A stretch of DNA of 64,000 nt from Bifidobacterium sp. ESL0732 (lineage in GTDB: Bacteria; Actinomycetota; Actinomycetes; Actinomycetales; Bifidobacteriaceae). The DNA is taken from NCBI RefSeq assembly GCF_029395535.1, contig NZ_CP113920.1, positions 744,001 through 808,000 on the forward strand. Reading direction: 5' to 3'. The position numbers and the translations under genes were made by a program. Positions 1 through 64,000 of the stretch are shown here, one piece after another (position 1 is the stretch's first letter; the number at the start of each line of letters is the position of its first letter). A model generated the notes under the pieces. The model was not told where the DNA came from, did not search any database, and saw nothing but the letters and a program-made list of their open reading frames with translations.

Positions 1-1
1 T

Positions 2-1717
2 GTCCAGTTCTATTACACCCAGGCCGAAGGCCCTGAAGTACTGAAAGCCGTCAAGAAGGCCGATCCAAAGAACGGCTGGACTGCGGACATGCAGTCCGAC
101 TCCATGATGGCGTATCTGATTTCGACGCTGTTGCCATTTGTAATACTTCTGGTGCTTTGCTGGTGGCTTTTCAGCCGGATGAGCGGTGGAATGAACGGCA
201 TGCTCGGCATGGGTGGCAAGAAGGACAACGGAAAGTTGCTCGACGGGCAGACCCCGACCACCAAATTCTCCGACGTGGCCGGCGAGGAAGCAGCCGTGGC
301 CGAAGTCGAGGAGATCAAGGACTTCCTCAAAGATCCTTCGAAGTACAAGGCGTTGGGCGCTCGCATCCCGCGCGGCGTGCTGCTCTACGGCCCTCCTGGA
401 ACAGGTAAGACGCTGCTTGCTCGAGCCGTCGCAGGCGAGGCCGGTGTACCGTTCTACTCCATGGCTGGTTCCGACTTCGTAGAGATGTTCGTCGGTCTCG
501 GCGCTTCGCGTGTCCGTGACCTCTTCGACGAGGCCAAGAAGAACGCACCGGCCATCATCTTCATCGATGAAATCGATGCCGTCGGCCGCAAGCGTGGCTC
601 CGGCATGAGCGGAGGGCACGACGAGCGCGAGCAGACCTTGAACCAGCTGCTCGTCGAAATGGACGGTTTCGACAACGACACCAACCTCATCATCATCGCC
701 GCCACCAACCGTCCAGATGTGCTTGATGAAGCGTTGCTCCGTCCTGGCCGTTTCGACCGTCAGGTGGCCGTTGAGGCCCCTGATCTGGAAGGCCGTGAGC
801 AAATCCTCAAGGTCCACGCCAAAGGTAAGCCGTTCGTCCCAGACGTCGATCTGCACACCGTGGCCGTGCGCACGCCCGGTTTCACCGGTGCAGATCTCGC
901 CAATGTGCTGAACGAGGCCGCGTTGCTGTGCGCCCGTGTGGGATCCCAGTTGATCGATAACCGCGCCATTGACGAAGCCATCGACCGCGTGCAGGCTGGC
1001 CCCAAGCGCCAGTCGCGCGGCATGGCTCTCGACGAGATGCGCAACACCGCCTACCACGAGGGAGGCCACGCACTGGTGGCCGCTGCCCTGCACAACACCG
1101 ATCCGGTGACCAAAGTGACGATTCTTCCGCGAGGCCGTGCCTTGGGCTACACCGCCGTTATGCCGACGCAGGACCGCTATTCCCAGTCCCGTAACGAGTT
1201 GCTTGACCAGATGGCCTACGCGATGGGCGGACGTACCGCCGAGGAAGTCGTCTTCCATGATCCGACCACGGGCGCTTCCAACGACATTGAAAAGGCGACG
1301 CAGATCGCCCGCAAGATGGTGATCGAATTCGGCCTATCCTCCAAGCTCGGCGCCGTCAAGTGGGGAGATTCCGAGCACGGCGAGGATTCCGCCAACAACT
1401 TCATCCATGACTACTCCGAGCGTACGCAGGACGTCATCGACGAAGAGGTTCACAGCATGCTCGAGAACGCGCACACCGAGGCGTGGCAGATCATCACCGA
1501 CAACCGTGACGTGCTCGATGAGCTCGTGCGTCAGCTGCTCGTCAAAGAAACCTTGAACGAGAAGGAGCTGAAGCTCATCTTCGCCAACTTGAAGATGGCT
1601 CCGGAACGCAAGTTGTGGCTTTCCGACGCGTCTCGGCCGGATTCCGATATTCCGCCGGTGCCGATTCCCGAATCGCTCAAGCGTTCGGTCGGCATGAAGC
1701 CGGAAGAATCCGAGTGA
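2..1717 (+). CDS. ftsH: FtsH ATP-dependent zinc metalloprotease (5' end outside window)
   Basis: Membrane-anchored AAA+ protease that degrades membrane and regulatory proteins. The reading frame is open from base 2, so the N-terminus and first membrane helix lie outside the window. A membrane helix is visible around bases 110-180 ([20 protein letters not shown]). It is followed by the AAA module with Walker A GPPGTGKT (389-412), Walker B IIFIDEID and an arginine-finger region (RPGRFDRQ). The protease domain has the zinc motif HEGGH (1055-1069), with a downstream Asp in the NDIEKAT segment as likely third ligand. All key residues are present. In actinobacteria ftsH normally leads into folE-folP-folB-folK-DUF3180; here it is followed after 7 bases by the folB/K-like gene. 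Confidence 0.97.
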
Positions 1718-1724
1718 GTCAGAT

Positions 1725-2750
1725 ATGTCGAATCCATTGATTGATGATTCGCAAGAGTCGAGGGGCGTGACAGCTGATGGCACGCCCCTTGGCGTTCAGG
1801 CGCGGCTTTCGCTCTCGTTCGACGAGACGACGAGCGAAGATGTCACCGCCGGCACTGAAGCATGGCAGAGAGTGCTGCAAGCCATCGCAGGCGGCAAGGT
1901 ACATGCCGAAGTCACGCTGAAACTTGAGGATGCTGCCGGTAGTCGCCAAAAAGCCAATGACGAAAGTACGGGTGGCAATGCCATAACGGTACTGACGTTT
2001 GCCGATGTCCCGGTGACGCTTGGTACCGGCGATTTTGCCGACGGAAACGATAATGCCATGTCAGGCGCGACTGGAGGTGCCATTCCTACGAAGGCTTCCC
2101 TGGCCGGTGCGACGATAGCCGAGCAGCAGCGTCGAGACGAGGCGGATAGGCAGCAAGCGCAGCAGCAGGACAATGCCGATGACGTCTATGCCGTTCCACG
2201 CCGTGCCATCATCGCCATGCGGAGCAAAACCAGTGATGCTGCCAAGCGTTTTCGCTCCGTCATCGTCTCGTTGGATGCGGTGCCGGGCAATCAGGTCGAA
2301 GGCATCTCACCGCTTTATCACGTTATGGGCATCGACAGTTCCGATGCCAGCGCTGCCGTCATCCAACTGACCACGAAGTTGAAACCGCAGGCGATTGTAG
2401 CGTTGCTTGATTCCCTGTCGGCCTCGCATGAAGGGGCCGTCACGTTGCGCTTGGTTGACGTGGAAGGCGAAAACATCAGCCTGGAAGACACGGCTCAAAA
2501 CGTGACTGACAACAGCGCTGAGGATGCTGTTGACGATGCCGCCGAAAACGCAGCTGACGATATTGCCTATGCTATCGAATTGCCGTTGTCGACGGCCAAA
2601 AAACAAGCTGAAATCCTCGCACCGTGGCTCGATATGGACCCCGATGCAAGACTCGACGGTGATCCGGTCTCTTTCCTGCTCGCGATGGCACCCGATGCCG
2701 CGCGGGTCGGCAAGGTGGATGACCGCTGGATACTGGGGGAGACGCAATGA
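1725..2750 (+). CDS. Degenerate FolB-FolK (DHNA/HPPK) fusion, probably inactive
   Basis: 341-aa protein at the position of folB-folK in the usual ftsH-folE-folP-folB-folK-DUF3180 order; folE and folP are absent here. A FolB-like end (LTFADVPVTL) precedes an HPPK-like domain recognisable by SPLYHVMGID and AEILAPWLDMDPDARL. The catalytic parts are gone. The usual TLDLDV containing the two Mg-binding Asp reads TLRLVDV (2442-2462), the LPHPRxxER block reads LPLSTAKKQ, and the N-terminal GSN reads RSK. FolB's Lys-Pro active-site segment is not seen. Yet the frame is open over the full length and overlaps the next gene by ATGA, so it is either a slowly decaying relic or has a new role. A long Gln/Asp-rich linker joins the two halves. 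The domain assignment is by eye. Confidence 0.75.
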   Translation: MSNPLIDDSQESRGVTADGTPLGVQARLSLSFDETTSEDVTAGTEAWQRVLQAIAGGKVHAEVTLKLEDAAGSRQKANDESTGGNAITVLTFADVPVTLGTGDFADGNDNAMSGATGGAIPTKASLAGATIAEQQRRDEADRQQAQQQDNADDVYAVPRRAIIAMRSKTSDAAKRFRSVIVSLDAVPGNQVEGISPLYHVMGIDSSDASAAVIQLTTKLKPQAIVALLDSLSASHEGAVTLRLVDVEGENISLEDTAQNVTDNSAEDAVDDAAENAADDIAYAIELPLSTAKKQAEILAPWLDMDPDARLDGDPVSFLLAMAPDAARVGKVDDRWILGETQ

Positions 2751-3301
2751 GTGCACGACGGACCCCTTGGTGGTATTACGTAATTGCGACGCTGATCGGC
2801 TTGTTGCTCGGCACCATACTGGTCAAATCCGATGAGATGACAGGCCTTTCGCTGATCGGTGCCCCATGGTTTGTGACGTTCGTTCTGGTGCTTCTCGGAG
2901 CGGTGGTTTTGATTTTGGCTTTGCAGGTGCATCAGTATGCCATTACCGACCCGACGAGGCGTAAAAGTTGGATTGACCCCACGAAAGCTGTTTATACGCT
3001 GGTTTTGTGCAAAGCATTGGGTATCGCTGGCGCGGGCCTCGCTGGTTGGTATCTTGCGCAGGTGTTGCTGACCCTCTCGCACTGGGGTATTCCGTATTTT
3101 CAAAACGTGATTATCCAATGTGCTATAACGACCGTCATCTGCATCGCTGACATGATTGTTGGCATCATCGGCGAATGGCTCTGCCAGCTGCCGCCGAGTG
3201 AAGGCCCAGAAAACCCGAAAATCAAGGCTGCTCAGCGCCGTGAACGTCAGCGCAAGTTCGCCGCCGGAAGTTCCATGAACAAAAGGGATATTTCCAAGTA
3301 A
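2747..3301 (+). CDS. DUF3180 family membrane protein
   Basis: 184-aa protein with about four predicted membrane helices (YYVIATLIGLLLGTILV near residue 8, then around 37-60, 85-108 and 120-145) and a basic cytoplasmic tail. The start ATG overlaps the previous stop as ATGA, so the two genes are translationally coupled. DUF3180 is the usual last gene of the actinobacterial folate operon; its function is unknown. Its retention although the folate genes are gone or decayed suggests it does not depend on folate synthesis (inference). Confidence 0.8.
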   Translation: MSARRTPWWYYVIATLIGLLLGTILVKSDEMTGLSLIGAPWFVTFVLVLLGAVVLILALQVHQYAITDPTRRKSWIDPTKAVYTLVLCKALGIAGAGLAGWYLAQVLLTLSHWGIPYFQNVIIQCAITTVICIADMIVGIIGEWLCQLPPSEGPENPKIKAAQRRERQRKFAAGSSMNKRDISK

Positions 3302-3365
3302 TAATTATTGTCCGATAATTCGAACGTTTTCGGTTGCTTCCTTTTTTCCGGCAGTACTATGTCTT

Positions 3366-4709
3366 ATGTCAGAGCTGTTAGATTTACTCTCAAAAGTAGG
3401 GCATATGGCAGGAAATAATGGAATGGAGCCAACTCGCGCTCAAAAGCTGGAAGCGGGTTCAAAGACCGGCGGCGTCATGCTCGTCGCGGCATTGATGACG
3501 GGTTATTCCGTGATCTACATGGACAAGAACATGATCTCGACCGCGATCATCCCGATTTCGTCGCAGTTCCATTTGGATACCGGCCAGACCGGGCTCATCA
3601 TGTCGATGTTCTTCCTGGCATACTCGATTATGCAGGTTCCCTGCGGTTGGCTGGCCGACAAGTTCGGTGCCAAGCGAGTGCTGATGGCCTCCATGGTGGT
3701 CATAGCCGTATTCTCCTACCTTTTCGGGGTCGTCAGCGGTCTTGCGCTGTTTATCGTCATCCGTTTCGGTGCCGGCCTCGGACACGGCGGCTACCCGCCA
3801 AGCTGCTCGAAGGCGATAGCCGAGAACTTCCCGCGCAAAAAGCGTACCTTCGTCCAGTCGCTGATTCTGTCGACAAACGGTATCGGAGCCATCCTCGCCT
3901 TCACGTTGGGAGCTCAATTGGTGGGCCGCAACTGGCGGGTCGCCTATGCCGTATTGGGCAGCCTTTACCTCGTAGCTTTCCTGCTGATATGGATATTCGT
4001 TACGGACGGCAAGAAAGAGGGTTCAACCGAAGCTCAGGAAGCTGACGCGGCTGAAGAAGTTGTGCAGGCTGAGCAGCCTGCACAAGTTGCTATCGCAGAG
4101 CCGGAAGAGAAGCCGAAATTCACCCAGGTCATCAAAAACCGCAACGTGATCGTGCTGTTCATCGCCATGTTCCTGATCAACGTCATTTCCTACGGCAATA
4201 TCTCCTGGCTGCCTTCCTACATCACCAAGACGTACGGCATGTCTGTGAGCAAGATGGGCTACATTCTGGCCTTCAATGCTGTCTTCACCACCGTGGCCAC
4301 GATTTTCTCGGGTACGCTGCTTTCCAAGTTCTTCCTGCATAAGGAACGTCAGGCGACCGTCGTTGCGGCTCTTCTTGTGGCCGTGCTGATTGTGGCATTC
4401 GTGCTCTCGAAGAATCTTGTGGTTTCCATCATCATGCTCATTCTTCTGAGCATGATCTGCGCTTTGGTGTTCACGAGCATCTTCACCTGGCCCCATAAGA
4501 TCATGGACGCGCGCGTGATCGGCTCCGTCATCGGCATCGTCAACACCGGCGGCACACTTGGAGGGTTCGTGGCTCCAATGGCCATCGGCTATCTTGTCAA
4601 GGCGATGGGAGGCTCATTCGTGCCGGCCTTCCTGTTCCTCGCAGGCGTAGCGGTCTGCGTGGCGATTACAGTGATGTTCGTGAAGGTCCCGGAGCAGAAG
4701 AAAGACTGA
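3366..4709 (+). CDS. MFS transporter, anion:cation-symporter-like
   Basis: 447-aa major facilitator protein with twelve hydrophobic segments and a long charged, Glu/Ala-rich central loop (about residues 218-258). The segment between helices 2 and 3 (GWLADKFGAKR) is a classic MFS signature, and MDKNMISTAIIPISSQF is typical of organic-anion symporters. The first ATG is only 5 bases after a TACTAT box, so the mRNA may be leaderless; an internal ATG (3405) follows a weak AG-rich stretch and is the alternative start. The M20 hydrolase gene follows in the same direction, so the transporter probably imports that enzyme's substrate. The substrate cannot be told from the sequence. Confidence 0.88.
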   Translation: MSELLDLLSKVGHMAGNNGMEPTRAQKLEAGSKTGGVMLVAALMTGYSVIYMDKNMISTAIIPISSQFHLDTGQTGLIMSMFFLAYSIMQVPCGWLADKFGAKRVLMASMVVIAVFSYLFGVVSGLALFIVIRFGAGLGHGGYPPSCSKAIAENFPRKKRTFVQSLILSTNGIGAILAFTLGAQLVGRNWRVAYAVLGSLYLVAFLLIWIFVTDGKKEGSTEAQEADAAEEVVQAEQPAQVAIAEPEEKPKFTQVIKNRNVIVLFIAMFLINVISYGNISWLPSYITKTYGMSVSKMGYILAFNAVFTTVATIFSGTLLSKFFLHKERQATVVAALLVAVLIVAFVLSKNLVVSIIMLILLSMICALVFTSIFTWPHKIMDARVIGSVIGIVNTGGTLGGFVAPMAIGYLVKAMGGSFVPAFLFLAGVAVCVAITVMFVKVPEQKKD

Positions 4710-4898
4710 GACATTGCAATCGGATAGCGGAAATCTCGGTTTTCGCCATTGAGGATCGTATGTCGATTTCCGGTTTGACAATCGTGCACCGAGTTCCGAT
4801 TTGAGATAAGCGGGGCATCGATTCCCGGTATCTGCGCTTTAAGGAGTGGATACTGATATTCAATGATGATTTGTGGTAATGAGTAGAAAGGAAATGTC

Positions 4899-6344
4899 AT
4901 GGTTGACACTGACAAGCAACGCATCATGGACATCGTCGACGAAAAGAAAGACGAGTTCATCGCGGCGTCCGACCATATATGGGAGACCCCGGAAACCCGA
5001 TTTACGGTTCCGAAGTCCGTGGAACAGCACTATCAGCTGCTGGAAAAGGAAGGCTTCAAGATTCAGAAGGGCGTTGGCGGCATGGATTATGCCTATATCG
5101 CCACTTACGGATCGGGCAAGCCGGAAATCGGCATCACCGGTGAGTATGACGCCTTGGGCAATTCCAGCCAGGAAGCCGGCAACCCCAAGCGCAAGCCTGT
5201 GGTCGATGGCGGCCCCGGTCAGGCGTGCGGGCACAACCTGCTCGGCATGGGCGCCGTGGGTGCGGCCGTGGCCATCAAGACGTTCATGGAAGAAAAAGGC
5301 ATGCCTGGAACCATCAAGCTTTTCGGCTGCCCGGCCGAGGAAAGCGGTTACGGCAAGGCGTTCCTGGCCCGTGCAGGTGTCTTCGACGGGCTGGATGCCG
5401 TGTTCACCTGGCATCCGCAGGATGTCGGCGGCATGGTGGCCTGCGCGACGTTGGCGGTGATGCAGGCGAACTTCTCGTTCAAGGGCATAGCCGCCCACGC
5501 TTCCTCGGCTCCTGAGCAGGGCCGCGATGCGCTCGACGCCGCCACGTTGATGACGGTCGGTGTCCAGTTCCTGCGCGAGCATGTCATCGAGGAAGCCCGC
5601 ATCCATTACGCATACCTCGATTCCGGCGGCGAATCCGCCAATGTGGTCCATCCCACCGCCAAGCTCTATTTCTTCGTCCGCGCGCCGAAGCTGAGCCAGG
5701 CCAAGGACATCTACGAACGTGTGGTCAATATCGCCAAAGGCGCCGCGTTAATGACCGGTACCGAAATGTCGATCGATTTCGATTCCGCATGCGCCGACTA
5801 CCTGCCCAACCATCCGCTCACCGAGATGATGGACAAGAATCTTCGGCTCGTCGGCCCCCTGCATCTGACCGATGAGGAGGAAAAGTTCGAAAGAGCTTTG
5901 ACCAGCAACAACGCGCCGAGCATCAAACAGAATGTGATCGCCCGCAACAAGGCCGCGTTCCCCGAAAAGTCCGATGAGGAGATCAAGCGGATTTCCGAGG
6001 CTGGCGTCTGCCCCGAAATCAGCCCTATCGTCTACACCACCAGCACCAAGGGCATCGGCTCCACCGATGTCGGCGACGTCAGCTGGTGCGCGCCCACCGC
6101 GCAGTTCGCCTATGCCTGCGAACCGCAGGGTTGCTCGCCGCACACCTGGGAATGGGTCGCCAACGGAAAGTCTTCGGTCGCACACAAGGGTCTGATCAAT
6201 TCCTGCAAGATTCTCGCGCTTACGATCTACGACGCATTGACCGATCCCGAACTGCTGAAGCAGGCGCATGACGCGTGGGTCAAGGATCTCAACGGCGAAC
6301 ATTACGAGTCCGTGATTCCGCCCGAGACCCAGCCTCACGGCTAG
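4899..6344 (+). CDS. M20 amidohydrolase, AbgB-like (p-aminobenzoyl-glutamate hydrolase family)
   Basis: 481 aa, the same length as the AbgB subunit of E. coli p-aminobenzoyl-glutamate hydrolase. The metallopeptidase fold shows GEYDALG, the metal-binding ACGHNLLG and CPAEESGYGK with its paired Glu. The tail GDVSW...TAQFAYAC and the late HTWEW are typical of this branch. The start has AAAGGAA at good spacing. AbgB-type enzymes split p-aminobenzoyl-glutamate, a folate breakdown product, but relatives hydrolyse N-acyl amino acids or dipeptides. Pairing with an MFS carrier fits uptake and cleavage of an amide-linked compound. No abgA-like partner is adjacent. Confidence 0.85.
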   Translation: MVDTDKQRIMDIVDEKKDEFIAASDHIWETPETRFTVPKSVEQHYQLLEKEGFKIQKGVGGMDYAYIATYGSGKPEIGITGEYDALGNSSQEAGNPKRKPVVDGGPGQACGHNLLGMGAVGAAVAIKTFMEEKGMPGTIKLFGCPAEESGYGKAFLARAGVFDGLDAVFTWHPQDVGGMVACATLAVMQANFSFKGIAAHASSAPEQGRDALDAATLMTVGVQFLREHVIEEARIHYAYLDSGGESANVVHPTAKLYFFVRAPKLSQAKDIYERVVNIAKGAALMTGTEMSIDFDSACADYLPNHPLTEMMDKNLRLVGPLHLTDEEEKFERALTSNNAPSIKQNVIARNKAAFPEKSDEEIKRISEAGVCPEISPIVYTTSTKGIGSTDVGDVSWCAPTAQFAYACEPQGCSPHTWEWVANGKSSVAHKGLINSCKILALTIYDALTDPELLKQAHDAWVKDLNGEHYESVIPPETQPHG

Positions 6345-6368
6345 AGTTTTTCGGTTATCTCATACTGC

Positions 6369-6405
6369 TGCTGCCGGCGCGATTAGATTGGTCGTGCCGG
6401 CAGCA
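6369..6405. terminator. Hairpin between convergent genes
   Basis: Perfect 10-bp inverted repeat (6369-6378 with 6396-6405, TGCTGCCGGC and complement), 17-base loop, followed on the + strand by a T-rich stretch. It lies shortly after the AbgB-like gene and before the convergent end of tesB. Confidence 0.65.
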
Positions 6406-6501
6406 TTTATTCGTTTTATCGTCTGGATTGGCCGATTGCTTTGGCTTGGGCCGATCCGTCCGCCGAATTATCGGATTACCGGTCTTGCCGGTCGGCGGGA
6501 T

Positions 6502-7428
6502 TTATTCCTTGCTCTCGTCTTTCTTTTCAGGCACGCGGATGGTCGCTTCCTGGGTCATCGCGGCCAACAGCCTGCCGTCAGCCGAATAGACCTTGGCAAT
6601 ACCAAGCGCGCGGCCGTGACCGGCTACGGGAGCATCCTGTACGTAAAGGTGCCATTCGTTCATATCGATATTGTCATACCACCACATGGAATGGTCGATC
6701 GAAGCGTAGAAAATGCCGGGCGTGGAGATGCTCAGGCCTGCGCGACGCAGGTCCGGCTCCATCATCACCTGGTCGCATTCCAACGCCAGCAACGCGCGAT
6801 GGACGTTCTGCGAAGCCGTGACAGGGCTGGCCATACGCATCCATACCATCTGCTTGCCGGAATCCTTGTCAGCGCTTTCTTTATCAGGCTCGAGCATGAC
6901 GGTTGAGCCGATGTGACGGATGTCGAACGGCGACTGCGACGAATAGTATTTCGCGAACCCGGACTTGTCGGCATAAGGCTCCATGAGGTCTTTCGCGCTG
7001 GTCAGCGTTTCAGGATCCGGCAGGTTCCTAGGCATATCATCATTGAATTCCACTCCGGCCTGGCCAGCCTTCTGCAGGCTCACTGTCGCGGTGAAAAGCA
7101 ATTGGTCACCTTGCTTGGCGTCCACACGGCGTGTGGAGAAGGAACGGCCGTCGCGCAGCGATTCGACCTCATAGCGGGTTTCCTCGTCGAGCTTGCCAAC
7201 CTTGATGAACGTGGCGTGAATGGAATTGGCGACCTTGTCGTCATCCGCAGTGTCGGCCGCGGCGACGATGGCCTGTGCGGTCATCTGACCGCCGTAGATG
7301 CGTTCGGTGGGATAGTAGAGATTCGTGGCGTCGTGGAAGACGGTGCGCCCGTCCTCTTTTTCTCCGGCTTTCAGCTTGAGCGCCTCAACCGCTTGCTGCG
7401 CTGGGTCGCTTGCCTTGACTTCCGCCAT
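6502..7428 (-). CDS. tesB: Acyl-CoA thioesterase II (TesB family)
   Basis: 308-aa double hot-dog thioesterase hydrolysing acyl-CoA to free acid and CoA. The N-terminal domain has YGGQMTAQAI and the GRSFSTRRVDA segment; the C-terminal domain has YASIDHSMWWY with the catalytic Asp and MTQEATIR with the catalytic Gln. Length matches the family. The start is supported by GAGGAG six bases upstream. Monocistronic, convergent with the AbgB-like gene. Confidence 0.92.
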   Translation of the reverse strand: MAEVKASDPAQQAVEALKLKAGEKEDGRTVFHDATNLYYPTERIYGGQMTAQAIVAAADTADDDKVANSIHATFIKVGKLDEETRYEVESLRDGRSFSTRRVDAKQGDQLLFTATVSLQKAGQAGVEFNDDMPRNLPDPETLTSAKDLMEPYADKSGFAKYYSSQSPFDIRHIGSTVMLEPDKESADKDSGKQMVWMRMASPVTASQNVHRALLALECDQVMMEPDLRRAGLSISTPGIFYASIDHSMWWYDNIDMNEWHLYVQDAPVAGHGRALGIAKVYSADGRLLAAMTQEATIRVPEKKDESKE

Positions 7429-7537
7429 GTCACTCCTCGATTCTGTCGAATTAACGCTTATGCGAGTCTATCCGCGCCGCCCAACTTTCCGCGCGAATTA
7501 CGCCAGTATCTGAACCTGTCGAATTCAGCCTATATAC

Positions 7538-7572
7538 GATGATGTCCCAATCGTAATAATTGGGACATCATC
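7538..7572. terminator. Strong hairpin downstream of ettA
   Basis: 14-bp perfect inverted repeat (7538-7551 with 7559-7572) with a 7-base loop, 13 bases past the ettA stop on the - strand. There is no long T run on the - strand, so termination may be weak or the structure may only stabilise the transcript end. Confidence 0.5.
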
Positions 7573-7584
7573 ATAGGTTATCTA

Positions 7585-9261
7585 TTATCTCGTCAGTTTG
7601 CGGTGGATGCGGTGGGGGCGGGAGGCCTCCTCGCCCAGACGCTTGACCTTGTCTTCCTGATACGCCTGGAAGTTGCCTTCGAACCAGTGCCATTTGGCCG
7701 GGTTGTCGTCGTCGCCCTCCCACGCGAGGATATGCGTGGCAATGCGGTCGAGGAACCAGCGGTCGTGGGAGATGACCACGGCGCAGCCTGGGAACTCGAT
7801 GAGCGCGTTCTCGAGCGATTCCAGCGTTTCGACGTCCAAATCGTTGGTTGGCTCATCAAGCAGCAGCAGGTTGCCGCCCTGCTTGAGGGTCAGAGCAAGG
7901 TTCAGACGGTTGCGTTCGCCGCCGGAAAGCATGCCGGTCATCTTCTGCTGGTCGCTGCCTTTGAAGCCGAAGCTGGCTACGTAGGCGCGGGTCGGCACTT
8001 CGACGCCGGCGACCTCGATGAAGTCGTTGCCGTCGGAGACAGCTTCCCAGAGGTTCTTGTTCGGGTCGAGGCCCTCACGGTTCTGGTCGACGTACGAAAT
8101 CTTGACGGTTTCGCCGATGGTCAGCTTGCCGCTGGTGAGCGGTTCCTTGCCGACGATGGTTTTGAACAGGGTGGATTTGCCGACGCCGTTGGGGCCGATG
8201 ATGCCCACGATGCCGTTGCGCGGCAGGGTGAAGCTCAGGTCGTCGATCAGCACGCGATCGCCGAAGGCCTTGTGGATATGCTCGGCCTCGAGGACCTGAG
8301 AGCCCAGACGCGGCCCCGGCGGGATGACGATCTCGGAGAAGTCCAGCTTCTTGGAATTGCGCGCCTCGTTCTCCATCTCGTCGTAACGTTCGAGCCTGGC
8401 CTTGTTCTTGGCCTGACGTGCCTTGGGCGAGCTCTTGACCCACGCGATTTCGTTCTTCAGGCGACGAGCGAGCTTGGCGTCCTTGGCGCCCTGGATTTCC
8501 ATGCGCTTTTCTTTGGTCTCCAGATACGTGGAATAGTTGCCCTTGTAAGGGTAGAGATGGCCGCGGTCGACCTCGCAGATCCACTCGGCCACGTTGTCCA
8601 TGAAGTAGCGGTCATGGGTCACGGCGATGACGGCACCCTTGTAGGAGTGCAGGAATTGCTCGAGCCAGAGAATGGATTCGGCATCCAGGTGGTTGGTCGG
8701 CTCGTCCAGCAGCAGCAGGTCGGGTGCCTCAAGCAGCAGCTTGCACAGTGCCACGCGACGCCGCTCGCCGCCTGAGCAGACCTTCACCGGGGTGTCCGGG
8801 TCGGGGCACTGCAGCGCGTCCATCGCCTGTTCGAGCTGGGAGTCGATGTCCCAGCCGTTGGCTGCGTCAATCTCTTCCTGCAGTTTGCCCATCTCGGCCA
8901 TCAGTGCGTCGTAATCGGCGTCTGGATTGGCCATTTCCTCGCCGATTTCGTTGAATCGGTCAACCTTCTTGGTGATATCGCCGAAAGCGGCCTTTATGTT
9001 CTCGCCAACGGTTTTGTCCTCATCCAGCGGCGGTTCCTGCTGCAGGATGCCTACGGAATAACCGGGGGTCAGTTTCGCTTCGCCGTTGGAGACGGTTTCC
9101 TGCCCGGCCATGATCTTGAGCAGGGTCGACTTGCCCATGCCGTTGGGGCCGACAACGCCGATTTTCGCGCCCGGCAAAAAGCTCAGGGTCACGTCGTCAA
9201 GAATCACACGGTCGCCATACGCCTTGCGAGCATTGATCATCTGAAAAATAAACTCAGCCAA
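7585..9261 (-). CDS. ettA: ABC-F translational throttle EttA
   Basis: About 558 aa, soluble ABC-F protein with two ATPase domains and no membrane helices. It binds the ribosomal E site and adjusts elongation to energy state (family knowledge). Walker A motifs are GPNGMGKS (residues 38-45) and GPNGVGKS; signatures are CSGGERRRV and LSGGERNRL; the linker helix region is rich in Lys/Arg. I place the start at a TTG (9261-9259), giving MAEFIFQM, because that is where family members begin and GAAGGA lies 8 bases upstream. The frame stays open further upstream but without homology. Confidence 0.95.
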   Translation of the reverse strand: MAEFIFQMINARKAYGDRVILDDVTLSFLPGAKIGVVGPNGMGKSTLLKIMAGQETVSNGEAKLTPGYSVGILQQEPPLDEDKTVGENIKAAFGDITKKVDRFNEIGEEMANPDADYDALMAEMGKLQEEIDAANGWDIDSQLEQAMDALQCPDPDTPVKVCSGGERRRVALCKLLLEAPDLLLLDEPTNHLDAESILWLEQFLHSYKGAVIAVTHDRYFMDNVAEWICEVDRGHLYPYKGNYSTYLETKEKRMEIQGAKDAKLARRLKNEIAWVKSSPKARQAKNKARLERYDEMENEARNSKKLDFSEIVIPPGPRLGSQVLEAEHIHKAFGDRVLIDDLSFTLPRNGIVGIIGPNGVGKSTLFKTIVGKEPLTSGKLTIGETVKISYVDQNREGLDPNKNLWEAVSDGNDFIEVAGVEVPTRAYVASFGFKGSDQQKMTGMLSGGERNRLNLALTLKQGGNLLLLDEPTNDLDVETLESLENALIEFPGCAVVISHDRWFLDRIATHILAWEGDDDNPAKWHWFEGNFQAYQEDKVKRLGEEASRPHRIHRKLTR

Positions 9262-9499
9262 GTATTCGTTCCTTCGTTCTGATGTGTGCTTTGTCTCATT
9301 GCGTTTCAAACATTCCGCAAGGTTTGCCTTACCCGCGGATTCAAGCCAATTTTGGCATATCGAGTAGACGTTTCAAACAATCTTCACGCTCGGTTTAAAT
9401 ATCGGTTTTGTGCGTTTTGTCAAGAAATGACGTCCAGCAGGGAACAAATGGTGGCGGTGATATGTTGGGTCTGGTAATGTGCTCGTTTCAACCTGTATG

Positions 9500-9529
9500 T
9501 TGTGACGTCATACGATTATGCTGTATTAG
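9500..9529 (+). promoter_or_regulatory. Possible promoter in the divergent ettA / TIM-barrel intergenic region
   Basis: The 328 bases between ettA and the next gene hold a TTGTGA (9500-9505) and a TATTAG (9524-9529) separated by 18 bases and pointing at the TIM-barrel gene. No other feature is recognisable in this stretch. Confidence 0.35.
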
Positions 9530-9589
9530 ACATGACGGCCGCAATTGGCGGATTGAGAAGTACTGAAAACCCGTGAAGGGAGCGGCACG

Positions 9590-10480
9590 ATGGAACAGGG
9601 AATGACCAACTTCCAGGCGAATCTGCCAGAAGCGTTACCTATTGAAAACCCGCTGAGCTCGGCCGATGCCCGGGTGCCGGCCGAAATCGAACAATCCTCA
9701 GGACTCTTGTTGCAGGGTCGGCGGTTGCGTTCGTTCGCGTATACCACCGACGCTGCTGTAATACATAATACCAATGCCGATGCCATCCTTGCCGTCTACC
9801 CGTTCACGGGCCAGCCGGTCATCAACCAGGCCGTTCTTTCCGTGGCTCAGGCTCCGGTTTTTGTGGGCGTCGGGGGAGGGACCACCACCGGTACGCGCGT
9901 GCTCGAATTGGCGGTGTTCGCCGAAATGCAGGGTGTTGCCGGCGTCGTCTTGAACGCTCCAAGTGAGGTCGAAATCGTGCGCGAGGTCGCGATGACGGTA
10001 CATGTTCCCGTCATGGCGACCATCGTGCAATGGGATGATATGGTGCAGCGCAAGATAGAGGCCGGTGCCAAGATCATCAACGTCGCAGCGGGCAAGAACA
10101 CCGCCGAAGTGGTGGCGCATGTCAAAGACCGTTACCCCGAAATTCCCGTTATTGCCAGTTCCGGCGGCTCCGCACAATCCATTCGTGAGACCATCGAGGC
10201 CGGAGCCAACGCCCTTTCGTGGACGCCGCCGAGTGCCACCGACCTGCAGAAGCAGATGATGGATCGTTACCGTCGCGGCGAAACCGGACACGCCGATGGT
10301 GGTCAAAGCGCTCCGAGTTCGCCGTTCCCGAACGTCAACCCGAACGGGACGACCAAAAGCTTCTATACTTCGACAGCCAGCATGGGCCATCCCTACACGG
10401 ATGTGCCGCCGGTCAAGCAGCCAAGCCCGCGCCACAAGAAGCAGACTCCACCGAGTGAGGCCATCGTCGAATCCAACTGA
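9590..10480 (+). CDS. Predicted TIM-barrel protein of unknown function
   Basis: 296 aa. Residues about 60-225 look like a phosphate-binding TIM barrel: repeated strand-helix pattern, a glycine-rich loop (VGVGGGTTTGTRVLELAVF), then VVLNAPS, IINVAAG and a late VIASSGGSAQSIRETIEAGANAL resembling phosphate-binding loops of nucleotide/sugar-phosphate aldolase-like barrels. The last 70 residues are Pro/Ser-rich and probably disordered. The start has GAAGGGAG upstream. I cannot assign a reaction; homologues are likely annotated as hypothetical or hydrolase. Confidence 0.6.
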   Translation: MEQGMTNFQANLPEALPIENPLSSADARVPAEIEQSSGLLLQGRRLRSFAYTTDAAVIHNTNADAILAVYPFTGQPVINQAVLSVAQAPVFVGVGGGTTTGTRVLELAVFAEMQGVAGVVLNAPSEVEIVREVAMTVHVPVMATIVQWDDMVQRKIEAGAKIINVAAGKNTAEVVAHVKDRYPEIPVIASSGGSAQSIRETIEAGANALSWTPPSATDLQKQMMDRYRRGETGHADGGQSAPSSPFPNVNPNGTTKSFYTSTASMGHPYTDVPPVKQPSPRHKKQTPPSEAIVESN

Positions 10481-10587
10481 ACTGTTTTCCGGCTTTGTGG
10501 GGCACGTCTGATATAGTGAATTGTCCATTGAGAAGCCGGGGTCCGCATATGAGCGACAGGTCGGCTTCAATCTTTTGAAAGGCTATT

Positions 10588-12720
10588 GTGCCGAAGCGTC
10601 GTACTCATAAAAATAATTCAGACAACTCTGCCGATTTTAGGGGCGGAGACTATGCAGGCTCGGAAATGAATAATCCTGATTCTTATAACTCAACCAAATC
10701 CAAATCGAAACAGGCCGAAGAAGCGGCCGAAAGTGCTGCTGCCTATGCCAAAACCGGCGACCAACCTGAACGCAGTTTCGCCGAACTCGGTGTGCCTGGC
10801 CCGTTGGTAAGCGTGCTGGCTCGCGATGGCAAGACTGTCGCCTTCCCGATTCAGGCCGACACTCTTGGTGACTCTTTGGCTGGGCGTGATGTGCTTGGCC
10901 GTGGTGAGACCGGAAGCGGCAAAACGCTGGCATTCGCTATCCCGCTCGTTGCCCGTCTCACCGAACAAGGGCAAGGCGAAGCTGCGATGCGCGATTTCGA
11001 GCGCATGGACCGCGGCGATCGCAAGGCGCAGAAGCGTGCGATGCTGCCTCATCCGCACGGCATGATTCTTGCGCCCACGCGCGAGCTGGTCAACCAGATC
11101 AACGAGGTCGTGGCTCCACTCGCCGCCGCCTACGATATGCAGACCGCCACCATTTACGGCGGGGTCAAATACAGTCGCCAGATTTCCGAACTCAAGGCCG
11201 GTGCCGAAATCATCGTCGCCTGTCCCGGGCGTCTTGAGGACCTGCTGCGCCAAGGCGCGCTTTCCATTGAAGACGTTGAGGTTGCGGTGCTCGACGAAGC
11301 CGACGAAATGGCGGATATGGGTTTCCTTCCGTCTGTACAACGTCTACTTGAGCAGATCGATCCGAACGGCCAGCGCATGCTGTTCTCGGCGACGCTCGAC
11401 CATGGTGTTGATAAGGTCGTGAAGCAGTTCCTGCATGACCCGAAGATTCACGAAATCGCACCTGCCGACGCGCAGGTCGATACCATGACCCATCACGTCT
11501 TCGAGGTTTCGCAGGGCAACAAATACGAGGTCATCCGTGAGCTTGCCAGCGGCAAGGGCAAGCGCATTCTTTTCACCCGCACCAAGTACCAGGCCAAGAA
11601 GATGGCCGACAAGCTGGTCAAAGAAGGCATTCCCGCCGTCGACTTGCAGGGCAACCTTTCGCAGAACCAGCGTGACCGGCATCTGGCCGCGTTCACTTCC
11701 GGGGATGCCAACGTGCTGGTGGCCACCGACGTGGCTGCGCGCGGCATCGACGTCAGCGATGTGGCGATGGTCGTGCAGACCGAACCGCCAGAGGATCCCA
11801 AGTCCTTCCTGCACCGTTCCGGGCGTACCGCGCGTGCCGGCGAATCCGGAGACGTGGTTACTTTGGTATTGCCCCAGCAGCGCCGTGACGCTCGTCAGAT
11901 GTTGCATCGCGCCGGTATCAAAGCCAAAAGTCAGCAGGTCGTTCCGGGCGCTCCTGAACTCGAGGAACTGGTGGGGGAGCACGCCCCGCTGGTCGAAGGC
12001 TGGACGCTGACGGTGCCGGTGGTCAACCGCAGGGCCGGACGTACCGGTCGCGGCGGACGCAACGAGGGTCGCGGAGGTCGTGGCGGATACGGCCGTAAAG
12101 ACCGCGGCGGACGTCGTGACCGTAATAATCGGCATGGCGATTCCGGTCGTTCGTTCAACAAGCGTGGCCGTGATGATTCGTTCGAAGACGCAGGCGGTCG
12201 TGGCGGCCCTAACGGTGGATTCAGCGATTCCCGGGACTTCAGCGATTCACGTTCCCGCGGTGGTCGCCGTGACGGGCATAAGAATCGCAACCCGCGCTAC
12301 GATGACGGTCAAGGCCCGATTGACGGCCGTTCCTCACGCGGTCATCGTGATGATCGCCGTTCGCGCGATTTCTATGACGATGACTATCGCAAGGGCAGCG
12401 GCAAACGGCATCATTCCGATTTCGATGATCGCGGCAACCGTGGCGGCAAAGGCAAGAATCGTCGCTATGAAGGCGACCGTTCCGGCGCTCGCGGCGGCTA
12501 CGAGGATTCCTACGGCTCACGCAAGTCGAACCGTCATAGCGGCTATGGCAAGTCAGGCGGGCGTGGACGCGGTCGTGGCGAAGGCTACGAAGGTCGTTCC
12601 GGCAGTCGTGGGCGCGACGAGGGCCGCTTCGGCAACCGCGGTCAGCACTCGCGCAAGGCCGACGGTTTTCACCGCTCGCACGGTAAACGTAACTCCACTC
12701 CGTTCCGCCGGTCTCGCTGA
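10588..12720 (+). CDS. DEAD-box RNA helicase with long RGG-rich tail
   Basis: 710 aa from a GTG start with AAAGG upstream. The core has a Q-motif region (FAELGVPGPLVSVL...PIQADTL), Walker A GETGSGKT (residues 106-113), DEAD in VLDEADEM, SAT in LFSATLD, and HRSGRTAR near the end of the second RecA domain. About 230 C-terminal residues are almost wholly Arg/Gly/Asp/Ser with many RGG and GGR repeats, a disordered RNA-binding tail suited to cold or ribosome-assembly helicases of the RhlE/DeaD type. A terminator hairpin follows. Confidence 0.93.
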   Translation: MPKRRTHKNNSDNSADFRGGDYAGSEMNNPDSYNSTKSKSKQAEEAAESAAAYAKTGDQPERSFAELGVPGPLVSVLARDGKTVAFPIQADTLGDSLAGRDVLGRGETGSGKTLAFAIPLVARLTEQGQGEAAMRDFERMDRGDRKAQKRAMLPHPHGMILAPTRELVNQINEVVAPLAAAYDMQTATIYGGVKYSRQISELKAGAEIIVACPGRLEDLLRQGALSIEDVEVAVLDEADEMADMGFLPSVQRLLEQIDPNGQRMLFSATLDHGVDKVVKQFLHDPKIHEIAPADAQVDTMTHHVFEVSQGNKYEVIRELASGKGKRILFTRTKYQAKKMADKLVKEGIPAVDLQGNLSQNQRDRHLAAFTSGDANVLVATDVAARGIDVSDVAMVVQTEPPEDPKSFLHRSGRTARAGESGDVVTLVLPQQRRDARQMLHRAGIKAKSQQVVPGAPELEELVGEHAPLVEGWTLTVPVVNRRAGRTGRGGRNEGRGGRGGYGRKDRGGRRDRNNRHGDSGRSFNKRGRDDSFEDAGGRGGPNGGFSDSRDFSDSRSRGGRRDGHKNRNPRYDDGQGPIDGRSSRGHRDDRRSRDFYDDDYRKGSGKRHHSDFDDRGNRGGKGKNRRYEGDRSGARGGYEDSYGSRKSNRHSGYGKSGGRGRGRGEGYEGRSGSRGRDEGRFGNRGQHSRKADGFHRSHGKRNSTPFRRSR

Positions 12721-12776
12721 AATGAGGTAAACGGCGGCTTGGCGCTTGTTACCAGCCAGTCGTAGTTTGCTTGATG

Positions 12777-12807
12777 AAAGGTGTCATGGATTTCCGTGGC
12801 ACCTTTT
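12777..12807 (+). terminator. Rho-independent terminator after the DEAD-box gene
   Basis: 13-bp stem with two G-U pairs (12777-12789 with 12794-12806, AAAGGTGTCATGG), 4-base loop, ending in TTTT. Confidence 0.7.
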
Positions 12808-12840
12808 GCATTGCTGGGGAGAAGTGTTCGGCTTCTCAAG

Positions 12841-13017
12841 TGTACTTTTTCTACGGTACCGTCAGAAAAGTGCATGTAGCATCATACAAAGTGCATTTCT
12901 GCGACGCTGGCGTCAGAAAAGTGCAACCAGCGGTTTCTAAAGTGCACTTTTCGAACGGTAGCGTCGGGAAAGTGCAGGTTTCGTCGTACCAGGTGCACTT
13001 TTTCGACGTTAGGAATC
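12841..13017 (+). repeat. Tandem palindromic array with exact 51-bp period
   Basis: Three 34-base units (12841-12874, 12892-12925, 12943-12976) and a partial fourth from 12994. Each begins TGCACTTTT-like and ends GAAAAGTGCA-like, so each can fold into a hairpin. The 17-base stretches between units differ in sequence but not in length. Because 51 is divisible by 3, a 96-codon frame (12771-13061) runs through it encoding a 17-residue repeat (KVHF....VRKV); I do not think that frame is a gene. Confidence 0.85.
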
Positions 13018-13084
13018 GCAAGGATGGATGGCCGATTATGCTCCGATATAAAACAAAGTAGGTGCGGCGAATAGAGTTGGCATA

Positions 13085-15841
13085 GTGAACGACGGCGGGA
13101 ATGGAATATATATGATGAACGCGATAAATGGGGACAAGAATGTGGAAAATCGCAGCGGGAACGATGTCAAGGGTTCTTCGGTTCCGCAGGCCATCGAGGT
13201 GCGGGGCGCCCGAGTCCACAACCTGCAGGATATCGACGTATCGATTCCATTGAACGAGCTCGTCGGCATCGCCGGGGTCTCCGGTTCCGGCAAATCGTCG
13301 CTCGCGCTGGGCGTGCTTTACGCGGAAGGTTCGCGTCGTTATCTGGACGCACTTTCGACATATACCCGTCGCCGGATGACGCAGGCGGAGAAGCCGCAGG
13401 TCGATTCGGTACGGTTCATTCCACCGGCTTTGGCGTTGCGACAACGCCCGGGCGTCGGTGGTATGCGTTCTACTTTTGGCACTTCTACCGAGACGTTAAA
13501 TGTGCTGAGACTGATGTTTTCACGTCTGGCTTCGCACCGCTGCCCGAATGGTCATTATCAGAAACCGACACTCGATGTCGCCGCTGAGATTCCGATTCAT
13601 TGCGCGGTTTGCGGTGCGCTTGTTGAACCTCCTAGCGCGGAGCAGATGGCGTTCAATTCCACCGGTGCGTGCCCGAAATGTCAAGGGACCGGAACCATCC
13701 ACGAGGTCAACGACGCCGCCTTGGTTCCCGACGAAAACCTCACCATCGATGAGGGTGCAGTGGTGCCATGGCGTACCTTTGGGTTCAATGTTCAGCCCGA
13801 TATCGTGCGCGAATTCGGTGTTCGTACCCATGTGCCGTTCAAAGACCTTACCGACAAAGAACGTGACATCGTCTTCAATGGGCCGGAGGAGAAAAAGCCC
13901 ATCACGCTCACTTCAATCAAGGGTGTGCACCATATTGATTTTACGTTCCGCAACGCACGCCTGACCGTGACCAAGGAACTCGACCGCGCCAGCGATGAAA
14001 AGCGCATGGCCAAGGTCTCGAAGTTTCTGGTCGAGCGCGTCTGCCCGGATTGCGGTGGATCGCGGCTCAACGCTGCTGCGCGTGCCCCGAAAATCGGCAA
14101 ATACAATCTGGCCGAAGTCACTTCCTGGCCGTTGCGCAAGATTCTAGAATGGGCCAAGGCGGTTCCGGATTCGTTGCCGCAGGATATGCGGCAGATGGCC
14201 GATAGCTTGGTAGAAACTTTGGAGGATATGGGTCGCAGGCTCATCCAGCTTGGATTGGGTTACTTAACGCTTGACCGCGCCAGCTCGACGCTTTCCACCG
14301 GCGAGCGGCAGCGCGCCCAGCTTTCGCGTGCGGTGCGCAACGAGACTACGGGTGTGCTCTATGTACTTGATGAGCCTTCTACCGGATTGCATCCGGCGAA
14401 TATCGAGGGACTTATCGGCGTGATGCGCGACCTGCTGGCTTCCGGGAATTCCGTGGTGTTCGTCGACCATGACGTCCACGTGCTCAATGCCGCCGATTAC
14501 TTTATCGAGATGGGCCCTGGCGCGGGTAGCCGAGGCGGAAGGATTCTCGCACAAGGTTCGCCGGCCGAAATATTGCGTAACCCGAAGTCGCGTATCGCCG
14601 GTTTCCTGGACGGCTCGCAACCAGTGGTGGTTCGTAAGCGTCTTGCTTTACCACAGGTTTCAAAAACCGGTTGGATTTCCATGCAGACTGAGGCCATCCA
14701 TACTGTCCATCCGCTCGACGTTTCTATTCCGCGCGGACGGATGACCGCCGTTACCGGCGTTTCCGGTTCAGGCAAGACCACGATGGTCTTGGAATCGCTG
14801 ATTCCCGCATTGCAGGCTCAGGAGAATCACACGTCGTTGCCGTCCCATGTCCGGTCTCTCGATGCTGCAGGCATCACGCGTGTGCGTTTGGTCGATTCCA
14901 CTCCTATCGGGATCAATGTGCGCTCGACGGTCGCCACTTATACAGGCATCATGGACATGCTGCGCAAGGCCTTCGCAACGACCGCATCAGCCAAGAAACG
15001 TAAGCTCAAGGTCTCGGCATTTTCGTATAACACGGGTTCGTTACGTTGCCCGCAATGTGACGGTACCGGTCAGATCAGCCTCGATATCCAGTTCCTTCCT
15101 GATGTCACCATCACCTGCCCGACCTGCGAAGGTCGTCGGTATCGTCCCGAAGTCAACGATGTGCGGCTTGCAACGCCGACCCATCCGCAAGGGCTCACAC
15201 TTCCCGATGTTCTGGATTTGGAAGTGGATGATGCTCTTGATGTATTCGCACTTGATGACGATTCCGGCTCGAATTCTGCTTCGGTTTCTAGTTCGTCTTT
15301 ACATGGTTCCTCCGATCAAAAACGGCTGGCAGCTTGGTCTGGAGCCTCAGCTGTCGACGAATCGGTAAGTGCCGCTGATTCCGGCGATATGATCACCTCA
15401 GCTCTACTTAGGCGTATCCACAAGGCCCTCGAGACGCTTCACGACCTTGGTCTTGGCTACCTCACGTTAGGCGAGGACACCCCGAACCTCTCTGGCGGCG
15501 AGGCGCAGCGCCTCAAGCTTTCCAACGAACTCGGCAAAAAGCAGAGCACGTCGTTGTTCGTCCTCGACGAGCCAACGACCGGCCTGCACCCGCTTGACGT
15601 ACGCACGTTGATCGACGTACTGCAACGGTTGATCAAAGGTGGGGCAACGGTTGTCTTCATCGAGCACGACCTCGACATGATCGCCAACGCCGACTACGTC
15701 ATCGACATGGGCCCGGGCGGTGGTGAGGAAGGCGGCACGGTCGTTGCCACCGGCACACCTGACGAAATCGCTGTCAATCCGGCAAGCATCACCGGCCGTT
15801 ACCTCGCCAAGCATCTGGCAAGTGATAAGGCAGAACTTTGA
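13085..15841 (+). CDS. UvrA2-type excinuclease A paralogue (ABC ATPase)
   Basis: 918-aa UvrA-family protein with two ABC modules: Walker A GVSGSGKS (64-71) and GVSGSGKT, signatures STGERQRAQL and LSGGEAQRLKL, and CxxC zinc modules (CPKCQGTG, CPDCGGSR, CPQCDGTG, CPTCEG). Between RCPNGH (about 152) and HCAVCG only some 20 residues remain where true UvrA carries the UvrB-binding domain, so this is a UvrA2-class protein, linked in other bacteria to DNA damage or drug tolerance and not to standard excision repair. An acidic, Ser-rich insert (about residues 705-765) lies in the second half. GTG start is tentative; ATGs lie at codons 10 and 11. Confidence 0.88.
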   Translation: MNDGGNGIYMMNAINGDKNVENRSGNDVKGSSVPQAIEVRGARVHNLQDIDVSIPLNELVGIAGVSGSGKSSLALGVLYAEGSRRYLDALSTYTRRRMTQAEKPQVDSVRFIPPALALRQRPGVGGMRSTFGTSTETLNVLRLMFSRLASHRCPNGHYQKPTLDVAAEIPIHCAVCGALVEPPSAEQMAFNSTGACPKCQGTGTIHEVNDAALVPDENLTIDEGAVVPWRTFGFNVQPDIVREFGVRTHVPFKDLTDKERDIVFNGPEEKKPITLTSIKGVHHIDFTFRNARLTVTKELDRASDEKRMAKVSKFLVERVCPDCGGSRLNAAARAPKIGKYNLAEVTSWPLRKILEWAKAVPDSLPQDMRQMADSLVETLEDMGRRLIQLGLGYLTLDRASSTLSTGERQRAQLSRAVRNETTGVLYVLDEPSTGLHPANIEGLIGVMRDLLASGNSVVFVDHDVHVLNAADYFIEMGPGAGSRGGRILAQGSPAEILRNPKSRIAGFLDGSQPVVVRKRLALPQVSKTGWISMQTEAIHTVHPLDVSIPRGRMTAVTGVSGSGKTTMVLESLIPALQAQENHTSLPSHVRSLDAAGITRVRLVDSTPIGINVRSTVATYTGIMDMLRKAFATTASAKKRKLKVSAFSYNTGSLRCPQCDGTGQISLDIQFLPDVTITCPTCEGRRYRPEVNDVRLATPTHPQGLTLPDVLDLEVDDALDVFALDDDSGSNSASVSSSSLHGSSDQKRLAAWSGASAVDESVSAADSGDMITSALLRRIHKALETLHDLGLGYLTLGEDTPNLSGGEAQRLKLSNELGKKQSTSLFVLDEPTTGLHPLDVRTLIDVLQRLIKGGATVVFIEHDLDMIANADYVIDMGPGGGEEGGTVVATGTPDEIAVNPASITGRYLAKHLASDKAEL

Positions 15842-15887
15842 TTGTTTTGCCTTGCATTGTTCTTAGCCTTTGACCCTAGCCTCCGTA

Positions 15888-16325
15888 TTAGGACCTGTAC
15901 GGTTTCGTCTCCAAGTTGCTAATGAATTCGTCAGTGCCAATTTTCGGTATGGAAGCATTCAGAAATGCCTTGGCGTCGCGAGAGACAATGCAATCTGCTC
16001 TCCACCGTTCTGCGCATGCGCGAATGATGCCGTCTTCGAAGTCAGGTTCGTCGGAATCAACGGCGATCTTGCAAACGGCTTTGTCGATCGGGAGAATTTC
16101 GAATGCATCGGTGAAACGGCGTATCCAATTGCGTCGTTTCGTTTCCGACAAGTCATGCCGTGAAATGTAGTAAGCATCTTTAAGACTTCCTGCACAAACT
16201 GCGACATGGGGTTCGTGATGACCGTCGATACTTTTAAAGAAAGAAAATGCCGCTCCTGAATTGGGCCGATCGGTAATCATGATGTCAAGCAGGAAATTTG
16301 TGTCTATGAATATCTTATTTTTCAC
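15888..16325 (-). CDS. PIN-domain ribonuclease toxin
   Basis: About 145 aa from a GTG start (16325-16323) lying inside the end of the antitoxin gene. PIN fold acidic residues are visible: IFIDTNFLLD near the N-terminus, DEPDFEDGIIRACAE in the middle and DCIVSRDAKAF near the end, the VapC-like pattern for Mg-dependent RNA cleavage. The 11-base overlap means coupled translation after the antitoxin. Family knowledge predicts growth inhibition by cutting tRNA or rRNA; the actual target is unknown. Confidence 0.85.
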   Translation of the reverse strand: MKNKIFIDTNFLLDIMITDRPNSGAAFSFFKSIDGHHEPHVAVCAGSLKDAYYISRHDLSETKRRNWIRRFTDAFEILPIDKAVCKIAVDSDEPDFEDGIIRACAERWRADCIVSRDAKAFLNASIPKIGTDEFISNLETKPYRS

Positions 16326-16626
16326 GGCGTGACAGCTCCTCTTTGATGTCGTCGGGAGTAAGTCTTCCAGCATACGATGGCAGTTTTACCGATGCTCTAT
16401 CGGCTTCCGCCTCTTCGATCATCTTCTTGTGGTCCATCTGGTGCTTCGGATAGCCGACCTTGAACCCGGTGGGGTAGGAGGATGGTTGGAAGGGGAGCAT
16501 GCCGTCGCGTACGCTTTGCTTGAGGAACATGGTGATGGCCGTGGTCATGTTGAGTCCCATGTCTTCGAACAGTGCAGCAGCGTCATCTTTGAGTTCCGGA
16601 TCGATGTTCATCGTCAATTTTGCCAT
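16315..16626 (-). CDS. RelB/DinJ-type antitoxin
   Basis: 103 aa starting MAKLTMNIDPELK with AGAGGA seven bases upstream; a longer upstream frame has no support. The first 50 residues are the ribbon-helix-helix of the RelB/DinJ family (PELKDDAAALFEDMGLNMTTAITMFLKQ), the rest an acidic toxin-binding tail. It is paired with a PIN toxin although RelB/DinJ antitoxins usually neutralise RelE/YafQ-type toxins. It probably autoregulates the operon. Confidence 0.88.
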   Translation of the reverse strand: MAKLTMNIDPELKDDAAALFEDMGLNMTTAITMFLKQSVRDGMLPFQPSSYPTGFKVGYPKHQMDHKKMIEEAEADRASVKLPSYAGRLTPDDIKEELSRREK

Positions 16627-16845
16627 GTCGTCCTCTTTGAAGTTTCGTATTGTTTGCTTAGGTATCTTCAGTATAGGACGAGAAGCCGTATGTTGTATAG
16701 TCAATGCATTCATAATAGCCTTCCAATAGCCGTATCGGTTTCTTCTGATAATCAAGTCTATTGGTGCTATACGCTTCGATGCAAGCTGGAACGGGTGCTG
16801 TGGTCGAATGTTCGAAACCATTGCAATGAAGCCGTTTTTGATATC

Positions 16846-16884
16846 AAAAAGCGGTGTGGATAACTATTTTCTTATCCACACCGC
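16846..16884 (-). terminator. Rho-independent terminator of msrAB
   Basis: 13-bp perfect stem (16851-16863 with 16872-16884, GCGGTGTGGATAA), 8-base loop; read on the - strand it ends in TTTTT. Confidence 0.8.
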
Positions 16885-16956
16885 CATACACAGGTCGAGA
16901 TTTTTTAGACCTTGATTATTTTTCGTTCCGGTTCCGGGTCCGTTCCCAGTCTTCGC

Positions 16957-17916
16957 TCACTGCGCGTCGTCAAGCAACTTCACATACTTGCCGTACCCTT
17001 GCGCCTCCATCTGGTCGCGCGGCACGAAGCGCAGCGAGGCCGAGTTCATGCAGTAGCGCAGCCCACCGCGGTCCTGCGGCCCGTCATCGAAGACGTGTCC
17101 CAAGTGAATCTGCGAGTCGGCGGTGCGAATCTCGATGCGCGGCCGTCCGGGCAACTTGGTGTCGCGGTGCTCGGTCAAGGCAGACGGATCAATCGGCTTG
17201 GAGAATGACGGCCAACCGCAGCCCGCGTCGAACTTGTCGGTGGAAAGGAACAGCGGCTCTCCGCTGACGACGTCCACGTAAATGCCTGGCTCGAAATTCT
17301 GGTCGTATTTGTTTGTGAACGGGCGCTCGGTAGCGGCCTCCTGCGTCACCGCATACTGCTCCGGGTCGAGATCCCAGACGCGCTCGATATAGCGCTGCCG
17401 CTTACCGACGTTGAGAAGTTTGGAGACCGGGATATGGCAGTATCCGCCCGGGTTCTTATCGAGGTAATCCTGATGGTAGGTTTCGGCGGGGTAGAAGTTG
17501 CGCAGCGGCTCGACGATCACCGCGGGTTCGCGCCCTTCACGGGTGGCAAGCTCCTGCAAGGCCTTCTCGTATATAGCTTTCTGCACCTCGTCGAGGCATA
17601 ACATCGCGCTGCGGTACTGCCGTCCGGTATCGTTGCCCTGCCGGTCCACGGAGAACGGATCGATGACGTCTAGGAACAGCAGCGTCAGCGTCCGCAAGGT
17701 CACGCAAGACGGGTCATAGTCGACGCGCACCGTTTCCGCCGCATCCGTCGCTCCGCTGCAGACCTCTTCATAGGTCGGGTTCGCCTTATTCGACTGCGCG
17801 TACCCGACCTGCGTGCTGGTCACGCCGTCGACGCCTTGGAAATATCGTTCGACGCCCCAGAAGCATCCGCCCGCGAAATAAGCGGTCTGGGTTTTTGCGT
17901 TGTCTGTGTTCGCCAT
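16957..17916 (-). CDS. msrAB: Bifunctional methionine sulfoxide reductase MsrA/MsrB
   Basis: 319-aa fusion. The N-terminal MsrA domain carries [10 protein letters not shown] with the catalytic Cys and reduces methionine-S-sulfoxide. The C-terminal MsrB domain has [11 protein letters not shown] and the catalytic Cys in [11 protein letters not shown], for the R form. MsrB lacks the CxxC zinc ligands, as in the non-zinc form. No signal peptide, so cytoplasmic repair of oxidised protein. GGAGGAG upstream fixes the start. Confidence 0.95.
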
Positions 17917-18170
17917 GTCTCCTCCGTATCCGTTTCCTACTGTTCCGATTATTCATGCGTTGCTGATAGTGTCTCATAAACTTTTGCAAAATGATATACA
18001 ACGTTCGGCTAAGGCTGAAAGGTTGCGTTTCCCGCCGCTTTCCTGCGGTTTCCCGATGTCTTTTGTCTTGGTTTCTGCTTTGCCTTTATGTTCGCTTGCT
18101 GCGTTCCTTTTCAACGAAACAGCATTTCACTGGATTTTGAAAAGGGGTAAGATAGAAGTTTGCGGTCTTT

Positions 18171-18225
18171 GATATTTGACGATATCGGACGCGTCATATT
18201 TGATGAATGATATTTGACGGTATCG
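18171..18225. promoter_or_regulatory. Near-identical direct repeats upstream of the SNF2 gene
   Basis: Within the 369-base gap between msrAB and the SNF2 gene, GATATTTGACGATATCG (18171-18187) recurs with one change at 18209-18225, and a weaker CATATTTGATGA lies between them. Spacing of 38 bases and position 60-115 bases before the start suggest an operator, but the binding protein is unknown. The rest of the gap holds nothing recognisable. Confidence 0.4.
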
Positions 18226-18285
18226 AAGCTAGCGATAGTTTGGCATTGAATCGGCTGCGGCAGGCGGCGAAAAGGGGAACGCGAT

Positions 18286-21200
18286 TTGGATTGGCATGCG
18301 TCGGTGTACGGGTCGAGAACCGGTAGCTCAGGGGGATTCGGGCTTGGTTCAGGTTCCGTCGACGATACATTCGGCGGGATCGCTGACCCTGACGGAGGCG
18401 TGACCTTCGGCGCCAACGAACCGGCTGTGCCCGAAAAGGTCCTGCGGCAACGCGGTGGCAAGGCTTTCTATCGCGCCTACGAGGTCATTTCCAGCGGACG
18501 CATGCACAATCTGACCTGCACCCCCGGCGAGGACGGTACATTGCTGGCCGCTTCAGTGGAGCCCGCCGACGAATTCGCGGACGATTACGCGGTGAGCGCT
18601 CGGATTGATGAGAACCATGGCGAAATCATCGATTCGGACTGCACCTGTCCGGCGTTTGGACGGTTTGGCGCCGTCTGCAAGCATGTCATTGCACTAATTA
18701 TGCAATACAATGACACGCCGCAGAAGTTCGAAGAGTTGGGAAACGGGGTAGCTGCTTCGGGCTCGCGGGGTGGAGCGGGGCTCGGCGCTCGCCAACGCAA
18801 GATCGTCCGTCGCACGTCGCGTGCGTTGCGCTCGTTCATGCAGCAGGAGGATTCTGCGCTCGAGGAGCAGGCCAAGAATCGTCAGTTGGATCTGCTCAAG
18901 GAAGTCAGCAGCCGCGCTTCGGGCGATATTGGCAGCGGAGTGGCGCTGAGCCGTCACATGCCCATCGGTTCGGTCGTGCTGCGTCCGATGCTCGAAAATT
19001 CGGGGCGGGACTGGTATCTGCGCCTGCATATCGCGGTGCCGTCCAAAGGTATTTCCTACGTCGTCAAGGACGTTCGCGCGTTGGTCGAGACCGTACAACG
19101 CCGCGAATTCGTCACCTATGGCAAAAAGCTCGCGTTCGTGCATTCCCGCGATTCGTTCGGCGAACGTTCGCGCTCGATTTTGGCTATTCTCGGCCGCGCT
19201 ATCGAGATTCGGAAAAGCGTTTCCGGTGATTACGAGTTCTATCAGAGCAAGGCAGAAGCTCAGGAAATGCGGCTTTCCGATGACGAAACGGCCGAGCTTT
19301 TGGATTTGTTCGTAGACGCGGATGCGACATTGGATTATGTGCCGCTTCATGGCAATTTTGCATCGGCAATCCCGGTCCGCGTGGTTGACGGTGATCCTGA
19401 TTTAGGTCTTGAGGTTGTCCGTGCCGAGGATGATGACGACCGGGATGATAATTCAGAGCAACCGCACCATAAATCTACCCGACAAAATGATAATAAATCG
19501 TCGCAAAAATCCGGTTATGTTATCCGACATTCTTTGAATATCCAGAAATTCATTATCGGACGAGGCTCATCGTTTGTGGTCGTCGGATCGCCGGCTTCGA
19601 ACCATGCGTTCGGTTTGGATACCCCTGAGATTCATCGCTGTTCCAGCGCAATGACCACGAACCGCAACCTGCTCGGGGTGCTTTGCGCCGGAGATGAACG
19701 CGGCGATCTGTACTTAAGCGGCGACGACATCGAAGAGTTTTCACGTACCGTGCTGCCTGCGCTCGACCCGGTTCCTTCGGATAGTGGCGATGGAACCGGC
19801 AAAAACAGTAGCGGTGGTAATTCTGAAGATGCGAACAATGCTGGTAACGCCGACGAGAATAGCCAATCCGACAATAATTCCGTATCCGGCGGAACTAATT
19901 CGGATGACCTATCACAAAGTGATACCGGTAAAACGGCTTCAGACGGAGCACCGCAGAACGCGGCAGACGGGACCTCTGGCACGAATTCCACGGTAACCGA
20001 TGACCTCACGCCAGCGACATCGCGTGGCACTTCTCACCACGGCATCGCCGTCAAGCTGCCGCCTGAACTCATTAAGATGCGGCGCGTGCCCTGCCATATC
20101 GAGACGTATCTCGACCGCGATCGCAAGGGCATCACCTGCGACGTGCAGGCGCGCTATGGTGACGAGCGTTTCCATGTCTTCTCCGGCATCGGACCGAACG
20201 AACCGGTCGCCCGTGACCGCGAAACCGAGCGCTTGGCCGTGGAGGCTGTGCGGCAGTATTTCCCGATGCCCGATGGCCCGATAGCCCGCATCGCCGAGGA
20301 CAACGACAAGGCGATCTACAAGCTGCTGAACGAAGGACTGCCCGTTTTGCGCGGGCTGGGCGAGGTGTTCTCCACGCCGAGTTTCGACGGGCTCACCTCC
20401 TCGCCGCACCCCGTGTTCAAGATTGGCCTGTCCATCAAATCCGGTCTGGTGGAGATCTCGCCGATCGCCGACGAGATCGACCCGTCCGAAGTGCCAGCGC
20501 TCCTGAACAGCTATCGCAAGCGTCGCAAGTTCCATCGCCTGCGTAATGGCGCCTTCGTCAATATGGCCGACGTCGACACCAGCAAGCTTGACGAGGTTAG
20601 CAGCGACCTGGGCTTGAAACCGGTTGATTTGGACTCCGGGACCGTTTCCGTGCCCGCCTACGAGGCCTATTACCTTGACAACGAAGCGGAGGACGAAGAC
20701 AAAAGCGACGAATTCCGTAGCTATCTGAACGATTTGCGCGTCATCGATCCGAAGACCTACAAAGTGCCGGAGTCGCTCGCGCATGTGTTGCGGCCGTATC
20801 AGGTCGAGGGATTCCGCTGGCTCAACGCCGTGGCCGACAAGGGTTTCGGCGGCATTCTGGCCGACGAGATGGGCCTGGGCAAGACCGTACAGATGCTTTC
20901 GTATTTGGTTTCGCGGCGAAATGAGCAGCGCAATATCGGGCCGAATCTGATTGTCTGTCCGGCGTCACTGGTCTATAACTGGGCCGCCGAATGCGCCAAA
21001 TTCGCCCCTGAGCTCAAGGTGCAGGTGCTTGCCGGCTCCAAGGCCGCCCGCCGTGCGACGTTGAAGAACACCAAAGCGTGGTATGAGGGCGACAAAGTCG
21101 GCATTGAGACTACATCTAGTAGTCAGAATGAAACTGACGGCTGGCAAAGTGCCAGTAGTCCACAACCGATCGATGACGATGAGACCGTAAAGTGGGTCGC

Positions 21201-22503
21201 GCCGGACGTATTGATTACTTCGTACGATCTGCTGCGCCGCGATATCGACGATTACGACGGCCTCGAATGTTATTGTATGACACTTGACGAGGCGCAGTAT
21301 ATCAAGAACCACGCCACCAAATCCGCCCGCGCTGTACGGACCGTCAACGCGCGTCATCGTTTCGCGCTGACCGGCACACCAATCGAGAATCGACTTTCTG
21401 AACTGTGGAGCATCTTCGACTTCCTGATGCCAGGCATGCTGGGTACATACAAACACTTCCGCGACCGTTTCGAGATGCCGATTCTTTCCGGCGACGAGAA
21501 TGCGCAGCGCAAGTTGCAGGCGTTCGTCGGTCCGTTCATCCTTCGGCGCCTGAAGTCGCAGGTCTTGAAGGACTTGCCTGACAAGATCGAAAATGTCATC
21601 ACCGTCCAGCTTGAAGGGGAGCAGCGCAAGCTCTATGCCGCGCTCGAGCAGCAGCTGCGCGCCACTTTGAACAAACAGCGCGACATCGAATACAAGACCG
21701 GCAAGATTCAGATTCTGGCCCAGCTCACTCGTCTGCGCCAGGCCTGCTGCGACCCGCGACTGCTGTTCAGCAATGTCGGCAGCAACGTCGTCAAGAAGGA
21801 CGCGCACGTCTGGGGCATGCCCAGCCGCGAGACCGAGCGTGCCGACGATGAGTCGATAGATGAGCTCAGCGAGACCGCCGACGCCTCGGCGAACGCGATT
21901 GTGGGGAATGACGGTTCAGCAGGGTATAACGCTTCGGATGCTTCGAAAGCCGGAACGTCAACTAAGCCGCGCAAGGTCAGTTCGGCGAAGCTCGATGCCA
22001 TCGAGGAGCTAGTTTCCAGCTGCCAGGACGCCGGCCGCAAGATGCTGATTTTCTCGCAGTTCACCAGCTTCCTTGACCTGATCGCCGAGCGCCTGCGCAA
22101 GAACCACGTGGCCTACAACGTCATCACCGGCGCCACCCCCAAGCGCAAGCGCCTCGAGCTGGTCGACCAGTTCAACGCCGACGACACCCCGGTCTTCCTG
22201 ATTTCCCTGAAGGCCGGCAACACGGGCCTGAACTTGACGGGCGCTTGTGTGGTCGTTCACGCCGACCCGTGGTGGAACGCCGCCGCGCAGGAGCAGGCCA
22301 CCGACCGTGCCCACCGCATCGGCCAGACCCAGGACGTCAACGTCTACCAGATCGTAGCCAAAGACACCATCGAGGAGCGCATTCTCAAGATGCAGCAGTC
22401 CAAGAGCGACCTGGCCCATCGTTTCGTCGACAATGCCGGCACCGGCACCTCCGCCGGCATCTCGAACCTCACCAAGGACGACCTGCTGCAGCTGTTGGGA
22501 TAA
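18286..22503 (+). CDS. SWIM zinc-finger SNF2-family DNA translocase/helicase
   Basis: 1405 aa. A SWIM zinc finger near residues 120-135 (CTCPAFGRFGAVCKH, pattern CxC...CxH) precedes a long N-terminal region with a Ser/Asn/Gly-rich linker (about 495-575). The C-terminal Swi2/Snf2 ATPase has Walker A-like DEMGLGKT, DEAQ in TLDEAQYIKN, and the second lobe with SLKAGNTGLNLTGA and DRAHRIGQTQ. Such proteins remodel DNA-protein complexes; RapA-like or repair roles are possible. The start is a TTG with AAAAGGGG upstream and is uncertain. Base composition is that of the core genome. Confidence 0.9.
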   Translation: MDWHASVYGSRTGSSGGFGLGSGSVDDTFGGIADPDGGVTFGANEPAVPEKVLRQRGGKAFYRAYEVISSGRMHNLTCTPGEDGTLLAASVEPADEFADDYAVSARIDENHGEIIDSDCTCPAFGRFGAVCKHVIALIMQYNDTPQKFEELGNGVAASGSRGGAGLGARQRKIVRRTSRALRSFMQQEDSALEEQAKNRQLDLLKEVSSRASGDIGSGVALSRHMPIGSVVLRPMLENSGRDWYLRLHIAVPSKGISYVVKDVRALVETVQRREFVTYGKKLAFVHSRDSFGERSRSILAILGRAIEIRKSVSGDYEFYQSKAEAQEMRLSDDETAELLDLFVDADATLDYVPLHGNFASAIPVRVVDGDPDLGLEVVRAEDDDDRDDNSEQPHHKSTRQNDNKSSQKSGYVIRHSLNIQKFIIGRGSSFVVVGSPASNHAFGLDTPEIHRCSSAMTTNRNLLGVLCAGDERGDLYLSGDDIEEFSRTVLPALDPVPSDSGDGTGKNSSGGNSEDANNAGNADENSQSDNNSVSGGTNSDDLSQSDTGKTASDGAPQNAADGTSGTNSTVTDDLTPATSRGTSHHGIAVKLPPELIKMRRVPCHIETYLDRDRKGITCDVQARYGDERFHVFSGIGPNEPVARDRETERLAVEAVRQYFPMPDGPIARIAEDNDKAIYKLLNEGLPVLRGLGEVFSTPSFDGLTSSPHPVFKIGLSIKSGLVEISPIADEIDPSEVPALLNSYRKRRKFHRLRNGAFVNMADVDTSKLDEVSSDLGLKPVDLDSGTVSVPAYEAYYLDNEAEDEDKSDEFRSYLNDLRVIDPKTYKVPESLAHVLRPYQVEGFRWLNAVADKGFGGILADEMGLGKTVQMLSYLVSRRNEQRNIGPNLIVCPASLVYNWAAECAKFAPELKVQVLAGSKAARRATLKNTKAWYEGDKVGIETTSSSQNETDGWQSASSPQPIDDDETVKWVAPDVLITSYDLLRRDIDDYDGLECYCMTLDEAQYIKNHATKSARAVRTVNARHRFALTGTPIENRLSELWSIFDFLMPGMLGTYKHFRDRFEMPILSGDENAQRKLQAFVGPFILRRLKSQVLKDLPDKIENVITVQLEGEQRKLYAALEQQLRATLNKQRDIEYKTGKIQILAQLTRLRQACCDPRLLFSNVGSNVVKKDAHVWGMPSRETERADDESIDELSETADASANAIVGNDGSAGYNASDASKAGTSTKPRKVSSAKLDAIEELVSSCQDAGRKMLIFSQFTSFLDLIAERLRKNHVAYNVITGATPKRKRLELVDQFNADDTPVFLISLKAGNTGLNLTGACVVVHADPWWNAAAQEQATDRAHRIGQTQDVNVYQIVAKDTIEERILKMQQSKSDLAHRFVDNAGTGTSAGISNLTKDDLLQLLG

Positions 22504-22628
22504 TGCCACTTAAAAAGCAAAATATCGATTGAAATTGCATTTTTTGACACAAAATTGCTAAATGAAGTAATTTCATGTTATGCTGAGTAAATGAAATAGC
22601 TAAAATGTCAAAATAAGGTGAGGTATCG

Positions 22629-24032
22629 ATGCTGATAGATTTTTCGTTCTCGAATTTCCGCAGTTTCCGGGATGAGCAGGCGTTCTCGATGTCTCGTAGC
22701 GCGAAGAATAATTCGACTTCAACAGTCACTGCCGTCTATGGTTCCAATGCTTCTGGCAAATCCAATTTTCTCAAAGCGCTTGCCACGATGACGAATATGG
22801 TACGTAATAGCTATAGCCAAGGGGTGAACTCGTCGGGGATTATTAGAGACGCGTTTGCTCTGACGGATAATGCGGCTGGTATAGACATGAAACCGTCTGA
22901 ATTTCTGGCCGAGTTCATAGCCTCTGACAGGCAGAAATATCGCTATTACTTCACCTTCGATTCGGAACGGATTATTGAAGAGTCATTGACGGTTTACCGG
23001 CGTCTTGGCGATCGGCTTTCCACTCGTCCGGCCTTGCTATTCGCCCGTGAAGATGGACAGAAGCCTGTCTTTGGTCCCAGATTTGGTGCCAAAGGTCTTT
23101 TGGAGGAAACCCTGAAGCGCAGAGCCAATGCGTTGATTCTTTCCGCTGCCGCTGCTGCTGGCGTGGAGTCCACCCAACCGGCATTTGATTTTCTTGCGCG
23201 AGATATCGTGTATTGCGAGGCGTTGGCTTTCCCACAGGAAAAGCCGCGTATCGCCCAGGAATTCTCAAAGCAGACAAGATTCTCGAAAAATCTGGCAAAG
23301 TTGCTGCATTATGCTGATTTCGGCATTGGGACAATGGACGTGGTGCCGGCAAGCCTGGGATTGAACGATCAAGTCATTGCGCAACTAAAGCGACAGCTGC
23401 ATGATCAGCTTGGTGCTGATGATGAGAAATTGGACGCCATGTTCGCCCAAAGTGCCCAGCAATCCCAGCAACAGGTTCAGTTCCGTTTCCAGCATACCGG
23501 TGAGCATGGGGTCCCCAAGCAATTCAATGAGGCTCAGGAATCGCAAGGTACGCTTGGTGCGTTGTCGTTCTTCTCCCTTGCTTTAAGACAACTCTCTCAT
23601 CAGACGGTAACTTTGATTGACGAGATTGACACCAGTTTGCATCCATTGTTGGTTCGTCAGTTAGTGTCGCTGTTCGCTGACCCCGAGACTAATCCTCATG
23701 GATCTCAATTAATTTTCACTACGCATGATATCTCGTTGCTGAGTGCGGGATCTTTTAGCGGTGATCGTCTCCTTGAACCTGATCAGATTTGGTTTGTGGA
23801 AAAGGATATTGATGGAGCCTCAGAGATTTACCCCGTAACTGATATGAAACTGCGAAAAGGTGAAAATATCAGTAAGAACTATATGAATGGAGTATACGGA
23901 GCAGTACCCACGCCCGGGTTCCATTCGGTATTTGCACAAATTATCAATGAACAAGAGTCAGACGATGATTCGTTTGATGTGGGTGATGGCCAAACGAATA
24001 GCCAACGACTAGAAGCTGGTGATGGTCAATGA
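22629..24032 (+). CDS. rloA: RloA-like AAA ATPase of a restriction-linked defence pair
   Basis: 467-aa AAA/ABC-type ATPase: Walker A GSNASGKS (residues 38-45) close to an N-terminal FSFSNFRSFRD typical of RloA/AbiLi/OLD-related ATPases; GTLGALSFFSLALRQL acts as signature region; Walker B is TLIDEIDTSLHP, then IFTTHDISLL. AGGTGAGG precedes the ATG, and the stop overlaps the next start as ATGA. RloA and RloB were first named as restriction-linked ORFs beside type I systems, which is exactly this context. Expected to sense phage and license the RloB partner. Noticeably more AT-rich than the SNF2 gene. Confidence 0.85.
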   Translation: MLIDFSFSNFRSFRDEQAFSMSRSAKNNSTSTVTAVYGSNASGKSNFLKALATMTNMVRNSYSQGVNSSGIIRDAFALTDNAAGIDMKPSEFLAEFIASDRQKYRYYFTFDSERIIEESLTVYRRLGDRLSTRPALLFAREDGQKPVFGPRFGAKGLLEETLKRRANALILSAAAAAGVESTQPAFDFLARDIVYCEALAFPQEKPRIAQEFSKQTRFSKNLAKLLHYADFGIGTMDVVPASLGLNDQVIAQLKRQLHDQLGADDEKLDAMFAQSAQQSQQQVQFRFQHTGEHGVPKQFNEAQESQGTLGALSFFSLALRQLSHQTVTLIDEIDTSLHPLLVRQLVSLFADPETNPHGSQLIFTTHDISLLSAGSFSGDRLLEPDQIWFVEKDIDGASEIYPVTDMKLRKGENISKNYMNGVYGAVPTPGFHSVFAQIINEQESDDDSFDVGDGQTNSQRLEAGDGQ

Positions 24033-24667
24033 GTAAGAAGCGTTCAGCACCTGCTCACGGACGCAGCGTGCATAGGCGACATCATCGGCTTCGTCGCGAT
24101 CGTTATCTGGTCGTTTGTGGCGGTGAGGTGACCGAGCGGCAATATTTCGAGCATTGCGCGCAGGAATTCAATGTGGACATCAGGTATAAGCCCAAAGTCT
24201 ATAGTCCCTCTGCGGTAGCGAAATATGCTGCTCAGCTAAAGAAGGATGAGGAAGCTGAAGTCGGCGATGATGCCGAAGCGTATAAGAAAGTGTGGGTTGT
24301 GGTCGATGTCGACCATTTTCATGACCATGCCGAAGCTGAAAGGATATGCAAGGCAAACGGTATGAGACTCATCATTTCTAACCCATGCTTTGAGGTTTGG
24401 CTTATTGATCATATCCAGCGGTGTCCCGAAAGCTATAAGTTGACCAAGGATGTGGAGCGATATGCCAGCCAGCTTGGAATCACCAAGGGGCCCAGAAACA
24501 AATATATTGAGTTTTCTGCGATTGAGGGGAAGACGGTCCAGGCGCTGACAAATGCGTCTCGCCATAATAGCAACCGATATCAACGGCAGCAATTGACGGT
24601 GAACTCCGAGCAGGATTACGCGCCGTGGACCGACATGCCGGAAGTCATCGAGGAACTAAGGAAGTAG
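24029..24667 (+). CDS. rloB: RloB-like protein
   Basis: 212 aa with a basic N-terminus (first 30 residues are His/Arg-rich), then VVCGGEVTERQYFEH, VWVVVDVDHF and the family hallmark SNPCFEVWLIDH. This arrangement of a Glu, a DxD and a later Glu resembles a TOPRIM-like nuclease core. It belongs with RloA; comparable ATPase/TOPRIM pairs (AbiL) abort phage infection. Coupled to rloA by ATGA and followed 7 bases later by the HEPN-like gene. Confidence 0.85.
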   Translation: MSKKRSAPAHGRSVHRRHHRLRRDRYLVVCGGEVTERQYFEHCAQEFNVDIRYKPKVYSPSAVAKYAAQLKKDEEAEVGDDAEAYKKVWVVVDVDHFHDHAEAERICKANGMRLIISNPCFEVWLIDHIQRCPESYKLTKDVERYASQLGITKGPRNKYIEFSAIEGKTVQALTNASRHNSNRYQRQQLTVNSEQDYAPWTDMPEVIEELRK

Positions 24668-24674
24668 CGGGATA

Positions 24675-25832
24675 GTGAGAGAAGAAGATCACAACGGTGA
24701 CAGACAAGGTAATACCTTAGCCGGAGTCATTAACGGAATGTCTGGTGATATATGGAAACAATCGCCGATTATGAAGCAGATGAACCAGACGATATCTGGA
24801 ATTGCGAATTCTTGGGCGCAACAAAATAGCAAGCGTTTTGCAGGATACGTTTCTCAAATTAATTCAGTTATGAACGCTACAACGATATCTCAAGCTGTTG
24901 GTGCGCAGAAGGCTATAGGTGAGCTGATTTCTAGTATGTCTGTTTTAACCAACTTGACACTGCCGGTAATCGATCCCGCAATCTTTAAACAGTTCGATGC
25001 TAGTCAGTATGTTGCCGGGTTGGACCAGAGTTTGAAACTTATAGGCAGTTCGCAAGTTTCTCAATTGGGTAAAGCTGCTTCCGAATTAGCAAAGAGTTTT
25101 TCTGACTTTGGTGCTTTGCCAGGAATTCAAGATTTCTCGAACTCGCTTAAACCGATTATTGAGTCGTTTCAGGCCTTGCAAAAGTGGCAGCCTCGGTACT
25201 GGTACCCGGAGAATTTAAAGAATGTATCAGCTGAGTTTACATTAGTTGATATTTTACATATTGAACATGAAGAGGGTATTTCACTTTTTTATGTGGCTAG
25301 TACGGTTCTGATTGATAAGCTTCTTACAGCTAAATCTCCAGAGGATAGATTGGAAATTCTTGATGTTGCGCTGGAATCGATTATTGAGAATTGCCGTCAA
25401 ATATTGCAAGAGCATCGCTGCACGAAGCGGCAAAAAGAATATAGCGATTATCTTGAAGAATCATTAGAGGTTATTGAAGAAGGCCACCTAGCTGCCGGTG
25501 AGGCTTTACTTGCTGACTTAACAGAATCTTTTACCAATGATTTGGATGATGAGCAGCTGCAACAAGATTTGAGAAATCAAAAGAATCATGTGAAATTTGA
25601 AGACAAAATGGCCCTACAAGGTCAGAGTATCCGTGGCGAAGTTGCTCTAGGAGCAGTTCCTGCGGCTTTTATTCGTTATTATCCTGGAGAGACAATTCCT
25701 GTTGATTTTTCGAGACACGCTATTGCTCATAGCATGCCAAAAAAACAATTTTCCAGAGTTAATGCATCTAAGGCACTGCTTATGGTATTCGGCTTTGCAA
25801 CCTATCTGTTTGGATGGGATTTAAAAATATAG
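24675..25832 (+). CDS. Unknown protein with C-terminal HEPN-like Rx4H motif
   Basis: 385 aa from GTG (start tentative; AAGGAAG lies within the end of rloB). The first 180 residues are Ser/Gln/Asn-rich and probably helical or coiled. Residues about 205-290 are helical and acidic. The end (GEVALGAVPAAFIRYYP...PVDFSRHAIAHSMPKK) contains RHAIAH, the Rx4-6H pattern of HEPN ribonucleases, in a setting like the NRHAILHG motif of abortive-infection HEPN proteins. Tight spacing after rloB suggests a third component of that system. No family can be assigned with certainty. Strongly AT-rich. Confidence 0.65.
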   Translation: MREEDHNGDRQGNTLAGVINGMSGDIWKQSPIMKQMNQTISGIANSWAQQNSKRFAGYVSQINSVMNATTISQAVGAQKAIGELISSMSVLTNLTLPVIDPAIFKQFDASQYVAGLDQSLKLIGSSQVSQLGKAASELAKSFSDFGALPGIQDFSNSLKPIIESFQALQKWQPRYWYPENLKNVSAEFTLVDILHIEHEEGISLFYVASTVLIDKLLTAKSPEDRLEILDVALESIIENCRQILQEHRCTKRQKEYSDYLEESLEVIEEGHLAAGEALLADLTESFTNDLDDEQLQQDLRNQKNHVKFEDKMALQGQSIRGEVALGAVPAAFIRYYPGETIPVDFSRHAIAHSMPKKQFSRVNASKALLMVFGFATYLFGWDLKI

Positions 25833-25987
25833 AGTTATGGTTTTCTTCACGAATTTATTGTCTTTGAAATATGGCAAATAGGATTCTGATGCGTTGGTTC
25901 TAAGTTGTCTCATTTACAGTACACTAAGTAAATAGAATCTAGTTGGGTCAAGTGTGCCGTTTATCGGCTTTGTGGAGGTTAACATTA

Positions 25988-27556
25988 ATGGCAGCGGAAG
26001 ATAGCAAGAATCAACGCGACGAGTTGCATAAGGCGATTTGGAATATTGCTGAGAAAGAGCGCAACGCCGTCGATAGTTGGGATTTCAAAGCATATATCTT
26101 CTGCTTCTTGTTCTACCGGTTTATCTCCGAAGATCTTGCCGAATATATCGATAAAGGTGAACATGAAACCGGTAATAAAACCTTCTCATACGCTGATTTA
26201 AGCGACGAAGAAGCTGAAATAGCGCGTGAGGATGTGACGAAGGAGAAGGGCTTCTTTATGTTGCCTTCCCAGCTATTCCAGAACGTTGCTAAAAATCCCG
26301 AGAAAGACGACAAACTCAATATAACGGTTAAGAATATTTTTGCTGATATCGAGCGGTCCAGTGTTGGCACGGCTTCGGAAGATGACTTCAAAGGTTTGTT
26401 CGATGATGTCGATGTTACCAGTACCAAGTTAGGTGCCAACCTTTCTGAACGTAACGCAAGGCTTGCTGGCATAATCACCGGCATTCGTGATCTTGATTTC
26501 GGGAACATTCGAGATGCCGATATCGATTTGTTTGGTGACGCATACGAATATCTGATGAATATGTATGCCAGCAATGCCGGCAAATCGGGTGGCGAATACT
26601 TTACACCTCAGGAAGTCGCCGAGTTGCTTGCCCGCATCGTGATAGGGCATCGAACCTACGTTAACAAAGTCTACGATCCAGCTTGTGGATCAGGCTCGTT
26701 GTTGTTACGCTTCGCAAAAATCCTTGGTCAAGAGAACGTTCGTCAGGGCTTCTTCGGCCAGGAAAAGAACCCGACCACGTACAACCTTGCCCGAATCAAT
26801 ATGTTTCTGCACCATATTAATTTCGATCGCTTCGATATTGCACAAGGCGATACACTTATCAATCCAAAACACTGGGATGATCAACCATTCGATGCCATTG
26901 TTTCCAATCCGCCTTATTCGACGCATTGGAAAGGTGACAGCGACCCCACGCTCATCAATGATCCGCGATTTTCTCCTGCTGGCGTGCTGGCGCCGAAGGG
27001 ATATGCAGATTTGGCGTTCACCATGCATATGTTTTCGTGGTTGTCGACAGATGGTACCGCGGCGATAGTTGAGTTTCCTGGTGTGCTCTACCGAGGTGGG
27101 GCTGAAGAAAAGATCAGGCAGTATTTGGTTCAAGGAAATTTTGTCAGTGCTGTTATCCAGCTACCTGTCAATCTTTTCTTTGGCGTCTCTATTGCCACCT
27201 GTATTCTGGTGCTGAGCAAGTCAAAAACCGATGACAAGGTATTGTTCGTCGATGCATCTGAACAATTTGGGCATGTCGGTAACAAGAACAAGCTGATGCC
27301 AGAGAATATCGACAAAATTGCTTCGACGGTAGTTGACCGAACCGAGAAAGAGTATTTCTCCAAGCTGGTAAGTATCGACGAGATTGGCTCTGAAACCAAT
27401 CATTACAATCTTTCTGTTGGCACTTGGATTGAGAAGAAAGACACCAAAGAGAAAGTTGACATCAACGAGCTTAATCAGCGCATCAAAGGTATCGTAAGCC
27501 GCGAAAATGAGTTGCGACAGCAAATCGATGCGATTGTTGCTGATCTGGAGAGTTGA
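25988..27556 (+). CDS. hsdM: Type I restriction-modification methyltransferase subunit HsdM
   Basis: 522 aa. N-terminal helical domain, then the AdoMet motif DPACGSGSLLLR and catalytic NPPY in AIVSNPPYSTHW, which mark N6-adenine methyltransferases. SGGEYFTPQEVAELL is the HsdM signature. ATG chosen at 25988 because GGAGG lies 10 bases upstream and homology begins at once. With HsdS it methylates the target site. A DUF4238 gene starts one base after its stop. Confidence 0.95.
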   Translation: MAAEDSKNQRDELHKAIWNIAEKERNAVDSWDFKAYIFCFLFYRFISEDLAEYIDKGEHETGNKTFSYADLSDEEAEIAREDVTKEKGFFMLPSQLFQNVAKNPEKDDKLNITVKNIFADIERSSVGTASEDDFKGLFDDVDVTSTKLGANLSERNARLAGIITGIRDLDFGNIRDADIDLFGDAYEYLMNMYASNAGKSGGEYFTPQEVAELLARIVIGHRTYVNKVYDPACGSGSLLLRFAKILGQENVRQGFFGQEKNPTTYNLARINMFLHHINFDRFDIAQGDTLINPKHWDDQPFDAIVSNPPYSTHWKGDSDPTLINDPRFSPAGVLAPKGYADLAFTMHMFSWLSTDGTAAIVEFPGVLYRGGAEEKIRQYLVQGNFVSAVIQLPVNLFFGVSIATCILVLSKSKTDDKVLFVDASEQFGHVGNKNKLMPENIDKIASTVVDRTEKEYFSKLVSIDEIGSETNHYNLSVGTWIEKKDTKEKVDINELNQRIKGIVSRENELRQQIDAIVADLES

Positions 27557-27557
27557 G

Positions 27558-28538
27558 ATGACTGCAGCAGGAAAAGTGGCTCCTTCCCCGATAGGTAAGG
27601 CTGAAACTAAAAGACAACACTACGTTCCACGATTTTTCTTGTCGGGCTTTACAAGTAGAAAAGATGGGAAATTTGATGTTTTACGGAGAACCGCTTCTGG
27701 AGTAATTCGTTTGTCTGGTCAAAGGGTTGAAAATGTGGCTGTTGAACGAAATTTATATGAGGTAAAAGTTCCAGAAGCGGAAGACGGAAAGGATAATTTG
27801 TTTCCAAATGGGGTTGAAAACCTGCTATCTCAGTTTGAAGGTTCTTTCTCTGGACGTTTTCGAGTGATAATTGAGGCACTCTTAGAAGCATCAGTTCGGA
27901 AGACTTGGACAGATGCAGAATTAGAAGATATTTGCGATTCGATATCTATTTTTATTGCTGCGCTTTATGTGAGAAACCCAAAAAGCGTCAAAAAAATGCT
28001 TGAAAATGCTAAGAATCTCGTGCCTGTTTTAGAACAGTCTCAACTTGGAACATCTGATGCACTGGAACAGTTATATTCGGAAACGATGGGCTCGGATTGG
28101 TCTGAGAAAATTCATTTGACGCCGGAAATGGCATCGCAAGTTCTCGGATTATCAGAGTTAGTATCTCCGTCAAAAGCAGGTATAGAAAAGGGTAATAAGT
28201 ATCCTCTAATAGAATATGCCGAGTATCTAAGAAATTGTAGTTTCCAGTTTTTAACAACGGCGGTCGATCAGCCATTTATTGGAATATCTGAGCCCCATTT
28301 TGAGGGAGTAAGAGATTCTGGACGTTCATATGGTTTGCTTTATTTTCCTCTCAGCTCCAGATTGGCTGTCCTCATAGTTGATGATGATAAACATACCTTT
28401 GAAAAGAAGTCACTTAATAGGAAACAATTACGACTTTTCAATAGAGCCGCATTAGTAGGAGAAGAGTGGGATTGGGCTTTCTGCAGTAGGGGAGACTATC
28501 TTGATTCATTCAGGAAAAGGAATAGCGACAATGAGTAA
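27558..28538 (+). CDS. DUF4238 family protein nested between hsdM and hsdS
   Basis: 326 aa beginning MTAAGKVAPSPIGKAETKRQHYVPRFFLSGFT; KRQHYVPRFFL is the DUF4238 hallmark, possibly a metal or nucleic-acid-binding segment. The central part is helical and no transmembrane segment is seen. It starts one base after hsdM and its stop overlaps the hsdS start by 8 bases, so it is translated as part of the restriction operon. Function unknown; family members occur often near defence genes (general knowledge, not checked here). Confidence 0.8.
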   Translation: MTAAGKVAPSPIGKAETKRQHYVPRFFLSGFTSRKDGKFDVLRRTASGVIRLSGQRVENVAVERNLYEVKVPEAEDGKDNLFPNGVENLLSQFEGSFSGRFRVIIEALLEASVRKTWTDAELEDICDSISIFIAALYVRNPKSVKKMLENAKNLVPVLEQSQLGTSDALEQLYSETMGSDWSEKIHLTPEMASQVLGLSELVSPSKAGIEKGNKYPLIEYAEYLRNCSFQFLTTAVDQPFIGISEPHFEGVRDSGRSYGLLYFPLSSRLAVLIVDDDKHTFEKKSLNRKQLRLFNRAALVGEEWDWAFCSRGDYLDSFRKRNSDNE

Positions 28539-29703
28539 AATTGACGAGATACTTGAGCAGCTTTGTCCTGATGGGGTTGAGTATAGAGCTTTAGCTGATG
28601 TATTTGAAACGAGGAATGGATATACACCTTCGAAAAAGAATTCTGAATATTGGACGGATGGTTCTGTTAATTGGTTCCGAATGGAAGATATTCGTGCAAA
28701 TGGACATATTTTGTCTGATTCAATTCAAAAGGTGTCTCACTCAGCAGTGAAAGGTGGAGAGCCTTTCGCGGCTGATTCGTTGATTGTAGCAACGTCTGCA
28801 ACAATTGGTGAGCATGCTTTAGTTACTGTTCCATTCCTTTGTAATCAGCGTTTTACCTGTCTGACAAGAAAGGCTGAATTTGTCAATAAATTGGATATGA
28901 AATTCTTTCTTTACTATGCAGATTTGCTTGATAAATACTGTCTGGAACATACGAATAATGGCGGTTTTGCGTCGGTTTCTATGACTGCTTTTCGTGACTT
29001 TCCAGTTGCTATACCACCGTTGGAAATTCAGCAGGAAATTGTGCGAATTCTGGATTCATTTACTAAGCTTGAGTTGGAGCTTGAGTTGGAGCTTGAGTTG
29101 CGCAAAACACAATATGATTATTATCGTAATCGTCTTATTGATTTCGCAGAAGATACTTCGTTGCTAGAACTAGGTGAAGTAGTTTTTATGAAAGCCGGGA
29201 AACATATAGCTGGTTCTGAAATAAAAGACGTTCAATCACAAGAGAATCCATATCCGTGTTATGGAGGGAATGGTATACGAGGTTACGTTTCCGAGTTCAA
29301 TAATCAAGGTGAGAAAGTTCTTATTGGGCGGCAAGGGGCATTATGCGGTAATATTTGCAGGGTGTCTGGTAAGTTTTATGCAACTGAACATGCTGTTGTA
29401 ACTACGTGTAATGAGCACATACTTCCTGCCTATGCATTTCATATGCTAACTGCTGCTAATTTAAATCAATACAAATCGCAAGGCGCTCAGCCAGGTTTAG
29501 CAGTTTCGAATTTAAAGAAAATTAAAATCCAGGTTCCTTCAATTGAGCAACAAAGACATATTGCAAATGTTCTTGATCAATTCAGCGCATTAACGACGTC
29601 GCTAACCGATGGTTTACCTGCTGAGATTCAGGCCAGGCATCAACAGTACGAGTATTATCGGGATAAGTTACTTGATTTTCCAAGAAAGAAGACTGAGGCA
29701 TGA
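28531..29703 (+). CDS. hsdS: Type I restriction specificity subunit HsdS
   Basis: 390 aa with two target-recognition domains. The first runs from about residue 10 to 150, followed by the central conserved helix IPPLEIQQEIVRILDSF, then a repeated LELE stretch and LRKTQYDYYRNRLI. The second domain ends with QVPSIEQQRHIANVLDQF and a matching distal helix. Each domain reads half of a bipartite site. The central helix is lengthened by a 12-base repeat, listed separately. Stop overlaps hsdR as ATGA. Confidence 0.94.
   Translation: MSKIDEILEQLCPDGVEYRALADVFETRNGYTPSKKNSEYWTDGSVNWFRMEDIRANGHILSDSIQKVSHSAVKGGEPFAADSLIVATSATIGEHALVTVPFLCNQRFTCLTRKAEFVNKLDMKFFLYYADLLDKYCLEHTNNGGFASVSMTAFRDFPVAIPPLEIQQEIVRILDSFTKLELELELELELRKTQYDYYRNRLIDFAEDTSLLELGEVVFMKAGKHIAGSEIKDVQSQENPYPCYGGNGIRGYVSEFNNQGEKVLIGRQGALCGNICRVSGKFYATEHAVVTTCNEHILPAYAFHMLTAANLNQYKSQGAQPGLAVSNLKKIKIQVPSIEQQRHIANVLDQFSALTTSLTDGLPAEIQARHQQYEYYRDKLLDFPRKKTEA
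29068..29100 (+). repeat. 12-bp tandem repeat in the hsdS spacer helix
   Basis: CTTGAGTTGGAG occurs twice in tandem (29068-29079, 29080-29091) followed by nine bases of a third copy. It encodes LELE units in the helix that sets the distance between the two recognition domains. Confidence 0.95.
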
Positions 29704-32700
29704 TCGTTGATGACCAGATAACCTCTGCAACGGAACATTTGGACAAGACATATTCCATCCTGCTGGAAGGGCCGGAGGAAACAGTCTGTACTGAAGCTCC
29801 GAGCGTTCCGAGCAATTCTGCTGCCTACCAGTCTGAGGCGGAGCTGGAGGCTCAGCTTATCAAGCAGTTGTGTGCTCAGGGATATCAGCGAATTTTGGTC
29901 CATACCCAAGATGAGATGGTTCTTAATCTGCGTCATCAGATTGAAAATCTTAATGGTTTTGTATTTATCGATGCGGATTGGGAAACTTTTTTCCAAACGA
30001 AAATCGCAAACGCTTCCGATGGCATCGTTGAGAAGACTCGTATCATCCAGCATTCGCCGGTGATTGATTTTACGACCAGTGATGGTGTCCTTCATAATGT
30101 CATGCTTCTTGACCGTAATCATATTCATCACAATCAGCTGCAGGTACTCAACCAATATGAAGCCAATGAAGGCACCCACAAGAATCGTTATGACGTCACC
30201 ATTCTTGTCAATGGACTACCGCTTGTCCATATTGAACTCAAACGGCGTGGAGTTGATCTCCGGCAGGCGTTCAACCAAATCGAACGTTACCAACGGGAAA
30301 GCTTCTGGTCTCAATCAGGACTTTTTGAATATGTTCAGCTTTTCATTATTTCGAATGGTTCTCTGACCAAGTACTACTCCAACACAACGCGTTGGCAGAA
30401 AACCCACGATGAACGAGGCAAAAAGACCAGTGCTTCCTATCAGTTCACAAGCTGGTGGACTGATGCCAAAAATCATCGAATTATGGACCTTGTGCCCTTT
30501 ACTGCTTCGTTCCTTTCTCGTGGTACGCTGCTGATGATATTGACGCATTATTGCGTGCTTGATGTCGACGACAATCTTCTAGTCATGCGTCCATATCAGA
30601 TATGCGCAACCGAACGTATCCTCAACCGAATCCTGATTTCTGAGATTAGTAAGAAACGTCTTGGGACCAGTGCGGCAGGTGGCTATATTTGGCACACCAC
30701 TGGTTCAGGCAAGACGCTTACCTCATTCAAGACCGCTATTCTCGCTTCCCAGATGGAGGGAATCAACAAGGTACTGTTTGTCGTGGATCGTAAGGATCTC
30801 GATTATCAGACAATGAAGGAATACAATAAATTCCAACCCGGAGCTGTGAACGGTTCAACGAATACTGCGGCATTAACGGAAAACCTTGAATCGAACGATC
30901 CTGACAAGCGTATCTGTGTTACCACTATCCAGAAATTAGCCGTCTATCTTTCGCATGCGCAGAAGGGCAACCCGTTATTTGCTGAGCATGTTGTTTTCAT
31001 ATTCGATGAATGCCATCGGTCTCAATTCGGTAAGATGCATAAGGCTATAACTTCGGCATTTAAGAATTACCATCTGTTCGGGTTTACGGGGACGCCTATT
31101 TTTGCAAAGAACGCACAATCTGGCGGAGACCCCGAACTGAAGACGACTCAGCAAGCATTCGGTGACTGCTTGCATAAATATACTGTTGTCAACGCGATTG
31201 ACGATGGCAACGTTTTGCCGTTTAAAGTGGATTATGTCAAGACGTTTAGTCATAAGAACGGTCGTCCTGATGAACAAGTCGAAGGCATTGATACCAATAC
31301 AGCTTGGCAAAATCCGAAGCGTATCCGGCTTATTTCTCAATATATACTTGACCACTATGCTCAGAAAACCAAGAGAGATTCGGCCTATCAATACAAAGAT
31401 GCTTACCACATGGGGTTCAACTCGATTTTGGCTTGCGACTCCATCTCATCAGCTAAGGCATACTATACCGAGATTCAATCGTTACTTCCTGACTATCCTG
31501 AGCTGAATCTTAAGGTGGCAACTATCTTTACCTATGCTCCGAATGGTGAGGAAGACGATGCCCAGGGCATACTGACCGAAGAACAGATGGACATTGCTGG
31601 CATGAAACCGGCTGATCGAGATTTTCTTGACGCGGCCATCGCTGATTACAACAAGATGTTCAAGAGCAATTTCGGTACTGATGGTAAGGGATTTGACAGA
31701 TATTACAAGGATGTTTCTCGGCGTATGAAAAACCGGGATTTGGATTTGCTCATCGTCGTTGACATGTTCCTTACTGGATTTGACGCCAAGACACTCAATA
31801 CGTTGTGGGTCGATAAGAATCTCAGGCTTCATGGATTGATTCAAGCGTTTAGCCGAACCAATCGTATTCTTAATTCAGTCAAGACTTTCGGCAATATCGT
31901 TTGCTTCCGTGATTTGTCGGATGAGGTGGACGAGGCGCTTGGGCTTTTCGGCGATCCTAATGCGGCCGGCATTGTTTTGCTTAAGCCATATGAGGATTAT
32001 TTCACGAAATATAGCGAAGCTTTGGCACACTTGCGCGATGATTTTCCGTTGGATGGTGATTTCTCTGGATTAGGGGAGAAGGCGGAAAAGGATTTCATCA
32101 AAACGTTTGGTGCTCTGCTCAGGCTTCGGAATATTCTTACTTGCTTTGATCAATTCGCTGACGATGACCCTTTGAAAGGTCATGATCGCGAACTACAGGA
32201 TTATCAGAGCCATTATCTGGACCTTGCCGATAAATACAAGCGACGTGACCAAGGAGAACGTGTCAGCATCTGCGACGATTTGGTCTTTGAGATGGAGCTT
32301 GTAAAACAAGTTGAAGTCAACATCGACTATATCCTCATGTTGGTCGAGCAATATCACGGTGAGAACATTGAGGATAAGCAAATAGCCGATACGATTCGTA
32401 GCTCTGTGGCATCTTCGCCGGAATTGCGAGACAAGGCTGATCTTATCGATGCGTTCCTTCAACTGGTCGGCTTTGGCGACCAAGACCCGATCATTCTTCT
32501 TAAGTCGCTCACCACTGAGGAACGACATGAAGTGATTTCAGGCCAGTGGAAGACCTTCGTTGCCGATTCCATGGAGCATGAACTCGATGCAATAATTTCG
32601 AGCCACAATCTGAAACCAGATGAAACCAAGGCATTCATGTCAGAAGCTTTCATTTCTGGCAGAGTGACTGATGAAGGCACAGCAATCCGCCGCATCATGA

Positions 32701-32831
32701 AGCCAATCTCCCGTTTCGCCAAGGACAATCCCTACGCCGAGCAGCGTCAGGATGTGGTCGATTCCTTGACTGCGTTCTACAACCGCTACAAGAGTCTGAC
32801 GCCGGTGTATCCAAACGCTGCTGTAGATTGA
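29700..32831 (+). CDS. hsdR: Type I restriction endonuclease subunit HsdR
   Basis: 1043 aa. The N-terminal nuclease domain has the RYDVTILVNGLPLVHIELKRRG segment with the E-x-K of a PD-(D/E)xK active site. The SF2 motor follows with TTGSGKT, DECHRSQFG, GFTGTP and a second lobe with LDLLIVVDMFLTGFDAKTLNTL and QAFSRTNR. It translocates DNA and cuts unmethylated phage DNA with HsdM2S. The frame is intact over the full family length, so the restriction system is probably functional. Confidence 0.95.
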   Translation: MIVDDQITSATEHLDKTYSILLEGPEETVCTEAPSVPSNSAAYQSEAELEAQLIKQLCAQGYQRILVHTQDEMVLNLRHQIENLNGFVFIDADWETFFQTKIANASDGIVEKTRIIQHSPVIDFTTSDGVLHNVMLLDRNHIHHNQLQVLNQYEANEGTHKNRYDVTILVNGLPLVHIELKRRGVDLRQAFNQIERYQRESFWSQSGLFEYVQLFIISNGSLTKYYSNTTRWQKTHDERGKKTSASYQFTSWWTDAKNHRIMDLVPFTASFLSRGTLLMILTHYCVLDVDDNLLVMRPYQICATERILNRILISEISKKRLGTSAAGGYIWHTTGSGKTLTSFKTAILASQMEGINKVLFVVDRKDLDYQTMKEYNKFQPGAVNGSTNTAALTENLESNDPDKRICVTTIQKLAVYLSHAQKGNPLFAEHVVFIFDECHRSQFGKMHKAITSAFKNYHLFGFTGTPIFAKNAQSGGDPELKTTQQAFGDCLHKYTVVNAIDDGNVLPFKVDYVKTFSHKNGRPDEQVEGIDTNTAWQNPKRIRLISQYILDHYAQKTKRDSAYQYKDAYHMGFNSILACDSISSAKAYYTEIQSLLPDYPELNLKVATIFTYAPNGEEDDAQGILTEEQMDIAGMKPADRDFLDAAIADYNKMFKSNFGTDGKGFDRYYKDVSRRMKNRDLDLLIVVDMFLTGFDAKTLNTLWVDKNLRLHGLIQAFSRTNRILNSVKTFGNIVCFRDLSDEVDEALGLFGDPNAAGIVLLKPYEDYFTKYSEALAHLRDDFPLDGDFSGLGEKAEKDFIKTFGALLRLRNILTCFDQFADDDPLKGHDRELQDYQSHYLDLADKYKRRDQGERVSICDDLVFEMELVKQVEVNIDYILMLVEQYHGENIEDKQIADTIRSSVASSPELRDKADLIDAFLQLVGFGDQDPIILLKSLTTEERHEVISGQWKTFVADSMEHELDAIISSHNLKPDETKAFMSEAFISGRVTDEGTAIRRIMKPISRFAKDNPYAEQRQDVVDSLTAFYNRYKSLTPVYPNAAVD

Positions 32832-32894
32832 GCTTTAATAAAAATAGATTTCGCATTATAGAAGAAGCAGGGGAATCAAGGTCGGATACAGAGA

Positions 32895-33845
32895 TTATTC
32901 TATTTCCTGAGTAGCATTTTTCTGTTCCTTCAAGAGTTGAAGAATGCTCTTTACGGGTAGATAAGTTGAATACTTTCTAATCAGCCGTTGATAATAATCT
33001 GGTTCGATATTTTTAAGATAAGTTAAATAGCCTAATATTTCATCAGGCTCTCCCTCTCCATTTTTTATATAAGTATATAAGGCTTTTTTAATCTTTTTCT
33101 TCCATCTAGTGCCAGTTGTTAGACGATTATGTCTTTGAATTGTAATGCCAGTTACTTTAATATGTGATTTGCCTGAGTAAAAATGTGTTTTTCTATAATT
33201 TGGTATAAAATCATGTTCTTCAATATAAGAAAAAATGTCGCTCTGAACTTGTGGTTTGATGAACTTAGAGGACGAAATGTAAATGTCATCAGAATATCTG
33301 GTGTATATAAGTTTCGAATTTTCGCAGTAATTACCAACTTCATTATCAAAGTCATACATGATTGCATTAGATAAGTGAGGAGATGATGGTGCTCCCATAC
33401 AAGCTTTATGATTTCTGAACAGTATTTTGTCTAGCGTGGCTTCCAGGTCTGGGTATAAAAGCCCTTTAGCTTTAATTTCTGAGATATGTTGATTAAGAAG
33501 TGCATTAAATGAATTATCGGTAATTGAAGGGAAAAAATTTCTTATATCTGTATGAAAAAGATGCGAGGCTTTTATATGAGCTTGTGCAGTTTTTATGGTA
33601 GAGTTCCCAGATTCATATGCCATCGCGTATTTTGAAATAGGGAAGAAATAAAAAAACTTTTTTACGGCCCAATATTGAAGTAGCTTTAGGGTTTCACTGG
33701 GTTCTCGAATGATTCTATAGCCACCAGTCTTTTTAGGGATTTTATAAGACCGATATAAAGTGTCTGCGTTTATAACGGTCGATTGTACCAAATCAATAGA
33801 AATCTTTAAATCTTCGGAAATAGAGTTGACTAAGGAATCAGGCAT
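32895..33845 (-). CDS. Retron reverse transcriptase
   Basis: 316 aa. RT motifs in order: GYRIIREP, HTDIRNFFPSI with the first catalytic Asp (residue 100), GAPSSPHLSNAI, YSDD (184-187; the YxDD box) and VTGITI (231-233), the VTG that marks retron RTs. TAQAH (86-90) sits where retrons have NAxxH. There is no maturase or endonuclease domain, so it is not a group II intron RT. The start ATG overlaps the effector's stop by 8 bases (ATGCCTGA). It would reverse-transcribe the msd RNA from the 2'-OH of a branching G to make msDNA. Very AT-rich, unlike the core genome. Confidence 0.93.
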   Translation of the reverse strand: MPDSLVNSISEDLKISIDLVQSTVINADTLYRSYKIPKKTGGYRIIREPSETLKLLQYWAVKKFFYFFPISKYAMAYESGNSTIKTAQAHIKASHLFHTDIRNFFPSITDNSFNALLNQHISEIKAKGLLYPDLEATLDKILFRNHKACMGAPSSPHLSNAIMYDFDNEVGNYCENSKLIYTRYSDDIYISSSKFIKPQVQSDIFSYIEEHDFIPNYRKTHFYSGKSHIKVTGITIQRHNRLTTGTRWKKKIKKALYTYIKNGEGEPDEILGYLTYLKNIEPDYYQRLIRKYSTYLPVKSILQLLKEQKNATQEIE

Positions 33846-34881
33846 TTCCCATCACACTTTCATCTTTAAAACGGTATTTTCTTTCAAGGATATTGACACG
33901 TTGTTGCTGTAATGCGTTATAAGTACTAATTGTCCGATTAAAAAGAAAAAGCTGATTCTTGTCTAGAATCTCAGTGGAATAGTAATAGTCGATTTTTCTG
34001 GAATGATTTTTACTTGTCGGAACGGTTAATGTTTTTTTGCTTGCGAGATTTGCAGACTCTAAAAAAGCTAAAATATGTTTTATTTTAATTCTTTTACCCG
34101 CCCCATTTTCATTATCCATAATTAAACCTATATCCTTCTTGTACCCTTTTACTTCGCGATAAAGCATCATTAAGTCTGAAAGGCTAATAGGTGACGCTAT
34201 TAATAGTAAATCCATGATTTCATGTACAAATGAATCCAATCGAGCCTGGGTCGGATTGGACTTTGGATTATTTAGTTTCCGATTTTTGAGCAGTGTACTT
34301 AATCTATACTTGAGTGTAGTTTGTACATTCAAACTCAATATTGAGGTATCATCATCCTTTACAGGTGCGTATAGAATTGATGCACCAGCATTTCTTGATT
34401 TTTCGATAGGTCCTTGAACGATAAAAGATTTATTGTTCTCATATTCCTTTTCAACCAAGATGACCAGTTTCTTATTTAATTCCTCTGAACTGTGCGAGAA
34501 AGCACCAAGTTCACAAATAGTGCCTGCACTTTCAACTGGAAGAATTATGAGATCGCATACCTCGGCAAGAAACTCTTCAAAAGTAAGTAAATCTAAATTT
34601 TGTTTTTCATTATAAAAATCTTCTGAAAAAACTATATTAATTTTTGAATTTTGCCTTGTTATAAAGTCAGCAATGTTATAACGGTTCGTATTTGATTGTT
34701 CGGAACGTGGAACACGATTGCCGTTTTTATCTAAAATTTGTTTGCCACAGATAAAAACAAAAGAATGTTCGAATGAGGGCTTTTTCATACCGTCGTTACC
34801 GGGGTCGAGGTGTGCGGAAAGATTCTCAACTACAGAATCGGGATAGATATTTGGATTAAGAACCCTTTTCTCTTTCCGCAT
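33838..34881 (-). CDS. Retron effector, nucleoside deoxyribosyltransferase-like (St85/type II family)
   Basis: 347 aa. HSFVFICGK (about 40-47) and LAEVCDLIILPVESAG followed by TICELGAF (about 105-128) match the NDT/SLOG-like fold of type II retron effectors: a nucleotide-binding strand and the ExxG...ELGAF loop. The C-terminal third looks like a helix-turn-helix DNA-binding region (about 230-310). AAGGAG eight bases upstream fixes the ATG, which lies 20 bases after the a2 repeat of the RNA. In the characterised relatives the RT-msDNA complex holds the effector inactive until a phage disturbs it. Assignment to the family is by motif and context. Confidence 0.85.
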   Translation of the reverse strand: MRKEKRVLNPNIYPDSVVENLSAHLDPGNDGMKKPSFEHSFVFICGKQILDKNGNRVPRSEQSNTNRYNIADFITRQNSKINIVFSEDFYNEKQNLDLLTFEEFLAEVCDLIILPVESAGTICELGAFSHSSEELNKKLVILVEKEYENNKSFIVQGPIEKSRNAGASILYAPVKDDDTSILSLNVQTTLKYRLSTLLKNRKLNNPKSNPTQARLDSFVHEIMDLLLIASPISLSDLMMLYREVKGYKKDIGLIMDNENGAGKRIKIKHILAFLESANLASKKTLTVPTSKNHSRKIDYYYSTEILDKNQLFLFNRTISTYNALQQQRVNILERKYRFKDESVMGNA

Positions 34882-34901
34882 CGCCTTGGCTCCTTACAGA
34901 G

Positions 34902-35045
34902 AAACGTCTACGACGGGGCCGGATTGTTTGTGACCGACTCCGAAGACTTGGAAGAGTCGGTCACAAACAATCCGGCCCCGTCCTTGCCTTACATTCCTTC
35001 GTCCGAAATTGCATTCAGAACTTAACTACTCTTAGCTAGACGTTT
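34902..35045 (-). ncRNA. Retron msr-msd RNA
   Basis: 144-base RNA on the - strand directly upstream of the effector and RT. The a1 repeat AAACGTCTA (35045-35037) is perfectly complementary to a2 TAGACGTTT (34910-34902). Directly after a1 comes AGC, whose G (35036) matches the branching guanosine context of known retrons. The msr part has a 6-bp hairpin (35002-35019, loop of 6). The msd part is a perfect 28-bp hairpin (34913-34940 with 34954-34981) with a 13-base loop. The predicted msDNA equals the + strand from about 34911 to about 34990, linked to G35036. Confidence 0.9.
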
Positions 35046-35050
35046 TGCCT

Positions 35051-35059
35051 ATTCTAGCA
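35051..35059 (-). promoter_or_regulatory. Extended -10 promoter of the retron
   Basis: TGCTAGAAT read on the - strand: TG-N plus a five-of-six -10 box. No good -35 is seen, as expected for an extended -10. A start about 7 bases downstream falls at the first bases of a1, which is where the retron RNA should begin. Confidence 0.65.
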
Positions 35060-35654
35060 CATTAAGAAGACTTTTCATTATGAATGGATAAAATGTTACT
35101 TCATTTCAGCGGTACGAGCATAGTTTGCACGATTAGGATAGTGTATCGCTATGAATTAGATAACAGAATAATTAAGATTCTCATTTCTTCGTTTGTGAAT
35201 ATTTATTTTTAACTGTCGTTTATTTTTAACTAATTGTAAGTTAGCTTGTTGAATTTAATATGATAGTTGGGTGTGAGCAGTGATTTCTAAAGTCGTTTCA
35301 TTCAGCACTAGAAACGTCGGTTCGACAGGCGGTATACATTTCTGTAGGTTTGCTTATTTCACTAGTTCCACAGTAAATCTTCAAGTAAGTTATAGCTTAT
35401 TTGTTCCTTTTCTTAAAAGATGGGGATGGTTTCGGTACTGAGTTTAGGATCGTCTACTTGCGTTGCTGCGGTCCAAGCATTGCAACGCAATCTTCTTATC
35501 TAAAAATTTTTTTGATTGTGATTGAATAATTTGTGCATAAAAACTATTAAGAGACCTCGAGAGTCTGTAATTTGATTTGCACAAAAGAGTATTTTTGATT
35601 ATAATATAAAATATTTGTTATGGCTTATGAAGTAAAATGTCAAAGGAGATTAAA
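35060..35654. other. AT-rich intergenic stretch beside the retron
   Basis: About 600 bases without a gene. A 9-bp inverted repeat TTGCGTTGC (35458-35466 with 35482-35490) is followed by a T-rich tract and could be a terminator; otherwise I see no coding or structured element. Its composition marks it as foreign. Confidence 0.5.
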
Positions 35655-36287
35655 ATGAATAATCCATTAGGAAATTTGAAGCCTCTTAAAGCGCAAATGG
35701 AAAGCAAGAACTGGTCTATTGATGCATTTGATTTCCGATATAAAAAAGAAAAATATATTGTCCTTGTAAAATTGTATGAAAAGGATGAGAGAAAACCCAA
35801 ATATGCTTTACTTAAATTGGAGTTTTGCAAATCTGATGATATTACTGACTCTCTTGAAACTCCAGCTAATATTCAAGGACTCATGATTGATGCAAAAAAA
35901 ATACGAGAATTTTTTGGGATAGAATATTCAGAAAATCTAGGAGAAATTTTAGCACAATTTGCAACATTACTCGGAGGCTATATTCCGATAGAAATAGGTA
36001 AGAAAACAGAAGAGCAAAAGAACGCAATGGTGCATTCTCTCAGCATTTCGGATCGTGAAGACCCGAATGCAATATATTGTTATAAAGCTCAGAGAAATGG
36101 GAAAGGGAGTAATGGTGAACAACGTCATAGAACTCATTTTAACGGAGAGAAAACTAAGCTTTTACGACCGATTTTGTTTGATAAATTGAATGAGGATCCA
36201 ACGATTAGTTTTTGTTATTCCACTGATTTAACCGACTCGAAAACTGATGAAGAGATTATAGCTAACTTTGGGGATAGACATAATTGA
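35655..36287 (+). CDS. Hypothetical protein, possibly DUF6037 family
   Basis: 210 aa, starting at the ATG six bases after AAGGAG; an earlier in-frame ATG overlaps this ribosome site and is less likely. Features: SKNWSIDAFDFRYKKEKYIVLVKLYEK near the N-terminus, DSLETPANIQGLMIDAKKIREFFGIEYSENLGEI in the centre, no membrane helices and no catalytic motif I recognise. The text pattern reminds me of DUF6037 proteins, which I recall only loosely. It stands alone between the retron and a decayed alcohol dehydrogenase, in strongly AT-rich DNA. Confidence 0.6.
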   Translation: MNNPLGNLKPLKAQMESKNWSIDAFDFRYKKEKYIVLVKLYEKDERKPKYALLKLEFCKSDDITDSLETPANIQGLMIDAKKIREFFGIEYSENLGEILAQFATLLGGYIPIEIGKKTEEQKNAMVHSLSISDREDPNAIYCYKAQRNGKGSNGEQRHRTHFNGEKTKLLRPILFDKLNEDPTISFCYSTDLTDSKTDEEIIANFGDRHN

Positions 36288-36321
36288 TTGTGTGTTCTTC
36301 ATTCAGAGGGATGTACATACC

Positions 36322-36713
36322 GTGCCGTTCGCGCTCGGCCATGAGGACGCAGGTGTCATCAGCGAGGTCAGTGAAGGTATCGATGGTTTCAAGGTCGGCG
36401 ACCGAGTCGCAATCTGCTCACTGCTTCGGATGGTTCTCCTTGTGGCGGTTTCGACGGTGGTTATGATGAGAAGATTGCGATCAGCGCTTGCGTCACTTAT
36501 CTGCTTGGTGCCACCCTCTACGTCGCCGAGGTCAGAGAGTCCGCATGGCCAGTGGCCAAGAACCTGGGCGCCATCGCCGGCGTCTACGAGCTCATGGCGT
36601 TCGGCAAGCTCGACCTGGTCACCTCCAAGATTTCGTTCAGCGAAATTCCCAAAGATTTGAAGAGGTTGTAGGCCGGCGACATCCACGATTGTCTTGTTGC
36701 TGTGTATGAGTGA
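36322..36713 (+). pseudogene. Decayed zinc-type alcohol dehydrogenase, copy 1
   Basis: Fragments colinear with the intact adh further on: VPFALGHEDAGVISEV and GFKVGDRVAIC, then after a frameshift CGGFDGGYDEKIAIS, YLLGATLYVAEVRESAWPVAKNLGA, and VYELMAFGKLDLVTSKISFSEIPKDLKRL ending at a TAG, with AGDIHDCLVAVYE after it. Two internal deletions remove most of the catalytic and nucleotide-binding parts. G+C-rich, unlike its surroundings. Confidence 0.85.
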
Positions 36714-36837
36714 CGTTTGAATAGACAACTAAAATGTCTATGGTAGATAGACGCTTGGATATAGTAGATTAACAGGGTAGATAATTGAATCTCTGATCTA
36801 AGCTGTAACGAGGTTTCAAACATTCAAAGGACTTACT

Positions 36838-37401
36838 ATGATGCTAAACGTCGCGGATGACGAACTCGGTGAAGGTCCATTACGTGTACTGTGTGCTCGT
36901 TTGATTTGGCAGCATAAAATCCATGAAAAGCAAACTGATATATATGTTTTTCATTATAAATTTTTTAATTGTTTATCTATTGGAGCTACTGCTTTGACGG
37001 GTTGTGGTATCTTTAGCACCTTTTTAAACCAAGCAACTTGGATTCGAGTTTGTTCTTTGTTGACTACGGCGATAGCTCTATTCTCGAGTTTATATACGAA
37101 AAGTATTGATTATAATCAATTGATCATTAAGGAAAGAAAGTCGGCCGAAGCCTTTTTAAGGCTTCGTGATAGAAGTTTTAGTCTGTTATATAATGTGAAA
37201 CATGAAACTATTGAGTTACCTGATTTAGAGAAAGAGCTTAACGGCATTTTTAATGATTATCACCGCCTTTGTGCAGAAGCTCCTAGAATCACTGACCATG
37301 CCAATGATAAAGCTAGAAAAGCGCTTCAAAAAGGTTCTGGCTCCGACTATAAAAATTCTGAAATAGATGAATTATTGCCAGAATATTTACGTCAATCCTA
37401 A
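36838..37401 (+). CDS. SLATT-like protein with two membrane helices
   Basis: 187 aa; AAAGGA six bases before the ATG. Layout fits SLATT domains (SMODS- and SLOG-associated two-helix effectors): a short amphipathic N-terminus (LIWQHKIHEKQ), two adjacent membrane helices (about 45-62 and 68-86) separated by a tight turn, then a long charged helical region (KSIDYNQLIIKERKSAEAFLRLRD...). SLATT proteins are thought to form pores that kill the cell when a nucleotide-signal partner triggers them. No cyclase or SLOG gene is next to it; the nearest SLOG-like protein is the retron effector about 2 kb away. Assigned by shape only. Confidence 0.65.
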   Translation: MMLNVADDELGEGPLRVLCARLIWQHKIHEKQTDIYVFHYKFFNCLSIGATALTGCGIFSTFLNQATWIRVCSLLTTAIALFSSLYTKSIDYNQLIIKERKSAEAFLRLRDRSFSLLYNVKHETIELPDLEKELNGIFNDYHRLCAEAPRITDHANDKARKALQKGSGSDYKNSEIDELLPEYLRQS

Positions 37402-37550
37402 GATTTGTCTTGATTACAAGCTTTGTTGTTTTAAGGTGGCCTGTTTTTAGGTATAAGTCGATAAGCAGATTGATGCTTCTTATAAGCATCGTCTTTACTT
37501 TGCGACAAATGAAGTATGATAACGTCCGGTTTGTTGCGCACTTTTGGTTT

Positions 37551-38787
37551 TCAGCCTTGATTACCTTGGCGCGGTGTTTCAACCGTGTCTTTTATTATCG
37601 GTTCGAGCAGTGACATGTCCTGGTAGCGGCGTTTGGGCCATTTCTGGGTGACGTGCCTGATTCGTGCGGTGACGAGTATGAGGGCGCTGCGGCCGTCGGG
37701 GAACTGGCCGACGATCCTTGTCCTGCGGCGTATCTCGAGGTTGAGGCGTTCGATCATGTTGTTGGTGCGGATCAGCCTCCAATGCTCCATCGGGAATTCC
37801 GGCAGCTGGTAGGTCGTCGCCTCGCCGATGCCCTCGCACAAGCAGGAGGCCGCCTCCCCGAGCTTCATCCAATCGAGTTCGACGGCGACCGATTCGGCCT
37901 TGGACAACGTCTTGTCGCGGTCCTCCATGGCGAACACGGCCTTGAGCTCGGCCGCCGTCTTGCGTTTCCGACGGGGCACCTTGGCAAGGACGTTGCGCTG
38001 GAAGTGGACCATGCACCGCTGGTAGCGGGCCCCGGGGCAGCAGCTCGCCCACGGCACGCACAGCCCCGGGGTTGCGGTCGCCGACCGCCAGGCGCACGCC
38101 GGAAAGGCCGCGGCCGATCATCGTGCGGATGAACGACTCCCAGCTGGCCGTGTCCTCCTTCATGCCCTCGGCTATGCCTATGACCTCGCGCCGGCCGTAG
38201 TCGCCGACGCCGATGGCGACGAGCGCGCTGGAGTTCTTCGGCTTCACGGCCCAGCTCCGTTTCGGCCAGATGCCGTCCATGAACACGTACGGGACGTCCC
38301 GTTCCAGCGGCCTGTTCCGCCATGAGTCGATGCCCTTGTAGACCCTCTTCAGATCGTCCGAGAGAGTCTGGGGCGGCATGCGGTCGCCCCAGAGCGCTTG
38401 GCTGATGTCATCGACCTGACGGGTCGACATGCAGTTGAAGTACATGCTCATGAGCGCCTCCTTGACGCTCGACTCGCGCGTCCGGTAGTGTTGGAGGACC
38501 GCGGACTCGAACATGGCGCCCTTGAGCTTCGGCACCTTCACGCTCATGCTGCCGGCCTTCACCGTCAGCCTCCGATCATAATGCCCGGCGCGATAGGTCT
38601 TCCGGCCTTCCCTGCGCTCGTATCGGGCGGCACCGGCCACCTAGTTGCCCTCGGCATTGAGCATCGTGTTCAGGATCTCCTCGACCTTCGAGGAGACGAG
38701 CCTGTCGAGCTCGGCCTCGAACTTGGACTCGTCGACCTGTATGATTCTGCTGGCGGGGATGGTTCCCGCCAGCTTTACAGTCAGTGA
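37551..38787 (-). pseudogene. IS256-family mutator-type transposase, disrupted
   Basis: Recognisable from RAGHYDRRLTVKAG, VPKLKGAMFESAV, the DDE-domain segment VFMDGIWPK and IGIAEGMKEDTASWESFI, and at the end RTNNMIERLNLEIRRRTRIVG and QFPDGRSALILV. Broken twice: an in-frame TAG (38643-38641) after MLNAEGN, just before GAARYER, and a one-base insertion in the CCCCGGGG tract near 38030-38037, after which the protein continues in another frame from GARYQRCMVHFQRNV. No usable start codon is seen upstream of the TAG. Not expected to be active. Confidence 0.88.
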
Positions 38788-38820
38788 CTATTGATCTGGC
38801 GATTAAAAATCGTACACAGA
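37551..38820 (-). mobile_element. Remnant IS256-family insertion sequence
   Basis: Carries a broken IS256-type transposase. The upstream end reads TCTGTGTACGATTTTTAATC on the - strand (38820-38801), a typical terminal repeat of such elements. A matching end is not visible beyond the transposase stop, so that side is probably truncated. A run of C follows the left end (38832-38841). High G+C against an AT-rich background. Confidence 0.75.
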
Positions 38821-38843
38821 CAAGGGGCCACGCCCCCCCCCTA

Positions 38844-39686
38844 TCAAATCCCAAAACCCAATTTGCGCAAACTACCGGACACTATCCTGACATTATCATT
38901 TTCAAATATTCGGTCCTTACATATTTGAATAAGATAAGTGACCGTTAGAAAAGTAAACAATATTGTCATTTGACTTTGTAATGTGTCTCTCGGATGTAAA
39001 CAATAGTCAATTACACATAGGTTGAAGAAAATATTGACTACAGCAAAAGGCCAAGTGTTGAAAAACCAAAATTCTTGTGTGTTATTTTTTGAAGGGAAGA
39101 TAAAATCATAAAATGCATATAGAGAAACAAGCAATTCAAGAAGAGTAATAAATAAATAAATAATATTAAAATTCTCCCAATTATTTCCAAAATTAATCTG
39201 CAGTGTCTTATCGAAACTATCTTTTGGTTTTCCCTTCACAGGTATCGACATCGTTGCACATAATACGAAAGTTAAGAAGATAGATAACATGTGAAAAAGT
39301 GCAACTACTTTTCTCTGTCTTCCGCCGGTAAGGCAGAGAATATACATCAGCAATACGCTTACAATCGTAATTAAATAAATAGACGCAAAAATGAAACCAT
39401 ACTCAAAGATATAGTGAAAACCATTAAAAACAATATAATTTACAGTTGTTTCGAGTAAGAAAAAGCAAAGGAGCAGAATTAAATCTAAAATTACGTTTGA
39501 AATAGACTTTATTTTTTTATGTGTTGTATCTTCAGGGATAGAGGGCCAGAGTAGAGCTTTGATTGCCCCTGAGTGATTTCTGTTATATATGAGTAAACTG
39601 GCACCTGCGACTATAAAAATACATAGGGTCGTTGATGAAGATCCAATCCAATAAGCGGCAAACCAGTGAAATAAATCTAAATCCAT
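38844..39686 (-). CDS. Multi-helix membrane protein of unknown function
   Basis: 280 aa with about seven hydrophobic segments (for instance TTLCIFIVAGASLLIY near 20, VILDLILLLCFFLL near 66, YLITIVSVLLMYILCL near 105, MLSIFLTFVLCATM near 132, IIYLFITLLELLVSLYAF near 176, and two more before the end). No motif that I know. Very AT-rich and transcribed against its neighbours, between the IS remnant and a decayed alcohol dehydrogenase. The start is uncertain because there is no clear ribosome site. Confidence 0.6.
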   Translation of the reverse strand: MDLDLFHWFAAYWIGSSSTTLCIFIVAGASLLIYNRNHSGAIKALLWPSIPEDTTHKKIKSISNVILDLILLLCFFLLETTVNYIVFNGFHYIFEYGFIFASIYLITIVSVLLMYILCLTGGRQRKVVALFHMLSIFLTFVLCATMSIPVKGKPKDSFDKTLQINFGNNWENFNIIYLFITLLELLVSLYAFYDFIFPSKNNTQEFWFFNTWPFAVVNIFFNLCVIDYCLHPRDTLQSQMTILFTFLTVTYLIQICKDRIFENDNVRIVSGSLRKLGFGI

Positions 39687-39967
39687 ATTTTTTAGTCTAT
39701 TGGATTTATACTGAAAATCAAGAATTAATTCAAATTTTGATTTTAGGACATTATTACAAGAATTTGGTCACACTTTTGCAGGGTGAGTGAAGCTTCTAAA
39801 ACTATTTGACGAAATATACGGAGATTTACATTTAAGTAACTTGTCGTAAATGCTGAAAGCAGAGATACGCGAGCCTACTGAAGAACTTGTCAAGATTATG
39901 ATTGAAGGTTAAAATATTTCTATTTTAGTCTCTGCCTTTTCTGATGAGGGCATCGATTGTGTTTTAG

Positions 39968-40280
39968 TCATTGATTTTGCAGGCTTTGGCACTACTATGT
40001 CCAGGCGTGCAAGGCATGCGAGACGCACGGCACCGTCGTGCTCGTGGGCATGGGCCGGCTGGAAAGCACCATCAACACCAAGGCGCTGATCATGAGCCAG
40101 GTCAACCTGCTCGGCTCCAACGGCGGCACGAAGGACGACATCGCCGGCGTCTACAGGCTTATGGAGTCCGGTGACCTCGACCCGGTCACCACCAAGATTT
40201 CCTTCGATGAGATTCCCGAGGGCTTGAAGAAGCTCCAGGCCGGCGACGTCCGTGGCCGTCTCGTCGCCGTTTACGAGTGA
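39968..40280 (+). pseudogene. Decayed alcohol dehydrogenase, copy 2 (C-terminal third)
   Basis: Starts mid-protein at VIDFAGFG, shifts frame, then runs GTVVLVGMGRLESTINTKALI, NLLGSNGGTKDDIAGVYRLM and LKKLQAGDVRGRLVAVYE to a normal stop. It aligns to the last third of the intact adh downstream. The first part of the gene is absent; AT-rich island DNA abuts the break. Confidence 0.85.
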
Positions 40281-40307
40281 GATTTACCAGCGGTAATGAT
40301 TGGGATT

Positions 40308-40357
40308 AAACCGTGTGGAGACGTCGAAGGCAAGACTTCGCATACGGTTTCTTTTTT
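40308..40357 (+). terminator. Rho-independent terminator after adh copy 2
   Basis: Outer stem AAACCGT (40308-40314 with 40344-40350), inner stem CGAAG (40325-40329 with 40336-40340), followed by CTTTTTT. Confidence 0.75.
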
Positions 40358-40499
40358 GGGGTAAACATGAAAAAAATTTAGAGTCCCAACATCCCATCCT
40401 GATACTGTTAACGCTCACAACGATTACGGCAATTTCGGCATTTTGCGGTTTCTGTTCCTGCTTACACTGGGAAATGAAAGACCAGAGAAAGGGTCGATA

Positions 40500-41447
40500 A
40501 TGAAGTCATGGATGTTTTATGGCACAAATAAGCCGTTGAAGCTGGAGGAGGTGCCGGAGCCGCACGCCGCGGCCGATGGAGTCGTCATCGATGTCAAGGC
40601 CGCGGGGCTGTGCCACACCGATGTCGGCTGCATTCGCGACCCGGGCTGGATGTCGCTGTGCAAGCCGGTACCTTTCGCGCTTGGCCATGAGAACGCCGGT
40701 GTCATCACCGAGGTCGGCAGTGACGTCAAAGGCTTCAAGGTCGGAGATAGAGTTGCATTGTGCCCGACGACTTCCGCCGGTACGCCCGGGTTTGCTTTCG
40801 ACGGCGGGTTCGGCCCGAAGATCGCCATTGGCGCTGAGGCGCTGGTACGTATCCCGGATTCGATTGATTTCGTCAAGGGTGCTGCCGCGACCGATGCTGG
40901 CATGACCTCGTATCATGCGGTGGTTGTGCAAGGCGAAGTCAAGAAGGGCGAGAACGTCGGCATCATCGGCGTCGGCGGATTGGGCCAGATCGGCGCTCGC
41001 GTCGCCCATCTGCTCGGAGCCAACGTCTATGTGGCAGAGGTCAAGGAATCCATCTGGCCGATGGCCAAGGAGCTCGGCGCCGTCGACGTCAAGAAGTCCA
41101 TCAAGGAGTTCAAGGACATTCAGTTCGACAAGATCATCGATTTCGCGGGCTTTGGCGACACCACTGCCGATGCGGTTGACGTCATCAAGCGCGACGGCAC
41201 TGTTGTACTCGTGGGCATGGGCAAGCTGGAAAGCAACATCAACACCAAGTCGCTCATCATCAACGAGTGCACCCTGCGCGGCTCCAACGGCGGCACCAAG
41301 GAAGACATTGAAGGCGTCTACAAGCTCATGGCCAATGGCGAACTCAACCCTGTGACCACCACCATCCCGGCTTCCAAGATCCCTGAGGGGTTGCAGCAGC
41401 TGGAAGATGGAGATGTCCGTGGTCGCCTCGTCGCCGTCTACGAGTGA
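40500..41447 (+). CDS. Zinc-type medium-chain alcohol dehydrogenase, intact copy
   Basis: 315 aa from the ATG at 40500 with AAAGGG upstream. Catalytic zinc ligands are visible in GLCHTDVGC and GHENAG; the Rossmann loop is GIIGVGGLGQIGARVA. The four-Cys structural zinc lobe of classical alcohol dehydrogenases is missing, which explains the short length. It oxidises alcohols or reduces aldehydes with NAD(P)H; substrate unknown. Ends 106 bases before the next gene with a strong terminator. It is the only intact one of three related copies in this stretch. Confidence 0.88.
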   Translation: MKSWMFYGTNKPLKLEEVPEPHAAADGVVIDVKAAGLCHTDVGCIRDPGWMSLCKPVPFALGHENAGVITEVGSDVKGFKVGDRVALCPTTSAGTPGFAFDGGFGPKIAIGAEALVRIPDSIDFVKGAAATDAGMTSYHAVVVQGEVKKGENVGIIGVGGLGQIGARVAHLLGANVYVAEVKESIWPMAKELGAVDVKKSIKEFKDIQFDKIIDFAGFGDTTADAVDVIKRDGTVVLVGMGKLESNINTKSLIINECTLRGSNGGTKEDIEGVYKLMANGELNPVTTTIPASKIPEGLQQLEDGDVRGRLVAVYE

Positions 41448-41513
41448 TGAGTTGATTTATAACTCTAAACTCTGCTAGAGTTGATGACTGATTAAGCTGG
41501 GCAGTGTCCAGTT

Positions 41514-41552
41514 CGCAGAAGCCGCCGGTTGCTATTACCGGCGGCTTCTGCG
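41514..41552. terminator. Bidirectional terminator
   Basis: 16-bp perfect stem (41514-41529 with 41537-41552, CGCAGAAGCCGCCGGT), 7-base loop, between adh and the convergent acyltransferase gene. Confidence 0.85.
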
Positions 41553-41553
41553 T

Positions 41554-42441
41554 TTATCGAGCAGGATCAGCGATCACGCCAATACCGATTCCGACTTTGC
41601 CACCTTGCAGCAGATAGCGTTTCATGTTGCGCTGCAGAGACGTGCGTTGAGGCAGGTCAGCGATGTCGGCCGGGCAGCGTTGGAACACCCATTCGCGCCA
41701 ATCCGGCGCGTCCGGGTCCGTGTCGACGATTCGGAATCGGTTCTGGAAACGGATGATATGCGAGGTCGGCGCCAGCAGTTTGTTCAATGTGGGGCTCAGC
41801 AGCCACGAACTGCATACGAACGTCGCGTGGTTCCAATCGGGGAAGTGCTGTGCGGTGAACGCCCGAATCTGCCGGAAGGAATCGTCGCAGTATTGGTCGC
41901 GAATATTCGCGTCCGAAGGAATATGGATATTGATGGCTTTGATTTTGGCCTCGTCAGCGTCATCATTTGCAGTGTCAGCATTCCTGGCATTCCTCACATA
42001 TTCAGGCATGTTCTCGCCTTCGACATATTCGAATTCCAGCATGCCCAGACGAAACAGCTTCAGACTGAGCTGGCGATACGTCCAGAAGTCACGGTCGAAT
42101 CCGTACGTTCCGTAGCTGGCCTTGTGCTCGCGCGTGAAGCGGTTGAAGCAGCCCATGGTGTCAAAGAAAATATTTTCGGGAATGCCTCTCTGCCGATATT
42201 TTTCGAGGCTTTCCGTCGCCGCGCATTCCAGCATGGCGTCAAGCATACGGAAGCCCTGCTCGTCTGGGGTCACCAGTTTCTGCAGTCGGTGCCACGTGTC
42301 GACAGATGTCGCTAAATCGTCGGAGGCCAGCGAATGCAGAAGCGCCTTGGAAATCGCTGGTGAGGAGTTTCTGGCCTTGGCTAATTCTCGTATGTCTTCC
42401 TCGGGCATATTCAGCTTCTTAGCCAGTTGCAAAGCATCCAT
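41554..42441 (-). CDS. Acyltransferase-domain (GNAT-like) protein
   Basis: 295 aa from an ATG with GAGGAGAG at good spacing; upstream codons to 42708 have no support. N-terminal helical part (MDALQLAKKLNMPEEDIRELAKARN), then FFDTMGCFNRFTREH, RLGMLEFEYVEG, INIHIPSDANI and WLLSPTLNKLLAPTSHIIRFQNRFRI, a pattern I associate with the DUF5596-like acyltransferase group of Gram-positives. Substrate unknown. Confidence 0.65.
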   Translation of the reverse strand: MDALQLAKKLNMPEEDIRELAKARNSSPAISKALLHSLASDDLATSVDTWHRLQKLVTPDEQGFRMLDAMLECAATESLEKYRQRGIPENIFFDTMGCFNRFTREHKASYGTYGFDRDFWTYRQLSLKLFRLGMLEFEYVEGENMPEYVRNARNADTANDDADEAKIKAINIHIPSDANIRDQYCDDSFRQIRAFTAQHFPDWNHATFVCSSWLLSPTLNKLLAPTSHIIRFQNRFRIVDTDPDAPDWREWVFQRCPADIADLPQRTSLQRNMKRYLLQGGKVGIGIGVIADPAR

Positions 42442-42580
42442 TGCTCTCTCCTCATGCTGGCCGGACAACATTGTTCCGTATGGATTATTCGGTTTGACGT
42501 GTCGATTTTTATTGTATTGCCATCCCCGCATATCGGAAACGTAAGTCTGCGTAATCAGGCAGGTTCCGTACAATATAACC

Positions 42581-43180
42581 ATGACCAAATTCTTAGCATT
42601 TACGGCGAATCCGGAACCGGCATCACTGACGCAAACCATCGGCAAAGCGTTTCTCGAAGGAGCCGCCGGAAAAGGTGCGTCCACCGAGTTCGTCGATCTG
42701 CACGCCATCGGCTTTGACCCGACCTACCGCATGGCCGACCGCAAGCAGTACCTGAACGAGGCTCCGATGCCCGATGATGCGGCCGCCCTTCAAAAGAAGA
42801 TCCTCGACGCCGACGTGATTGCGCTGGTCTTCCCGGTCTACTGGTGCTCGATGCCCGCGATGATGAAGGGTTTCACCGAGCGCGTGCTCTGCCGTCACTT
42901 CGGCTACAACCCCGACGGCAGCAAGTCCGCCATCGCCGACAAGAAGTTCCGCGTCATCATGCTTACCGGCAGTTCGGAGAAGTGGTATCGCGACAGCGGC
43001 ATCGATTTCGCGATACGTCAGCAGGTCATCTACTACATGTTCCACCATTATTGCGGGGTGGACGACGCCGAGTTGGTCTACGTCGACAACCTCGAGATGG
43101 GCGACAATTCGCCTGAGGCCCGCGCAGCTGCGTCCAAGCATATCGAGCGCATCAAGGAGCTGGGCGCTTCGCTGGCGTGA
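42581..43180 (+). CDS. NAD(P)H dehydrogenase (quinone), flavodoxin-like fold
   Basis: 199 aa of the NQO1/Flavodoxin_2 family: flavin phosphate loop region FLAFTANPEPASLTQTI, ALVFPVYWCSMPAMMKGFTERVL, MLTGSSEKWY. Two-electron reduction of quinones or similar acceptors with FMN/FAD. Divergent from the acyltransferase gene; single gene closed by a terminator. Confidence 0.85.
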   Translation: MTKFLAFTANPEPASLTQTIGKAFLEGAAGKGASTEFVDLHAIGFDPTYRMADRKQYLNEAPMPDDAAALQKKILDADVIALVFPVYWCSMPAMMKGFTERVLCRHFGYNPDGSKSAIADKKFRVIMLTGSSEKWYRDSGIDFAIRQQVIYYMFHHYCGVDDAELVYVDNLEMGDNSPEARAAASKHIERIKELGASLA

Positions 43181-43229
43181 GCGTCTAGGCACGCGAGTCT
43201 TCTAAAAGTGTAAATAAACGAATATAAGT

Positions 43230-43275
43230 AAAAGCCGCAGAAAGCTGGACGAATCAGTTTTCTGCGGCTTTTTTG
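43230..43275 (+). terminator. Rho-independent terminator
   Basis: 14-bp stem (43230-43243 with 43258-43271, AAAAGCCGCAGAAA) ending in a T run. Confidence 0.9.
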
Positions 43276-43387
43276 TTATCGAGGTTGCCTATGGTGCAGC
43301 ACCTACTGAGCTTGTAGTCGAAGTCCGCTTATCTCAGTTTGCAGTCGAGATTGTAGCCTTCTCAAGTACTGCTTGCAGTCGCGGTTC

Positions 43388-44800
43388 CTACTTCTTCTGT
43401 TGTTGTTTCTGCTGCGGCTGTGATTGTAGCTGAGGTTGCTGCTGTTGTTCGTCAGTCAGCCGCCACTCGTGCACGACATTGTTGTCGGCGCCCAGCGAAT
43501 AGATGATGTTATTGATGCGTTGCTCCTGCTGCGTGTCGGTCTCCGGGCTCCAACAGAAGCCGTCGGGGTGGTCGTTGGAGATCGGACACCATCGGTATTG
43601 CCCTTGCTGCATATTCGCGGTCGGCACCCAGTCGATCCGGTTGACCCGCCATGTGCCGGGCTTGCCGCGCTTGCCCGCGAACTGGATGCGCGCGCTCACA
43701 CCTTGGTTGTTGACCTCGTTGCCGGGGATGTAGGAGGTGACGGTCACCGCGTTGCCGAGCCCGTAGACGATCCACGTATTGTGATACTTTTCGATCGGTT
43801 GTGCGCAGTGGCATCCGGCCCCGTAGATGACGTCGAATGCGCCGGTATCCGCCAGTTCGTGTGCTTCCGAGACCTGCCAGGAATCGGCCTTCGTCAGGTA
43901 CTCCTGCACCGAATGCATAGCGATTGCCACCACGTCCGCGCCCTGCTGGCGTGCCGCCTTGGCCTTGGCGACGGCTTTCTGGATGTCCGAGTCATGATTG
44001 GGATCGCCGGATTCGCGCAGCCGGTCGACCTGCCAATCCTGGTCGGCGGTCATCCCGTTGAGGGAGACCGTTCCGGTGATCAGCCCCAGCTTGCCGCCTC
44101 CGGTGGGGGAGTTGATGACCAGCGGCTTCTTCGAATCCTCTTCGGTCTTGTATGACCCGGTCTGCGCGATGCCATCGGCGGCCAGCGTGTCCCAAAGCCG
44201 CGCGATGCCGGCGCTGCCCTGGTCCCAGGAGTGGTTCGTGCCGTGCGTGCACGCGTTATAGCCCACATGCGCCGCAGCGTCCGCGACCTCCGGCGGGATA
44301 TTGAAGATCGGATAGGCGGAATACGGGCCGCCGCGAGGCGCGATAGGCGTCTCGAACTCGCAGACCGAAATGTCGGAACGCTGGATATACGGCTTCATAT
44401 TCGCGAAGAGCGGGTCGAAGTTGAAGGCCGTGCCGTCTGTCGCGCTCGGATTGTTCTGGAAGTGCTCCCACAGTCCCTCGTGGAAGAGCAGATCGCCGTT
44501 GACGAACAGGGCGATGCAGTCGTCGTCCGGGCAGTCGGGAGAGTTGCCGTGATGCGTCACAACCGGCTTAGGCGTGGTTTTCTTGTTGACGGCGACATTT
44601 GAAACAGTATTATCGCTGGCAACGTTCGCAGCGTTGTGTTGCCTCATGCCGAAGAACAGGGCCGCGCCCACGGCCACAAGGACGGCCAGCACAATCACGC
44701 CTGCCCCAAGCAGTCGCAGTATTGGCGACGCGCTCGAAGCTGAAGCGTTGCCTGAAGCGTTGACTGCATGCTGTGCGTTGTGTCGGGGATTGGACTTCAT
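43388..44800 (-). CDS. CapA-family (PGA_cap) metallophosphatase-like protein, membrane anchored
   Basis: 470 aa from MKSNPRHN. A membrane anchor (ILRLLGAGVIVLAVLVAVGAALFF, near residues 26-50) puts the rest outside. The CapA-like domain has IALFVNGDLLFHEGLW, CTHGTNHSWDQG, VVAIAMHS and VIYGAGCHCAQPIEKY then WIVYGLGN, the usual metal-binding order. The C-terminus is a Gln/Lys-rich low-complexity tail. CapA homologues act in polyglutamate capsule systems, but as single genes in bifidobacteria their role is open. The start is weakly supported. Confidence 0.8.
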   Translation of the reverse strand: MKSNPRHNAQHAVNASGNASASSASPILRLLGAGVIVLAVLVAVGAALFFGMRQHNAANVASDNTVSNVAVNKKTTPKPVVTHHGNSPDCPDDDCIALFVNGDLLFHEGLWEHFQNNPSATDGTAFNFDPLFANMKPYIQRSDISVCEFETPIAPRGGPYSAYPIFNIPPEVADAAAHVGYNACTHGTNHSWDQGSAGIARLWDTLAADGIAQTGSYKTEEDSKKPLVINSPTGGGKLGLITGTVSLNGMTADQDWQVDRLRESGDPNHDSDIQKAVAKAKAARQQGADVVAIAMHSVQEYLTKADSWQVSEAHELADTGAFDVIYGAGCHCAQPIEKYHNTWIVYGLGNAVTVTSYIPGNEVNNQGVSARIQFAGKRGKPGTWRVNRIDWVPTANMQQGQYRWCPISNDHPDGFCWSPETDTQQEQRINNIIYSLGADNNVVHEWRLTDEQQQQPQLQSQPQQKQQQKK

Positions 44801-45045
44801 CGTTTCGTTCTCTTTCGTCAGTTCGTCTTCGGCATTGCCGAGTCTCTCTATTCTCAACAATAGTCGTTACGCCAGTTTGACCGGATTTGCCGTGTCTTTT
44901 AGTAGCTTGTTCTTTTGTTATGCAAAAACAAGCGTCATCCATTTCTGTTCTTAGTTATTGCGACGCTCGTGGAGCGACATTTGAGACAAGGCTTTACGAT
45001 TATTAATCGAAACTGTCGATAGATATGGAATACGGAATTGTTTAT

Positions 45046-46089
45046 TCAGAATCGGTCGTAACGGTGCTCGGCATGGCGAATCATCCATGGATCGGGAGTA
45101 TAAATATCGGCTTTGGGGGCACGCTGCCCGTTTCGGTTTTTGAACGTGCCATCGTTGTTTTCGATAATTCGACAATCCGATATAGCGTTCAGAAAGGCCT
45201 TGATTCCCTGTGCTGTTTCAAATGTATAAGGCGTGGTACACCAAACAGGATCCGCCTCGATAATCAAAAGTTGGGGGATTGCCGCTGAAATCGCGGAGTG
45301 GCAATTTCCTGTTTTCGTAGTTGAAGACGTTGCGTTTCCCATGTCGCCGTCAGTTTCTCGAAATCCCACGATGATACTGGCATTATCAAGATGGCTCACC
45401 TGAGCAGCCTGCGTTGCAGCCGATTCGGCGATTGTACGGTAGGAATCGTGGAATCGCGCCTCGTCGAATACGGTGAGAATATCGTGGCTCTCCTCGTCTG
45501 CCGAACGATGAACGCAGTATCCGCTGGAAGCCACAGCCTTGCCGTGATTGATAATGACACACCATTCCTCTTTTATCCCGTCGATATGGGTATTGATGGT
45601 AATCAACGAATCGGCGGGGGCATCGCCGAGGTCCTGTTGCAATTCGCTAAGGCCTCGCCGCGCGGCTCTGAATTCGGGTACCCGTCCGCGGCTCAGTTGC
45701 GACCATGGACGTTCGCTTAGTCCTTCCGGCAATTCGGCCCACGCGCGAATGTTGGAAACCGGAACAGTGATGACGGTTCGCCCTCTCAATTCCTCGGGCA
45801 AAGTGGCAAGCCAATCGGCAGCAGGCGCTGTAAAACGCAGGGCCGGAAGGCTATTTCGTTCTCGCCAGACATTGTTGGCAATCAGCAAATCGGGGGTAAT
45901 CCAGACAGCGGAATCTTCCTCAAGATCACAAGCCGGCTCGAAACCGTAGTCAAAAGCAACATTCGAATGTGAGTTATCACTCATGTGAGCTTTGCCGAAA
46001 TACTCCTTGAAGGCCTCCTGAACCCAGGAAAGCGGGCTGATGATGGTCAAATCGGCACTCAATTTCCCTCCGTTTTCGATATATTCCAC
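45046..46089 (-). CDS. ATP-grasp domain protein (R2K-like clade)
   Basis: 347 aa. N-terminal SPLSWVQEAFKEYF followed by an acidic strand, middle RTVITVPVSNIRAWAELPEGL, ITINTHIDGIKEEWCVIINHGKAVASSGY as substrate-binding lobe, and IIEADPVWCTTPYTF as the Mg/ATP-binding end resemble short ATP-grasp proteins of the R2K type, which are found in phage and bacterial accessory regions and are thought to ligate peptides or amino acids. Start is GTG without a clear ribosome site; a later ATG (45984) is possible. Stands alone. Confidence 0.6.
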   Translation of the reverse strand: MEYIENGGKLSADLTIISPLSWVQEAFKEYFGKAHMSDNSHSNVAFDYGFEPACDLEEDSAVWITPDLLIANNVWRERNSLPALRFTAPAADWLATLPEELRGRTVITVPVSNIRAWAELPEGLSERPWSQLSRGRVPEFRAARRGLSELQQDLGDAPADSLITINTHIDGIKEEWCVIINHGKAVASSGYCVHRSADEESHDILTVFDEARFHDSYRTIAESAATQAAQVSHLDNASIIVGFRETDGDMGNATSSTTKTGNCHSAISAAIPQLLIIEADPVWCTTPYTFETAQGIKAFLNAISDCRIIENNDGTFKNRNGQRAPKADIYTPDPWMIRHAEHRYDRF

Positions 46090-46338
46090 TAAATATCTTA
46101 AGTCTACAGATTGGTTTTGAAGAGCCGAGAAACATTGCGAATATTGGATTTATAGGAAAGACGACCGAGTGATAGCGAATGTAATAATTAGACAAATCCT
46201 AAACCGCCGATTTATTCCCGCTTGCCTCGCAGCAAAATATGACACAACAGCAGGTCTTGTTTAGTATGGCCACTACAAGTTCGCTTTTCGATATGAACAA
46301 TCGACTGGCAAAAATACACTACTCAAGGAGTCAATATC

Positions 46339-46875
46339 ATGACCAAGATCGCTGTTTTCGTCGGATCGCTGCGCAAGGATTCCTACAATAAGAACCTCGC
46401 CAAGAACATCGAGCGCCTGTCGCCAGAAAGCGTCGAGTTCGACTACATCGACATGGACCTGCCGCTTTACAACCAGGACCTCGACGGCAATATGCCAGCC
46501 AAGGTAGTCGAGATGAAGCAGACCGTCGAAGCCGCCGACGGCGTGCTGTTCGTCACCCCGGAATACAACCGCAGCTTCTCCGGCGTCATCAAGAACGCCA
46601 TCGACTGGGCATCCCGTCCGTGGGGCAAGAGCTCCTTCGCCGGCAAGCCCGCCGCCATCGCCGGCGCCTCAATGGGTGCCCTCGGCGCGACCCAGGCCCA
46701 GCAGGCCCTGCGCAACGTCGTCCTCTTCCTCGACATGAAGCTTATGGGCCAGCCCGAACTGTACTTCAACGCCATCACCGGCCTGGATGAGAACGGCAAG
46801 GTCGTCGAGGGCTCCGAAGACTTCCTGCGGGGCTTTGCCGAGGCTTTCGCCAAGCACGTTGAGGCCAACAAGTAA
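46339..46875 (+). CDS. NADPH-dependent FMN reductase
   Basis: 178-aa flavodoxin-like protein: VGSLRKDSYNKNLAKNI is the FMN phosphate loop, VLFVTPEYNRSFSGVIKNAIDWASR the conserved second motif. Reduces FMN or azo/quinone compounds with NADPH. CAAGGAG ten bases upstream. Single gene. Confidence 0.92.
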   Translation: MTKIAVFVGSLRKDSYNKNLAKNIERLSPESVEFDYIDMDLPLYNQDLDGNMPAKVVEMKQTVEAADGVLFVTPEYNRSFSGVIKNAIDWASRPWGKSSFAGKPAAIAGASMGALGATQAQQALRNVVLFLDMKLMGQPELYFNAITGLDENGKVVEGSEDFLRGFAEAFAKHVEANK

Positions 46876-46930
46876 GGCTAATTTCAGCGTATCGTTTCGT
46901 CACGCTGCCGGCGTTCAGGCGTCGAGACGA

Positions 46931-46986
46931 AACCGGGAATTCACAACCGGGTATTCGAAACCGTATGCCCGCAACCGGATGCTGGC
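46931..46986 (+). repeat. Four tandem 14-bp repeats
   Basis: AACCGGGAATTCAC, AACCGGGTATTCGA, AACCGTATGCCCGC and AACCGGATGCTGGC follow each other without gaps in the 402-base space between the two FMN reductase genes. The rest of that space shows nothing recognisable. Confidence 0.6.
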
Positions 46987-47277
46987 AATCACGTATATGC
47001 ATGGTGGATTGCGGATATCCGGTATTCAACATGGAGCTTCTATCAAGTGTCTGATGCTTTGTTGCGATATAATTTGCATGTGACGGCATAATGTGAACAC
47101 AATCACGTTTTCCTTTGTGTTACGTGATGTTTTGGCCTCGCTTTGGACGTATGAACGTGGTACGTTAGCAAGTAGTTATCGGGTACTTGAATTGCCGGTG
47201 GCGTGCCTTCGCGGTGCGTTTGCAGGGTTTGAAGCAAAGAAGAAAAATTGAAGTTGTCAGGTGTAGGGAGGAAAACT

Positions 47278-47916
47278 GTGAGTCCTGAGGAGACGACAGA
47301 TATTGTGGCACTGGCCGCCAAGGCTGAGGCCGGGGTGAAGCAGTACCGCTTGACGGTGGTCAATGCCGGCATTTCGGAACCTTCCAGCACGCGCCGGCTT
47401 GCCAAGGAGATCACCAACAAGGCTGAGGCGTATCTTGAGGCCCGTGGCAAGGTTGTTGCTGTTGAAATGGTCAATCTCAAAGAGATTTCCGAGGACATTG
47501 CGAAGGCTTCGGTGGCTTTTGAGTCCAGCAACCGTCTTAAGGAAGCCGTATCCGCGGTTTCGGCAGCAGACGGCCTTATCGTTGCCTCGCCGATTTATAA
47601 GGCTTCGTATTCTGGGCTGTTCAAGGCGTTCTGGGATCTTGTCCCGCGCGATGCCATCACCAACATGCCGATGGTTTTGGCTGCCACTGGTGGCTCGAAC
47701 CGCCATGCCTTGGTGCCTGACGTCGTGATGCGTGGCTTGTTCGCGTTCTTCCGCGCTGTGCCGACGGCCACGAGCCTGATGGCCACCAAAGAGGATTTCG
47801 ATACTCCAGAACTGGAAAACCGTGAAAAGCGTGCCGCCACGGAGTTGGGTGCGTTGATGCTTTCCGGCGTACGGCATGAGCCCGTCGATGAGCCTAGCGA
47901 AGGTTTGGATTGGTGA
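47278..47916 (+). CDS. NADPH-dependent FMN reductase, CE1759-like
   Basis: 212 aa from GTG with GGGAGG seven bases upstream. LTVVNAGISEPSSTRRLAKEI is the FMN loop; IVASPIYKASYSGLFKAFWDLV and VLAATGGSNRHALVPD follow, as in actinobacterial FMN reductases that supply reduced flavin. Only distantly like the reductase gene upstream. An upstream TTG (47248) is possible but less likely. Confidence 0.85.
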   Translation: MSPEETTDIVALAAKAEAGVKQYRLTVVNAGISEPSSTRRLAKEITNKAEAYLEARGKVVAVEMVNLKEISEDIAKASVAFESSNRLKEAVSAVSAADGLIVASPIYKASYSGLFKAFWDLVPRDAITNMPMVLAATGGSNRHALVPDVVMRGLFAFFRAVPTATSLMATKEDFDTPELENREKRAATELGALMLSGVRHEPVDEPSEGLDW

Positions 47917-48147
47917 CTTCGCCGAGCTTCGAGGTTTCGGCCTGAAACTCCGATATTTTTCCGTTCCGTTATCGGTCTGTTGTCTGTGGATGACAGGCCG
48001 ATAATTTGTTTGTGATGGCTTGTATGTGGAAGACTTCGGGCATTTCGCTGGATGATTATTATCTGCGTTTTGCATTCGATTTACGCTGGGGACTTTCTCT
48101 GAATGTACCTTTGTAGTAAGATGGATTGAACCTACAAGGAGGTAGCT

Positions 48148-49569
48148 ATGGTTTATCAAACCGTCAATCCATATACCAACGAATTGGTAAAGGAATATCC
48201 GTTCGCAACCGATGAGGAATTGCAGGACACGATCACACTGGCCGACAAGACCTTCCACGACATGTTGAGTCAGCCGATCGCCGAGCGCGCCAAGATTCTG
48301 CACAAGGTCGCAGCGCTCTTCCGCGAGAAGTCCGACGAACTCTCCGAGATCTGCACGGTCGACATGGGCAAGCTGGTCAGTGAGTCGGCGGGTGAGGTCG
48401 AGCTGTGTGCCGTAATCGCCGACTGGTTCGCCGATCACAGCGAGGATCTCTTGAAGCCAGACAAGCTCGACAGCATCGTCGCCGGAGACGCGCGGGTGCT
48501 GCACCAGCCCGTCGGCGTCGTGGTGATGGTGGAGCCTTGGAACTTCCCGTACTATCAGATCATGCGCGTATTCGCGCCGAACTTCATGCTGGGCAACACG
48601 ATGATTCTGAAGCACGCTTCCAACACCCCGACCTCGGCAAAGCGTTTCTGCGAGGTCGTCGAGGAGGCCGGAGCCCCCAAGGGTGCGCTGACCAACATGT
48701 TCCTGACCTACGATCAGGTCACCAAGGCGATTGAGGACCCGCGCGTCCAGGGCGCGGCGCTCACCGGTTCCGAGCGTGGCGGCGTCGCCGTCGCGGGTGC
48801 CGCAGGCAAGGCGCTGAAGAAGAGCACCATGGAGCTGGGCGGTATGGATCCGTTCATCGTTCTGGGTGACGCTGATATGGACGCTCTCGCCGACATCGCG
48901 TGGCGCGTCCGCCTCTACAACGCCGGTCAGGTCTGCACCTCGGCCAAGCGCTTCATCGTCATGGACAACGTCTACGACCGCTTCGTCGACGATATGGTTG
49001 AGGCGTTCTCCAAGGTTACTCCAGGCGACCCGATGGATCCGGCGACCACCATCGCCCCGATGAACTCGAAGCGTGCCAAGGAGAAGCTGCAGAACCAGTT
49101 CGACGAAGCCGTGGCTGCGGGCGCGAAGATCGCTTACCAGTTCCCACAGATCGATTCGAAGGGCCAGTTCTTCCGTCCGGCCGTCCTTACCGACATCACC
49201 CCGGACAACCCGGGTTACAAGACCGAGATGTTCGGCCCAGTGGCGGCAATCTACAAGGTCCACAGCGAAGAAGAGGCTGTGGCGCTCGCCAACGACAATC
49301 CCTACGGGCTGGGCGGCATGCTCTTCTGCGGCGACAAGGACCATGGTGCCGAAGTGGCCGCGAAGGTCTACACGGGCATGATGTTCGTCAACACCCCGCT
49401 CGCCTCGCTGCCTGACATCCCGTTCGGCGGCGTGAAGCTCTCCGGCTATGGCCGCGAGATGTCTCGTCTGGGCCAGATGGCGTTCACCAACGACAAGCTC
49501 TTGGTCACCGCCGACCACTTCGACAAGGCCAACGCCCCCGGCGCGCTCTTCGCCGCGCAGGATCTGTGA
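48148..49569 (+). CDS. NAD(P)-dependent aldehyde dehydrogenase (succinate-semialdehyde type), copy 1
   Basis: 473 aa. VVMVEPWNFPYYQIMR, ALTGSERGG, ELGGMDPFIVLGDADMD with the catalytic Glu and GQVCTSAKRFIV with the catalytic Cys are all present. Oxidises an aldehyde such as succinate semialdehyde to the acid. AAGGAGG eight bases before the ATG. Highly similar to the next gene, including the 15 bases before the start. Confidence 0.92.
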   Translation: MVYQTVNPYTNELVKEYPFATDEELQDTITLADKTFHDMLSQPIAERAKILHKVAALFREKSDELSEICTVDMGKLVSESAGEVELCAVIADWFADHSEDLLKPDKLDSIVAGDARVLHQPVGVVVMVEPWNFPYYQIMRVFAPNFMLGNTMILKHASNTPTSAKRFCEVVEEAGAPKGALTNMFLTYDQVTKAIEDPRVQGAALTGSERGGVAVAGAAGKALKKSTMELGGMDPFIVLGDADMDALADIAWRVRLYNAGQVCTSAKRFIVMDNVYDRFVDDMVEAFSKVTPGDPMDPATTIAPMNSKRAKEKLQNQFDEAVAAGAKIAYQFPQIDSKGQFFRPAVLTDITPDNPGYKTEMFGPVAAIYKVHSEEEAVALANDNPYGLGGMLFCGDKDHGAEVAAKVYTGMMFVNTPLASLPDIPFGGVKLSGYGREMSRLGQMAFTNDKLLVTADHFDKANAPGALFAAQDL

Positions 49570-49631
49570 TCGATGTGCTTGGAAGATCACTACTGACAAG
49601 ATAGTTTGTAATTCAATTGGTTCTTGATTGA

Positions 49632-49667
49632 AAGAAGCCGGTTCCGGTATTTCCGGGCCGGCTTCTT
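49632..49667 (+). terminator. Hairpin after aldehyde dehydrogenase 1
   Basis: 10-bp stem AAGAAGCCGG (49632-49641 with 49658-49667) with further pairing in the loop; no long T run follows. Confidence 0.6.
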
Positions 49668-49692
49668 CATATTCGTCGATATGATATGGCCC

Positions 49693-49795
49693 GGTTCGCG
49701 TCGTATTTGCAATGGTGCGTTGCAAACGTGACGCTGTCGAGCTGGTTTGCGTCGTGATTGCAATGTCGTGTTGTGTTGTGTTGCAGATGTGACGC
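49693..49795. repeat. Two palindromic repeat units, 51 bases apart
   Basis: GGTTCGCGTCGTATTTGCAA starts at 49693 and GGTTTGCGTCGTGATTGCAA at 49744; both end in TTGCA(A/G)A(C/T)GTGACGC, so each folds on itself (loops of about 7 and 17 bases). They lie between the two aldehyde dehydrogenase genes, in a 331-base gap that otherwise holds only the terminator. Confidence 0.65.
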
Positions 49796-49900
49796 GAACT
49801 CAGCCATTTCATTCTGCGCAATTTTTATGCTTTTATCCATAATTAGATAATTCTTAGATATACTGATAATTGATAGTTAACGCACTACGAGGAGGTAGCT

Positions 49901-51286
49901 ATGACCTATCAGACAATAAATCCGTATACCAACGAGCTGGTAAAGGAATATCCGTTCGCCACCGATGACGAACTGGAAGCCACTCTGGCTCAGGCGGAAA
50001 CCGCTTTCCAGAACGGCAAGAAGCAGTCGCTTGCGGAGCGTTCGAAGATTCTGCACAACATTGCGGCCACATTCCGCAAGCATAGTGAAGAGCTGGCGAA
50101 GATCTGCACGATTGATATGGGCAAGCTTGTCGCCGAGTCCGCGGGCGAGGTGGAGCTGTGCGCGATGATCGCCGATTGGTATGCCGACCAGGCCGAGGAG
50201 CTGCTCAAGCCGGACAAGCTTGAAACGAGGTTCCCGGGCGAGGCCGAGGTCCTGCATCAGCCGCGCGGCGTCATCATGATGGTTGAGCCTTGGAACTTCC
50301 CGTATTACCAGATCATGCGTGTCTTTGCGCCGAATTACATGATTGGCAATACGATGATTCTGAAGCATGCGTCGAATACCCCGACCTCGGCCAAACGCTT
50401 CTGCGAAATGGTAGAGGAAGGCGGGGCGGCAAAGGGCTGCCTGACCAATCTGTTCCTCACCTATGATCAGGTGACGAAGGCGATCGAGGATCCGCGCGTG
50501 CAGGGTGCGGCGCTCACCGGTTCCGCCCGCGGCGGGAAATCCGTTGCCATGGCGGCTGCCCAGTCGCTGAAGCCGAGCTCGATGGAGTTGGGTGGTATGG
50601 ACGCCTTCATCGTGCTTGACGACGCGAATATGGACGAAGTCAACGCGGTTTCCTGCGGCGCAAGGCTGCAGAATTCCGGCCAGGTCTGCATCTCGTCGAA
50701 GCGTTTCATCGTCATGGACAATGTCTACGACCAGTTCCTGTCTTCGTTGATCGACAGCTTCAGCAAGGTCAAGCCCGGCGATCCGCTCGATCCGTCGACG
50801 ACGTTCGCGCCTATGTGCACCAAGCATGCCAAGGAGAAGTTGCAAAGTCAATTCGATGCGGCCCTCAAGGCAGGGGCGAAGCTTGAGTATCAGTATCCTG
50901 AAATCGATTCCGAGGGCCAGTTCTTCCGTCCGGCCATTCTCTCCAACGTCACGCGCGACAACCCTGTCTACGACGATGAGATGTTCGGCCCGGTCGCCAT
51001 GGTGTTCAGGGTCCATAGCGAGCAGGAAGCCATCGACCTCGCCAACGACAACTCTTACGGACTCGGCGGCAGCGTCTTCACCAGCGACCCGGACCGCGGT
51101 GTCCGTGTCGCCGCGCAGATCGACACCGGCTCTGTCTATGTCAACAACCCGACCACCACGTTGCCTGAACTGCCGTTCGGCGGCGTGAAGCTCTCCGGCT
51201 ATGGCAATGAGCTGGGCCGTGCCGGCATCCTCGCCTTCTCCACGGAGAAGATGGTGATGAAGTCCGCTCATCCGGCCGGGATGTGA
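49901..51286 (+). CDS. NAD(P)-dependent aldehyde dehydrogenase (succinate-semialdehyde type), copy 2
   Basis: 461 aa, paralogue of the preceding gene: VIMMVEPWNFPYYQIMR, ALTGSARGG, ELGGMDAFIVLDDANMD, GQVCISSKRFIV. The cofactor and substrate loops differ (for example GDEDKDHG-type end versus TSDPDRGV), which suggests different substrates. Same GAGGAGGTAGCT leader. Ends at a strong bidirectional terminator. Confidence 0.92.
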   Translation: MTYQTINPYTNELVKEYPFATDDELEATLAQAETAFQNGKKQSLAERSKILHNIAATFRKHSEELAKICTIDMGKLVAESAGEVELCAMIADWYADQAEELLKPDKLETRFPGEAEVLHQPRGVIMMVEPWNFPYYQIMRVFAPNYMIGNTMILKHASNTPTSAKRFCEMVEEGGAAKGCLTNLFLTYDQVTKAIEDPRVQGAALTGSARGGKSVAMAAAQSLKPSSMELGGMDAFIVLDDANMDEVNAVSCGARLQNSGQVCISSKRFIVMDNVYDQFLSSLIDSFSKVKPGDPLDPSTTFAPMCTKHAKEKLQSQFDAALKAGAKLEYQYPEIDSEGQFFRPAILSNVTRDNPVYDDEMFGPVAMVFRVHSEQEAIDLANDNSYGLGGSVFTSDPDRGVRVAAQIDTGSVYVNNPTTTLPELPFGGVKLSGYGNELGRAGILAFSTEKMVMKSAHPAGM

Positions 51287-51334
51287 TCTCGACTTCTTGA
51301 ATATTGGCTGTTAGAAGTTGTCAGAAATTATTGA

Positions 51335-51381
51335 ATAGCGTGCTGGAAAATCGGTTTGATACTGATTTTCCTGCACGCTAT
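51335..51381. terminator. Bidirectional terminator between aldehyde dehydrogenase 2 and xylB
   Basis: 9 bp plus a T-T mismatch plus 8 bp stem (51335-51352 with 51364-51381) and 11-base loop; the + side continues into a T-rich stretch. Confidence 0.8.
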
Positions 51382-51413
51382 CTTTGTGTGTGAATTGACT
51401 CGTTTAATATGAT

Positions 51414-52934
51414 TCAGCCGCGTGCCTTCACATAGGTCTCATAGACATGTGGGGTAGGGTCGGCAGTTTCGGTGCCGTCGACCTTGAGGCTCCATTGTGG
51501 GGGATTGGGATTTTTGCTTAATACCCACGCGGCCTGACGAGCAGCGCCGATGGCGACGTATTCGTCGGTGGCCGGCCGGTTGACAGGCATGCCGAAAATC
51601 GCAGGCGCAAGGGTGCGCACGGCCTCAGACTTCGCGCCGCCGCCGATCAAAAGGATACGGTTGACGCTGCCGCCAAGTCTCTTGATGATTTCCAAGCAGT
51701 CGCGTTGCGAGCAAAGCAGGCCTTCGACGAAAGCGCGTGCGAGGTTTTGCTTGGTGGTGTTGGCCAGTGTCATGCCGCTCAGCATCGCATTGGCATCTGG
51801 GCGGTTCGGGGTGCGCTCGCCATCGAAATAGGGGACCAGGGTGAGGCCCCCCGCGCTTGGTTTGGCAGCAAGGGCGAGCCGTCCAAGTTCGTCGTAATCC
51901 ACACCAAGTGCCGCGCAGCCGGCGTCAAGAATGCGTGAGCCGTTGATGGTACAGGCCAAGGGCAGATAGTGCCCGGTGCAATCGGCGAAGCCAGAAACGG
52001 CACCACTCAGGTCGTATACCGGGTTTTCGGCGATGGCCGCGGCCACGCCCGATGTACCGAGCGATACGCTCACATCACCCACCGACATGCCCAGGCCCAG
52101 GGAGGCCATGGCGTTGTCACCGCCGCCGGGCCCGATGAGGCATCCGCCGTCGATGGATGCGCCGGCGACGGTAGACGCGGCCTTGACCGGTGCGCTGTCG
52201 CGGGGCCCGAGCACTTTCGGTAGGATGACATCACGACGGCCGAGAACCATCTCGATCAGGTCATAACGGTAAGTGTTGCTGGCGGAATCGAAGTAGATGG
52301 TGCCTGAAGCGTCGGAACGGTCGGTAAAGAGGGCGTCCAGACGCGCGTCCTCGCCAACTTCCACCGGGCCGAAGCCTGCGATGCGCCAGCTCAGCCAATC
52401 GTGCGGCAGGCAGATTGCCGCGATTTTTGAGGCGTTCTCCGGTTCGTTTTCAGCAACCCAAGCCAGTTTGGTCAATGTGTATGAGGCGACAGGCGACGAA
52501 CCCACGGCCTTCACCCAACGTTCAATGCCACGGGCCCTCACGTCTTCCGGCTCATTCTCGCCGTTGCGTTCCGGTGCTCCAAGCCGCGTGATGAGGTTTT
52601 CGGCCTGCGGTGCCGAACGGGTGTCGTTCCAAAGCAGTGCGTCGCGAATCACCCTTCCGCGTTTGTCGAGGAGCACCATTCCGTGCTGCTGCCCTCCGAC
52701 GGACAGGGCCGAAACGTCGTCAAGACCGCCGGCCTGTTTGGAGGCGTCAAGAAAAGCCTGCCACCAGTATTCCGGGTCGACGCTGGTGCCGTCGGGGTGT
52801 TTCGCCTGCCCGAAGCGCACGAGCTCGCCGGTGGCTGCGTCGGTGACGCGCACTTTGGTCGATTGCGTGGAAGTGTCGATTCCCGCCACCAATGTCGGAT
52901 GAGCGGAACCCTTCCCTGATTGTTGCCTTGCCAT
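51414..52934 (-). CDS. xylB: Xylulokinase
   Basis: 506-aa FGGY-family kinase. N-terminal phosphate loop AGIDTSTQSTKVRV, then GGQQHGMVLLD with the substrate-binding MVLLD, LPHDWLSWRIAG, and the second domain with GTSGVAAAI and LIGGGAKSEAVRTLAP. Phosphorylates D-xylulose for the bifid shunt. Divergent from the ROK regulator, the usual xylose arrangement; no xylose isomerase or transporter is in the window. Confidence 0.93.
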   Translation of the reverse strand: MARQQSGKGSAHPTLVAGIDTSTQSTKVRVTDAATGELVRFGQAKHPDGTSVDPEYWWQAFLDASKQAGGLDDVSALSVGGQQHGMVLLDKRGRVIRDALLWNDTRSAPQAENLITRLGAPERNGENEPEDVRARGIERWVKAVGSSPVASYTLTKLAWVAENEPENASKIAAICLPHDWLSWRIAGFGPVEVGEDARLDALFTDRSDASGTIYFDSASNTYRYDLIEMVLGRRDVILPKVLGPRDSAPVKAASTVAGASIDGGCLIGPGGGDNAMASLGLGMSVGDVSVSLGTSGVAAAIAENPVYDLSGAVSGFADCTGHYLPLACTINGSRILDAGCAALGVDYDELGRLALAAKPSAGGLTLVPYFDGERTPNRPDANAMLSGMTLANTTKQNLARAFVEGLLCSQRDCLEIIKRLGGSVNRILLIGGGAKSEAVRTLAPAIFGMPVNRPATDEYVAIGAARQAAWVLSKNPNPPQWSLKVDGTETADPTPHVYETYVKARG

Positions 52935-53023
52935 TATGCTTCGCCTTTCGAAATACTCCGAACACTGCTACGTGCCTATACTGCCGTGTCTGAAATCAGT
53001 ATATTGGCCATTGTCTATTCATG

Positions 53024-53049
53024 TTAGTTAAATCAATAGATTATTTCAA
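53024..53049. promoter_or_regulatory. Possible ROK operator between xylB and the regulator
   Basis: Imperfect dyad TTAGTTAAATC-AATA-GATTATTTCAA in the divergent intergenic region, similar to the AT-rich XylR operators of Gram-positives. Weak symmetry. Confidence 0.35.
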
Positions 53050-53127
53050 TTATGTCGTGTGTTTTCTCCCTCTGCCTCTTGTTTCGTCCCAACTGATAAA
53101 GTAAATGTGTCTTTGAAAAGAGGGGTT

Positions 53128-54351
53128 ATGGCGCTGAAAAGTATTAATCAGGATGATTTGCGCAATCACAATCTTTCAGTAGTGCTTACAACCCTACTTC
53201 AGTCGTCCAAGCCGATGAGCCGTGCCAAACTTGCGAAAGCCACAGGGCTGACAAAGGCCACGATGTCGCTTCTGGTACCCATGCTTGTCTCCTCGAACGC
53301 TTTGGAGGAAGGGAAACCAGTTTCCGCCGGTACGACCTATGGCAGACCCAGCACTCCATTGAATATCTCCGGGCAACGCTTTTGCTCGATAGGACTGCAA
53401 ATTAACACTGATGGCTATGGATACACCGTGCTCGCGCTTGACGGTTCTGTTGTTTCCGAGCGTTGGGTGAGTCGCTCCATGGAATTTAGCGACCCCGATG
53501 AAGTGTTTACCTTGCTCGACAAACTTGTAAGCGTTGGCGAACGCGAGCTCGGCGAAAAAGGCTTGAGTGTCGTCGGCACGGTTCTTGCCCTTCCCGGCCT
53601 GGTCACCGACGATATGGTGCTGTTGTCAGCAAAAAATCTTGGCTGGAAAAAGCTGGAGCTTTCTCGCTTCAACGTGGTCAGAAGGCTGGATGCCCTCGCC
53701 GACAATGAAGCGAATCTGGCCGCATTGGCACAGATACCTGGGTATGCCACGCCACGAAATACGAAAAGCGTGATTCACCCGAGCGATTCGTTCATCTATA
53801 TCTCCACGGATATCGGCATTGGTGGTGCCGTAGTACGGCACGGGCAGGTTGCTCATGGTGACTCTGGGTTCGCCGGTGAACTTGGACATGTCTCCGTGGC
53901 TCTTGATGGGCCGCAGTGCACCTGCGGGCGTTGTGGATGCCTGGAGATGTACGCCGGACGCAAGGCGTTGGTCGAAGCTTCCGGTGTTGCCGATGCTGGG
54001 GTTTCTACGAGGATGGAAGCAGTGGACGAACTGCTTGCAAAGTACAAGGCGCACGACGACCGCACTGTGGCGGCTGTGGACCGTGCGATAAGAGCTTTGA
54101 CGTCGGTGCTCGCTTCCGCCATCAATATTTTGGATATCGATACTGTTGTTTTGGGCGGTCTTTGGGATAAGTTCGGTAAAGGCCTGACCCGTAGGATTTC
54201 TCATGAGCTTGAGTTGCAGATATTGAGTTATCCGGAAGTCCAACCACGAGTGCTGCTGCCGGATGTCAATACGCGCCCGGCGCTTCTGGGTGCTGCGGAA
54301 GTCGGATTACGCAGGTTTATAGACAATCCATTGGCATTCATCAATTCGTGA
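53128..54351 (+). CDS. ROK-family transcriptional regulator (XylR-like)
   Basis: 407 aa from ATG 53128 (GAGG close upstream). Winged helix N-terminus (LTTLLQSSKPMSRAKLAKATGLTKATMSLLVPML), then the sugar-kinase-like ROK domain with ISTDIGIGGAVV, GELGHVSV and the zinc site CTCGRCGCLEMYAG. Divergent from xylB, so a xylose/xylulose-responsive repressor is likely. Confidence 0.9.
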   Translation: MALKSINQDDLRNHNLSVVLTTLLQSSKPMSRAKLAKATGLTKATMSLLVPMLVSSNALEEGKPVSAGTTYGRPSTPLNISGQRFCSIGLQINTDGYGYTVLALDGSVVSERWVSRSMEFSDPDEVFTLLDKLVSVGERELGEKGLSVVGTVLALPGLVTDDMVLLSAKNLGWKKLELSRFNVVRRLDALADNEANLAALAQIPGYATPRNTKSVIHPSDSFIYISTDIGIGGAVVRHGQVAHGDSGFAGELGHVSVALDGPQCTCGRCGCLEMYAGRKALVEASGVADAGVSTRMEAVDELLAKYKAHDDRTVAAVDRAIRALTSVLASAINILDIDTVVLGGLWDKFGKGLTRRISHELELQILSYPEVQPRVLLPDVNTRPALLGAAEVGLRRFIDNPLAFINS

Positions 54352-54436
54352 CGTTACTGCTCTTCTGTCGTATTTTAATAAAAGCGTTTTGCACACTCGG
54401 ATGTTTGATTTTTCAAGGATTTCCTAACGGAGTCAA

Positions 54437-54574
54437 CGTTTTGGCGTAGGCCATAACCAGCGTCGATAGCGCTGGGGTGTGCCGCCGAGTCCCATCCTGA
54501 TAGAGTGGCGGTTGGCGTCTCCGCCCGAACTGTGCAGGTCAAGGGGCGCCGTAGCCAAAACGCTGTGCACAGTT
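54437..54574 (+). promoter_or_regulatory. Candidate structured 5' leader of the ECF transporter gene
   Basis: Closing stem CGTTTTGGC (54437-54445 with 54554-54562) encloses hairpins CCAGCG (54457-54462 with 54470-54475) and CCGCC/GGCGG (about 54482-54512). A second 9-bp helix AACTGTGCA (54528-54536 with 54566-54574) spans the 3' strand of the closing stem and ends just before the ribosome site AAGGAA. It does not show the CTGAGA core of a TPP riboswitch nor other classes I know. Confidence 0.55.
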
Positions 54575-54591
54575 TATTGCAAGGAACAACC

Positions 54592-55329
54592 GTGGCTAAA
54601 GCTGCCCCCGAAACGATCCAACCATCATCAACAAATGAATCTCTTCAACATTCGCCTTCTGATGCAAGTAATCAGAACAAGACTCCAGGGCAAATCCACG
54701 GATCTGTTTCTTCTTCGCATTCCCCAGTAGCCAGGGTTTCGCGTTTGCGTTGGCGCGCCGCGGATATCGCCATCGGTGCAGCGCTCGGTGTGGCCTGTGG
54801 CCTCGTCTTTTGGGGCTTCAATTTCGCCTATGCCTGGATCGCCCCGCTGCTTCGCGCCATCCTTCCCGGCATCACCAGCCTGTTTCACGCGTTTTGGTAT
54901 TTCTCCGGACCCCTGGCGTTGCTCATCATTCGCAAACCCGGTGCCGCGATTTACGTCGATATCATCGGCAGCCTGACCGAAACGCTGTTCGGCAACCAGT
55001 ATTCCTTTACCTTCGTTTTTCTTTCGGCGTTCCTGCAAGGATTGTTCGCAGAAGTACCGTTTGCGATTTTCCGCTATCGGAAGTTCAATTTGAGCCTCAC
55101 TGTGGCTTCCGGAGCTTTGACAGCAGTGGAATACGGTTTTTACGTTTTGTTTACGCGTTTGCAAGGCGTTGCGCTGGTCAGTCCGCGCGGCCTCACGCAC
55201 ATGACCTGCGAAATCATCGGAGGCATACTCATTGCCGGCGTGATGAGCTGGTTCCTTTACCTTGCCATCGCCAAAACAGGCGCGCTGGATCGTTTCGCTT
55301 CCGGTCGTGCGGTGAGAGGCAGGAAATAA
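54592..55329 (+). CDS. ECF transporter S component, YkoE-like (thiamine/HMP type)
   Basis: 245 aa from GTG with AAGGAA seven bases upstream; longer versions start inside the structured leader. After a Ser/Gln-rich cytoplasmic stretch come RWRAADIAIGAALGVACGLVFWGFNFAYAW and four more helices, the YkoE pattern. S components bind a vitamin and work with an ATPase-T module; YkoD/YkoC partners are not adjacent, so it may share a common ECF module. Confidence 0.82.
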   Translation: MAKAAPETIQPSSTNESLQHSPSDASNQNKTPGQIHGSVSSSHSPVARVSRLRWRAADIAIGAALGVACGLVFWGFNFAYAWIAPLLRAILPGITSLFHAFWYFSGPLALLIIRKPGAAIYVDIIGSLTETLFGNQYSFTFVFLSAFLQGLFAEVPFAIFRYRKFNLSLTVASGALTAVEYGFYVLFTRLQGVALVSPRGLTHMTCEIIGGILIAGVMSWFLYLAIAKTGALDRFASGRAVRGRK

Positions 55330-55402
55330 AAATCTGACGTTTCCGTGTGGTGTCTCTGGTCAGAGCGTTTGATAAAGTATAGAAGTTGGCTTTTGCCAAC
55401 GT

Positions 55403-55476
55403 GGGGCTGTAGCTCAGTCGGTTAGAGCATCGGACTCATAATCCGTCGGTCCTCGGTTCAAGCCCGAGCGGCCCCA
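55403..55476 (+). tRNA. tRNA-Met (CAT, elongator type)
   Basis: 74-base cloverleaf: acceptor GGGGCTG/CGGCCCC, D arm GCTC...GAGC, anticodon loop CTCATAA (anticodon CAT), T arm CTCGG-TTCAAGC-CCGAG. CCA is not encoded. An elongator Met tRNA is most likely; a CAU isoleucine tRNA is the alternative. A perfect 6-bp hairpin (55385-55400) lies directly upstream. Confidence 0.93.
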
Positions 55477-55790
55477 CTATTTGCCGGCTTCCTTGCTTCA
55501 TTGTCGATAGCATCAAAGTATCAAAAGATTTTGATGGTCCTATGTTGAATTTACGTCGTGCGGAAAGACGCGGCCAATAAGCTGAAAGATGAAGTCGGGA
55601 TGATTAGGTGTCGTGGTTTGTTGTGATATCTGAGCGTGTGATTGGTTCAAGCCGCTCTTGAGATACCGGCCATTTGGTCTGGTTGAAAGAGAGGCAAGTC
55701 AACGCTCGCTGATAGAATATCAAAGTTCCGGTTCACGTCTGACCAGTGGGGTTAGGCGACCCGGGTCACCTGAATTCCTTAGGAGACATT
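55477..55790 (+). other. Intergenic region upstream of rpmE
   Basis: 314 bases without a gene. Near the end a palindrome GACCCGGGTC (55758-55767) sits about 20 bases before the rpmE ribosome site and could be a control site; otherwise I see nothing. Confidence 0.4.
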
Positions 55791-56003
55791 ATGAAGCAGG
55801 GTATTCATCCCGATTATCACGCAGTGCAGGTTACCTGCTCTTGCGGCAATACTTTCGTCACGCGCAGCACCGCCAAGGGCGATCACATGACGGTTGATGT
55901 GTGCGCGAACTGCCACCCGTTCTACACGGGCAAGCAGAAGATTCTCGATACCGGCGGCCGTGTCGCCCGCTTCGAGAAGCGCTACGGCAAGAAGACCAAG
56001 TAG
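55791..56003 (+). CDS. rpmE: 50S ribosomal protein L31, zinc-binding form
   Basis: 70 aa with the zinc ligands CSCG and CANCHPF, hence the C+ form. TAGGAG eight bases before the ATG decides this start over an earlier in-frame codon. Followed by a terminator. Confidence 0.97.
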
Positions 56004-56014
56004 CATTCTTTATT

Positions 56015-56066
56015 CGCCAGCCTCGCTGGTTCGGGTCTGCGGACCCGAATCCGGGCTGGCGTTTTT
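56015..56066 (+). terminator. Rho-independent terminator of rpmE
   Basis: Outer stem CGCCAGCC (56015-56022 with 56054-56061), inner stem TTCGGGTC/GGACCCGAA, ending in TTTTT. Confidence 0.9.
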
Positions 56067-56126
56067 CATACCTAATTTCGATATTTTTATCGTTAAAATG
56101 TCAACATATTATAAAAGGACTTTTGC

Positions 56127-57215
56127 ATGGCAGACCAGCAATTTCCCGCGGCACAAAGCGCGTTGGAGGAGTATCAGGACATCGAGCGGCAGATGAGCCA
56201 GCCCGAGGTCGCCTCCGACCCGAAGGCGATTCGCAAGCTGGGACGTCGCCATGCTCAACTTGGCAGCATCGTCGAGGCCTATCGCGCTTGGCAGCACGCT
56301 CGCGATGATGCCAAGGCCGCCAAGGAAATGGCCGGTGAGGACGCCGACTTTGCCGAGGAAGCCAAGCGGCTCGAGGCGTTGGTGCCGCCTGCCGAAGAAA
56401 AGCTGCGCAGTGCGCTGATTCCGCGTGACCCCGACGACGTGCGTGACACGATTATGGAAATCAAAGCCGGCACTGGTGGGGAAGAAGCCGCTTTGTTTGC
56501 GGGCGATCTGCTGCGTATGTATACCCGTTACGCCGAAAAACGCGGCTGGACCACCACTATCCAAAGCGAGAACATCACCGAGCTCGGCGGCGTGAAGGAT
56601 GTGCAGGTCGCCATCCGTGCCAAAGGCAACCCGGCACCCGAAGATGGGGTGTGGGCGAGCCTCAAATACGAGGGCGGCGTGCACCGCGTGCAGCGTATCC
56701 CTGTCACCGAATCGCAGGGGCGCATCCAGACTTCAGCAGCTGGGGTCATCGTCTTCCCTGAAGCCGACGAGGACGACGACGAGATCGAAATCGACCCGAA
56801 AGACCTCAAGATTGATATCTTCATGAGCTCTGGCCCCGGCGGGCAGTCGGTCAACACCACCTATTCCGCGGTGCGTATGACCCACATCCCCACCGGCATC
56901 GTGGTGAGCATGCAGGACGAGAAGTCACAGATTCAAAACAGGGCTGCGGCGTTGCGCGTCTTGAAATCGCGTTTGCTTGCGATGAAACACGAAAAGGAAG
57001 CCGAGGAAGCTGCGGATATGCGCCATTCGCAGGTGCGTTCCCTCGATCGTTCCGAACGTATCCGTACTTACAATTTCCCAGAAAACCGTATCGTCGACCA
57101 TCGCACCAATTACAAGGCCTACAATCTTGACCAGGTGCTCGATGGCGACCTACAGGCCGTCATCGACAGCGACATACAGGCCGACGAGGCCGCACGTCTC
57201 GCCAAAACCGACTGA
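56127..57215 (+). CDS. prfA: Peptide chain release factor 1
   Basis: 362 aa, full length. GGQ in [20 protein letters not shown] and the stop-codon-recognition region ([15 protein letters not shown]) are intact. Reads UAA and UAG. The next gene, prmC, methylates the GGQ glutamine of this protein. Confidence 0.97.
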
Positions 57216-57243
57216 ACTGGCTTTGAAGCAAGAGGAGTGGTCA

Positions 57244-58320
57244 ATGGGGGAAAACGTGGTTTCTTCGACATCCGAAATGTTGCAGCAGGCGACGGATTGG
57301 CTCAAGGCTGCTGGCGTCGAGACACCGCGAAACGATGCGAAATTGCTGCTTGCCGAAGCGTTTGGGGTAACACCCAGCGATGTCGAGAAATCCATATTGT
57401 TGGATACACCGTTGCATAGCACTGTCAATAACGACGCGACTGATGATGTTGACATTCAACGCATTGATGACGAAAGCGATTCCCAAAGTGTGTCACAACA
57501 GGGCTCGAAAACCGCAAAATCCAACGAGTCTTCTACCAATGCTGACGATACTTCAGAAAATAACGAAGCCGATGAGCTCAGCGATGCCGATGACGCGGCG
57601 ATTCGCCGTTTTGCCGTGATGATCGCCAGACGCAAGCAGCGCGAACCGTTGCAATATATCGTCGGTCATGCGCCGTTCCGCTATCTGGATCTTCAGGTCG
57701 GACCGGGCGTTTTCATTCCGCGTCCGGAAACCGAAACCGTGGTGCAGGCGGCCATCGATTGGCTGACGCACGAGAACATCAAACCAAGCCGCTTGGTCGA
57801 TCTATGCGCCGGAAGCGGAGCAATCGGCCTGTCGCTCGTCACCGAAGTGCCCGGTAGCGAGGTCTGGGCCGTGGAACTTTCCCTGGAGGCGCTGGAATGG
57901 ACGAAGCGCAATGAGCAGAAGGTTTTCAAAGATCATTCACTGGCCGGCTACAATTACCATCTTTTCCACGCCGACGCGGCGAACGCCATGACGCTTTCGC
58001 AATTGGACGGGACCATTGACGCGGTGGTCACTAACCCGCCTTATGTGCCGCTTGCCCAGGTTCCCGAACAACCCGAAGTGCGCGACTATGATCCGAAAAC
58101 GGCACTCTATGGCGGTTCAGCGGACGGGACCTATACCCCAGAACGCATCATCCTGCGCGCGGTGAAGCTCCTGCGCAGCGGCGGAGCATTGGTGATGGAG
58201 CACGACATTTCACAGGCTCGATTGCTGACCGATTTCGCCAGAACCCACGGTTTCCGCACGGCGCGTACCGGCGATGACCTCACCGGCCGACCGCGTTATC
58301 TCTTTGCCGTCAAAGAATAA
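57244..58320 (+). CDS. prmC: Release factor glutamine methyltransferase
   Basis: 358 aa from the ATG with GAGGAG at good spacing. N-terminal helical domain, AdoMet motif VDLCAGSGAIGLSL, catalytic NPPY in VVTNPPYVPL, and FIPRPETE. An acidic, low-complexity insert of about 60 residues (roughly 60-120, rich in Asp, Ser, Asn) separates the two domains and makes the protein longer than most PrmC. 28 bases after prfA, same operon. Confidence 0.94.
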   Translation: MGENVVSSTSEMLQQATDWLKAAGVETPRNDAKLLLAEAFGVTPSDVEKSILLDTPLHSTVNNDATDDVDIQRIDDESDSQSVSQQGSKTAKSNESSTNADDTSENNEADELSDADDAAIRRFAVMIARRKQREPLQYIVGHAPFRYLDLQVGPGVFIPRPETETVVQAAIDWLTHENIKPSRLVDLCAGSGAIGLSLVTEVPGSEVWAVELSLEALEWTKRNEQKVFKDHSLAGYNYHLFHADAANAMTLSQLDGTIDAVVTNPPYVPLAQVPEQPEVRDYDPKTALYGGSADGTYTPERIILRAVKLLRSGGALVMEHDISQARLLTDFARTHGFRTARTGDDLTGRPRYLFAVKE

Positions 58321-58457
58321 AAACAATATTTTCTTCATTGGACGAAACCGAAAACGCATCAATTATCCATGCCGTTTTTTCGCAGAGAATACTGAAATAT
58401 GTCTCAAAAGCAAGACCACGCAGACATCAAGGTGTCGTATACGACCTTGCAGACGGT

Positions 58458-59114
58458 TTATTTCGAGTAATCTTGATTCGCCGCCGCGTCCTCGTCGGTA
58501 ATGGTGCGGATGACCCGTGCCGGATTGCCTACGGCCACGCTGTTTGCCGGGATATCGTGGGTGACTACGGCACCGGCTCCAATGACCGAGCCTTCGCCGA
58601 TGTTCACTCCGCCAAGCACGGTCACATTGCCGCCGAACCAGCAGTTTTTGCCGATGGTTATCGGTTTGGAATACTCATAATCATAACCTTCGCCTCCCGG
58701 GGTGAACCGCAGGTTACGATCCTGCCAGCGTAATGGATGCATAGCAGGGAGCAGCGAGACGTTCGGTCCGAAAAGCACGTCATCGCCGATGGTGACGTAA
58801 TTCGTATCAAGTACGGTGAAGTTGAAATTGATGAATACCCTTTTGCCGATTGTGGTATGGATGCCGTAGTCGAACGCGATGTTGCCGACGATTTCGACGC
58901 CTTCGCTACGGTTAGGCAACAGCTCGTCAAGGATGGCCTCGCGCGTCTTTCTGTCGTTGCGCGGTGTGTTGTTGAAGCGCTCGCACAGTTCGGCGGCCTT
59001 GTTGCGTAGACGGTCGAGCTCAGGATCTGCGGCATTGTGCAGTTTGCCGGCGAGCATCTCTTCGCGTTCCGATTTGCGAGGGGTTCGCAGTTCGACTGGT
59101 GGTATGGACGTCAT
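58458..59114 (-). CDS. Maltose/galactoside O-acetyltransferase family protein
   Basis: 218 aa from MTSIPPVELRTPRKSEREEM with AAAGGAA upstream. Left-handed beta-helix hexapeptide repeats (NIAFDYGIHTTIGKRVFINFN, VTIGDDVLFGPNVSLL, ITIGKNCWFGGNVTVLGG, VIGAGAVVTHDIP) with the catalytic His in LPAMHPL. Acetylates sugars with acetyl-CoA. Convergent with prmC. Confidence 0.88.
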   Translation of the reverse strand: MTSIPPVELRTPRKSEREEMLAGKLHNAADPELDRLRNKAAELCERFNNTPRNDRKTREAILDELLPNRSEGVEIVGNIAFDYGIHTTIGKRVFINFNFTVLDTNYVTIGDDVLFGPNVSLLPAMHPLRWQDRNLRFTPGGEGYDYEYSKPITIGKNCWFGGNVTVLGGVNIGEGSVIGAGAVVTHDIPANSVAVGNPARVIRTITDEDAAANQDYSK

Positions 59115-59261
59115 CGTGGTTCCTTTGTCCGTATCGGTTTGGGTTGTAAGCTCCAATGTACGTTTCGATCATATCGGATTATAAGTACCGAAGTGTGATG
59201 CTGTCCTTTGAAGTCGCGGCGCAATGGTGCAATTAAGGCATACTTTTGTGTTGGAGGCAAT

Positions 59262-59924
59262 ATGAGTGAAGTGCGTGCAATCGATGACGAATCTTTGGCT
59301 TTGGCCGCCAGGATTGTCAAAGACGGCGGGCTTGTGGTATTGCCGACCGACACGGTTTATGGTGTTGCTGCAAGTCCTTTTAGCGACGAGGCCGTAAGTC
59401 GCATTTTTGAGGCGAAACGTCGCCCGCGAAACAAGGCGCTGCAGATTCTGCTGTCGTCGATAAATGAACTGGACGGGCTTGGATTATATCTTCCGGTTCC
59501 GCTGGATCGGCTTGCCAATGCTTTTCTGCCCGGTCCTTTTTCGCCGATTGCCGTGGCCCAAACGGGTTCGGAATTGGTCACGTTGCGTGAGGAATTGAAC
59601 GGGAGCAAAACCCAGGCGGTACGTGTGCCGGATTCGGAGGCTTGTCTCAAGACCTTGCGTGCCACGGGGCCTTTGGCCTGTTCGAGCGCGAACCGTAGCG
59701 GGGGAGAAAGTCCGCAAACGGTTCAGGAAGCCGTTGCGGCACTTGGCAACGACGTTGACCTTTATCTTGACGGAGGGCCTACGGTAAGCCATGTTGCGAG
59801 CACAGTGGTCGCCGCCGACCCAAACGAGCGTGACGGCATTTCGATTGTGCGCGAAGGTGTCATCAGCGCAGCGCAGGTTCGTGGCGCTTTGATGAACTCC
59901 GGAGATGGGAGCCTGGACGCGTGA
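59262..59924 (+). CDS. tsaC: L-threonylcarbamoyladenylate synthase (TsaC/Sua5 family)
   Basis: 220 aa from the ATG after GGAGG. LPTDTVYGVAASPF, KRRPRNKALQILL and CSSANRSGGESP are the ATP/threonine-binding motifs. Supplies the precursor for t6A37 in tRNAs. Stop overlaps the next start as GTGA. Confidence 0.95.
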   Translation: MSEVRAIDDESLALAARIVKDGGLVVLPTDTVYGVAASPFSDEAVSRIFEAKRRPRNKALQILLSSINELDGLGLYLPVPLDRLANAFLPGPFSPIAVAQTGSELVTLREELNGSKTQAVRVPDSEACLKTLRATGPLACSSANRSGGESPQTVQEAVAALGNDVDLYLDGGPTVSHVASTVVAADPNERDGISIVREGVISAAQVRGALMNSGDGSLDA

Positions 59925-61069
59925 GAGTCTACCTGTTCATTGCCGCGATTGCGGGAGGGGCCACGTGGCTGGTCACCCCCTTGATCCGTCATCTCGCCAT
60001 TGAAATCGGCGCGGTGGGCGAAGTCCGCGCACGCGACGTACACACGGTGCCAACCCCGCGTATGGGCGGTTTGGCGATGTTGATAGGGCTTATCGTCGCG
60101 ATTGTGTTTGCCAGCAAGATGCCTTTCATATCAGGCCTTTTTGTCGGTTCGTATCAGGCGTGGGTCGTGCTGGTCGGTGCGGTTCTGATTTGCCTGTTGG
60201 GTGTGGCCGATGATTTGTGGGATTTGGATTGGATGCTCAAACTTGCCGGGCAGCTCTTGATTTCCGTGTTCGTGGCGTGGGGAGGCGTGCAGATTATCTT
60301 CCTGCCGTTCGGTTCGTTGGTGACGGCCTCGCCAAGTATTTCCATGGCCATTACGGCTTTTCTGATCGTCGCGTCGATTAACGCTGTCAATTTCGTTGAC
60401 GGTCTCGACGGATTGGCCTCTGGCATTGTCGCGATTGGTGGCATCGCGTTCGCGGTCTATTCCTACGTGATAGCCCGTTCCACGCCGAGCTACGCTTCGA
60501 TGGCAACGCTGCTCGATGTCGCCTTGGTGGGTATTTGTGTGGGCTTTTTGCTTCATAACTGGCATCCCGCGAAACTCTTTATGGGGGACTCCGGTTCAAT
60601 GTTGCTCGGTTATATGATTACCTGCGCGTCGATTATCATGACCGGCCATCTTGACCCGGCTTCCGTGCATACCAGCCTCTACCTGCCTGCTTTTATGCCG
60701 ATTTTGCTGCCGATTCTGGTGTTGTTCTTGCCAGTGCTCGACATGTGCCTGGCCATCGTTCGTCGACTGAGCAAAGGCCAGTCGCCGATGCACCCGGACC
60801 GCATGCATCTGCATCATCGCATGCTGCGTATCGGTCACAGCGTGCAGGGAGCTGTATTGATTCTATGGGGCTGGGCGGCGCTGATCTCCTTTGGCTCGAT
60901 CATGATTCTGTTCTTCAAATGGCAATATGTGGCCCTTGGCATGATTATCGCGGCCGTCATTCTGACGATATGTACGATGTCCCCTTACCTGATGCGACGG
61001 TGGCTGGAACTGCAAAAAGAGGAGGATCCGGACGTGCGCAACGCGCGACATCCCCGTAAGAACTCGTAA
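59921..61069 (+). CDS. Undecaprenyl-phosphate GlcNAc-1-phosphate transferase (WecA/TagO family)
   Basis: 382 aa, about eleven membrane helices. PTPRMGGLAM, LGVADDLWDLDW with the DD motif, NFVDGLDGLASG and FMGDSGSMLLGY, then the HxH loop MHLHHRML are typical. Starts the lipid-linked sugar for cell-wall or surface polysaccharide. GTG start coupled to tsaC. Confidence 0.92.
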   Translation: MRVYLFIAAIAGGATWLVTPLIRHLAIEIGAVGEVRARDVHTVPTPRMGGLAMLIGLIVAIVFASKMPFISGLFVGSYQAWVVLVGAVLICLLGVADDLWDLDWMLKLAGQLLISVFVAWGGVQIIFLPFGSLVTASPSISMAITAFLIVASINAVNFVDGLDGLASGIVAIGGIAFAVYSYVIARSTPSYASMATLLDVALVGICVGFLLHNWHPAKLFMGDSGSMLLGYMITCASIIMTGHLDPASVHTSLYLPAFMPILLPILVLFLPVLDMCLAIVRRLSKGQSPMHPDRMHLHHRMLRIGHSVQGAVLILWGWAALISFGSIMILFFKWQYVALGMIIAAVILTICTMSPYLMRRWLELQKEEDPDVRNARHPRKNS

Positions 61070-62668
<1,599 letters not shown>

Positions 62669-62745
62669 GTTTTCTCGATTCCAGCTTCATTCGATGGGTA
62701 TTTGACATGGTTTGAATGACTAAAGAAAACCATCAGTTAGGTTGA

Positions 62746-62837
62746 GTGGTGGGGTGGAGATATGCGATGTCAGACCATAAAGACTTGGCCTGAGCGGCCC
62801 GGAGCGTGTCGGACATTGTATATCTCCACCCCACCAC
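62746..62837. repeat. 92-bp element with perfect 18-bp inverted ends
   Basis: GTGGTGGGGTGGAGATAT (62746-62763) is repeated inverted at 62820-62837. Inside, CGATGTC pairs with GACATTG and further G/C-rich pairing is possible, so the whole element can fold into one long stem. It lies in the 261-base gap between guaB and orn; it may be a small non-autonomous element, a structured RNA or a terminator. Confidence 0.7.
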
Positions 62838-62929
62838 GTCAATTGGATGTCTGTGACATTTATTCTGGTCCGTCACGCGCGTGAGATAGTGTGTAGAGTT
62901 CTGTTGGTTGCAGCGAAAGGGTCAATATT

Positions 62930-63580
62930 ATGGTGAATGCTCAGGATGACGAGACGTATTTGGCGGAGGATTCCCGCCTGATTTGGATCGACTGTGAGAT
63001 GACCGGCCTCGATATCTTCGGCGGCGACGAGCTGGTCGAGGTCTCCGTGGTTCCCACCGATTTCAATCTCAAGGTGCTCGATGAAGGCGTGGATTACGTC
63101 ATCAAGCCGTCGCAGAAGGCCGTCGACCACATGGGCGACTTCGTACGTGCCATGCATACCCGTTCCGGCCTCATCAAGGAGTGGGAACATGGCCTGAGCC
63201 TCGCCGATGCCGAGAAGAAGGTCACCGAGTACGTCGCACGCTTCACGCCCGATGGGGTCAAGCCGCTGCTCGCCGGCAACACCATCGGCAGCGACAAGAA
63301 GTTCCTCGACCACTTTATGCCCAACTTCATGAGCCATCTGCATTATCGCAGCATCGATGTGAGCACCATCAAGGAGCTCGCGCGTCGCTGGTATCCGGCG
63401 GTCTACATGAATCGTCCGCCCAAGAACGGCGGCCACCGTGCGCTCGCCGACATCATCGAGTCGCTCGACGAGCTGCGCTACTACCGCGAGGCCTTCATGG
63501 CCCCGGCTCCCGGCCCGGACGAGGCGCAGGCCAAGAAGATTGAGGCCGACATCGAAGCCACGAGTCTGCTCAACAAGTAG
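62930..63580 (+). CDS. orn: Oligoribonuclease
   Basis: 216-aa DEDDh exonuclease: [44 protein letters not shown] with catalytic His and Asp. Degrades 2-5 nt RNA and linear dinucleotides such as pGpG. Length and motifs normal. Confidence 0.96.
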
Positions 63581-63590
63581 AAACCAGGAT

Positions 63591-63700
63591 TGCGTTGAAA
63601 AGCAGAAAAACCACCGTGATAATCTGCTTTTCAACGCATTTGAATGTGGACTTGCGTCAAAAAGCAGATTTGAGGGCTTGATTTTCTGCTTTTCAACGCA
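63591..63700. repeat. Two 48-base hairpins of one repeat family
   Basis: TGCGTTGAAAAGCAGA at 63591 pairs perfectly with its inverted copy ending 63638; TGCGTCAAAAAGCAGA at 63653 pairs with the same inverted copy ending 63700. Each hairpin is 48 bases; they lie between orn and the next gene and could also stop orn transcription. Confidence 0.85.
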
Positions 63701-63749
63701 ATGCGGGTTGATGACATGACGATAGCATGATGAGGAAAGTAGGAACGGT

Positions 63750-64000
63750 ATGAAGCAGGCGGAGGCGCTGACGATTCTTGACGCGGGGGCGAACGCGTTC
63801 ATCACCGGTGCTCCAGGTTCAGGTAAGACCTACGTTTTGAACGAGTTTATCCGCGCTGCGCGTGCTCACGGTGCTTCAGTCGCCGTCACGGCTTCCACCG
63901 GCATCGCCGCGACCCATATCAACGGCCAGACCATCCACTCCTGGAGCGGCATCGGCATTTCTCAGGTTATGACACCGGCGCTGCTGAAACGGATTCGTTC
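63750..64000 (+). CDS. PIF1-like helicase / AAA ATPase (3' end outside window)
   Basis: First 83 residues: MKQAEALTILDAGANAFITG, Walker A GAPGSGKT, and VTASTGIAATHINGQTIHSW, the PIF1 motif Ia region. AGGAAC lies upstream of the ATG. Cut by the window end. Confidence 0.85.
   Translation, partial: MKQAEALTILDAGANAFITGAPGSGKTYVLNEFIRAARAHGASVAVTASTGIAATHINGQTIHSWSGIGISQVMTPALLKRIR

Follow-up and report, generated by a model that had tools for sequence, protein, structure and literature searches.

Phage-defence systems that combine an ATPase with a TOPRIM-type protein have been grouped together, AbiL and PARIS among them, and in PARIS AriB is sequestered by AriA and set free when a phage protein acts as the trigger (PMC12409363). 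RloB, the second protein of the AbiL-type pair, is related to OLD_TOPRIM, and RloB genes occur in type I restriction-modification (RM) operons (PMC10440598). RM operons are also known to harbor the HEPN RNases PrrC and ApeA, and the motif rule for HEPN RNases is Rx4-6H with N, D or H following the Arg (PMC3710099), while RM-like BREX loci can contain auxiliary TOPRIM and HEPN backup effectors (PMC12839542). The literature that we consulted on RloB together with HEPN proteins does not describe an RloA-RloB-HEPN trio.

The locus analysed here lies in a 64,000-nucleotide stretch of DNA from Bifidobacterium sp. ESL0732 (referred to as the window) and places an rloA-rloB pair and a third gene immediately upstream of a type I RM operon (Table 1). 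When the open reading frames are read from the window sequence, rloA and rloB overlap by ATGA at 24029-24032, and the GTG codon of the third gene follows the rloB stop codon after 7 bases (24668-24674), with the RHAIAH motif near the end of the 385-residue product (residues 347-352); the overlap, the spacing, the protein length and the motif agree with a preliminary description of this DNA. The third gene has an alternative in-frame ATG at 24738; its true start is uncertain and the N-terminus of the protein is unconserved.

Table 1. Features of the rloA-rloB-third gene locus (positions are those of the window)
Feature	Position	Strand	Description
rloA / abiLi	22629..24032	+	ABC-type AAA ATPase, 467 aa
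rloB / abiLii	24029..24667	+	RloB-like (TOPRIM-related) protein, 212 aa
Third gene	24675..25832	+	385 aa, GTG start at 24675; undescribed all-helical family
RHAIAH codons, third gene residues 347-352	25713..25730	+	21-sequence alignment
rloA-rloB-third gene cassette interval	22504..25987	+	Absent from the syntenic G096 locus
rloA upstream region, possible operator	22528..22628	+	Conserved with G105; putative function
hsdM, type I methyltransferase	25988..27556	+	ATG at 25988; Pfam N6_Mtase 3.9e-107, HsdM_N
DUF4238 gene, between hsdM and hsdS	27507..28538	+	Second accessory slot
hsdS, specificity subunit	28501..29703	+	Pfam Methylase_S 1.2e-50
hsdR, EcoR124-type restriction subunit	29700..32831	+	EcoR124_C 2.1e-59, HSDR_N 1.3e-43

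The family assignment of the first two genes is clear. RloA matches Pfam AAA_21 (1.4e-31) and the PADLOC AbiLi model (1.8e-88), with a further match to the AriA model (4.3e-31), and its Walker A (GSNASGKS) and Walker B (LIDEID) motifs are intact, as read from the sequence; RloB matches Pfam RloB (3.8e-32) and PADLOC AbiLii (2.2e-24). An AbiLi/RloA-type AAA ATPase gene with an adjacent RloB-family gene is thus present, and by sequence the two genes are a known AbiL-type phage-defence pair; the earlier remark that RloAB resembles AbiL was correct, both AbiL models being strongly matched. The region from upstream of rloA into its start (22528-22822) is 76% identical in DNA to the corresponding region of a second genome of the genus, G105. 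It contains an imperfect inverted repeat, AAATTGCT-N6-AGTAATTT, which in G105 is perfect (AAATTGCT-N6-AGCAATTT) and which is a possible operator. The rloA upstream regions of several loci of the family (L037-L048) have in common a TTTTTGCAaaAA..TTGCA-like element close to a possible -10, which in G105 forms the perfect inverted repeat just given, and it is possible that regulation of RloAB is shared among these loci through the upstream element.

Comparison with relatives shows that the RM locus can exist without this cassette. The G096 genome has the same SNF2 gene (87% DNA identity at its end) and the same hsdM (94% amino acid identity), with only about 110 bp from the SNF2 stop codon to the hsdM ATG and with no rloA, rloB or third gene, and homology of the window to both G096 and G105 begins at 25988, the hsdM start codon. 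Because the syntenic G096 locus lacks all three genes, we consider them to be present/absent cargo of the type I RM locus. G105 has the order rloA-rloB-(DUF2806)-third gene-hsdM at a different chromosomal site, and identity to the window falls from 93% for hsdM to 60% for rloA, 55% for rloB and 33% for the third gene (amino acids for these three). The lower identity of the third gene, together with its different GC3 (0.35 vs 0.49 for rloA and 0.56 for rloB), suggests that it was acquired or replaced separately from rloAB, although fast evolution would likewise lower the identity. The slot between hsdM and hsdS holds the DUF4238 gene in the window; in G105 it is occupied by a DUF4145 gene (L037:1910-2674), and further relatives have different genes there, which suggests a second site at which accessory genes are exchanged. 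Just past hsdR, on the minus strand, lies a type II-A retron (32895-34985), with a reverse transcriptase gene at 32895-33845 (PADLOC RT_II-A, 8e-73), a partner gene at 33838-34881 for a nucleoside deoxyribosyltransferase-like protein (NDT_II-A, 1.5e-36) and, upstream of these genes, a strong stem-loop at 34895-34991 that may be the msr-msd RNA.

Do the three genes form one system, with RloA-RloB sensing infection and controlling a HEPN RNase as output, as the preliminary description proposed? In its favor are the tight spacing (a 4-bp overlap and a 7-bp gap), the lack of a sigma-70-like site at the plus-strand gene junctions and the recurrence of the gene order in G105 at another chromosomal site, with third genes far more divergent (33% identity) than rloA and rloB (60% and 55%); because G105 repeats the order, some coupling of the third gene with RloAB is possible. 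A scan for promoters and terminators gave sites no more numerous than in shuffled sequences. The gene-neighborhood survey that had been proposed as a check, run here on sampled genomes, points the other way. An RloB-like match is found in 24 of 189 genomes of the window's taxonomic family, and among the 16 fetched loci in which both rloA and rloB are called, the third gene is present in two, the window and G105, leaving 14 RloAB loci without it. Conversely, RloAB was found beside none of the relatives of the third gene outside these two genomes (0 of about 22 loci, the flanks of some being short or ending at a contig edge); the homologues thus occur mostly without RloAB, the outcome that the preliminary description had named as refuting its proposal. 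In G103, for example, the third gene stands near an AbiH gene and has no RloAB. Even in G105 a DUF2806 gene, with a weak match to Abi_alpha as well, intervenes between rloB and the third gene (L037:4395-6528), and the third gene is frameshifted directly after R-N-T-L-A, such that the His and the final helix are out of frame (an assembly error being possible). The slot behind rloB may also take other genes, since in G043 a different gene of 338 codons, without a Pfam match, begins 10 bp past rloB (L043:6795-7811). Given these counts, the intervening gene and frameshift in G105 and the differing base composition of the third gene, we regard a three-part system as distinctly unlikely. A variant, in which RloAB recruited the HEPN RNase in some members of the genus so that a single sensor would have two outputs, a TOPRIM-type nuclease and an RNase of the HEPN kind, with G105 as a second example to which a DUF2806/Abi_alpha-like protein was added and in which the HEPN-like gene is now frameshifted, is highly unlikely.

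Another tie would be to the RM system itself. Both loci of the window's genus have the third gene directly before hsdM, and the hsdMSR complex of PrrC keeps this HEPN RNase in an inactive state (PMC3710099), so that the third protein could be imagined as a latent RNase held by the adjacent type I RM enzyme and freed by phage anti-restriction proteins. However, neither hsdM nor hsdR was found in the flanks of the third-gene relatives elsewhere, some of these flanks being short or ending at a contig edge, and the protein has no ATPase domain, unlike PrrC/RloC, which makes such a guard role very improbable. No neighbor is widely shared among the third-gene loci, and no conserved antitoxin-like neighbor was seen among them; the neighbors of the Pseudonocardia relatives include caspase/EACC1/NACHT-like genes. 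Because RloAB is absent near the relatives and no neighbor is widely conserved, the third gene appears to stand alone, and because its family is almost always found in this way, the trio looks like neighboring defence cargo and not like a new three-part system. Two independent cargoes are better supported than either the three-part or the guard reading.

What, then, is the third protein? It has no family match in Pfam, PADLOC, NCBIfam or PHROGs, and the window protein as query gave no matches in either the plasmid or the phage collection, in scans that look for short conserved patterns and pass over distant homologues. Genome searches identified relatives within the genus in G105 (32-33% identity) and G103 (37%), and profile searches added others in further Actinobacteria, Pseudonocardia and viral contigs; plasmid relatives (Streptomyces, Nocardia, Dietzia) surfaced only when the query was a relative from Pseudonocardia, and contig scans gave no match with the A3 query and one with A4. 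In all, 20 unbroken, diverged relatives were collected from actinobacterial chromosomes, plasmids and viral contigs and aligned with the window protein, to which they are 14-29% identical; the G105 protein was left out because of its frameshift. Only four columns of this 21-protein alignment are invariant, P178, G201, R347 and H352, such that both the Arg and the His of the motif are kept in 21 of 21 sequences, and the position after the Arg (348) is His in 19 and Asn in two. N180, C240 and an 'AQALA' element are conserved as well. It should be noted that a lone R[HND]x3-4H has no significance, many chance ORFs containing one, and that the significance of the motif comes solely from its conservation. 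With Rx4-6H and a polar residue after the Arg in all 21 aligned proteins, the motif fits that of HEPN RNases. A conserved acidic residue in helix 2 (Ex3[KR]), which is frequent but not obligatory in HEPN proteins, was sought, and ED or EN precedes C240 in many members without being invariant.

Structural comparison is less telling. An AF2 model of residues 161-385 built from six sequences is all-helical, with moderate scores (pLDDT 66.5, pTM 0.71), and in it R-x4-H lies on a short helix of low confidence that directly precedes the last one, instead of closing a long helix 3; the full-length model from two sequences reached a pLDDT of 41. Structure searches returned the HEPN proteins HepS (9oik; Z 4.3 over 127 residues, 4.8 Å) and Csm6' (8pe3; Z 4.0 over 97 residues, 4.3 Å), both only among unrelated helical bundles, with GPCRs and rhodopsins at equal Z. 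Foldseek gave no significant match to the PDB (best E 1.6) or to BFVD (best a siphovirus protein, prob 0.85, E 0.22), and hhalign against the Abi_C and HEPN_Apea sets was negative (~0.2% probability). The HEPN signature reported earlier therefore stands as far as the invariant R-x4-H is concerned, while the fold and profile searches do not confirm HEPN membership. R347 and H352 could instead be structural residues, or bind a ligand or RNA, in an unrelated helical family, as might be argued from the lack of a significant structural or profile link to HEPN, from conserved features that correspond to no described HEPN signature (P178, N180, G201, C240, 'AQALA') and from the variable acidic partner; against this stand the exact R[HN]xxxH, whose two catalytic positions do not vary among 21 diverged proteins, and the all-alpha model, in which the last helix directly follows the motif, and we consider it unlikely. 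The protein thus likely belongs to the HEPN superfamily, and it is a candidate HEPN-like RNase of an undescribed, possibly new, HEPN-like family.

The explanation that we favor, and hold to be reasonably probable, is that of an hsdMSR island carrying a self-sufficient AbiL pair and a separately acquired, stand-alone HEPN-like toxin as accessory cargo. It builds on the observed gene order, family assignments, R/H invariance, relatives without RloAB and cassette-free locus, and the HEPN and TOPRIM effectors described in RM and RM-like loci (PMC3710099, PMC12839542) offer parallels. The accessory defence cargo would occupy the position just upstream of hsdM; RloA would be the ABC ATPase sensor or scaffold and RloB, a TOPRIM-related nuclease, would be the effector, which infection would probably release or activate, by analogy with AriA and AriB in PARIS. 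The third protein would cleave RNA through R347 and H352 and thereby stop translation, acting as an abortive-infection toxin in its own right and as a backup effector, so that the pair and the toxin would be two independent defence cargoes in one RM locus. Taken by itself, the trio probably reflects ordinary island architecture on a known theme. In related genomes this RM lineage carries the cassette, lacks it or has its contents changed, and in this sense abortive-infection cargo is exchanged at type I RM loci. The more useful outcome is an uncatalogued actinobacterial family with an invariant R[HN]xxxH, found on chromosomes, plasmids and viral contigs, which is a plausible stand-alone HEPN toxin missed by the defence-gene library searched.

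Set against known systems, the locus agrees with AbiL in that both models are matched in the same order, here by overlapping ORFs, and differs, as far as the genes tell, in having an extra third gene from outside AbiL. PARIS has the same two-gene layout of ABC ATPase and TOPRIM-type nuclease, and RloA matches the AriA model, but the second gene of the window is RloB and not of the AriB family. With HEPN endoribonucleases the third family shares the invariant R-x4-H, the His or Asn after the Arg, an all-helical model and the position of the motif before the last helix, whereas it has no significant fold or profile match and no Pfam HEPN match, and has a conserved core of its own (G201, C240, AQALA). 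Like PrrC/RloC and ApeA, finally, the third gene is a HEPN-like candidate inside an RM locus; it differs from PrrC/RloC in lacking a fused ATPase domain, and from these RM-embedded RNases in belonging to a family that lives mostly outside RM loci.

What the first reader, a model, noticed from the sequence alone, without database searches (positions are those of the whole stretch)
32895..35059. Complete retron with an NDT-like effector in a Bifidobacterium-type genome
On the - strand an extended -10 promoter, an msr-msd RNA, an effector with an NDT/SLOG-like ELGAF loop and a retron-type RT (YSDD, VTG) form one compact operon; effector and RT overlap by 8 bases. The order RNA-effector-RT in cis is that of type II/St85-like retrons. 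AT-rich DNA and placement between a type I restriction operon and other accessory genes point to acquisition as a defence module. Seen: motifs, overlaps, repeats. Inferred: phage defence.
Basis: partly seen in the sequence, partly recalled or inferred. Interest (0 to 1): 0.85.

Follow-up and report, generated by a model that had tools for sequence, protein, structure and literature searches.

The report
Complete type II-A retron in Bifidobacterium
This stretch holds a complete, known kind of bacterial anti-phage module (a retron, which makes a small RNA-linked DNA thought to hold a toxic enzyme in check), found here in an uncommon host, a bifidobacterium, at a spot where relatives carry other defence genes.

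Summary
On the minus strand there is a three-part operon: a retron RNA (35045-34902), an effector (34881-33838) and a reverse transcriptase (33845-32895). Both proteins pass the curated NCBIfam cut-offs for the St85 retron RT and effector, and PADLOC's best models are type II-A for both. The effector's predicted fold matches the Retron-Eco1 (Ec86) effector best; its ELGAF glutamate falls on the residue changed in the inactive Ec86 effector. The RNA is well supported: its 29-bp msd stem is the longest perfect hairpin in the window, and the a1/a2 stem covaries across 10 loci on an alignment made without regard to pairing (97.3% of cells paired, 8 of 11 pairs changed on both sides). It is rare in the host genus: 2 of 112 genomes, its own included, hold the effector. 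It lies in AT-rich DNA in a variable defence site. Most likely mechanism, inferred from Ec86/Sen2: RT-msDNA restrains an NAD+-cleaving effector until phage infection. A new member of a known kind; host and defence site are the only mildly new points.

The parts
35051..35059 (-). extended -10 promoter element TGCTAGAAT, no clear -35
   Evidence: read from the sequence; five bases lie between it and a1; not tested further
34902..35045 (-). retron RNA (msr-msd), 144 nt from a1 to a2
   Evidence: fold z -8.0; a1/a2 stem and position kept in relatives
35037..35045 (-). a1 arm AAACGTCTA; the next base, G at 35036, is the putative branching guanosine
   Evidence: a1 is followed directly by G in 11 of 11 loci examined, against a mean of 2.0 and a maximum of 5 of 11 in 60 shuffled sets; covariation
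34912..34982 (-). msd hairpin: perfect 29-bp stem, 13-nt loop
34902..34910 (-). a2 arm TAGACGTTT
33838..34881 (-). effector: N-terminal NDT-like domain with ELGAF (E124) and a C-terminal part; St85/Ec86 family
   Evidence: NF038232 146.2 bits, cut-off 100; PADLOC NDT_II-A; PDB 7v9x by sequence; folds 8qbk/8qbl/7xjg
32895..33845 (-). retron reverse transcriptase, St85 family / type II-A
   Evidence: NF038233 257.9 bits, cut-off 235; PADLOC RT_II-A best; solved retron RTs by sequence

Best explanation
This is a complete type II-A (St85/Ec86-like) retron. One transcript, starting near a1, carries the msr-msd RNA followed by the effector and RT genes. The RT recognises the folded RNA, primes from the 2'-OH of the guanosine just after a1 (35036), and copies the msd hairpin into an RNA-linked hairpin DNA (msDNA). 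RT, RNA and msDNA bind the NDT-like effector and keep it inactive, probably in an Ec86-like assembly. When a phage alters the msDNA or the complex, the effector is released or activated and cleaves NAD+ (or another nucleotide) using E124, so the infected cell stops before phage are made. Shown here: both protein families, operon order, RNA anatomy with covariation, predicted fold and the conserved glutamate. Inferred from Ec86 and Sen2: msDNA production, inhibition, NAD+ cleavage, trigger, phage defence.
For: Curated cut-offs passed by both proteins; PADLOC II-A models best for both; RT_II-A matches 10 of 10 aligned RTs with the lowest best E-value of the families listed. The predicted effector fold (mean pLDDT 77.8, pTM 0.80) gives 3 PDB matches at E <= 0.001, all Ec86 effectors, with Z 12.1-14.1 against at most 9.8 for the other rows shown. 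In the alignment E124 falls on a position that is E in the wild-type Ec86 chain and A in 8qbl, titled 'inactive effector (E106A)'; E124, L125, G126, A127, F128 are invariant in 11 effectors. RT residues Y184, D186, D187, T232, G233 are invariant in 10 RTs. The a1/a2 stem, on an alignment of untrimmed upstream DNA: 97.3% of cells paired (shuffles 83.0%, 0 of 500 as high), 8 of 11 pairs with changes on both sides (1 of 500), slid versions at most 50.9% paired. Relatives carry other defence genes at the site. PMC12405507 (passage) says Retron-Eco1/Ec86 forms filaments and defends by NAD+ hydrolysis; PMC10264812 (passage) describes RcaT retrons as tripartite toxin-antitoxin systems.
Against: No experiment: msDNA, toxicity, NAD+ cleavage and phage defence are not shown. 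Effector identity to Ec86 is about 20% over the fold. The a1/a2 stem of this locus alone is within chance, and one of the five covariation measures, further pair types, does not exceed the shuffles (13 against 13.2, 356 of 500 as high). Rfam's STnc400 match is below its gathering score (37.2 against 80), and a miRNA family matches the same hairpin better. The RT also scores well against the type I-A model (197.3 bits).
Confidence: 0.9

Rival explanations
1. A retron by descent that is no longer active as defence (decaying island cargo).
For: The neighbourhood holds broken genes: an adh fragment at 36316-36717 and its remainder at 39967-40284, with a SLATT_4 gene and a Mutator-family transposase between them. 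The window RT has a long end branch, 1.33 against a median of 0.49.
Against: Both ORFs are intact with conserved catalytic residues; the RNA keeps a perfect 29-bp stem and the a1/a2 stem.
Confidence: 0.07
2. A working retron whose effector acts as a stress toxin-antitoxin module rather than mainly against phages.
For: RcaT retrons are described as tripartite toxin-antitoxin systems (passage in PMC10264812).
Against: It lies beside a type I restriction operon in a site that holds other defence genes in relatives; Ec86 is an antiphage system (PMC12405507 passage).
Confidence: 0.12
3. Not a retron: a group II intron or other RT next to a chance hairpin.
For: A bifidobacterial 'retron-type' polymerase has been reported as typical of group II introns (PMC4121622, passage).
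Against: The group II intron model scores 36.4 bits (cut-off 300) against 257.9 for the St85 retron RT; RNA covariation; adjacent effector of the matching family.
Confidence: 0.01

Closest known systems
Retron-Eco1 (Ec86), type II-A, effector structures 7v9x/7xjg/8qbk/8qbl
   Same: Same effector fold and ELGAF glutamate; homologous RT. The order RNA-effector-RT in Ec86 is recalled.
   Different: About 20% effector identity over the fold; effector 347 aa against 307 aa. The Ec86 RNA was not compared here.
Retron St85 (Sen2, RcaT), name-giver of NCBIfam retron_St85_RT and STM3845_fam
   Same: Both proteins pass the curated cut-offs of these families; the same three-part order (recalled).
   Different: No Salmonella protein or RNA was compared directly here.
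Retron of Bifidobacterium aemilianum XV10 (L021 / L018)
   Same: Sister RT, 49% identical, support 98/99; effector 38%; same anatomy, a1/a2 arms differ compensatorily.
   Different: Different neighbours: a NUDIX-like ORF upstream and an unsearched 126-aa ORF downstream, judged by eye; no DNA match to the window's hsdR in that genome.
Type II-A retrons of uncultured Bacillota-type MAGs (L022-L031)
   Same: Effectors 29-35% and RTs 36-40% identical; same RNA layout.
   Different: Shorter effectors (308-313 aa by the coordinates) and an msr-msd sequence of their own shared among them.

Membership tests
Retron (any type) | Retron-clade reverse transcriptase with YxDD and VTG motifs | tested here: met
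   NF038233 over cut-off; RYSDD and KVTG in the window; Y184, D186, D187, T232, G233 invariant in 10 RTs. No tree with all retron and other RT clades was built.
Retron (any type) | msr-msd RNA with outer a1/a2 stem and a G directly after a1 | tested here: met
   9-bp stem; G follows a1 in 11 of 11 loci examined; covariation on an unfitted alignment
Retron (any type) | Production of msDNA (2'-5' branched RNA-DNA) | not testable with these tools
   needs nucleic-acid extraction
Type II-A (St85/Ec86) retron | NDT-like effector of the St85 family encoded with the RT | tested here: met
   NF038232 146.2 bits, cut-off 100; fold match to the Ec86 effector
Type II-A (St85/Ec86) retron | Order RNA, effector, RT on one strand | tested here: met
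   window; effector then RT in all 11 loci (RT cut by the contig end in L028). Upstream RNA visible in all 11, its 5' end cut off in L024; in L028, L029 and L031 the hairpin script ranked another hairpin first, and the msd is seen in the alignment.
Type II-A (St85/Ec86) retron | Catalytic glutamate of the effector (E106 in Ec86) | tested here: met
   E124 aligns with it; invariant in 11 effectors
Type II-A (St85/Ec86) retron | NAD+ cleavage, filament formation, phage defence | not testable with these tools
   inferred from Ec86 (PMC12405507 passage)
Group II intron RT | Score over the TIGR04416 cut-off | tested here: not met
   36.4 bits against a cut-off of 300

The most novel reading that the evidence does not exclude
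The msDNA of this retron senses a different chemical mark from that of Ec86. For Ec86 a paper title reports activation by DNA methylation (title seen only in a reference list). Here the msd hairpin has no GATC but has overlapping GGCC/CCGG sites in its stem. It lies beside type I restriction genes, and a cytosine methyltransferase gene takes the same site in a relative. The duplex could be bait for phage or host methylation, or for a restriction-modification enzyme, making the retron a guard of the neighbouring restriction system.
Probability: 0.06. Interest if true: 0.6.

Novelty: new member of a known kind. Interest (0 to 1): 0.3.

Why it matters
It documents a complete, intact-looking type II-A retron in a bifidobacterium, a group in which my few literature searches turned up no retron study (not exhaustive). 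A 144-nt RNA with its RT from a high-GC Gram-positive could widen the set of retrons for DNA production in such hosts. The wider point is the variable site between an SNF2-type helicase gene and an adh gene, which carries different defence genes in different bifidobacterial species.

Tried and rejected
Rfam at gathering score finds no retron RNA (only a tRNA). With lax thresholds the hairpin matches miRNA families and STnc400, all below their gathering scores, so this is not used as evidence. That STnc400 lies at the Salmonella St85 locus is recalled and untested.

Viral contigs: 99 stretches matched a pattern, none encodes a relative. No DNA match in phage records. By protein, 14 phage records hold a stretch like the effector: 13 Klebsiella records covering 36% of it, and one unannotated faecal contig covering 96% at 28.7% identity. 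In plasmids 5 records match the effector and 145 the RT, all under 60% identity. No mobile carrier close to the window was found in these collections.

The a1/a2 stem on single loci does not beat shuffles well (window 15 of 100, L021 6 of 100; 0 to 6 of 60 per locus). 28 of 110 cross-locus arm pairs also reach 9 bp, as the MAG arms resemble each other. In one search the sequences had been cut at arms found by pairing, which leans towards the stem; I repeated the count on an untrimmed alignment and got the same 97.3% and 8 of 11. Over the 11 loci together the mean stem score is 10.95 against at most 8.55 in 60 shuffled sets. The shuffle controls do not keep relatedness. The match of 11 of 11 relatives to the effector family is partly circular, as the loci were found with the effector.

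Rows dropped: L027 (same top hairpin and upstream as L026) from alignments; L024 from the a1/a2 counts (contig ends inside the RNA); L028 from the RT alignment (contig ends inside the RT); L019 and L020 from the DNA alignments and pair counts (distant), L020 also.

Defence site: of five stretches fetched, cargo proteins of three (G083, G090, G091; 10 proteins) were scanned against PADLOC; those of G085 and G092 were not, and the G092 stretch shows no adh match. One of the 10 proteins (348 aa, G083) had no PADLOC match.

Literature: 'retron' with 'Bifidobacterium' gave 42 papers, 20 listed, many of them only 'retronasal'-type word matches by title. I saw passages of two: a bifidobacterial genome with a group II intron-type polymerase, and a survey of actinobacterial prophages, where retrons are named for another genus. 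Searches (0 papers; 12 of 41 listed) showed no title on bifidobacterial retrons. Passages of PMC12548924 report type II-A retrons in other bacteria. The main type II-A papers (Mestre 2020, Wang 2022, Bobonis 2022, Carabias 2024, Khan 2024) are not held. I therefore do not claim a first report.

Full report
What is there. On the minus strand, 35059-32895, the sequence holds an extended -10 element, an RNA with a strong hairpin, a 347-aa ORF and a 316-aa ORF that overlap by 8 bases.

Proteins. The downstream ORF is a retron reverse transcriptase: NCBIfam retron_St85_RT 257.9 bits against a cut-off of 235, PADLOC RT_II-A first of 53 families, and 16 distinct PDB sequences at E <= 0.001, 12 of them named as retron proteins, three named only RNA-directed DNA polymerase and one a group II intron RT. 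The upstream ORF is the St85-family effector: 146.2 bits against 100, PADLOC NDT_II-A, Ec86 effector by sequence. Pfam alone would have missed it, giving only a PPK2 match under the cut-off. In the sequence alignment, E124 of the ELGAF loop falls on the residue that is E in the wild-type Ec86 chain and A in 8qbl, titled 'inactive effector (E106A)'. E124 to F128 are invariant in 11 effectors.

RNA. The msd stem is a perfect 29-bp inverted repeat, the longest perfect hairpin (loops of 3-20) in the window; the 180-nt region folds at z -8.0, 0 of 200 shuffles as stable. The a1/a2 stem is 9 bp in the window, which alone is within chance. Ten other loci (nine of the 11, plus L019) were examined with the same search: a1 is followed directly by G in 11 of 11 including the window, and the arms span 144-176 nt and end 20-56 nt before the effector. 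In 60 sets of shuffled sequences a G follows the best arm in 2.0 of 11 on average and 5 at most, and the mean stem score never exceeds 8.55 against 10.95 observed. On an alignment of untrimmed upstream DNA of 10 loci (L019 left out), which was not fitted to the arms, the 11-pair stem has 97.3% of cells paired against 83.0% in shuffles (0 of 500 as high), 8 of 11 pairs with changes on both sides (1 of 500), a covariation score of 0.624 against 0.305 (0 of 500), and at most 50.9% pairing when slid; the number of further pair types does not exceed the shuffles (356 of 500 as high) (the same picture on the trimmed alignment). This is the strongest evidence that the RNA is a retron RNA and not a terminator or chance hairpin.

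Relatives and origin. In the genus 2 of 112 genomes, the window's own included, hold the effector; in the family 2 of 189 pass the RT cut-off and 10 of 189 match at E <= 0.001; in an even draw of the phylum 3 of 396, own included, hold the effector family. The second Bifidobacterium is B. aemilianum XV10, whose RT is sister to the window's (49% identity, support 98/99). The ten RTs of the window, B. aemilianum and the MAGs group apart from two other RTs of the phylum, G395 and G479 (root at midpoint, for drawing only). Eleven loci came from genome contigs out of 56 pattern matches: B. aemilianum, eight titled Clostridia, one Bacillota and one 'uncultured bacterium'. This sparse spread fits horizontal acquisition, which I infer. 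The species of the window was not determined.

Surroundings. GC is 32-37% from 33 to 36 kb against mostly 52-62% in the outer parts of the window. The retron lies after, and convergent with, a type I restriction operon (hsdM 25943-27556, a DUF4238 gene, hsdS 28501-29703, hsdR 29700-32831); upstream of it a DUF6037 gene points the other way. In G083 the same operon (hsdR 87% identical as DNA) is followed not by a retron but by a 156-aa ORF, a 348-aa ORF without family match, an ATPase with GHKL domains and a DNA cytosine methyltransferase, and then the adh gene. In G090 and G091 the interval before adh holds a type II restriction pair with SIR2 and HerA genes, and IIG-like restriction genes with a Shedu (SduA) gene. 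The retron thus sits in a variable defence site; two further fetched stretches (G085, G092) were not scanned.

Mechanism. By homology to Ec86 and Sen2 the RT-msDNA complex should restrain the effector until infection, and the effector should then cleave NAD+. PMC12405507 (passage) states filament formation and NAD+ hydrolysis for Eco1/Ec86; PMC10264812 (passage) describes RcaT retrons as tripartite toxin-antitoxin systems. None of these steps is shown for this locus.

Verdict. The finding is real, correctly read and well supported, but the kind is known. Interest is modest: an uncommon host, a clean RNA with covariation, and a defence hotspot.

Noticed in passing
window 22503-40443: The interval between an SNF2-type helicase gene (18286-22503, named by eye) and adh (40443-41447) looks like a defence hotspot: in G083, G090 and G091 it carries other restriction genes, SIR2 with HerA, or Shedu.
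   Followed up: partly
window 36316-40284: An extra adh copy is split: fragment 36316-36717, remainder 39967-40284; between them a SLATT_4 protein gene (36838-37401), a Mutator-family transposase that seems broken in frame (37551-38640, by eye) and an unmatched membrane-like protein (38844-39686).
   Followed up: partly
window 22629-25832: An AAA_21 ATPase gene overlaps a RloB-like gene, followed by a 385-aa ORF without Pfam match: perhaps a further defence module.
   Followed up: partly
window 27507-28538: A DUF4238 gene lies between hsdM and hsdS; G083 has an ORF in the same place (L040 6519-7499) within a stretch that matches at 83% DNA identity.
   Followed up: partly
window 35637-36287: DUF6037 gene divergent from the retron across about 580 bp of AT-rich DNA; no PADLOC match.
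   Followed up: no
L019 and L020: Two other type II-A retrons of the phylum (G395, G479) each lie near an ORF that reads by eye like an RloC/PrrC-type ATPase; not searched by profile.
   Followed up: no
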